From Betaproteobacteria bacterium (GTDB lineage: Bacteria > Pseudomonadota > Gammaproteobacteria > Burkholderiales > Ga0077523): 35,094 nt of DNA. The first letter of the stretch is position 1. Each line of letters opens with the position of its first letter. Shown here in pieces: positions 1 to 35,094 of the stretch. Made by a program: the position numbers and the translations under genes. Location: NCBI GenBank assembly GCA_025350245.1, contig JANXYG010000084.1, positions 1 to 35,094 of the forward strand, given 5' to 3'. The notes beneath the pieces were generated by a model that was given only the letters and a program-made list of their open reading frames with translations, made no database searches and was not told the DNA's origin.

Positions 1-168
1 GAAGCCGGTGACTTCCCGAGCAAATGGCGGATCGATGAAGCGCACGCCGGCGCCATCGAAACCGGCGTCGCGGATCATGGTCAGTTTCTCGTCGAGCGAC
101 CACTCCAGGCCGTCGGGCCTGCGCCGCTCCATCGCCCACAACGACTGGTAGACCAGGAGTTTCTGCAT
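1..168 (-). CDS. Sugar phosphate isomerase/epimerase-like TIM-barrel protein (N-terminal 56 residues; runs off the window)
   Basis: The reading frame starts at ATG 168-166, behind a strong purine-rich ribosome-binding site (GGAGGAG), and runs off the left edge. The visible residues begin MQKLLVYQSLWAMERRRP and continue with DEKLTMIRDAGFDGAGV, which resembles the first strand and helix of xylose-isomerase-like TIM barrels (AP_endonuc_2/IolE type), where a short N-terminal strand is followed by a helix and an AGFDG turn. It lies 48 bp downstream of fghA on the same strand and is probably co-transcribed with the formaldehyde genes. The substrate cannot be told from 56 residues and the catalytic metal ligands are not visible. 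The family call is a moderate-confidence inference. Confidence 0.6.
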   Translation of the reverse strand, partial: MQKLLVYQSLWAMERRRPDGLEWSLDEKLTMIRDAGFDGAGVRFIDPPFAREVTGF

Positions 169-216
169 GTCGTCTCCTCCGTGAAGATGGGTCCGGCGCG
201 AAACGCCGGATCGAGG

Positions 217-1053
217 TCAGGCCGCGAGTGCCGCGGCGTGATGCCGCAGGTGATCTTCCATGAATGTCGAGATGAAGAAATAACCGTGGTCGTAGCCGGC
301 GTGGCGCCGCAGGGTGAGCGGCTGGCCGGCGGCGCGACAGGCGCCTTCAAGCAGCTCGGGCCGCAACTGGTCGTTGAGAAACTTGTCGCCCAGGCCCTGG
401 TCGATCAGGATCGTGCCGGCGAAGTGATGCCCCGCCACCAGTTCGGTCGCGTCGTATTCGCGCCACGCCGCGCGGTCCGAGCCGAGATAGCCGTCCAGCG
501 CCTTGGTGCCCCAGGGACAGCGGATCGGCGCGCTGATCGGCGCGAATGCCGACACCGAGCGATAGGTCTGCGGGTTGCGCAGGGCACTCACCAGCGCGCC
601 GTGGCCGCCCATCGAATGACCGAAGATGCCGTGGCGCTGGAGATCGCCGGGGAAGTGCGCGGCGATCAGCGCCGGCAGCTCCCGCGTGACGTAGCTGTAC
701 ATCCGATAGTGCTTCGCCCACGGCTCGCGCGTGGCGTCGACATAGAAGCCGGCGCCCACGCCGAAATCCCACGAATCAGCTTCACCCTTGATGCCGGCGC
801 CGCGCGGGCTCGTATCCGGGGCCACCAGCATCAGGCCCAGTTCGGCGGCGACGCGTTGCGCACCGGACTTGATGAAGAAGGTTTCCTCGGTGCAGGTCAG
901 GCCGGCGAGATACGTCAGCACCGGCACGCGTCCCTTAGCCGCCTGGGGTGGCGCATAGACCGCGAAGCGCATGTCGAGGCCGATCTCCTTCGAGGGGTGC
1001 GAGTAGTAACCCTGCACGCCGCCGAAGCACGGGTGCTCGCTGATGGTCTTCAT
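217..1053 (-). CDS. fghA: S-formylglutathione hydrolase
   Basis: A 278-residue cytoplasmic esterase D-family alpha/beta hydrolase, the usual length. It hydrolyses S-formylglutathione to formate and glutathione, the second step of glutathione-dependent formaldehyde oxidation. The N-terminus (FGGVQGYYSHPSKEIGLDM) and the LTCTEETFFIKSGAQR segment (residues 52-67) are family signatures. The catalytic triad is visible: Ser147 in GHSMGG, Asp223 in GLGDKF and His256 in YDHGYFF. The start is ATG 1053-1051, 11 bp after the adhC stop. The same frame is open far upstream through adhC, but that extension is a shadow of adhC. The gap to adhC is too short for a separate promoter, so co-transcription is expected. 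No defects are seen. Confidence 0.97.
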   Translation of the reverse strand: MKTISEHPCFGGVQGYYSHPSKEIGLDMRFAVYAPPQAAKGRVPVLTYLAGLTCTEETFFIKSGAQRVAAELGLMLVAPDTSPRGAGIKGEADSWDFGVGAGFYVDATREPWAKHYRMYSYVTRELPALIAAHFPGDLQRHGIFGHSMGGHGALVSALRNPQTYRSVSAFAPISAPIRCPWGTKALDGYLGSDRAAWREYDATELVAGHHFAGTILIDQGLGDKFLNDQLRPELLEGACRAAGQPLTLRRHAGYDHGYFFISTFMEDHLRHHAAALAA

Positions 1054-1064
1054 GCGCGTCCGGC

Positions 1065-2177
<1,113 letters not shown>

Positions 2178-2262
2178 GCTCTCCCCTTAAGGCTTGTGGT
2201 CGGCGCGCGTCGGTCGGCGCGCCTGACGCCCGAACTTTGCCGCAGGCGGGCCGGCTCGGTCA

Positions 2263-3627
2263 TCATGCGCTCGACCCATCGCCACGCCCCGCCTGACGGA
2301 ACCCCGGATATGCGAACGCCGAGGCGATCTTCTCACAATCCCGCTCGGAGACACCCGCGGCGCGCGCCGTGGCATGCCAGGCGCCGCGTACCTGTGCCTC
2401 CATTGCATCGACGATGGCGCTCGCATCATCGCGTTCGAGCAGAAACCGGGCGCTTTGCGACAGCAGATTCTCCGCGTTGGCAAAACGGCCGGCGTCGCCG
2501 CACCCCATCGCCAGATCGCGCCGATCCCTGCTGACCGGGACCGACGGTGTCAGGTCATAGGCCGGCGACAGCTTCCAGTCCGCCTGCTTCGCGACCAGCG
2601 CGTGGTTGCGCGGGTGATCGTCGATGTTCGAGATCAACGCGTTGAAGCACATGCGGCGGAAGAGTTCCGCGGCGTTCCGCGCCGGTTCGGCACAGACGCG
2701 CCGCACCTCCTCGGCCAGAAACACATACGACCACTTGTCGCGAGACCGGTCGGTGTCTTCCGCGCGCAGCAGCGTCAGGGCCGAGATCATGCGAGAGCGC
2801 AGATACCCGGCTTGAGTTCTTTCACGGTCGAATCGCTTGATCAGCAGAACGTCGCGCCCCGCGACGTCGGCGACGCGGCTTTCTGCCGTCGTGAGGCCGC
2901 AGGTCCGCGCGAGGATCAACATCGCATTCTCGACCCTCGCACTATTCCAGTTGTCATCGGGCCGGTTGAACTTCGCGATCCACAATCCGGCGGCGTCTTC
3001 GACCACGGCCTTGGGCCGCGCACCGCCCATCGATGTGCCGATCATCAGGAGGCTCTCGACCTGTTCGTGAGCGCCATCGGCGGGAAGTTCCTCCTCGGCC
3101 ACGATGGCATCGGCGATGACCTGCACCTTCGCAAGATCAAGGGTCTGGTTGAAGGCACGCCTGGGCGCAGGTGGGGTCTGGTTGAGCCCGAAACCCAATG
3201 CGCCTGCCCTGTCATCCGGGGAATGCAGCAGGTACTCCATCTCGCCCGGCTGCGCCTTGCCGAGATAGCGCTGAATCACGCGCCGGCCCCAAAAGTCCGG
3301 GCTGGCATCGCGCAGCGCGCCGAAGACACCGCCGAGCGCCGCCGTGGCGTAGGTGCGGGGGGAGAGCTTCAGCTCGACCGGATCGAGCGAAACCGCGTTC
3401 GGGCGCTTGAGGTAGCTGCGGCCGTAGACGAAGCGCCCTTCCGTTGTTCCTCTGCGATCCACGGTCAGCGTGAAACGGCCCGCCGTCACCGGCTCGGTCT
3501 GCCCCGGCAGGGTGATGTAGACGAAGCACTCGCCCGGCGCCCGCCGGGCCTCCCCCAAGGGCGCCGCCCCCCCTGTTGGGGTAGCGAACGCAGAGAGCTG
3601 GGGGGACGTGACTGCGTCAGAAGTCAT
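2263..3627 (-). CDS. hipA: HipA-family serine/threonine kinase toxin
   Basis: A 454-residue HipA kinase. Known HipA proteins phosphorylate translation factors such as glutamyl-tRNA synthetase and cause growth arrest; the target here is unknown. Visible features: an N1 subdomain from CFVYITLPGQTEPVTAGRF (34-52); a glycine-rich loop SMGGARPK with Ser199 at the position of E. coli Ser150; the WIAKF lysine at 219; LLIKRFDR at 261-268; the catalytic loop SNIDDHPRN with Asp336 and Asn341 (E. coli Asp309, Asn314); and LSPAYDL with metal-binding Asp358. No essential residue is missing. The start ATG 3627 lies inside the 3' end of the antitoxin gene (11-bp overlap), so translation is coupled. A longer in-frame ATG at 3801 would lie wholly within the antitoxin and is rejected. 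Residues about 6-30 are encoded by a copy of the dispersed GC-rich repeat, an unusual N-terminal addition. Confidence 0.92.
   Translation of the reverse strand: MTSDAVTSPQLSAFATPTGGAAPLGEARRAPGECFVYITLPGQTEPVTAGRFTLTVDRRGTTEGRFVYGRSYLKRPNAVSLDPVELKLSPRTYATAALGGVFGALRDASPDFWGRRVIQRYLGKAQPGEMEYLLHSPDDRAGALGFGLNQTPPAPRRAFNQTLDLAKVQVIADAIVAEEELPADGAHEQVESLLMIGTSMGGARPKAVVEDAAGLWIAKFNRPDDNWNSARVENAMLILARTCGLTTAESRVADVAGRDVLLIKRFDRERTQAGYLRSRMISALTLLRAEDTDRSRDKWSYVFLAEEVRRVCAEPARNAAELFRRMCFNALISNIDDHPRNHALVAKQADWKLSPAYDLTPSVPVSRDRRDLAMGCGDAGRFANAENLLSQSARFLLERDDASAIVDAMEAQVRGAWHATARAAGVSERDCEKIASAFAYPGFRQAGRGDGSSA
3541..3608 (-). repeat. Dispersed GC-rich palindromic repeat, copy 1, inside hipA
   Basis: Read on the minus strand, this stretch starts CCCCCCAGCTCTCTGCG and ends in CCCTTGGGGGAGGCCCGGCGG. 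It aligns along its length with copy 5 (16119-16189), sharing the head CCCCCCAG, a central G-run hairpin and the tail GGCCCGGCGGG. It lies wholly inside hipA and is translated in frame as roughly SPQLSAFATPTGG...GEARRAPG. This repeat type is common between genes in Burkholderiales; an in-frame coding copy is the odd feature. Confidence 0.8.
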
Positions 3628-3958
3628 TGTCCAATCCGGCCTTCGGACGCGCGCGCGTGCGTTCGCGGGACATCGCAAGAGTCTGGCCTTCGTCGTCTTT
3701 ATCCGGCGCGGCGACGTCGACCATTTGATCCAGAAGATCGAGCGCCCACAGCATCGCCACATAAACCGCAATGCCGGTCGAAGGTTTGCCCTTCTCGGCA
3801 TCGATGACCGCGCGCTGACCGGTGCCGATCTTTTCCGCCATGTCGCCGATCGTGAGGTTTCGCCGCAGGCGCGCCGTGCGCAGGTTCGCTCCCAGCCGCC
3901 GGAGCGTCTGCTCTACGGGATACGGTGGGGCGGTCAGCAGCTTGTTCCGAGCGCTCAT
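3617..3958 (-). CDS. hipB: HipB-like XRE-family antitoxin / autorepressor
   Basis: A 113-residue protein with a helix-turn-helix of the XRE/Cro type at about residues 20-75 (LGANLRTARLRRNLTIGDMA, then a recognition-helix region GTGQRAVIDAEKGKPSTG). HipB antitoxins bind HipA as dimers, neutralise it and repress their own operon. The gene lies directly upstream of hipA and overlaps it by 11 bp, the usual antitoxin-first order. ATG 3958 is preceded only by a weak purine stretch (GCAGGGATGAACC). The C-terminal tail from about residue 84 is charged and probably disordered, as in HipB proteins that contact the kinase. The likely operator is the inverted repeat at 4035-4069 or the palindromes further along; this is not proven. 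Confidence 0.88.
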   Translation of the reverse strand: MSARNKLLTAPPYPVEQTLRRLGANLRTARLRRNLTIGDMAEKIGTGQRAVIDAEKGKPSTGIAVYVAMLWALDLLDQMVDVAAPDKDDEGQTLAMSRERTRARPKAGLDNDF

Positions 3959-4034
3959 GGTTCATCCCTGCATCGGGCATTCCGCCGACAGATCCATACC
4001 GGGCCAGACAAATAAACATCGAAGAGAAAATCTT

Positions 4035-4069
4035 TCAAGAGCATATTACATCGTATAAGAATCTCTTGA
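4035..4069. promoter_or_regulatory. AT-rich inverted repeat upstream of hipBA, candidate HipB operator/promoter region
   Basis: Perfect 7-bp arms TCAAGAG (4035-4041) and CTCTTGA (4063-4069) are separated by a 21-bp AT-rich spacer. The segment about 4005-4080 is much richer in A and T than its surroundings. On the minus strand TTGAAA lies 17 bp before TTATTT, a weak promoter candidate pointing to hipB. An operator role is inferred from position and symmetry only. Confidence 0.4.
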
Positions 4070-4125
4070 GAGCTATTTCATGGTCGCTTTCCCGTCGCAG
4101 ACTCGGGCGCCCGACCAGCCTCCTG

Positions 4126-4154
4126 ACTTTCGCGTATCTGAAATACGGAAAAGT
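4126..4154. promoter_or_regulatory. Palindromic operator candidate, copy 1
   Basis: A 29-bp imperfect palindrome beginning ACTTTCGCGTATCTG, with 11 of 14 base pairs symmetric and the half-site roughly ACTTTCCCGTAT. An almost identical copy lies 64 bp further on (4190-4218). Two matching palindromes before a gene whose product has a winged-helix-like N-terminus suggest autoregulation. Confidence 0.7.
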
Positions 4155-4164
4155 TATATTTCTC

Positions 4165-4193
4165 TTGCTTCCCAGACAGTCGATCGCTAACTT
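4165..4193 (+). promoter_or_regulatory. Weak candidate promoter of the AbiEi-HipA fusion gene
   Basis: TTGCTT (4165-4170) and TAACTT (4188-4193) are separated by 17 bp. The -10 element would overlap the left half of the second palindrome, so a bound regulator would block it. The hexamers match consensus only partly. Confidence 0.35.
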
Positions 4194-4218
4194 TCCCGTA
4201 TCTGAAACACGGGAAGGT
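4190..4218. promoter_or_regulatory. Palindromic operator candidate, copy 2, covering the ribosome-binding site of the fusion gene
   Basis: A 29-bp palindrome beginning ACTTTCCCGTATCTG and ending CACGGGAAGGT, with 11 of 14 pairs symmetric. It ends 8 bp before the GTG start of the downstream gene, and its GGAAGG (4212-4217) is the likely ribosome-binding site. Bound protein, or the folded RNA, could therefore affect both transcription and translation. Confidence 0.72.
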
Positions 4219-4226
4219 TAGAGACA

Positions 4227-6071
4227 GTGCCTCTCCACCTCGTCGGCGAGACCATCGACAAAACCCGCAGCCACTACCTGGCGGAGACGGGCAGGCTCGT
4301 CCAGTTGATGCGGGGCATCTATGTCGATGCCGACGACGACATCGACAACACTGTCCTCGCCCACGCCGTCCGCATCGGGCGCTACCTTTATCCCAATGCC
4401 TACCTGTCGGCAGCCGGTGCCGTCCTGCTGGGGCCGACCCGCGATGGCCGCCTCTATCTGAGCGGGCCGCGCGTCCAGCGCACCCGTATCCGGGCGCTGG
4501 AGATCGTTCAGAACAAGGCGCCGGCGAGGCCCTCCCTCGCTTCCGCCAATGTTGCCGACCGGCTGGGCGAGTTCTCCGTCAACGTCTCATCGATCCGCCA
4601 GAGATTCCTCGAAGCCTTTCGCCTGCGCAGCGAGCACGCCGCATCCATCGACACGGCCACGCGCGAAGCCATCGCCGCCCGCCTGGTCGAGGAATATGGA
4701 GGCCGGCAGGCCGCAAGCGATGCGGTGTGGGCGCTGGCCCGCGAAAACGACTGGTACCGGGAGGGCGAGGGGGCCGAGAAGTTCCTGCTGCGCGGCCCGT
4801 CGATCGCGCCCGCCCGCAACGAGGCGGCATTCGCCCTGACCGTGGCGTGGCACGGCCTGCCGATCGGCATCCTCACACACGACGGCTTCGAATGGCGGTG
4901 GTCGTCGACCGACAGCGGCGTGCCCATGCCGCCAGTCATTCGCCAGACAATGCCGGGCAGGTTGCCGCCCTTCGTGGTCTCGCTACTGCCGGAAGGCTGG
5001 CTCGAAAGCGTCCTGAATAACCCTGACCAACGGGCCACGCTTCGCTCGGGCAGGCGCTACCTGTCCAACATCACGATTGCCGAGAACGCGAGCGAGCTTG
5101 CCGCCCTGCCGCTCGATGTCCTCGCGACTCCACTCGCCGGCCACACGGCAGCGGGCGTGTTCACAGGCACTTACGCGGGGCCTGGTCGCAGCGCAATAGA
5201 GCATGACTTCGAGCGCAATCTCGCCACCATCTACGCACATGCCGACACCCCGCGTCTCTCCGGGGTGCAGATCAAGGCACCGATGACGCTCGACCCGGAC
5301 GGCAGGCTCTCGCCCAGCTCCGGTACGCCGTTCACCCACATCCTGAAGCCCGCAGGGACCAGCGGCTTCGAAGCTTTGCCGCTGGTCGAATGGATCGGCC
5401 TTGCCCTGGCCAGCGAGGCCGGGCTCACGGTGCCGGCAACGGCGCTGATCGAGATGCCTGACGGCATGCCGCCGGCGCTTCTGGTCGAGCGGTTCGACAT
5501 TCGCACCGATGCAAACGACCAGCGCCTCCTGGCGATGGAAGACCTTTGCTCGGTGCTCGATCTTTCGCCCGAGGCCAAGTACGACGGCACCATCGAACGC
5601 GTGGCGCGTGCCCTGAGAAGCTTGTCCACATCGCCCGATGAAGACCTCCTGATCCTCATGAAGCGCGTCGTGTTCGCATGGCTCATCGCCGATGGCGACA
5701 TGCACCTCAAGAACCTGGCCATTCTCAAGATCGCCGAACCCGGCAGTCCGGCTTTCCGCAGCGTTCGCCTTGCGCCCGTCTACGACACGCTGACCACACG
5801 TATCTTTCCCCACCTTGAACATGACCGCACGGCGCTGAAGCTCAACGGCAAGGACGAACGGCTCAAGCGTGCCGACTTCCTCGCGGTCGCCGCGATAGCC
5901 GGCCTTCGGGCGTCGGACACCAATGCCGCGATCGATGATGTTCTGGAACGGATGCGGATCGCCGTTGCTGCGATCACGTTGCCGCAGCTCCCCGCCTACG
6001 GGCCGTCGGGCGAAACCGCCGTGACTCGAACGCTCGCGATATGCCGGGAGCGCATTGCCGCGTTCGCGTGA
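4227..6071 (+). CDS. Fused AbiEi-like DNA-binding antitoxin / HipA kinase protein
   Basis: A 614-residue protein starting at GTG 4227. Residues about 1-120 resemble the AbiEi antitoxin winged helix (LAETGRLVQLMRGIYVDADD, then YLSAAGAVLLGP and LYLSG). Residues about 120-190 form a linker or additional helical domain. From about 190 the HipA fold begins: an N1 subdomain (VAWHGLPIGILTHDGFEWRW; LPPFVVSLLPEGW at 246-258), the glycine-rich loop RLSGVQIK (343-350), Lys374 in HILKPAG, LVERFDIR (419-426), the catalytic loop ADGDMHLKN with Asp491 and Asn496, and LAPVYDTL with Asp520. Arg343 replaces the serine that E. coli HipA autophosphorylates, while Ser345 is kept. Kinase activity is therefore plausible, and self-repression through the upstream palindromes is inferred. 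It is divergent from hipBA across 268 bp. The N-terminal assignment is by motif resemblance and less certain than the kinase part. Confidence 0.82.
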   Translation: MPLHLVGETIDKTRSHYLAETGRLVQLMRGIYVDADDDIDNTVLAHAVRIGRYLYPNAYLSAAGAVLLGPTRDGRLYLSGPRVQRTRIRALEIVQNKAPARPSLASANVADRLGEFSVNVSSIRQRFLEAFRLRSEHAASIDTATREAIAARLVEEYGGRQAASDAVWALARENDWYREGEGAEKFLLRGPSIAPARNEAAFALTVAWHGLPIGILTHDGFEWRWSSTDSGVPMPPVIRQTMPGRLPPFVVSLLPEGWLESVLNNPDQRATLRSGRRYLSNITIAENASELAALPLDVLATPLAGHTAAGVFTGTYAGPGRSAIEHDFERNLATIYAHADTPRLSGVQIKAPMTLDPDGRLSPSSGTPFTHILKPAGTSGFEALPLVEWIGLALASEAGLTVPATALIEMPDGMPPALLVERFDIRTDANDQRLLAMEDLCSVLDLSPEAKYDGTIERVARALRSLSTSPDEDLLILMKRVVFAWLIADGDMHLKNLAILKIAEPGSPAFRSVRLAPVYDTLTTRIFPHLEHDRTALKLNGKDERLKRADFLAVAAIAGLRASDTNAAIDDVLERMRIAVAAITLPQLPAYGPSGETAVTRTLAICRERIAAFA

Positions 6072-6187
6072 GCAGGCGAGCAGGATCGGTCCGTGCGGTG
6101 GAAGCGCCGCAGCCGACCCCGTAGAATGCGGTCCTCCAGCAGCGCCAGCCGTCACGAGCCGCTTGCGCCACCAGCCGATTCAACCCC

Positions 6188-7816
6188 ATGACCGACCTCA
6201 CTCCCCAGTTGCTCGCCCAGCGAGTGGCCCAGCGCCGCACGTTCGCGATCATCTCCCACCCCGACGCCGGCAAGACCACGCTCACCGAGAAGCTGCTGCT
6301 GTTCGCGGGCGCCATCCAGATCGCCGGCAGCGTCAAGGCGCGCAAGGCCACCCGCCACGCCACCTCCGACTGGATGGAGATCGAAAAGCAGCGCGGCATC
6401 TCGGTGGCGAGTTCGGTGATGCAGATCGAGTACCGCGACAAGGTCATCAACCTGCTCGACACTCCCGGACACAAGGACTTCTCGGAAGACACTTATCGCG
6501 TGCTCACCGCGGTGGATGCAGCGCTGATGGTCATCGACGCCGCCAACGGCGTCGAGGCGCAGACGCTGCGGCTGCTGGAGGTGTGCCGCTCGCGCAACAC
6601 CCCTATCCTCACCTTCATCAACAAGATGGACCGCGAAGTGCGCGAACCGATCGACCTCATCGACGAGATCGAGCGCACGCTCGGCATGACCGCCGTGCCG
6701 TTCTCGTGGCCGATCGGCATGGGCAAGCGCTTCGCCGGCGTCTACGACCTCGCCGAAGACCGCATCCGCGTATTTCGCCCGGGTGAGGATCGCATCGCCG
6801 GCGACGTCGAGACCATCGAGGGGCTGAACAACCCGGTGCTCGACCAACGCTATGGCGCCGAGATCACGCACGCGCGCAACGACATCGAGCTGCTACGCGG
6901 CGCGACCCCTGCGTTCGATCGAGCCGAGTTTCTGGCGGGTCGCCAGACGCCGGTGTTCTTCGGCTCCGGCATCAACAACTTCGGCGTACGCGAAGTGCTC
7001 GACGCCTTGATCGACATCGCCCCCCCGCCGCAGGCACGCGAAGCCGTGCAAGGCCCCGTGGAACCCGAGGGCGACAAGTTCACCGGCGTGGTGTTCAAGA
7101 TCCAGGCCAACATGGACCCTGCGCATCGCGACCGTATCGTGTTCGTGCGCGTGTGTTCCGGACGCTTCGAGCGCGGCATGCGCCTGCGCATCCAGCGCTC
7201 CGGCAAGGAGATCCGGCCCAACAGCGTGGTGTCGTTCCTGTCGCAGCGGCGTGACCTGCTCGACGAAGCCTGGGCCGGCGACATCATCGGCATTCCGTCC
7301 CACGGCGGCCTGCAACTCGGCGACACCCTCACCGAAACCGCGGATCCGCTCCAGTTCACCGGCCTGCCCTTCTTCGCGCCGGAGATCTTCCGCGCGGTCG
7401 AGGTGCTCAATCCGCTCAAGACCAAGCAGTTGCGCATCGGCCTCACCCAGCTCGGCGAAGAAGGCGCGATCCAGGTGTTCCGGCCGCTGCGCAGCTCGAT
7501 GATGCTGCTGGGCGCGGTCGGGGCGCTGCAGTTCGAGGTGGCCGCGCACCGTCTGCAACATGAATACGGCGTCGAGGCGCGCGTGATCGCCTCGCCATTC
7601 GGGTGCGCGCGCTGGGTCACCGCCGATAGTCCGGCCGAGCTCCAGCGCTTCGTCGATGCCAACGCGAACCGGGTCGCCCTCGATGCCGCCGACTCGCTTA
7701 CCGTTCTCACCGGCAGCGTCTACGAAATGAAGGTGGTGCAAGACATGTGGCCCAAGGTGCAGTTCCACACGCAACGCGAGCATGCCGGGCTATCAGTTCA
7801 GAACGTGGCGGCATGA
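6188..7816 (+). CDS. prfC: Peptide chain release factor 3 (RF3)
   Basis: A 542-residue translational GTPase, slightly longer than the E. coli protein (529). It promotes recycling of RF1 and RF2 from the ribosome after peptide release. G motifs are visible: G1 SHPDAGKT at 23-30, G3 DTPGH at 91-95 and G4 NKMD at 145-148. RF3-specific segments include KARKATRHATSDWMEIEKQR (50-69) and the C-terminal MWPKVQFHTQREH. ATG 6188 has only a weak ribosome-binding site, but the N-terminus matches the family. TAGAAT (6122-6127) upstream could be a -10 element without a good -35. The gene follows the HipA fusion by 116 bp and is probably transcribed separately. Confidence 0.96.
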   Translation: MTDLTPQLLAQRVAQRRTFAIISHPDAGKTTLTEKLLLFAGAIQIAGSVKARKATRHATSDWMEIEKQRGISVASSVMQIEYRDKVINLLDTPGHKDFSEDTYRVLTAVDAALMVIDAANGVEAQTLRLLEVCRSRNTPILTFINKMDREVREPIDLIDEIERTLGMTAVPFSWPIGMGKRFAGVYDLAEDRIRVFRPGEDRIAGDVETIEGLNNPVLDQRYGAEITHARNDIELLRGATPAFDRAEFLAGRQTPVFFGSGINNFGVREVLDALIDIAPPPQAREAVQGPVEPEGDKFTGVVFKIQANMDPAHRDRIVFVRVCSGRFERGMRLRIQRSGKEIRPNSVVSFLSQRRDLLDEAWAGDIIGIPSHGGLQLGDTLTETADPLQFTGLPFFAPEIFRAVEVLNPLKTKQLRIGLTQLGEEGAIQVFRPLRSSMMLLGAVGALQFEVAAHRLQHEYGVEARVIASPFGCARWVTADSPAELQRFVDANANRVALDAADSLTVLTGSVYEMKVVQDMWPKVQFHTQREHAGLSVQNVAA

Positions 7817-7890
7817 AGGCTGTCGGCTGACCCACCCGAATTCCACACGCCCGCGAACGTCGCGGCACACGCACCAGGCGAAACAACAAC

Positions 7891-8790
7891 ATGTTCTTCC
7901 GCAATCTCCAGATCTATCGCCTGCCCCCCGGTTCGACGATCGCGCCCGACGCCTTGCAGGAGCAGCTCTCGCGAGCCGTGTTCCAGCCTTGCAGCGGCTA
8001 CGCGCGCGATTCGCGTGGCTGGATTCCACCACGCGGTGACGACCGGCTCGTCTTCACGCTCGCGCAGCAGCAGTTGATCGCGCTCGGCACCGAGTCCAAG
8101 CTGCTGCCGGCCTCGGTGGTGAAGCAGGCGGTCGACGAACGCGCGGCCGATCTCGAGCGCCGCATGGGCGTTAAACCGGGCCCCAAGCGCCGGCGCGAGT
8201 TGAAGGACGAGATCACCGACGAGTTGCTGCCACGCGCCTTCAGCCGCTACAGCACCACCTTCGCGTGGATCGACCCGGCCGACCGCTGGTTCGTTATCGA
8301 CGCGAGCAGTCCGAAGCAGGTCGAGTCGTTCATGGAGGTGCTGCGCAAATCGCTCGATGAAGTCATCGCGGTGCCGCTCGAGACCGAGCGCTCGGCGGCG
8401 GCAGCGATGACCGAGTGGCTGCTGGCGAGCGAGGCGCCGGCCGGCTTCACCATCGACCGCGAGTGCGAACTGCAATCGACACAGGACGAGAAGGCCACCG
8501 TCCGCTACCTGCACCACCCGCTCACCGACACCGGCGAGATCATCAATCACATCCGCAACGGCAAAGCGCCGACGCGGCTCGCGATGACCTGGCAGGACCG
8601 CCTCTCGTTCGTGCTCACGGCACAGCTTGAGGTGAAGCGCGTGGCGTTTCTCGAGGTGGCCACGGCGGAAGCGGAGACCGAAGGCGCCAGCGACGACGAG
8701 CGCTTCGAGGCTGACTTCGTGCTGATGACCGGCATGCTCACCAAGTTTCTCGACGACCTGACGCGCGTCATCGGCATCGCGGCAGACTGA
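7891..8790 (+). CDS. rdgC: Recombination-associated protein RdgC
   Basis: A 299-residue cytoplasmic DNA-binding protein, the usual RdgC length (about 300). RdgC forms a ring-shaped dimer around duplex DNA and inhibits RecA-mediated strand exchange. Family signatures are the N-terminus MFFRNLQIYRL, GWIPP at residues 43-47, KLLPASVVKQAVDER at about 70-84 with KPGPKRRRELKDEITDELLP just after, and the acidic C-terminal region before FLDDLTRVIG. ATG 7891 is preceded by AGGCG at a suitable distance. It is 74 bp downstream of prfC on the same strand, so read-through from prfC is possible. It ends 55 bp from the convergent VOC gene, with no intrinsic terminator visible between them. Confidence 0.96.
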   Translation: MFFRNLQIYRLPPGSTIAPDALQEQLSRAVFQPCSGYARDSRGWIPPRGDDRLVFTLAQQQLIALGTESKLLPASVVKQAVDERAADLERRMGVKPGPKRRRELKDEITDELLPRAFSRYSTTFAWIDPADRWFVIDASSPKQVESFMEVLRKSLDEVIAVPLETERSAAAAMTEWLLASEAPAGFTIDRECELQSTQDEKATVRYLHHPLTDTGEIINHIRNGKAPTRLAMTWQDRLSFVLTAQLEVKRVAFLEVATAEAETEGASDDERFEADFVLMTGMLTKFLDDLTRVIGIAAD

Positions 8791-8845
8791 ACCCGCCGCA
8801 GCTTCGCGCGGCTTCCGCCGGTCCGCGGTCGAACGCGCCGGCCGA

Positions 8846-9265
8846 CTACCGCGCGAACAGCCGCGCGGGATCCTCGAACGCCTTGAACTCCAGGGCGTTG
8901 CCGCACGGGTCGAGCAGGAACATCGTCGCCTGTTCGCCGACCTCGCCCTTGAACCGCACATGCGGCTCGATCACGAAGGTCGTTCCGGCCACCTTCAGGC
9001 GCTCGGCCATCGCCTGCCATTGCGTCATCGACAGCACCACGCCGAAGTGCCGCACCGGCACGTTGTCGCCGTCGACCAGGCTGGTCTCGCGATGGCCGGC
9101 CTCGGGCGCCAGGTGCGCCACGATCTGGTGGCCGTGAAAATCGAAGTCGACCCAGTGTTCCGAACTGCGCCCCTCGGGGCATCCGAGCAGGTCACCATAG
9201 AAGGCACGCGCGGCAGCGAGACTGGTGACGGGAAACGCGAGATGAAACGGCGGCATGGCCGACAT
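8846..9265 (-). CDS. VOC-family (glyoxalase/dioxygenase superfamily) protein
   Basis: A 139-residue single-domain vicinal oxygen chelate protein with two beta-alpha-beta-beta-beta modules. Likely metal ligands are His8 (PPFHLAFPV), His73 (VRHFGVV) and Glu126 (NALEFKAF). The segments [14 protein letters not shown] and [13 protein letters not shown] are typical of a widespread uncharacterised glyoxalase-like subfamily. Substrate and reaction are unknown. The start is taken at ATG 9265, which has TGGAG about 9 bp upstream; an in-frame ATG at 9316 adds 17 residues with no family resemblance. It is convergent with rdgC and divergent from the small exported protein gene. Confidence 0.88.
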
Positions 9266-9346
9266 CGGCGAAGACTCCAGGGTGGATTGTGAAAGTGTAG
9301 TCGGACAGCCCCCCAATCCGTAACCAAACGGTAAGGTGCCGCAATG

Positions 9347-9352
9347 TATAAT
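9347..9352 (+). promoter_or_regulatory. Consensus -10 element upstream of the small exported protein gene
   Basis: A perfect TATAAT lies in an AT-rich patch between two GC-rich genes, about 110 bp before the start codon. No good -35 is seen at 16-19 bp. The leader RNA would carry a short hairpin with arms CTGGAG (9358-9363) and CTCCAG (9379-9384). Confidence 0.5.
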
Positions 9353-9460
9353 TTTTTCTGGAGGGAAGGCAATTCGTGCTCCAGCCTTTTCGTCCGTTCG
9401 GCTCGAGCGTCATGAGCGGCCGATGCGAAGTCCCAACCAACAACAACGAAAGGAAGTTCG

Positions 9461-9937
9461 ATGAATCGTGCATTCGCAGCCGCGGCGGCAGCCGTGTTCG
9501 CTTTCGGGGTGGCCGGGTCGGCACTGGCCGACGAATTCGAGGGTCAACTGGTTGCCTGCCCGTCCAACGGCACCGCCATCGGCGACGTGGGTTCGTGCGG
9601 CAAGATCTGGAAGCTGGCCCATGGTGAGGCCGAACTCTCGTCCAACGGCCATCTCAAGGTGAAGGTCAAGGGCCTGGTCCTCAACGACACCACGACCGGA
9701 GAATTCAACGGCACGCCGGACGGCGTGGATGCGGTGGCGGCGGCGGTGCTGTGCCACGGCCCGGGTGGCGCCAAGGTGGTGGCCCAGACCGACCCGGCAC
9801 CGCTGTCGAAGCAGGGCAACGCGACCATCGATGCGAAACTCAAGCTCCCCGGCGCGTGCATCGGCCCGGTGATCGTGCTGCGCGAGCGCTACGAGGGCAA
9901 GATCGGCGGCTGGCTGGCGGCGACCGGCGTCGAGTAA
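9461..9937 (+). CDS. Small exported protein of unknown function
   Basis: A 158-residue protein that I do not recognise. A clear Sec signal peptide spans residues 1-23 (MNRAFAAAAAAVFAFG...ALA), with predicted cleavage before DEFEG. The mature part of about 135 residues is beta-rich by eye and has four cysteines (33, 46, 98, 133), which could form two disulfides in the periplasm. Segments HLKVKVKGLVLND and NATIDAKLKLPG alternate hydrophobic and polar residues, as in a small beta-sandwich. The start is supported by a good ribosome-binding site (AAAGGAAG) 5 bp upstream of ATG 9461. The gene is flanked by its own TATAAT element and a strong terminator, so it is monocistronic and possibly well expressed. 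Confidence 0.85.
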   Translation: MNRAFAAAAAAVFAFGVAGSALADEFEGQLVACPSNGTAIGDVGSCGKIWKLAHGEAELSSNGHLKVKVKGLVLNDTTTGEFNGTPDGVDAVAAAVLCHGPGGAKVVAQTDPAPLSKQGNATIDAKLKLPGACIGPVIVLRERYEGKIGGWLAATGVE

Positions 9938-9955
9938 CCGGTCTCGAAAAGACAA

Positions 9956-9989
9956 CGGCCCCGCACCGGAAGGTGCGGGGCCGTTTTTT
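9956..9989 (+). terminator. Rho-independent terminator of the small exported protein gene
   Basis: A perfect 12-bp stem, CGGCCCCGCACC (9956-9967) pairing with 9972-9983, closes a GGAA tetraloop and is followed by six T residues (9984-9989). It starts 19 bp after the stop codon. Confidence 0.95.
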
Positions 9990-9991
9990 CG

Positions 9992-10017
9992 CGATAGCTG
10001 GTGCCGATAGCTGGTGC
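9992..10017. repeat. Perfect 13-bp tandem duplication in a 400-bp non-coding stretch
   Basis: CGATAGCTGGTGC occurs twice in direct succession just after the terminator. The rest of the gap 9990-10392 holds repeat copy 2 and otherwise no supported gene: the 94-codon open frame there has no recognisable domain and runs into the repeat. Confidence 0.7.
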
Positions 10018-10198
10018 TTCAGGAACGCGCGCGACGCCGGACAAAGAGAGAGATGTCGGCAAGCGATCGTGACCGTCTTTCCCAAATTCTGACCGCTCGT
10101 CAGATGCTAGTGGGGTGGTTTCCCGATATCAACTCACTTGCGATGGCTTGGCGCGAGTCTTCCAGGGATCACGTGGGTGATCCCGGCGTCCGCAGGGT

Positions 10199-10280
10199 CA
10201 GCACCACAGGGCCCCCCGAGGATGCTGCGCCCCCTCGAGGGGGAAGCCGAAGCGCAGCGCAGGCTGGGGGTGGGCGTCAC
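10199..10280 (-). repeat. Dispersed GC-rich palindromic repeat, copy 2 (left flank of the SDR gene)
   Basis: This 82-bp copy is nearly identical, with about five differences by eye, to the reverse complement of copy 3 (11168-11250). It contains the central CCCCCTCGAGGGGG hairpin and the tail that reads CTCGGGGG...CCCTGTGGTGCTG on the minus strand. With copy 3 it brackets the SDR gene as an inverted pair. Confidence 0.9.
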
Positions 10281-10392
10281 AACGGCATCCATTTCTAACC
10301 GTCGCGGCTCGTGAGGTAACATCGCCATCGGGCGATCGGACGGTGCCGCCATCGGCATCGGGCGCGCCCCCGCCAACAGGGGAAATGACCGC

Positions 10393-11151
10393 ATGAACCA
10401 GAACAACAAGGTCGCCATCGTCACCGGCGCCGGCACCGGCATCGGCAGAGCCGTCGCCGTCACATTGCTCAAGAATGGTTATCGGGTGGTGCTGGCCGGC
10501 CGCCGGCCAGAGCCGCTGGCCGAAGCCATCGCGGAAGCCGCCGTGGCACTCGACCTCGCCCTTGCCGTGCCCACCGACGTGAGCGATGCCACGTCGGTCG
10601 CCGCATTGTTCGATCGCACCAAGGCCACCTTCGGGCGGCTCGACGTTCTGTTCAACAATGCCGGCGTCAGCGCACCCGGGGTGAATCTCGAAGACCTGTC
10701 GCTGGAGCAGTGGCGCACTGTCGTCGACATCAACCTCACCGGTCCATTCCTGTGTACGCAGCAGGCGTTCCGGCTGATGAAGGACCAGGACCCCCGCGGC
10801 GGCAGGATCATCAACAACGGCTCGATCTCGGCGCACGCGCCGCGCCCGAACTCCGCGCCTTATACCGCCACCAAGCACGCGATCACCGGCCTGACCAAGG
10901 CGACCGCGCTCGACGGCCGCAAGTACGACATCGCCTGCGGCCAGATCGACATCGGCAATGCCGCCACCGCCATGATCGCGCGCGCCGCCAAGGGCGTGCC
11001 GCAGGCCAACGGTACCATCGCGGTGGAACCACTGATGGACGTGCAGCACGTCGCCGACGCCGTCCTGCACATGGCCAATCTGCCGCTTGAGGCCAATGTG
11101 CAGTTCATGACCATCATGGCGACCAAGATGCCATTCATCGGGCGCGGTTGA
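10393..11151 (+). CDS. SDR-family oxidoreductase
   Basis: A 252-residue classical short-chain dehydrogenase/reductase using NAD(P)(H); the substrate is unknown. Visible features: the cofactor glycine motif TGAGTGIG at 11-18, NNAG at 88-91, Asn114 in DINLTG, catalytic Ser144 (NNGSIS), and the Tyr157/Lys161 pair in YTATK. Arg37-Arg38 after the second strand (LAGRRPE) suggest NADP(H) preference, an inference. ATG 10393 has an AGGGGAAA ribosome-binding site. The gene stands alone between two inverted copies of an 82-bp repeat. The C-terminal [17 protein letters not shown] resembles the tail of a common group of proteobacterial SDRs without an assigned role. Confidence 0.93.
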
Positions 11152-11167
11152 GCGCCCGGTGCTGCCG

Positions 11168-11250
11168 GTGACGCCCACCCGCAGCCTGCGCTGCGCTACG
11201 GCTTCCCCCCTGGAGGGGGCGCAGCATCCTCGGGGGACCCTGTGGTGCTG
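11168..11250 (+). repeat. Dispersed GC-rich palindromic repeat, copy 3 (right flank of the SDR gene)
   Basis: It reads GTGACGCCCACCCGCAGCC...CCTGTGGTGCTG on the plus strand and is the inverted partner of copy 2. A central CCCCCCTGGAGGGGG forms a hairpin. It starts 16 bp after the SDR stop codon. The remaining sequence up to 11341 shows no gene and no clear promoter. Confidence 0.9.
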
Positions 11251-11341
11251 CCGTCAATGCGGACAGGGTCGCGGGATGCGTGCATCATTCGGGGGGGCAG
11301 GGTTGCGGGGGTGATTTCGACGTGAACGACATGCGAACGAC

Positions 11342-12301
11342 ATGGGTACCGGCGGCGAACCGATGGTGAGCGAGCCGTCGAGCAGTCAGCGGGCAGTTGC
11401 AAGGCCTGCGCGCCGCGTTTCCGCCGTTCGCGCGTACGTCGGGCTGCTGGCGATCACGCTGCTGGGTTGCCTCGCCGACCCGGCAAGCGCCCAACGGATC
11501 ACGGTCCGACTCGACACCGGGATCGGCAGCGACGACAACGTCAACCGCAGCTTCGACTACACCCATCAGGCGCTCGCCGATCAGAGCGCGTTCGCCGACC
11601 TCAATGCCAGCATGGCACTGCCGCTGTCCGAACGCATCCGGGTGATCCTCGGCGGCGTCGTGGGCGGCGAGAAGTTCTTCCAATTCGACGGGCTGTCGCG
11701 AGTGTCCGTGGGCGGCAGTGCGACGCTTCAGTTCCGCCCGTCCGGTTCGTTCGGCGCGCCGACGTGGTCGCTGTTCGCGCGCACCGCGGCCGACAGCTAC
11801 CAGTCCAACCTGCGCGACGGCTATCGCCACTCCTTCGGGCTGTCGGTGCGCAAGCCGATCACCGATGCCATCGAAGGCTCGCTGGCCGCCCAGTACAACA
11901 TCCGCGACGGCAAGTCGGCCGTGTTCGACAACAAGGACTGGGCCGCGAAACTCAACCTCGACTACAACATCTTCGGTCGCAGCACGCTGTACCTCGGTGC
12001 CGAGTATCGCAATGGCGATGCGGTGTCGTCCGGCCCCATCTCCTTCGGCATCCTGAGCCTGGCCAAGGCACTGGTGTTCGACGACGTCTTCACCGACCAC
12101 AATCTGGTGGCATACAAGCTCAAGGCCGAAACTCTCATCGCGACCGTCGGCTACAACATGCCCATCGGTCAGCGCTACGCGCTGGACCTGTCGTACCGCT
12201 ACGTGCGCACCACCCCGACCGAGCATTCGTCCGCCATCGCCGTTGCCGATCCGCGCTACACGGCCAACCTCGTCACGCTCTCGTTCCTTGTCCGATTCTA
12301 G
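11342..12301 (+). CDS. Outer-membrane beta-barrel protein beside a multihaem lipoprotein
   Basis: A 319-residue protein. A signal peptide is visible around residues 25-51 (RAYVGLLAITLLGCLADPASA). The mature part alternates hydrophobic and polar residues in strands rich in Tyr, Gly and Ser, and ends in LSFLVRF, with the terminal Phe that the BAM complex recognises. About 12-14 strands seem possible in a 268-residue mature chain. The first strand reads RLDTGIGSDDNVNRSF, a motif also seen at the start of several barrel families, including the surface lipoprotein assembly modifier (Slam) barrel; relation to Slam is only a hypothesis. The start is uncertain: ATG 11342 and ATG 11363 are both in frame and neither has a good ribosome-binding site. 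The stop is 1 bp before the next gene's ATG, so the two are coupled. Confidence 0.82.
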   Translation: MGTGGEPMVSEPSSSQRAVARPARRVSAVRAYVGLLAITLLGCLADPASAQRITVRLDTGIGSDDNVNRSFDYTHQALADQSAFADLNASMALPLSERIRVILGGVVGGEKFFQFDGLSRVSVGGSATLQFRPSGSFGAPTWSLFARTAADSYQSNLRDGYRHSFGLSVRKPITDAIEGSLAAQYNIRDGKSAVFDNKDWAAKLNLDYNIFGRSTLYLGAEYRNGDAVSSGPISFGILSLAKALVFDDVFTDHNLVAYKLKAETLIATVGYNMPIGQRYALDLSYRYVRTTPTEHSSAIAVADPRYTANLVTLSFLVRF

Positions 12302-12302
12302 A

Positions 12303-15300
12303 ATGTCGTTCACCACTCGCACCGTCACCGTCCTTCACCGGCTTCGCAACGCGATGGCCGTCGCGCTGCCGCTGGTGCTGGTCGCCTGCAGCCAGGGCAA
12401 CAGCGGCGACAGCGCCACGGCGCAGGGGGATGGCCCGATTCCCACGGGCATCAACCGCTTCCTGGTGTTTCCGAACCCCGTTGTTGCCGCCGGGGCCTTC
12501 GAAACCACCGCCGCCGCCAACGCCGCGGCCTACTACCGGGCGATCGACCCCACCTCCCAGCGCGACACGCTGGCCAAGTTCCGCGCCGTCAACGGCTTCG
12601 GCACCGGGGGTCAGGAACACATGGTGGTGTTCCGCGATGTGCGCGATCTCGGCTACGGCCGACGTCTCACCGGCCGCTTCAACGGCGGCAACGTCGCGTT
12701 CGTCGTCGAGAACTACAACGTCACTGCGCTCCCCGGCGCCTATTCGGCGCTCAACGCCGACGCCGCGGTGGCCGCCGATCCCCGGTGGCATATCGGCACC
12801 AACGCCATCGAGTACAGCGCCTCACCCTGCGACCCCGCGGCCGACCCGGCCGCCTGCGACCCCACGGTCCGCTACGCCAAGTTCTACAACTTCGACGCGG
12901 GCACCGGCGCCCGCAACCTGATCATCAATCTCGACGGCCGCGGCGACAAGGCAATGCCCGGGCCGTGCACCACCTGCCACGGCGGCCGTGGCGATCCGCT
13001 GACACCACCGGATGCCGGCGGACAGCCGCGCTTTGCTTTCGTGGGCAACTCGGCCTCAAAGAAACGCGGCGACACCACCGCGCACCTGCAACCGTTCAAC
13101 GTCGACACGTTCCAGTTCGCGACCACCGCGGGCTTCACCCGCGCCGACCAGGAAGCGAGCTTCAAGGACTTCAATCTCTGGGTGCTGTGCTCGTATCCGC
13201 TGGTCGGGGCCGTCGCCGGCGCCGAAGACAATTGCCGTCCCGCGGCCACCGTGAACGAATGGCAGGGCACCGCCGCCGAAATGGTCAAGTCGTGGTACGG
13301 CGGCCCGGGCATGCCCAACGCCACCTATGTCGACAACTTCGTGCCCACCGGCTGGCAGGCCGGCAACGTCGGTGCGGGCGCGGAAAACCTCTATCGGCAG
13401 GTGGTCGCTCCGTATTGCCGCACCTGCCACGTTCAGCGCGGCAACGGCCAGCAGAGCGACATCGATCTCACCTCGAAAGCCAAGTTCGACCCGTACGCCG
13501 AGCGCATCAAGGCTCACGTGTTCGATCGCGGCAACATGCCGCTCGCATTCATCGTCTACGACACCTTCTGGCGGTCATCGACGCCCACCACACTGGCGCG
13601 CTATCTCGACGCGCTCGGGGTGCCGGGCCTGGTAGCCACTGCCGGCGGGGTCGCGCTGCGGCCGGGCCGGCCGATCGCCGATCCGGGACCCACGCGAATG
13701 GCGCGGGCCGGCGCCAACGCAGCGCTGTCGGGCGCGAACAGCCTGTTCGCGAACACCTACACGTGGTCGATCGTCGCCTCGCCGGGTGGCGGCAATGCCA
13801 CCATCACCAATCCGAACTCGGCCACGGCCACCTTTCTCGCGACCACCCTCGGCGACTACACCGTGCGCCTGACGGTGGGCAACGCCAGCGCTTCCAACTC
13901 GAAGAACATCGTGGTCACGGTCGACAGCAGCTTCCCGGTGCCGGCCTCGATCCGGTTCGCGAGCGTCAAGAACATCCTGCGAAATGTCGCGTACCCGGGC
14001 GGCGCGTGCATCAGTTGCCACGTCGACGGCGCGGCCACCACCACGCCGATCGCCTACACCGACATCGACCGCGACGGGGTCGGCGGGGTCACCGCGATCG
14101 ACGATGCCTGGTTCTACAAGGAAGTCACCGGCCGCGTGAACCTCACCGACATCGTCGACAGTCCGCTGCTGCGCAAGCCTACCGGCAACCACCATGGCGG
14201 CGGCAGCCCTATCGTCCTGACCGGCGCGAGTCCGGCCGCGGGACTCTCCGACTTCTCGAAGGTGTACTACTGGATCCTCAACGGGATGCCAACCGGCGGT
14301 GTCGCCGCGAACGCGGGGGCCGACAGCACCAACAACGTCAGCTTCGCCGGGGCCCCGGTGTCGGCCGACATCCCGCTCACCGGCGCGCTGAGCGCCGGGG
14401 CCAACAACCTCACCTGGTCGATCGTGTCGGGCCCGGCGGGCGCGAGCATCGTCAACCCGAACACGGGCACCGGCACCGCGACGCTGCGAGTCCAGAACGT
14501 CGGGGTGTACGTCGTGCAGCTCGACGTGACCGATGGCACTGCCACCGACACCGACACGCGCCAGATCACCGTGACCGAGACGGCGGTGGTCGCCAGCTTC
14601 ACGCCGTCGGGCAACGTCGCCGTCACCTTCACCGGCGCGCCGACCGCCACCGGCCCGGTCACGCTCACCAACACCAGCACCGGCAACCCGACCACCTGCG
14701 CGTGGGTGATCGTCTCGGGCCCCGCCGGCGGGTCGTTGAGCAGCACCACGTCGTGCACCACTACCACCCTCACGGTGCCTTCCACCGCGGTCGGCGGCAC
14801 CTACCAGGTGAGCTTCACCGGCTCTAACGTCACCACCACCGACTCCGTCACCAATTCCATCGGCGTGCTGAGCGCGGGTTCCGGGGTCAATGCCAATGCC
14901 GGTGCCAACTCGGCCAACCCGCTGACGTTCTCGAATTCGCTCGGCAGCTCGAGTACCAGCGGCAACCCGGTCGCGACCGTGGCGCTCGACGGCACCGCCA
15001 GTTCCGGGCCCGGAACGCTCACCTACTCGTGGTCGGTCACGTCCGGGCCTGCTGGCTCCAGCGTCAGCACTCCCACGGCGAGCACCGCGACCCTCAACGT
15101 CAGGACCACCGGGGTATACGTGGTGCAACTGGTCGTGGACAACGGTCTGCCGCAGGGCGCCGGCAATACCGCGACACGCACCATCACGGCAACCGCCAAT
15201 TCCACCTTCCAGGCAAACGTAGTACCCGTATTCCAAGGCTGCCTGGGCGGCGGTTGCCATAGCTCGGGTACGGCACAGCCCGATTGGGAAACCGCCAGCG

Positions 15301-15503
15301 GCTTGCACGCTCGCGTCTTTGCCCGCGTTAACACCGGGTCACCCACCTTGAGCCTGCTGCTGCTCAACCCATCCAACAACTCCAGCGCGCCCAATGGCAA
15401 CGGCCATGGTGGCGGCCTACGAGCAGGCTTCGGCCTTGCCGGCGTTTTCAGCAACTACAACTTGTTCCTTACCTGGATCGTCGGCGGCGCACCCGACAAT
15501 TGA
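12303..15503 (+). CDS. Large multihaem c-type cytochrome lipoprotein with PKD/Ig-like modules
   Basis: A 1066-residue lipoprotein. The signal peptide ends in LVLVAC with the lipidated Cys29 (Ser at +2, compatible with the outer membrane). Haem motifs are CTTCH (222-226), CRTCH (372-376), CISCH (569-573) and an unusual CLGGGCH with four residues between the cysteines (980-986). Likely distal ligands are Met412 (NMPLA) after haem 2 and the HGGG histidines at 631 and 1035 for haems 3 and 4. Modules in order: haem 1 (about 60-340), haem 2 (350-440), PKD-like (447-541), haem 3 (545-665), PKD-like 2 (666-758), Ig-like (760-856), PKD-like 4 (860-965), haem 4 (966-1066). The start is ATG 12303; an in-frame ATG at 12243 lies inside the barrel gene. 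An electron-transfer role is certain only at the level of haem binding. Confidence 0.9.
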   Translation: MSFTTRTVTVLHRLRNAMAVALPLVLVACSQGNSGDSATAQGDGPIPTGINRFLVFPNPVVAAGAFETTAAANAAAYYRAIDPTSQRDTLAKFRAVNGFGTGGQEHMVVFRDVRDLGYGRRLTGRFNGGNVAFVVENYNVTALPGAYSALNADAAVAADPRWHIGTNAIEYSASPCDPAADPAACDPTVRYAKFYNFDAGTGARNLIINLDGRGDKAMPGPCTTCHGGRGDPLTPPDAGGQPRFAFVGNSASKKRGDTTAHLQPFNVDTFQFATTAGFTRADQEASFKDFNLWVLCSYPLVGAVAGAEDNCRPAATVNEWQGTAAEMVKSWYGGPGMPNATYVDNFVPTGWQAGNVGAGAENLYRQVVAPYCRTCHVQRGNGQQSDIDLTSKAKFDPYAERIKAHVFDRGNMPLAFIVYDTFWRSSTPTTLARYLDALGVPGLVATAGGVALRPGRPIADPGPTRMARAGANAALSGANSLFANTYTWSIVASPGGGNATITNPNSATATFLATTLGDYTVRLTVGNASASNSKNIVVTVDSSFPVPASIRFASVKNILRNVAYPGGACISCHVDGAATTTPIAYTDIDRDGVGGVTAIDDAWFYKEVTGRVNLTDIVDSPLLRKPTGNHHGGGSPIVLTGASPAAGLSDFSKVYYWILNGMPTGGVAANAGADSTNNVSFAGAPVSADIPLTGALSAGANNLTWSIVSGPAGASIVNPNTGTGTATLRVQNVGVYVVQLDVTDGTATDTDTRQITVTETAVVASFTPSGNVAVTFTGAPTATGPVTLTNTSTGNPTTCAWVIVSGPAGGSLSSTTSCTTTTLTVPSTAVGGTYQVSFTGSNVTTTDSVTNSIGVLSAGSGVNANAGANSANPLTFSNSLGSSSTSGNPVATVALDGTASSGPGTLTYSWSVTSGPAGSSVSTPTASTATLNVRTTGVYVVQLVVDNGLPQGAGNTATRTITATANSTFQANVVPVFQGCLGGGCHSSGTAQPDWETASGLHARVFARVNTGSPTLSLLLLNPSNNSSAPNGNGHGGGLRAGFGLAGVFSNYNLFLTWIVGGAPDN

Positions 15504-15605
15504 CCCCCCCAGGCTGCGCTCCGCTGAGGTGACGTCCACCCCCAGGCTTCGCTGCGCTACGCCTTCCCCCTGAGGGGGCGCCCCGTTCCTCGGGGGACCC
15601 TGTGG
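15504..15605 (+). repeat. Dispersed GC-rich palindromic repeat, copy 4, between convergent genes
   Basis: A partial head (CCCCCCCAGGCTGCGCTCCG) at about 15504-15524 is followed by a full copy from 15529 ending GGGGGACCCTGTGG at 15605. A further fragment, TTCAGCACCACAGG, lies at 15638-15651. The repeat fills most of the 156-bp gap between the cytochrome and gspC stops. Its hairpins could serve as a bidirectional terminator, although no strong T-run follows the main stem. Confidence 0.85.
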
Positions 15606-15659
15606 ACGGGGCCCTTCCGTTTTTGATGTCCCTTCGTTCAGCACCACAGGCGCCGACGA

Positions 15660-16106
15660 TCAATGCACCGGGACGATGCCCTCGACCGATGATTTCGGCG
15701 CCGGCAGTGCCACCTCGATGGTCCCCGCGCCGCGCTTCAGCGTGACCTTCCCGGGCTCGACGGCCACCAGCGTGCCGTGGCCATCGACATCTTCGCCCAC
15801 ACGCCATGCCATGGATGGCTGATCGCCGATCGCGAGCAGGGCCACGCCGGTGCCACTGCCACCGGTGGCGATGACGCCGACCAGCCGGAGGGGCGCGGCG
15901 TCGGCCGTCACCACCGGCCCGAACAACCCGGCAACCGGCTGGGTGTCCAGCGGCGCCTGCGCGGTCGGAGCGCTTGCCACGGGAAGCCCAACCACCGGCT
16001 CGCGCGGCGGCTGTGCCGACACCAGTTGCAGGCCCCACCAGGTCGCGGCGGCTACGGTGCCGAGCAGGAGGGCAAGATTGGCGATGGAGTGGTATCGTTG
16101 TTTCAC
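15660..16106 (-). CDS. gspC: Type II secretion system protein GspC (short form)
   Basis: An inner-membrane bitopic protein of 148 residues from the GTG at 16106. A short cytoplasmic tail is followed by one membrane segment (about 8-26, IANLALLLGTVAAATWWGL), a Pro/Ala-rich linker, and the HR domain (about 70-140: LRLVGVIAT, GDQPSMAWRVGEDV, VTLKRGAGTIEVALP). HR binds the N0 domain of the GspD secretin and links inner and outer membrane parts. There is no PDZ or coiled-coil domain, unlike the roughly 270-residue enterobacterial proteins. An in-frame ATG at 16145 would add 13 residues encoded by the upstream repeat, so the GTG is preferred. The gene is transcribed away from gspG, an arrangement also known in Burkholderia. 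Confidence 0.85.
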   Translation of the reverse strand: MKQRYHSIANLALLLGTVAAATWWGLQLVSAQPPREPVVGLPVASAPTAQAPLDTQPVAGLFGPVVTADAAPLRLVGVIATGGSGTGVALLAIGDQPSMAWRVGEDVDGHGTLVAVEPGKVTLKRGAGTIEVALPAPKSSVEGIVPVH

Positions 16107-16118
16107 ATGTTCTCGATG

Positions 16119-16189
16119 CCCCCCCAGGCTTCCTGCGGTCGCCACCCCCCGATGGGGGGCAGCCCCCTTGGGGCGGCCCGGCGGGTGCT
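16119..16189 (+). repeat. Dispersed GC-rich palindromic repeat, copy 5, in the gspC-gspG promoter gap
   Basis: It reads CCCCCCCAGGCTTCCTGCGG at the head, has a CCCCCCGATGGGGGG hairpin, and ends CCCTTGGGGCGGCCCGGCGG. It occupies half of the 156-bp divergent gap, leaving about 16190-16246 for promoter elements. No convincing -35/-10 pair is seen there. Confidence 0.85.
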
Positions 16190-16262
16190 AGACGCCGGAT
16201 GAGCGCACGCAGTGTAACGCCATGGCCGGGTGAGCCCGGCGCACCCGGGGAGAAGATGAGCG

Positions 16263-16718
16263 ATGTCCACTAGCAACAGCCCCATCCGCCGACGCCGCCG
16301 GCCCGCGCGCGTCGGCGGTTTCACGCTGATCGAGGTCATGGTGGTCGTGGTAATCCTGGGCGTGCTGGCGGCGCTGATCGTGCCACGCGTGGTGGGCCGC
16401 ACCGATGACGCGCGCGCTGTCGCCGCCCGGCAGGACATCACCGCGATCCTGCAGGCGCTCAAGCTGTATCGCGTCGACAGCAGCCGCTACCCGACGGTCA
16501 CGCAGGGTCTCGAAGCGCTGGTGACGAAACCGGCCACCGAGCCGGTGCCATCCAACTGGAAGTCGTACCTCGACCGCATGCCGAAAGATCCCTGGGGCAA
16601 GCCGTATCTCTATCTGAACCCGGGCGCGCACGGCGAGATCGACGTCTTCAGCTTCGGGGCCGATGGCCAGCCCGGCGGCAGCGGCCCCGACGCCGACATC
16701 GGTTCATGGGATCTCTAG
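16263..16718 (+). CDS. gspG: Type II secretion major pseudopilin GspG
   Basis: A 151-residue major pseudopilin that polymerises into the T2SS pseudopilus. The prepilin peptidase site is VGG|FTLIEVMVVV, with cleavage after Gly19 and the conserved Glu24 five residues into the mature chain. The family C-terminal part is complete: DITAILQALKLYRVDSSRYP, TQGLEALV, PKDPWGKPYLYLNPG and the calcium-loop region FSFGADGQPGGSGPDADIGSW. The ribosome-binding site GGGGAGAAG (16247-16255) lies 7 bp before ATG 16263. It is the first gene of the gspG-F unit. Confidence 0.97.
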   Translation: MSTSNSPIRRRRRPARVGGFTLIEVMVVVVILGVLAALIVPRVVGRTDDARAVAARQDITAILQALKLYRVDSSRYPTVTQGLEALVTKPATEPVPSNWKSYLDRMPKDPWGKPYLYLNPGAHGEIDVFSFGADGQPGGSGPDADIGSWDL

Positions 16719-16735
16719 CTGTAGTGTCCGGCGAT

Positions 16736-17203
16736 ATGGCGATGCCATCGTCCAGGATTCGCTCGCACCGCGCCGGCACTGGGCATCGCGGCTACACCCT
16801 GGTCGAGCTGCTGGTGGTGATGGTCCTGCTCGGCATCGCGGCCGGCGCGGTGACCTTGTCGATCGCACCCTCCGAAGAACGACGCGTCACCGAAGAACTG
16901 CTACGGCTCGGCGCCCTGTTCCGGCTGGCGCAGGACGAGACGCGAACCACCGGACGCCCGGTCACCTGGGAGGCCGACGTCGACGGCTACCGGTTTCGCC
17001 GCGGCGATCCGGCGCTGGCCGACGCCAGTGACGACCCGCTGCGACCGCGCCGCTGGCCGTTCGGCGTGACCCGGATCAACGCCCCCGCCATCGTGTTCGG
17101 CCGCGAACCGTTGCTGGAGCGAACCGACTTCACGATCGTCGCGCAGTCGCGGCAGTGGCGCGTCGGCATCGACGCGCTCGGTCGCGTGAGCCTGGCGCAA
17201 TGA
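16736..17203 (+). CDS. gspH: Type II secretion minor pseudopilin GspH
   Basis: A minor pseudopilin of about 155 residues. The peptidase site is HRG|YTLVELLVVM with Glu five residues in, followed by a hydrophobic helix and a beta-rich C-terminal domain (RPVTWEADVDGYRFRRGD; WRVGIDALGRVSL). The start is taken at ATG 16736, which gives a 19-residue leader like that of GspG. An ATG at 16706 overlaps the end of gspG by 13 bp and would add 10 residues; ATG 16742 is also possible. No start has a strong ribosome-binding site, so coupling to gspG is likely. GspH sits below the tip of the pseudopilus with I, J and K. Confidence 0.88.
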   Translation: MAMPSSRIRSHRAGTGHRGYTLVELLVVMVLLGIAAGAVTLSIAPSEERRVTEELLRLGALFRLAQDETRTTGRPVTWEADVDGYRFRRGDPALADASDDPLRPRRWPFGVTRINAPAIVFGREPLLERTDFTIVAQSRQWRVGIDALGRVSLAQ

Positions 17204-17634
17204 GTCCGCCGCGCCATCGGCACGATTCGCATGCCGGCGTCGTGGTTCACCACGCAGCACCCATGACGCGGTCGAGTCGGGGCTTCACCCTGATCGAAGT
17301 GGTGGTCGCACTGGCGATCGTCGCGACCGCCCTGCTTGCCTGCCTGCGTGCCATGGGCACCATGACGCAATCCGGCCGCGACCTCGACCTGCACCTGCTG
17401 GCACAACTGTCGGCGCAGAACCGCATCGCGGTGCTTCGGGCCGCAAGACAGTTTCCGCTCACCGGCGCCACCAGCGAACCCTGCTCTCAGGGCCGCGTGG
17501 CGCTGGTCTGCAGCCAGGACACCGAGACCACGCCCAATCCGGCGTTTCGTCGCGTCACCGTGCGCGTGCGTGCCACCGACGATCCCGCGATGGTGCTGGC
17601 CGAACTCACCGGCATCCTGCCGCGCGACCGATGA
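17200..17634 (+). CDS. gspI: Type II secretion minor pseudopilin GspI
   Basis: A minor pseudopilin with peptidase site SRG|FTLIEVVVAL and a Glu at +5. ATG 17200 overlaps the gspH stop in an ATGA junction like most others in this operon, giving a protein of 144 residues with a 28-residue leader. ATG 17263 gives a 7-residue leader closer to the usual GspI form, with a weak ribosome-binding site, so either start may be used. The mature part (TMTQSGRDLDLHLLAQLSAQNR, then a beta domain ending LTGILPRDR) fits GspI, which forms the tip complex with GspJ and GspK. Confidence 0.88.
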   Translation: MSPPRHRHDSHAGVVVHHAAPMTRSSRGFTLIEVVVALAIVATALLACLRAMGTMTQSGRDLDLHLLAQLSAQNRIAVLRAARQFPLTGATSEPCSQGRVALVCSQDTETTPNPAFRRVTVRVRATDDPAMVLAELTGILPRDR

Positions 17635-18212
17635 AGGCCCGGCGCGCGACCGGCTTCACGCTCGTCGAAATGCTGGTGGCGATCACCATCATGGCGGTGC
17701 TGGGCCTGATCGCCTGGCGCGGTCTCGAGCAGTTGATCGCGCAACGCACCCGCCTCGACGACATCACGGCCGATACCGAACAGGTGGTGCGCACCCTGTC
17801 GCAATTCGAGCGCGACGTCGCGCAACGCGTGCCGGACGCGCTGGTTGTCGGGCGAACGCTGCCGGGCTCGGCGCTACCCTTCGCCGTGGATGTGGACGTC
17901 GATACCAATGGCCAGCCACGCATTCGCGTCCTGCGCGCTCGCGCCGGTGGTGGCACCGTCAACGTCCTGTGGTCGGTCGAAGCAGGAACGCTCGTGCGCA
18001 CGGCATCCACCGCGAACGCCGCCGGCGCGGATCGGGTGGCGCTGCTCGAATCGGTCAGCGGTGTCGGCGTGCGACTGCTGCTCACCGACGGCTGGATCGA
18101 CGCGCGCAACCTCGTTCGCTCCGCTTCGGTTCTGCCCGAGCGCGGCGCCGCGGTCGAACTGAGCATCGACCGCGGCGCCGCCGGTCGTTTCGTCCGGGTG
18201 CTCGCGTTGTGA
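17631..18212 (+). CDS. gspJ: Type II secretion minor pseudopilin GspJ
   Basis: A 193-residue minor pseudopilin. It has a short leader with peptidase site ATG|FTLVEMLVAI, then WRGLEQLIAQRTRLDD and LSQFERDVAQRVPDA, the conserved helix of GspJ. A beta-rich C-terminal domain carries segments such as RVALLESVSGVGVRLLLTDG and ends in VELSIDRGAAGRFVRVLAL. ATG 17631 overlaps the gspI stop by 4 bp (ATGA). With GspI and GspK it forms the tip of the pseudopilus. Confidence 0.93.
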   Translation: MKARRATGFTLVEMLVAITIMAVLGLIAWRGLEQLIAQRTRLDDITADTEQVVRTLSQFERDVAQRVPDALVVGRTLPGSALPFAVDVDVDTNGQPRIRVLRARAGGGTVNVLWSVEAGTLVRTASTANAAGADRVALLESVSGVGVRLLLTDGWIDARNLVRSASVLPERGAAVELSIDRGAAGRFVRVLAL

Positions 18213-19090
18213 GGCGACGCGAGTGCGGCGCCGCGATCCTCATGGCCATGCTGGTGGTCACGCTCGGCACCTTGCTGGTGAGTGGCGCAGCGCTGCGCCA
18301 GAGCGTGCTGGTGCGGCAGGTGGAGAACGAGGCTGCCATCATGCAGGCGCGTGCGCTCATGACCGGCGCCGTCGACTGGGTCCGGCTGATCCTGCGCGAG
18401 GACGCGCGCGGATCCACCACCGATCATCTCGCCGAACCGTGGGCGGTGCCGCTGGCCCGCACCCGCATCGAAGCGGGCGGCGATCGCGCGGCGCAACTGT
18501 CGGGCCGGATCGAAGATGCCCAGTCGCGCTACAACCTGCGCAACCTGTTCGGCGCCACCGGTCTGGTGCCGGCCGAAGTCGCGGTACTTGGCCGGCTGCT
18601 CGCGCTGGCCGGCGAGCGCACCGTTTCGGCGGAGCGTCTCGCGCGCCGCATTGCCGCGGCCTATGCGATTGCGCCGGGCAGCGCATCGGCACTGCCGGCA
18701 ACACTCGACGACATCGTGCCGGCAGACGACGCCGAACGCGCCGCGCTCTCGCGCCTGCGTCCGTACGTCACCTTGCTGCCGGTGGCGACGCCGGTCAACG
18801 CCAACACCGCATCGCCCGAAGTGCTGTCGGCGCGTTTCGACAATCTCGCGCTCGCCGATGCGCAGCGGCTGGTCGAGAGCCGTGACCGCCTGTGGTTCCG
18901 CGACTTCAACGACGTCATCGGCCGCCTGCCCGGCCTGAGCCCGACCGGCGGCGTCGGACAGATCACGAGCAGCAGCAATTTCTTTCTGCTGCGCGGCCTG
19001 ATCGAATATCAGCGCGCCCGGGTCGAGGCCACCGTGCTGTTGCGGCGCGAGGGTGAACGCGTCGACGTCGTGTGGAGCCGGGAAGCATGA
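18209..19090 (+). CDS. gspK: Type II secretion minor pseudopilin GspK
   Basis: A 293-residue protein starting at GTG 18209, which overlaps the gspJ stop by 4 bp. The leader is VRRRECG with cleavage before AAILMAMLVV. It lacks the Glu at +5, as expected for GspK, which caps the tip. Downstream are the conserved ARALMTGAVDWVRLIL, AQLSGRIEDAQSRYNLRNLF, VNANTASPEVLSARF and SSSNFFLLRGLIEYQRARV segments of the T2SSK domain. The open frame extends far upstream through gspJ; that part is a shadow. A 100-bp repeat-containing gap follows before gspL. Confidence 0.93.
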   Translation: MRRRECGAAILMAMLVVTLGTLLVSGAALRQSVLVRQVENEAAIMQARALMTGAVDWVRLILREDARGSTTDHLAEPWAVPLARTRIEAGGDRAAQLSGRIEDAQSRYNLRNLFGATGLVPAEVAVLGRLLALAGERTVSAERLARRIAAAYAIAPGSASALPATLDDIVPADDAERAALSRLRPYVTLLPVATPVNANTASPEVLSARFDNLALADAQRLVESRDRLWFRDFNDVIGRLPGLSPTGGVGQITSSSNFFLLRGLIEYQRARVEATVLLRREGERVDVVWSREA

Positions 19091-19154
19091 GCCCGCCGGG
19101 CAGCCCCAAGGGCGATTGCCCGCTGGCGGGAAGGCGAGCAGCGCCCAGGGTGGG
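19091..19154 (-). repeat. Dispersed GC-rich palindromic repeat, copy 6, between gspK and gspL
   Basis: It reads GCCCGCCGGGCAGCCCCAAG at its left end on the plus strand, matching copy 1 in the same orientation. It begins immediately after the gspK stop codon. The remaining 36 bp to gspL contain the ribosome-binding site AAGGGTGG. Confidence 0.75.
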
Positions 19155-19190
19155 ACCTGTCTGCCCACCGCGCAGCGCCAAGGGTGGCCA

Positions 19191-20348
19191 ATGAATATCC
19201 GCGTCTGGCTGCCGCGGCTCGCCGGGTTCGACGCGGATGCATCGCTCCGGTGCGAATGGCTCGGCCGCCAGCGGCAGATACAGCGCCGCGCGCGCCTGAC
19301 GCTGGCGAACCTGCCCGACGCGGCCAGCGTCGAGCTGGTGTTGCACGGCCTCGACTGCGTGCTGCTCGACGTGCGTCCGCCCAGGATCGACGGCGCCAAA
19401 CTCGCCGGCGCGCTACCGGGCCTGGTGGAAGAACGCCTCGCCACCGACGTGGATCATGCCCATGTTGTCGTCGGTGAACGCGACGCGACCGGCGCCGCGA
19501 CCGCCGCGGTTGTCGACCGTGCGTTGCTCGCCCGCGCGATCGAGCGCTTCAGCCGTGCCCGACGACGGGTGGTATCGGCAACACCGCGTCCGCTGGCCCT
19601 GCCGGTCCGGCGCGACCATTGGCGGGTGCAGCTCGACGACGACCACGGCAGCGTGCGCACCGGGCCCCGATCCGGGGTCGGATTCGGCACCGACGACAGC
19701 GGTGGCGATCCGCCGCTCGAACTCCGACTGCTGCTCGCGCAGGCGCTGGTCCGCCCGAACACGATCGAGATCGAAGGCCGGTGTGATCCCGCTGCATGGA
19801 CCGCGGCGCTTGGCGTGCCGGTGGTCGCGGTCGGCGCCGATGCCGACGCGCCGCCGGTCGCGCTCGAACTGCTGCAATACGCCTTCGTGCCCGGCATCGC
19901 CGACGCCGCCGCCTGGCGCACCACCGCGTTGCTCGCCGGGCTGCTCGTTGCCGTGTCGGTCGGTGGCCTGAACCTGCACGCCTGGACTCTTCATCGGCAA
20001 GAGCAATCGTTGCGCGAGCGCATGGCTGCCGCCGTGCGCACCACCTTTCCGGAAGTGCCGGTGGTGCTCGACCCGGTGGCACAGATGCGGCGCCTGGTGG
20101 CGGATCGCCGGCCGGCTGCGGGCGCCGGCGAATTTCTCGCGCTGGCGCAATCCGTTGCGCGGATGGCGCCACCGGATTCGATCCAGACGCTCGACTATCG
20201 CGACGGCGCGCTGCGGGTGATATTCCGGAGCGACGTGGCGGCACCGGAGGCGAAGCGCACCGCATTGATCGGCGCCGCCGCGGCCCTCGGCCTCGCGTCG
20301 GCCATCGAGGGCGACGCCGTGCGCATCGCTCGCAAGCAGGCGCAATGA
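19191..20348 (+). CDS. gspL: Type II secretion inner-membrane protein GspL
   Basis: A 385-residue bitopic protein. The cytoplasmic actin-like domain (about 1-235) recruits the ATPase GspE. One membrane segment lies at about 243-264 (RTTALLAGLLVAVSVGGLNL), followed by a coiled-coil stretch (HRQEQSLRERMAAAVRTTFP) and a periplasmic ferredoxin-like domain (about 310-385) that pairs with GspM. ATG 19191 has AAGGGTGG just upstream; the open frame extends to an ATG at 19053 within gspK, which is rejected. It overlaps gspM by 4 bp. Confidence 0.92.
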   Translation: MNIRVWLPRLAGFDADASLRCEWLGRQRQIQRRARLTLANLPDAASVELVLHGLDCVLLDVRPPRIDGAKLAGALPGLVEERLATDVDHAHVVVGERDATGAATAAVVDRALLARAIERFSRARRRVVSATPRPLALPVRRDHWRVQLDDDHGSVRTGPRSGVGFGTDDSGGDPPLELRLLLAQALVRPNTIEIEGRCDPAAWTAALGVPVVAVGADADAPPVALELLQYAFVPGIADAAAWRTTALLAGLLVAVSVGGLNLHAWTLHRQEQSLRERMAAAVRTTFPEVPVVLDPVAQMRRLVADRRPAAGAGEFLALAQSVARMAPPDSIQTLDYRDGALRVIFRSDVAAPEAKRTALIGAAAALGLASAIEGDAVRIARKQAQ

Positions 20349-20821
20349 CGATCTCGCCGCTGCAATCCTGGTGGTCCGGTCTCGCGCGCCGCGAGCGGGT
20401 CATGATCCTGGCCGCCGCGACCGTGGTCGTGGCGGCCCTGCTTTATGTGGGCGCGGTCGAACCCGCGTGGCGTGAACGCACCCGCCTGCAGCGCGATCTG
20501 CCACGGTTGCAGGAGCAGGCAATGCAGGTCGATTCGCTGCGCGCCGAAGCGCTCGCCCTCGGCGGCAGCGGCGCGACGATCGCGGCCGACCGCGCCGCGG
20601 CCGAGCAATCGCTGACTCGCGCCGGTCTCGCAGGCAGCGTCCGTGGCGGTGGCAGCCAACTCGATGTCAGCGTGCGCGGTGCCGCGGCGCAGGCATGGTT
20701 TGCGTGGCTCGACAGCTATGTTCGCGAGTCGCGCCTGCGGGTCGTGCGGGTTCGCGTCAACCGCGCGGCCGGCGTCGGCATGATCGATGCCGACGCCGCA
20801 CTCGCCGCGGGCTCCAGCTGA
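20345..20821 (+). CDS. gspM: Type II secretion inner-membrane protein GspM
   Basis: A 158-residue bitopic protein. A short N-terminal tail with SWWSGLARRERV precedes the membrane segment (about 19-40, VMILAAATVVVAALLYVGAV), then EPAWRERTRLQRDLPRLQEQ forms the coiled-coil stem, and a ferredoxin-like domain ends the chain (AWFAWLDSYVRESRLRVVRV). It pairs with GspL in the inner-membrane platform. The start ATG 20345 overlaps the gspL stop (ATGA). It is separated from gspN by a 156-bp repeat. Confidence 0.9.
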   Translation: MTISPLQSWWSGLARRERVMILAAATVVVAALLYVGAVEPAWRERTRLQRDLPRLQEQAMQVDSLRAEALALGGSGATIAADRAAAEQSLTRAGLAGSVRGGGSQLDVSVRGAAAQAWFAWLDSYVRESRLRVVRVRVNRAAGVGMIDADAALAAGSS

Positions 20822-20828
20822 GATGAAA

Positions 20829-20977
20829 CCCCCACCCCCAGGCTTCGCTGCGCTGCGTCCTCCCCCAGGGGGCCAGCGCCCTTGGCGGGGTGAGGCCGGG
20901 CACAGACAGTCCCTGCGGACTGTCTGTGCGCGCCGAACGCCAGCGGACGCCGCACGCTGGCGGCCCGGCGGGCGCTG
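20829..20977 (+). repeat. Dispersed GC-rich palindromic repeat, copy 7, with a 13-bp perfect hairpin, between gspM and gspN
   Basis: The head ACCCCCAGGCTTCGCTGCG and tail GGCGGCCCGGCGGGCGCTG match the other copies, but the middle is expanded. The insertion contains a perfect hairpin (GCACAGACAGTCC at 20900-20912 pairing with 20917-20929 around a CTGC loop) and a second inverted repeat, CGCCAGCG (20938-20945) with CGCTGGCG (20955-20962). No T-run follows either stem, so they are not typical terminators. Confidence 0.85.
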
Positions 20978-21724
20978 ATGGCTGCCCGCCTGACCATCGC
21001 GCTGCTCACCGCGGCATCGACGATTGTCGTGACCATGGTCGTCGCCGCGCCCGCCGCATGGTTGTCGGGTTGGCTCGCGCCACCCGGTCCGGTACGGCTG
21101 GTGGAACCGGCCGGCACTCTCTGGCGGGGCTCCGCCCTGATTGCCATCAGCGACGGCAATCAGGCGCTGCTGTTACCGGGCCGGGTGGCATGGCGCGTCG
21201 ATCCCGTCGCCCTGTTCTCGGGTCGACTGGGGGCCACGCTGACGCATCCGCTCGCCGCTGGCGAGGTCCGCATTTCGGGTAATCGACACGGCGTCGACCT
21301 CGCAGCCGGGACGGCGCGCCTGCCGGCCGCCTGGCTGGTATTGTTCGGGGCGCCTTTCAATACGCTGAGGCCGGGCGGCGAGTTGCTGCTCACCTGGAGC
21401 GACCTCAGCGTCGGCAACGCTACGTTCTCGGGGCGGATCGAAGCACAATGGCGGGATGCGCGCTCGGCCTTGTCGCCGGTGGCGCCTTTGGGCGATTTCC
21501 GGCTGGTGGCCAGCGGCGCCGGCGCCACCGGCGACCTGGTGCTTTCGACGCTATCCGGGCCGCTGCTGCTGGAAGGCCGCGGCCGCATGGCCAACCGGAT
21601 TGTGCGCTTCAATGGCACGGCCAACGCCGAACCCGCCATGCGTCCGCGCCTTAACGCCCTGATCGGCGTTCTCGGCGCGCGGGCGGGCGACCACGTGACA
21701 CTCGACTGGGCATTGCAAATTTGA
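20978..21724 (+). CDS. gspN: Type II secretion protein GspN
   Basis: A 248-residue protein with an N-terminal membrane segment or signal anchor (about 5-32, LTIALLTAASTIVVTMVVAA) followed by a periplasmic beta-rich domain. Typical GspN segments are VEPAGTLWRGSALI, LLLPGRVAWRVDP and a C-terminal VTLDWAL. GspN occurs only in some T2SS; its precise role is not settled. ATG 20978 lies right at the end of repeat copy 7, whose GGCGGG may act as ribosome-binding site. The stop overlaps the gspD start. Confidence 0.88.
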   Translation: MAARLTIALLTAASTIVVTMVVAAPAAWLSGWLAPPGPVRLVEPAGTLWRGSALIAISDGNQALLLPGRVAWRVDPVALFSGRLGATLTHPLAAGEVRISGNRHGVDLAAGTARLPAAWLVLFGAPFNTLRPGGELLLTWSDLSVGNATFSGRIEAQWRDARSALSPVAPLGDFRLVASGAGATGDLVLSTLSGPLLLEGRGRMANRIVRFNGTANAEPAMRPRLNALIGVLGARAGDHVTLDWALQI

Positions 21725-23781
21725 AGCAGCGCGTACGCATCGGACGTTGGTCATGGCGGTGGTTGCTGCCGGCAGTGGTTTGCCTGGCAACCCTGCCAGG
21801 CGCCGTCGGCGCGGCCGACGAGCGCGTGACGCTGCGGTTCGTCAACGCCGATATCGACGCCGTGGTGCGCGCGGTCGGTCATTACACCGGGCGCACCTTC
21901 GTGGTCGATCCGCGCGTGAAGGGCACCGTCAGCCTGGTCTCCGAAAAATCGATGACGCGCGAGCAGGCGCTGGCGGCGCTCACCAGCGCGCTGCGCATGC
22001 AGGGGTATGCCATCGTCGAGGCCGGCGGCATCTCGCGGGTCGTGCCCGAAACCGAAGCCAAGTTCCAGGGCAGCGTGGTCGGCACGCAGGGGGTGCCGGG
22101 CAGTGCGCGCGGCGATCAGGTGCTGACCCAGGTGTTCCGGCTGCAATACGAGTCGGCCGTCAACATCCTCGTGGCGGTCCGGCCGCTGGTACCGTCGACC
22201 AATCCGGTGACCGCCGCGCCCGGCGGCAACGCCATCGTGGTCACCGACTACGCGGAGAACCTGCGCCGCATCGAGAAGGTGATCGCGGCACTCGACATCC
22301 CGCCGGTCTCCAACACCGAAGTGATCGTGCTGCGCAACGCCATCGCCACCGATGTCGCGGCGATGGTCGCGCGGCTCACCGATCAGGGCGGCACCGCGGC
22401 CGATCCGGCGCAGAAGATTTCGGTGCTGGCCGATCCGGCCACCAACAGCATCGTGCTGTTGTCGGCCAACCCCGGGCGCACCCATGTCGTCAAGGCACTG
22501 GTGGCGAGCCTCGACCAGCCTTCGGCCCGCGGCACCGGCGTGCATGTGGTGCCCCTGCGCAACGCCGAAGCCGTGGCGCTCGCCAAGACGCTCACCGGCG
22601 TGCGCATCACCGATCCGCTGGCGGGCGGTCGCTTCGGCGGCACCGGCAGCGCCCTGTTGCCGGGCCAGCAGGCGGCCGGCACCGACTCGCAGGGAGGCAC
22701 CACGGTCATCGCCGACGCCGCCTCCAACTCGCTGGTGATCACCGCGGCGGATCCCGCCTATCGCTCGCTGCGTGCGGTGATCGACAAGCTCGACGTGCGC
22801 CGCGCGCAGGTGTTCATCGAATGCCTGATCGTCGAAGTCACCAGTGACCAGGCGGCCGAATTCGGCATCCAGTGGTTCGGCGGCCTCAACAACATCGGCA
22901 GCACCAATCCATCGGTGGTCGGCGGCACCAACTTCGGCACCAGCGGCCAGAACATCATCGGCGGCGCGCGCAATCTGGGCAGTCTCGGCCCGGGCCTCAA
23001 CATCGGCATCGTGAAGGGCCAGGTCACCATACCGGGGCTCGGGGCGATCACCAACCTCGCTTTCCTCGCCCGGGCTCTCGAAACCAGGACCAAGGCCAAC
23101 ATCCTGTCGACGCCGAACATCCTCACCCTCGACAACGAGGAGGCGAAGATCGTGGTCGGCCAGAACGTGCCGTTCATCACCGGCCAGTTCCTGAACCAGG
23201 CGTCGGCCGGCAACAACGTGAACCCGTTCCAGACCATCGAGCGCCGCGATGTCGGCCTCACGCTCAAGGTCAAGCCGCAGGTCAGCGAAGGCGGCACGGT
23301 CCGGCTCACCATCTACCAGGAGGTGTCGAGCATCCAGGACACCACCTCGCCCGCGGGCATCATCACCAACAAGCGTTCGCTCGAAACCAACGTCATCGTC
23401 GACGACGGCAACATCATCGTGCTCGGCGGCCTGGTCCGCGACCAGCTCGACAACACCTTGCAGAAGGTGCCGGGCCTGGGCAACATCCCGTGGCTCGGCC
23501 AGTTGTTCCGCTACGAGACCCGGCGCACCCAGAAGACCAACCTGATGCTGTTCCTGCGGCCCTACGTGATCCGCGACGAATCGGTGTCGCGGGTGCTCAC
23601 GGTCGATCGCTACGACGCCATGCGGCGCGAGCAGATCGCCACCACGCCGCTGCCGCCCAACCTCGTGCTGCCGAAGATGGATGGCGCGGTGATGCCCGAA
23701 TTCGATCTGCGCCGGAAATTGCCGGCGCCCGTGGCGCCGCCTGCTGCCGACCCGGCGCCGCCGGCAACGCCACCGAAATGA
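21721..23781 (+). CDS. gspD: Type II secretion outer-membrane secretin GspD
   Basis: A 686-residue secretin that forms the multimeric outer-membrane channel. It has a signal peptide 1-31 (RWSWRWLLPAVVCLATLPG), N0 at about 35-110, N1 at about 135-193, N2 at about 199-265, N3 at about 273-360, and the secretin core at about 365-620 with ANILSTPNILTLDNEEAKI, VGLTLKVKPQ and VPGLGNIPWLG (583-593). The tail from about 640 is rich in Pro and Ala. The start is TTG 21721, overlapping the gspN stop, with no clear ribosome-binding site. No later start keeps the signal peptide, so TTG with coupling is the best choice. There is no separate pilotin gene here. Confidence 0.95.
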   Translation: MKQRVRIGRWSWRWLLPAVVCLATLPGAVGAADERVTLRFVNADIDAVVRAVGHYTGRTFVVDPRVKGTVSLVSEKSMTREQALAALTSALRMQGYAIVEAGGISRVVPETEAKFQGSVVGTQGVPGSARGDQVLTQVFRLQYESAVNILVAVRPLVPSTNPVTAAPGGNAIVVTDYAENLRRIEKVIAALDIPPVSNTEVIVLRNAIATDVAAMVARLTDQGGTAADPAQKISVLADPATNSIVLLSANPGRTHVVKALVASLDQPSARGTGVHVVPLRNAEAVALAKTLTGVRITDPLAGGRFGGTGSALLPGQQAAGTDSQGGTTVIADAASNSLVITAADPAYRSLRAVIDKLDVRRAQVFIECLIVEVTSDQAAEFGIQWFGGLNNIGSTNPSVVGGTNFGTSGQNIIGGARNLGSLGPGLNIGIVKGQVTIPGLGAITNLAFLARALETRTKANILSTPNILTLDNEEAKIVVGQNVPFITGQFLNQASAGNNVNPFQTIERRDVGLTLKVKPQVSEGGTVRLTIYQEVSSIQDTTSPAGIITNKRSLETNVIVDDGNIIVLGGLVRDQLDNTLQKVPGLGNIPWLGQLFRYETRRTQKTNLMLFLRPYVIRDESVSRVLTVDRYDAMRREQIATTPLPPNLVLPKMDGAVMPEFDLRRKLPAPVAPPAADPAPPATPPK

Positions 23782-25202
23782 ACCGGCTGCTGCCGTATGC
23801 GTTCGCGCGCTCGCAGTCGGTGCTGGCGGTCGGCGAACGCGACGGCCGGCTGCAACTGTGGGTGACAGAGCAGACGCCGGCCGCGGCGATCGCCGAAGTG
23901 CGGCGTTCGCTCGCTCGCGAGGTGGCGCCGCTGCTGGTGCCGCACGATCAGTTCGAGGCCGGGCTGCGCTCGGCCTATGTCGACGACGGCACCCAGGCCG
24001 CGGCGGTGGTGGTCGAAATGGAAGGCGAGATCGATCTCGCGCGCCTGCTTCAAGACATTCCCCAGGTCGAAGACCTGCTCGATGTCCGTGACGACGCGCC
24101 GGTCATCCGCATGCTCAACGCGCTGCTGTCGCAGGCGCTGCGCGAAGGCGCCTCCGACATCCACATCGAGCCGTTCGAGCGCCACTCGGTGGTGCGCTAC
24201 CGCGTCGATGGCACCTTGCGCGATATCGTGCGGCCCGGCCGCGGCCTGCACGCCGCGCTGGTCTCGCGCATCAAGATCATGTCCGACCTCGACATCGCCG
24301 AGAAACGGCTGCCGCAGGACGGCCGCATCCTGCTGCGCCTGGGCGGCAGGCCGATCGACGTGCGCGTGTCGACGTTGCCCGCCGGCCACGGCGAACGTGT
24401 GGTGCTGCGCCTGCTCGACCAGGAGCGCGGACGACTCACGCCCGACGCCCTGGGCATGGCACCCGACACGCGCAGCCGTCTCGACACGCTGGTGCATCAA
24501 AACCACGGCATCGTGCTGGTCACCGGCCCCACCGGCAGCGGCAAGACCACCACCTTGTACGCGATGCTGTCACGCATCGACGCCGCCACCACCAACGTGC
24601 TCACGGTCGAGGACCCGATCGAATACGACCTGCCCGGCATCGGCCAGACCCAGGTCAACGCCCGCATCGGCATGAGCTTCGCGCGGGCGCTGCGCGCCAT
24701 CCTGCGCCAGGACCCCGACGTGATCCTCATCGGCGAGATCCGCGACGTCGAAACCGCGCAGATCGCGGTGCAGGCCTCGCTCACCGGGCACCTGGTACTC
24801 GCGACCCTGCACACCAACGACGCGGTGGCGTCGGTGACGCGGCTAGTCGACATGGGCGTCGAACCGTTCCTGCTGTCGTCGTCGCTCATCGGCGTGCTGG
24901 CCCAGCGCCTGGTGCGCAAGCTGTGCCATCGATGTCGCCACCAGGACGAGCACGGCGATTGGCAACCGCTCGGCTGCCCGGCCTGCGGCGACACCGGCTA
25001 CCGCGGCCGGACCGGCATCTACGAACTGCTCGCCGTCGACGACGACATGCGCGCGGCCATCCATCGGCGTGATGGCGAGCACGCGCTGCGCGCGCTGGCG
25101 CTAGCCCGGGGGCTGCGCCCGCTACGCGATGACGGCGCCCGGCTGATCGCGGACGGGATCACCTCGGCGGCGGAACTCGCGCGCGTCACGCGCGAGCAAT
25201 AA
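23778..25202 (+). CDS. gspE: Type II secretion ATPase GspE
   Basis: A 474-residue cytoplasmic hexameric ATPase that drives pseudopilus assembly. An N-terminal N1E-like domain at about 1-95 contacts GspL. The CTE core follows: Walker A GPTGSGKT at 250-257, Asp box LTVEDPIEY at 275-283, Walker B DVILIGEIRD at 314-323 with Glu320, and His box GHLVLATLHTNDA at 337-349. The tetracysteine zinc module has Cys383, Cys386, Cys400 and Cys403, a little shorter than usual. ATG 23778 overlaps the gspD stop (ATGA). No defects are seen. Confidence 0.97.
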   Translation: MNRLLPYAFARSQSVLAVGERDGRLQLWVTEQTPAAAIAEVRRSLAREVAPLLVPHDQFEAGLRSAYVDDGTQAAAVVVEMEGEIDLARLLQDIPQVEDLLDVRDDAPVIRMLNALLSQALREGASDIHIEPFERHSVVRYRVDGTLRDIVRPGRGLHAALVSRIKIMSDLDIAEKRLPQDGRILLRLGGRPIDVRVSTLPAGHGERVVLRLLDQERGRLTPDALGMAPDTRSRLDTLVHQNHGIVLVTGPTGSGKTTTLYAMLSRIDAATTNVLTVEDPIEYDLPGIGQTQVNARIGMSFARALRAILRQDPDVILIGEIRDVETAQIAVQASLTGHLVLATLHTNDAVASVTRLVDMGVEPFLLSSSLIGVLAQRLVRKLCHRCRHQDEHGDWQPLGCPACGDTGYRGRTGIYELLAVDDDMRAAIHRRDGEHALRALALARGLRPLRDDGARLIADGITSAAELARVTREQ

Positions 25203-25227
25203 TCGCGCGGCGACGGCGCACGCTGCC

Positions 25228-26439
25228 ATGACCATGTTCCGCTTCGAAGCGGCCCAGGACGACGGGCGTCTGGAGCAAGGCGAGATCGAAGCCGACACCG
25301 CCCGCGCCGCGCGCACCGTGTTGCGCTCGCGCGGGCTGGTGCCGATTTCGGTGGCGGCCACCACCACGACCGGCGACGACCCCGCTCGCTCCAACACGCG
25401 CGCGGCATTGCGCGAGTCCGAGCTGGCGCTCGCCACGCGCCAGTTCGCGAGCCTGCTCGGCGCCGGCCTGCCGCTCGAAGCCGCGCTCACGACGTTGACC
25501 GAACAAACCGCGCACGAACCGCGGCACGCCGTGTTCCGCGAGGTTCGCGCCGACGTGATGGCCGGGCATCGGCTCGCCGATGCGCTCGCGCGGCATCCGC
25601 GCAGCTTTCCGCCGATCTACTGCGGCACCGTGGCGGCAGGCGAGCAGGCCGGCAACTTCGCCACCGTGCTCGAGCGCCTTGCCGGCTACCTCGAAGAGCG
25701 GCAGGCGTTGCGCGCGCGGCTGATCGCGGCCGCGACCTATCCGGCCATCGTCACCGTCGTGGCGCTGGGCATCGTGCTGTTCCTGATGACCTACGTGGTA
25801 CCGCAGGTGGTGCAGGTGTTCGAGCACACGCGGCAGGTGCTGCCCTGGCCCACGCGGGCGCTGCTGGCGCTGTCATCACTGCTGCGCGTTGCAGGCCTGC
25901 CACTGCTGCTGGCTCTGGCGGGCGGCATCTGGATCGCGCGGCGCGCGCTGCGCCGCCCGGGTCCGAAGGCCGCATGGGATCGCCTGCTGCTGCGACTGCC
26001 GGTGGTGGGTCCGCTGGTGCGCGGCATCGACACCGCGCGCTTTGCCTCTACGTTGTCGATGTTGACCGAGGCCGGCGTGCCACTGCTGCGGGCGCTCGCC
26101 GCCGCCGAGGCCACGGTGTCGAACACCGTGTTGCGTCAGGCGGTGTCGACGGCGGTGGAACGGGTGCGCGAAGGTTCGAGCCTGGCCCGCGCGCTGGCGC
26201 AGAGCAAGGTGTTTCCGCCGGTGCTGATCCGGTTGACCGATGTCGGCGAGGCCACCGGCGAGTTGCCAAAGATGCTGGCCCATGCCGCCGACAACGAAGC
26301 ACGGGCGGTGGAACGAAGAGCCACCGCCGCCGCTGCCCTGCTGGAACCCATGCTGATTCTGGTGATGGGGGCGGTGGTGCTGGGCATCGTGCTCGCCGTG
26401 CTCATGCCCATCATCGAGATCAACCAACTGGTCCGATAA
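25228..26439 (+). CDS. gspF: Type II secretion inner-membrane platform protein GspF
   Basis: A 403-residue polytopic protein with two T2SSF domains (about 70-190 and 270-395), each with a GEATGELP-type motif (AAGEQAGNFATVLERLA and DVGEATGELPKMLAHAA). Three membrane segments are visible at about 170-195, 210-235 and 370-395. GspF is the core of the inner-membrane platform rotated or moved by GspE. ATG 25228 comes 25 bp after the gspE stop. It ends the T2SS operon: its stop is directly adjacent to the stop of the convergent FecR gene. No gspO prepilin peptidase gene is in the window. Confidence 0.96.
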   Translation: MTMFRFEAAQDDGRLEQGEIEADTARAARTVLRSRGLVPISVAATTTTGDDPARSNTRAALRESELALATRQFASLLGAGLPLEAALTTLTEQTAHEPRHAVFREVRADVMAGHRLADALARHPRSFPPIYCGTVAAGEQAGNFATVLERLAGYLEERQALRARLIAAATYPAIVTVVALGIVLFLMTYVVPQVVQVFEHTRQVLPWPTRALLALSSLLRVAGLPLLLALAGGIWIARRALRRPGPKAAWDRLLLRLPVVGPLVRGIDTARFASTLSMLTEAGVPLLRALAAAEATVSNTVLRQAVSTAVERVREGSSLARALAQSKVFPPVLIRLTDVGEATGELPKMLAHAADNEARAVERRATAAAALLEPMLILVMGAVVLGIVLAVLMPIIEINQLVR

Positions 26440-27171
26440 TCAGTAATCGCGCCGCGGTACCGAATAGTCGTCACCAGGAAAAACAAATGGCGGCGTGCGA
26501 CCGACCAGGGTCTCGATCAGCATGAGTTCCTGGTCGTTGTGATTGATGAACGGGGCACGGCGGATGTTCTTGCCCGCGCTGGCGCCAGCCACGATGTAGA
26601 GCGGCTTGTCGTGATGCTTGGCCGACACCGTTTCGGTGCTCTGCTTGTCGGCAGTCGCCGCGATGTCGGTGACGCCGTAACAGGTGCAGAAGTAGGTCTG
26701 CTCGGGATCGGATTCAAGATAGACGCCGGTGCCACGGATACCGATGGTGGCCGTGAAGGTTTGCAGCCGCAGCGGCTGCGCCGACTTGCCGAACACCGCC
26801 AGCACGCGCCCGGTCAGCATTCGCAGGCCCGACACCACCAGTGCAGTGGCGCTGCTCTTCTGGATCTCAAGCTTGCTGGACGCCCGCAGCACGTAGGCAC
26901 TGCCGGCAACGGCGAACACCATCTCGCTGGCGGGGCCGGTCTCGACCGTATCGCCCGGAGCGATCGAACTGCTCAAGGTGGCTTTCGTGCCGTTGATCGT
27001 GCCGGTGCCGGAGAGGCGGTAGATCGACTGCCCCGCGGGCAGCTTCGACGGCGTGCTGCCGAAGACATCGGCGCGGGCGTTCATGCACGGAATGCCGGTC
27101 AGCGCCCCGAGCGACAGTGCATGCACGAGAATGCGTCGGCGCGGATCGTCGGCTTCGCCAGATTTGCTCAT
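26440..27171 (-). CDS. FecR-domain exported protein
   Basis: A 243-residue protein. The N-terminus has a possible twin-arginine export signal (PRRRILVHALSLGALTG, then cleavage near NARA). A FecR domain follows at about 40-155: a beta-rich core with SIAPGDTVETGPASEMVFAV, YVLRASSKLEIQ, GRVLAVFGK and the hallmark TATIGIRGTGVYLE. A CTC motif (162-164) and a short acidic region FINHNDQELML follow. In siderophore systems FecR relays a signal to an ECF sigma factor, but no sigma factor or TonB receptor is nearby and no inner-membrane anchor is visible, so classic FecR signalling is unlikely. It converges on gspF with no gap between stops. It might be a T2SS-exported or periplasmic protein; this is a guess. 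Confidence 0.8.
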   Translation of the reverse strand: MSKSGEADDPRRRILVHALSLGALTGIPCMNARADVFGSTPSKLPAGQSIYRLSGTGTINGTKATLSSSIAPGDTVETGPASEMVFAVAGSAYVLRASSKLEIQKSSATALVVSGLRMLTGRVLAVFGKSAQPLRLQTFTATIGIRGTGVYLESDPEQTYFCTCYGVTDIAATADKQSTETVSAKHHDKPLYIVAGASAGKNIRRAPFINHNDQELMLIETLVGRTPPFVFPGDDYSVPRRDY

Positions 27172-27316
27172 GGGTGTCTCGCTCCCGTTTCAAGAAAAGC
27201 GCCGGCGCATTGCCCGCTGCCATTCACCGCGCCAAATGATCCTAGCACGCCTCATGCCGATGGATTTGCCGGTGGCAGCAGCTTAATGCTTGCTGACTAG
27301 CGACATTGCTCAGCGT

Positions 27317-27421
27317 CCCTCACCCTCGGTCCCTCTCCCGGGGGGAGAGGGATGTCTACTGCTCCGGAAGGGGAGGTCTCCTGCTCCCTTCTCCCTCCGG
27401 GAGAAGGGTTGGGGATGAGGG
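27317..27421. repeat. Second repeat family: paired G/C-rich hairpins in the ettA-fecR gap
   Basis: Overall inverted ends CCCTCACCCTCGG and GGTTGGGGATGAGGG enclose two hairpins: CCCTCTCCC (27331-27339) with GGGAGAGGG (27343-27351), and a perfect 10-bp stem CCCTTCTCCC (27386-27395) with 27399-27408. This pattern is a common dispersed intergenic repeat in proteobacteria and is distinct from the other repeats here. The 340-bp gap 27172-27511 shows no gene besides it. Confidence 0.85.
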
Positions 27422-27511
27422 AAACCTGAGCGTTGATTGCGGGGTTGCGTTGTTGTGGGACAGTCTTGTGGTTGTTGCAGTCATCTGGAGGCGTAGGGCC
27501 GCACTTCATCG

Positions 27512-29176
<1,665 letters not shown>

Positions 29177-29265
29177 GAATCGGGGAACCTAGAGTGGAAA
29201 CGGACAGGCGCGATTATGCGGCGAACGGCGACCCGATCAGGCCATCGTCACGCCGGCGCGACGAT

Positions 29266-29907
29266 TCAGTTCGCGGCGCGGCGGCCGCGCAGGTACTCGA
29301 TGACGGCCGGCATCAGCGACAGCGCGATGATGCCGAGAATCACGAGTGTGAGGTTGTTCTTCACCACGGTCAGCCCGCCGAAGAAATAGCCGGCATACGA
29401 CAGCAGCGCGATCCACAGCACGGCGCCGATCACGTTGAAGCCGAGGAAGCGGCGATAGTCCATGCCGGCGGCGCCGCCCACGAATGGCGCGTAGGTGCGC
29501 ACGATTGGCACGAAGCGGGCAATGACGATGGTCTTGCCGCCATGGCGCTGGTAGAAGGCGTTTGCCGCGTCGAGATAGCGGCGGCGGAACAACCATGAAT
29601 CCTCGAAGCGGAACACGCGCGGACCGATCCAGCGCCCGATGCCGAAGTTGAGCGAATCGCCGAGGATCGCGGCGATGATCAGCGCCACCACCATGACGTT
29701 GATGTCGAGCGCGCCGGCACCGGCCAGTGCACCGGCCACGAACAGCAGGGAGTCGCCGGGAAGGAACGGCGTGACCACCAGGCCGGTCTCGCAGAAGATG
29801 ATCAGGAACAGCAGCGCGTAGATCCAGCGTCCGTGGTCATTGGCGAACTCGAGCAGATGCGCATCGAGGTGCAGGACCAACTGGAGCAACTGCGCGAACC
29901 ATTCCAT
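29266..29907 (-). CDS. DedA-family membrane protein
   Basis: A 213-residue polytopic inner-membrane protein with about five membrane segments. Family signatures are FCETGLVVTPFLPGDSLLF at about 38-56, LGDSLNFGIGRWIG at about 82-95 and GGKTIVIARFVPIVRTYAPF followed by GGAAGMDYRRF at about 122-152, including the acidic and arginine residues important in DedA proteins. DedA proteins are thought to act as proton-coupled lipid carriers (undecaprenyl phosphate or phospholipid flipping) and influence envelope stability. It follows secF by 27 bp on the same strand and may be co-transcribed with the sec genes. Confidence 0.93.
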   Translation of the reverse strand: MEWFAQLLQLVLHLDAHLLEFANDHGRWIYALLFLIIFCETGLVVTPFLPGDSLLFVAGALAGAGALDINVMVVALIIAAILGDSLNFGIGRWIGPRVFRFEDSWLFRRRYLDAANAFYQRHGGKTIVIARFVPIVRTYAPFVGGAAGMDYRRFLGFNVIGAVLWIALLSYAGYFFGGLTVVKNNLTLVILGIIALSLMPAVIEYLRGRRAAN

Positions 29908-29934
29908 GGCGCTAACCAGGCACGGGGAAGACGG

Positions 29935-30864
29935 TTATACGACGGCTTCTTCGCGCTTCTTCTCGGGCTTGACCAGGTCTTCGCGCTTGATGCCCAGCCA
30001 CATGACCAGCGGGCTCGCGACCAGCACCGACGAGTAGATGCCGAACAGGATGCCGATGGTGAGCGCCAGAGCGAAGTAGTGCAGGGTCTCGCCGCCGAAC
30101 AGCAGGATCGCTGTCACCATGGCCTGGGTACAACCGTGGGTGATGATGGTGCGCGAGATGGTGCTGGTGATGGCGTTGTTGATGACGTCGGGCACCGACG
30201 CCTTGCGCATCTTGCGGAAGTTCTCGCGGATCCGGTCGAACACCACCACCGACTCGTTCACCGAGTAACCCAGCACCGCCAGCACCGCCGCCAGCACGGG
30301 CAGCGAGAACTCCCACTGGAACAGCGCGAAGAATCCGAGAATGATGATCACGTCGTGCAGGTTGGCGATGATCGCGGCCACGCCGAACTTCCACTCGAAC
30401 CGGATCCACAGGTAGACCACAATGCCCGTCGCCACCAGCAGCAGCGCGAGCAGGCCGTTGTCGACCAGTTCCTTGCCGACCTGCGAACCGACGAAGTCAA
30501 CACGCCGAAGCTCGACCGCCGGGTCTTCCGCCTTGAGCAGCTTCATCACGTCTTCGGACAGCGTGGCGCCCGCCACATTTTTCTTGGCCGGCAGCCGGAT
30601 CAGCGCGGTATCCGAACCGCCGAAGTTCTGGACGGTGGCGTCGGACAGGCCGTTCTTCTGGAGGATGCCGCGCACTTTTTCGACATCGGCCGTGTGGCCG
30701 TAGCCCACTTCCATCACAGTGCCGCCGGTGAACTCGACACCGAAGTGCAGGCCCCTGGTGACCAGGAAGAACACCGCCAGCAGGAAGGTGATCAACGAGA
30801 TGATGTTGAACACCAGCGCATGGCGCATGAACGGGATGTCTTTGCGGATACGGAAAAATTCCAT
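29935..30864 (-). CDS. secF: Protein translocase subunit SecF
   Basis: A 309-residue inner-membrane protein with six membrane segments and a periplasmic loop. SecF joins SecD and YajC to use the proton-motive force to pull exported proteins through SecYEG. Visible features: N-terminal membrane segment (ALVFNIISLITFLLAVFFLV), FGVEFTGGTVMEVGY at about 46-60, and the conserved C-terminal SVNESVVVFDRIRENFR and NAITSTISRTIITHG motifs. ATG 30864 is 18 bp after the secD stop. Confidence 0.97.
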   Translation of the reverse strand: MEFFRIRKDIPFMRHALVFNIISLITFLLAVFFLVTRGLHFGVEFTGGTVMEVGYGHTADVEKVRGILQKNGLSDATVQNFGGSDTALIRLPAKKNVAGATLSEDVMKLLKAEDPAVELRRVDFVGSQVGKELVDNGLLALLLVATGIVVYLWIRFEWKFGVAAIIANLHDVIIILGFFALFQWEFSLPVLAAVLAVLGYSVNESVVVFDRIRENFRKMRKASVPDVINNAITSTISRTIITHGCTQAMVTAILLFGGETLHYFALALTIGILFGIYSSVLVASPLVMWLGIKREDLVKPEKKREEAVV

Positions 30865-30882
30865 GGCGCGTTCCCTGGGGCG

Positions 30883-32751
30883 CTACGCGGCGCCGACGGC
30901 GTTGCGTTTGTGCCAGTCGGTGTTGCCGATCGGCAGCTTGTCGAGCTTGCGGCGGCTGCCGTAGATCAGGTTCACCACGCCACGCGACACCACCACGGCG
31001 CTGAACATCGAGGTCAGGATGCCCAAGCAATGCACCACCGCGAAACCGCGCACCGGGCCGCTGCCGAACATGAACAGCGCGACACCGGCGATGAGCGTGG
31101 TGATATTGGAGTCGAAGATGGTGCCCCAGGCGCGCTCGTAGCCCGCGGTGATCGCGGCCTGCGGCGTGGTGCCGTTGCGCAGCTCTTCGCGGATGCGCTC
31201 GTTGATGAGCACGTTGGCGTCGATGGCCATGCCGAGCGTGAGCGCGATGGCCGCGATGCCCGGCAGCGTAAGCGTGGCCTGCAGCATCGACAACAGCGCC
31301 ACCAGGAGAATCAGGTTGGTGCCCAGCGCGAGCACCGAGATGACGCCGAACAGCATGTAATAGATCATCATGAAGATGCTGATCGCGCAGAAACCGAACA
31401 GGGTCGACTTCCAGCCCTTCTCGATGTTGTCCGCCCCCAGGCTCGGGCCCACGGTGCGTTCCTCGACGATTTCCATCGGGGCCGCCAGCGCGCCGGCGCG
31501 CAGCAGCAGCGACACGTCCTTGGCTTCGCTCACGCTCATGCGGCCGCTGATCTGGACCCGGCCGCCGCCGATCTCGGCGCGGATGACCGGCGCGGTGATG
31601 ACCTCGCCCTTGCCCTTCTCGACCAGCACCATGGCCATGCGCTTGCCGATGTTCTCGCGGGTGAGCTGCTGGAACACGCGCGCGCCCTTGCCGTCGAGAT
31701 TGATGTGCACCGCGGGCTCGTTGGTCTGCTGGTCGAAACCCGGCTGGGCGTCGGCGATGCTGTCGCCGGTGAGCACGACCAGCTTCTTGAGCAGCAGCGG
31801 CACGCCGCTGCGCTCATATAGCAGCTCGTCGCCGAGCGGAACATCGCCGTTGATCGCCGCCTGCACCGAGGTGGGATCGGCGTGGTCTTCGTCGACCATG
31901 CGCACTTCGAGGCTCGCGGTGCGGCCGAGAATGTCCTTGGCCTTGGCGGTGTCCTGCACGCCGGGCAACTGCACCACCACGCGGTCGGCGCCCGACTGCT
32001 GCACGATGGGCTCGGCCACGCCGAGTTCGTTGACCCGGTTGCGCAGCGTGGTGATGTTCTGCTGCAGCGCGTATTCCTGGATGCGCTTCTGCGCTTCGGG
32101 CCTGAGCGCCGCCATCAGGCTGAACTCGCCCGCGGCGTCCTGATCCTTCAGCACCAGATCGGGCAGGTCGCGCCCGATCAGGTCGCGCGCCTTGGTGCGC
32201 AACGCCTCGTCGCGAAACTTGACCTGCACGCTCTGGCCTTCGCGAGAGATGCCGGCGTACCGCACGTCCTTGTCGCGCAGGAGGCTGCGGATGTCGCCCG
32301 CGTAGCGATCGGCCGACTTGGTGAGCGCGCCGTTCATGTCGACCTGCAACAGAAAATGCACACCGCCACGCAGGTCGAGCCCCAGGTACATGGGCAGCGC
32401 ATTGATGGCGATCATCCACCGCGGGGCGGCCGGCTGCATGTTGAGCGCCACGACGTAGTCGTTGCCGAGGCTCGCCTGGATGGCGTCGCGGGCCTTGCCC
32501 TGGGTGTCGGTGTCGGCGAACCGCACCTTGACGCCGGTGACATCGAGCATGGCCCCGCGCTCTTCGATGCCGGCCTTGGCGAGCGCGGCGTCGACCCGGG
32601 TCATCAGCGCGGTGTCGACCTTGACGTTGGACTTGAGCGGCGACACCTGCACCGCCGGCACCTCGCCGAAGATGTTGGGCAAGGCGTACAACAGGCCGAC
32701 CGCGAGCACCACCGCGACCAGGAGGTACTTCCAGAGGGGGTAGCGGTTCAT
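30883..32751 (-). CDS. secD: Protein translocase subunit SecD
   Basis: A 622-residue inner-membrane protein of normal length. One N-terminal membrane segment (WKYLLVAVVLAVGLLYALP) precedes the large periplasmic P1 region, including LGLDLRGGVHFLLQVD at about 118-133 and LRNRVNELGVAEPIVQQSG. Five C-terminal membrane segments carry AIALTLGMAIDANVLINERI, with the Asp involved in proton transport, and REELRNG. It works with SecF and YajC in protein export, on which the T2SS and the lipoprotein in this window also depend. It starts 18 bp after the yajC stop. Confidence 0.97.
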   Translation of the reverse strand: MNRYPLWKYLLVAVVLAVGLLYALPNIFGEVPAVQVSPLKSNVKVDTALMTRVDAALAKAGIEERGAMLDVTGVKVRFADTDTQGKARDAIQASLGNDYVVALNMQPAAPRWMIAINALPMYLGLDLRGGVHFLLQVDMNGALTKSADRYAGDIRSLLRDKDVRYAGISREGQSVQVKFRDEALRTKARDLIGRDLPDLVLKDQDAAGEFSLMAALRPEAQKRIQEYALQQNITTLRNRVNELGVAEPIVQQSGADRVVVQLPGVQDTAKAKDILGRTASLEVRMVDEDHADPTSVQAAINGDVPLGDELLYERSGVPLLLKKLVVLTGDSIADAQPGFDQQTNEPAVHINLDGKGARVFQQLTRENIGKRMAMVLVEKGKGEVITAPVIRAEIGGGRVQISGRMSVSEAKDVSLLLRAGALAAPMEIVEERTVGPSLGADNIEKGWKSTLFGFCAISIFMMIYYMLFGVISVLALGTNLILLVALLSMLQATLTLPGIAAIALTLGMAIDANVLINERIREELRNGTTPQAAITAGYERAWGTIFDSNITTLIAGVALFMFGSGPVRGFAVVHCLGILTSMFSAVVVSRGVVNLIYGSRRKLDKLPIGNTDWHKRNAVGAA

Positions 32752-32768
32752 GCGGGGCTTCGAAAGAT

Positions 32769-33098
32769 TCAGTTGGCTTTGCGGATGGTGCCCTTGGGCA
32801 GCACCAGCTGGATCGAAGGCTTCTGCACCTTGACCTCGACCTTCTCGGCGATCTCGAGGCTGACGTAGGTGTCGCCCACTTCCGTGACCCTGCCGAGCAT
32901 GCCGCCACCGGCGACGACTTCATCGCCCTTGGCGATGTTGGCCAGGAGATTCTTGTGTTCCTTCGCGCGCTTGGCCTGAGGACGGATCATCAGGAAATAG
33001 AGCACGACGAACATCAACACGATGGGCAGCAGCCCGAAAAGATCCATCCCGCCAGGGCCGCTACCGGTTGCCTGCGCCCAAGCCTGCGAAAAGAGCAC
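32769..33098 (-). CDS. yajC: Sec translocon accessory subunit YajC
   Basis: A 109-residue protein with one membrane segment (about 20-40, LFGLLPIVLMFVVLYFLMI) followed by the hallmark IRPQAKRAKEHKNLLANI and a small cytoplasmic domain (GDEVVAGGGMLGRVTEV). It associates with SecDF. ATG 33098 has a good AGAGGAAAT ribosome-binding site. It is separated from tgt by 78 bp, the largest gap in the queA-secF run, with a possible hairpin in it. Confidence 0.96.
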   Translation of the reverse strand: MLFSQAWAQATGSGPGGMDLFGLLPIVLMFVVLYFLMIRPQAKRAKEHKNLLANIAKGDEVVAGGGMLGRVTEVGDTYVSLEIAEKVEVKVQKPSIQLVLPKGTIRKAN

Positions 33099-33112
33099 TG
33101 TGATTTCCTCTG

Positions 33113-33163
33113 AAAAAAGGTTTGCGGAGAGGGCCGATCAGGTCCGAACGGGCACCCCGCAAA
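33113..33163 (-). terminator. Possible hairpin with T-run between tgt and yajC (weak attenuator candidate)
   Basis: On the minus strand, TTTGCGG (33163-33157) can pair with CCGCAAA (33127-33121) around a 29-nt loop, followed two bases on by six T residues (33118-33113). The loop is long, so folding is uncertain. If real it would reduce read-through from tgt into yajC-secDF. Confidence 0.3.
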
Positions 33164-33176
33164 AGCGGCGGCGAGT

Positions 33177-35094
<1,918 letters not shown>

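Follow-up and report, generated by a model that had tools for sequence, protein, structure and literature searches.

The gene at positions 12303 to 15503 of the forward strand appears to encode an outer-membrane lipoprotein from a family of c-type cytochromes that has no name, and we propose that it takes part in redox chemistry at the cell surface, with a dihaem core that is probably enzymatic and with haem C modules held on PKD modules. Judging from the sequence, we give this reading a probability of about 0.45. The whole stretch of DNA that was analysed, 35,094 nucleotides long, is called the window below.

The lipoprotein gene, its export signal and haem sites

The features of the lipoprotein gene are the following, with haem sites and haem ligands as predicted:

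12303..15503, + strand: multihaem lipoprotein gene, 1066 aa (from the ORF, codon bias and relatives)
12303..12389, + strand: signal peptide and lipobox up to Cys29 (Cys29 invariant in 13 sequences)
12444..13640, + strand: dihaem core, residues 48-446
12966..12980, + strand: haem site 1, CTTCH, residues 222-226 (both Cys and the His in 18/18 core sequences)
13416..13430, + strand: haem site 2, CRTCH, residues 372-376 (both Cys in 17/18, the His in 18/18)
13536..13538, + strand: Met412, likely sixth ligand of haem 2 (18/18)
13665..13931, + strand: PKD module 1 (Pfam PF22352, 3.6e-8)
13935..14294, + strand: haem C module 1, with site 3 and His630-His631
14007-14021, + strand: haem site 3, CISCH, residues 569-573, inside haem C module 1
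14304..14582, + strand: PKD module 2 (Pfam PF22352, 2.4e-6)
14586..14882, + strand: PKD module 3, a divergent copy containing Cys799 and Cys818 (95.8-97.8% by hhalign against PKD modules 1, 2 and 4)
14892..15188, + strand: PKD module 4 (Pfam PF22352, 2.8e-9)
15186..15500, + strand: haem C module 2, with site 4 (hhalign, 98.9% to haem C module 1)
15240-15260, + strand: haem site 4, CLGGGCH, residues 980-986, inside haem C module 2

The third-position GC of this ORF is 0.87-0.88, and by its codon bias it is a real gene. Its start codon is uncertain, the in-frame Met18 being the other possible start. Lipoproteins are sorted according to the +2 Asp rule, and the lipobox, which ends LVLVAC at Cys29, is followed by Ser (VAC-S) and not by Asp, as expected for an outer-membrane lipoprotein. 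From the lipobox and the outer-membrane neighbour described below, we infer that the protein is exposed at the surface. No paralogue was found in the same genome, and a viral or plasmid origin was dropped, since relatives were absent from the viral contigs and plasmids searched. A structure prediction from a two-sequence alignment (mean pLDDT 33.3) was too poor and was kept out of the fold searches.

The lipoprotein contains four haem-type motifs, against a mean of 0.0063 and a maximum of 2 in 20000 composition shuffles, and frames of at least 100 residues elsewhere in the window hold 2 such motifs in 41279 residues, one each in two frames. No second multihaem gene was found among the open frames of at least 30 residues in the window, searched for more than one motif; the sole frame of this kind besides the lipoprotein is one of 91 residues inside gspF, which has two. 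A full comparison of 13 family members shows CXXCH at site 1 in all and at site 2 in 12 (L010 has CRVFH); at site 3 there are 11 with CXXCH and two with CX4CH, and site 4 occurs only in the five long forms, as CXXCH in three and CX4CH in two. CX4CH is a less common haem motif, and its exchange with CXXCH at the same positions among relatives argues that the one in the window protein is a working haem site. Being both above chance and conserved in relatives, the four predicted sites are in our view real. Haem is presumably attached to them, and the genome encodes CcmF, for haem attachment (E 5.8e-136); ResB, for cytochrome maturation, was not found in it. An earlier note on this DNA, which had described a multihaem lipoprotein of 1066 residues with a lipobox, spacer modules and three CXXCH sites plus one CX4CH, is borne out on these points.

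The dihaem core and the PKD and haem C modules

The modules follow the order dihaem core, PKD, haem C, PKD, PKD, PKD and haem C. When the PKD segments were cut out and scanned singly, the K319L-like PKD model PF22352 scored above cut-off for three of them, and PKD module 3 (residues 764-861) alone gave no Pfam match; profile-profile comparison links all four, with probabilities of 95.8-99.1%. The four beta-sandwich modules first suggested for this protein can thus be recognised, three by PF22352 and the fourth by profile comparison. The haem modules at sites 3 and 4 are, by hhalign (98.9%, 2.8e-17 over 98 columns), homologous, and the modules of haem 1 and haem 2 reach at most 48.5% against each other or the other haem modules, over 15-21 columns round the motif. 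The last PKD-haem piece is present in only five of the 13 family members, and we regard the PKD-haem pieces as add-ons to a conserved dihaem core.

This arrangement departs from the regular alternation of haem and PKD modules, and from the string of redox domains as an organising idea, that the earlier note had put forward: haems 1 and 2 share a core with no PKD module between them, haems 2 and 3 are separated by one PKD module and haems 3 and 4 by three, and the conserved part is the dihaem core, which is shared with shorter proteins and to which the PKD-haem pieces would be additions. That the haems are far apart is supported for haems 3 and 4, which whole domains separate. Of the 13 members, five are long forms with site 4, and the others are shorter.

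Conservation in the core was counted over 18 core sequences. Tyr77, Asp115, Arg120, Glu170, Glu284, Tyr332 and Trp351 are present in all 18, and, besides the haem ligands and Met412, there is no His or Met that is the commonest residue in at least 15 of them, so that no conserved His or Met is available to haem 1 as its sixth ligand. Tyr332, Tyr77, Lys193 and Lys216 are kept in 16-18 of the 18, and Tyr332, Tyr77 or one of the two lysines could be a ligand of haem 1, which is therefore not necessarily open. By comparison with dihaem enzymes, this pattern suggests a relay haem and an unusual, perhaps open, haem. The invariant core residues, together with a haem 1 that lacks a conserved His or Met ligand, suggest an enzyme more than a wire.

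The CXXCH of haem 2 and Met412 would fit the pattern of a class I c-type cytochrome, and Pfam CBB3, which scores below cut-off in the window protein, matches 10 of the 13 members (best 3.3e-7). In Pfam and NCBIfam no core-specific family was found, generic cytochrome c models alone being matched, and the search of solved structures returned only PKD-type matches, a weak cytochrome c6 motif (for the core, E 0.18 and above) or chance matches; no enzyme family matched the core. With only PKD and generic cytochrome c models matching, the family is, by these searches, without a name, as the earlier note had it. The core resembles the di-haem peroxidase/MauG family (PF03150) in its two unequally conserved haems, one of them with a Met, and in the neighbourhood of one relative (L078, below); this assignment was rejected, since the 13 members matched 15 families at E 0.1 and PF03150 is not one of them.

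The core is also found in other settings. In two shorter proteins, L046 (442 aa) and L024 (342 aa), it occurs without a matched PKD module, and in L047 and L048 it comes after stretches whose likeness to PKD or Ig domains does not reach the cut-off. L078 belongs to a different class of the phylum; here the core is followed by a PKD module (1.7e-4, below cut-off), a haem module and Big_9, and the L078 gene adjoins a di-haem peroxidase gene (PF03150). In L010, where haem 2 has been lost (CRVFH), the barrel is broken as well.

The lipoprotein itself was detected at 1e-10 in 5 of 150 related genomes, its own included. A six-row profile matched 18 of 399 genomes of the order at 1e-10, 12 of them over nearly the whole 620-position model and the other six in part, and in the sample of the phylum 7 of 398 genomes matched, again counting its own; with a core-only profile, 4 of these 398 did so at 1e-8, own genome included. 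A genome-contig scan with a single-sequence query added one relative in Paucimonas lemoignei DSM 7445, of the Burkholderiales, the order to which the window probably belongs as well. Members occur in several families of one order, and one relative comes from another class. The long forms group together as a single clade (local support 0.877) nested among shorter proteins with three haem sites, which is most simply read as a single gain of the PKD-PKD-PKD-haem C tail.

The barrel and FecR-like neighbours

Three further features of the window bear on the context of the lipoprotein:

11342..12301, + strand: gene of a small outer-membrane beta-barrel, 1 nt upstream of the lipoprotein gene
15660..26439: type II secretion genes C (- strand) and G, H, I, J, K, L, N, D, E, F (+ strand), between the lipoprotein and the FecR-like gene
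26440..27171, - strand: FecR-like protein that starts with DPRRR; third gene of the island

The barrel has about 290 residues and a C-terminal Phe (319 aa for the whole ORF in the window). It matches no Pfam family at E 0.1, the threshold at which 12 barrel members matched five families in all, single members weakly matching Porin_4, DUF2490 or OMP_b-brl. Neither PF11854 (MtrB/PioB porin) nor the model of the surface lipoprotein assembly modulator SlipAM, which we take to be PF04575, is among these five, and SlipAM was rejected on this ground. A structure prediction of the barrel, again from a two-sequence alignment, had a pLDDT of 29.6, too poor for use, and was likewise kept out of the fold searches.

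A barrel, or a remnant of one (55 residues, in L010), lies directly upstream of the lipoprotein in all 13 loci compared, across six families plus Paucimonas. The spacing is 11 nt in nine of the 13, and 10, 8, 7 and 1 nt in L002, L044, L042 and the window, respectively; this near-constant distance suggests more than a chance neighbourhood, and coupled translation. In six loci (L006, L040-L043 and L045) a giant autotransporter-like protein has the barrel at its C-terminus. All of these but L043 were scanned against Pfam, and the five have Ig repeats and an autotransporter domain; one CXXCH stands at the N-terminus in all five that can be read there, L040 being cut by the contig end. The long lipoproteins pair with a free barrel in five of five cases and the short ones with the giant form in six of eight, the others having a free (L044) or a broken barrel (L010). 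In the giant forms, relatives of the barrel are fused behind proteins of the autotransporter type (PF03797) with Ig-like repeats, whereas the window barrel stands alone and matches no such domain. A search of the same genome for a giant autotransporter elsewhere, with a query lacking the first 298 residues, gave nothing besides the barrel and, on contig 1, two weak Ig-repeat matches that overlap.

The FecR-like protein of the window starts with DPRRR and a hydrophobic stretch, which we take as an export signal, and has ten relatives that are 55-61% identical to it. In 11 of the 13 loci, the nearest convergent gene among the ORFs listed is FecR-like; in the window, and from our reading of the ORFs also in G007, the FecR-like gene is separated from the lipoprotein by type II secretion genes. 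The FecR profile matches 75 of 399 genomes at 1e-30, and the 13 best are all 12 lipoprotein carriers and G112. In G112, G006, G080, G162 and G241 the barrel adjoins the FecR-like gene with no lipoprotein present, and in G008 and G010 TIR, STAND and radical SAM genes fill the same slot (by Pfam on the G008 genes). The barrel set searched, 27 of 27 matching, was a chosen set and not a random sample. From these loci the barrel and the FecR-like gene look like an older pair, neither of which needs the lipoprotein, which might then be just one cargo among several.

Proposed function and alternative explanations

In the mechanism that we propose, haem 1, for which neither a His nor a Met is conserved as sixth ligand, would probably be the substrate site of a redox enzyme, and haem 2, with predicted His/Met ligation, would relay electrons within the core. 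The PKD modules would keep one or two monohaem haem C modules away from the core, and these modules may serve as outlets or as inlets of electrons towards an extracellular partner, either direction being conceivable. The lipoprotein would be bound by a partner in the membrane, the upstream barrel, which would display it at the surface or anchor it; the FecR-like protein may act as a periplasmic companion. PKD modules are several nanometres long and electron tunnelling drops off beyond about 1.4 nm; the extended protein would therefore be unable to pass electrons from site 4 to site 3, and such a transfer would need a flexing contact or a separate partner. In a bolder version that we hold only tentatively and think unlikely, a beta-sandwich rod would carry at its tip a haem that serves the dihaem enzyme. 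The rod would be borne by the lipoprotein itself in the five long forms and by a double-barrelled autotransporter in six of the eight short ones, and electrons would cross between core and tip without a packed chain of haems.

Known systems offer partial parallels. According to two papers (PMC5566968, PMC10734462), porin-cytochrome clusters combine porins with 24-32 transmembrane regions and cytochromes that mostly have at least 10 and up to 35 haems, counted as CXXCH, CX3CH and CX4CH. MtrCAB, MtoAB, PCC3 and PCC4 share with the window an outer-membrane barrel gene next to a c-type multihaem gene, but differ in that the window has a barrel of about 290 residues, 3-4 separated haem sites and no second multihaem gene. 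The window barrel, at 319 aa in all, looks too short for 24-32 strands, though its structure model is poor. We rejected a conduit of the Mtr/Mto/PCC type, as no PF11854 porin was found in the same genome, in a search where no control genome passed the cut-off either, and there is no adjoining multihaem gene. PMC10734462 describes Cyc2 as a fused monohaem cytochrome-porin, and by architecture the giant-barrel relatives are similar in joining one N-terminal haem site and an outer-membrane barrel in one chain; they differ in the Ig repeats and autotransporter domain that lie between, and no fusion of this kind is present in the window. ANME multihaem cytochromes, as described in PMC9012536, carry S-layer and other domains and are alike in architecture, haem regions being joined to non-haem surface domains, but they are archaeal, with more haems and with S-layer domains. 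In the open-licence literature, searches for a multiheme cytochrome with a PKD domain, or an extracellular cytochrome with an Ig-like domain and heme, did not find this architecture among the matches listed.

Four haem sites, a lipobox and an outer-membrane neighbour, together with the haem site at the N-terminal end of the giant-barrel relatives, would also suit a surface rod for extracellular electron transfer, whose string of haems trades electrons with minerals or other cells. We think this doubtful, because the 3-4 haem sites are separated by whole domains, the window has no other multihaem gene and the MtrB/PioB porin was not detected in the genome, a result that the 14 control genomes, none of them over the cut-off, leave without a positive control. 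Less probable still is that the lipoprotein is simply cargo, with a function of its own, in a variable slot between the barrel and the FecR-like gene. This would explain the barrel and FecR-like pairs of the five genomes that lack a lipoprotein between them, the TIR, STAND and radical SAM genes of G008 and G010 and the type II secretion genes of the window and G007, but it sits poorly with a barrel or remnant upstream in 13 of 13 loci, at 11 nt in nine.

The PKD modules, the Ig repeats of the relatives and the FecR-like neighbour could instead point to a redox or haem sensor or an adhesin, whose PKD and Ig modules bind a surface while the FecR-like protein signals. We consider this improbable, as neither a sigma factor nor a transducer was seen among the part of the window ORFs scanned with Pfam, and the DPRRR and hydrophobic start of the FecR-like protein reads as an export signal. 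A structural protein in which most sites carry no haem would fit with the rarity of CX4CH and with the missing site 2 of L010, yet the haem motifs are kept in diverged members, CXXCH and CX4CH replace each other and CcmF is present, so that we give this explanation very little weight.

Under the reading that we prefer, a surface redox lipoprotein with a probable dihaem enzyme core, both the core and the gene pair would be additions to what the annotation libraries searched can name. The well-studied outer-membrane multihaem conduits use closely packed haems, in contrast to this family, whose haem sites are predicted on separate domains. If the core is an enzyme, the family would provide a defined protein for redox chemistry at the cell surface; if it is not, the question would be how electrons move between haems so far apart.

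Haem C modules of the lipoprotein

Aligned with the other lipoproteins carrying haem site 4 (L002, L003, L004 and L039), the second haem C module of the window lipoprotein (15186-15500) presents GHGGG near haem 4 and no Met, whereas these four relatives have a Met right behind a Cys pair that is itself missing from the window protein, so that the sixth ligand of haem 4 may, judging from the alignment, have changed between them. L002 has an additional His shortly after. The first haem C module contains a stretch, recognized by reading the alignment, that we take to resemble a calcium loop motif:

14058-14105: D-x-D-R-D...D-D, residues 586-601

Architecture and decay among relatives

In several relatives the barrel ends a giant, autotransporter-like chain:

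L006, 2481-6857: giant protein
L041, 8483-13294: giant protein
L042, 8111-13009: giant protein
L043, 1554-6413: giant protein
L045 with L079: giant protein

All have a haem site at the N-terminus and a second barrel at the far end; Pfam, run on L006, L041, L042 and L045/L079, places Ig repeats and then an autotransporter domain between the two. The autotransporter domain is thus not C-terminal, since the second barrel comes after it.

The gene of another core-containing relative is convergent with a di-haem peroxidase gene:

L078, 3238-7016: core-PKD-haem C-Big_9 protein, 869 residues

One island is in decay:

L010, 1-3437: decaying island

Its barrel is reduced to the last 55 residues, behind an ORF read as transposase-like, and its lipoprotein has lost haem site 2.

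Neighbouring genes and the barrel/FecR-like gap

The window also carries two HipA-like kinase genes (Pfam HipA_C), arranged head-to-head:

2263-3801, minus strand: HipA-like kinase gene
4227-6071, plus strand: HipA-like kinase gene

At L059, a GspC-like gene (6532-6978; Pfam T2SSC, 2.1e-8) lies immediately ahead of the FecR-like gene, and would represent a second link to type II secretion. Two genomes of one genus have TIR, STAND and radical SAM genes between the barrel and the FecR-like gene:

L062, 6662-12027: TIR, STAND and radical SAM genes (Pfam run on L062)
L058, 4169-9338: TIR, STAND and radical SAM genes

Cargo may be swapped in and out at this position, between the barrel gene and the FecR-like one.
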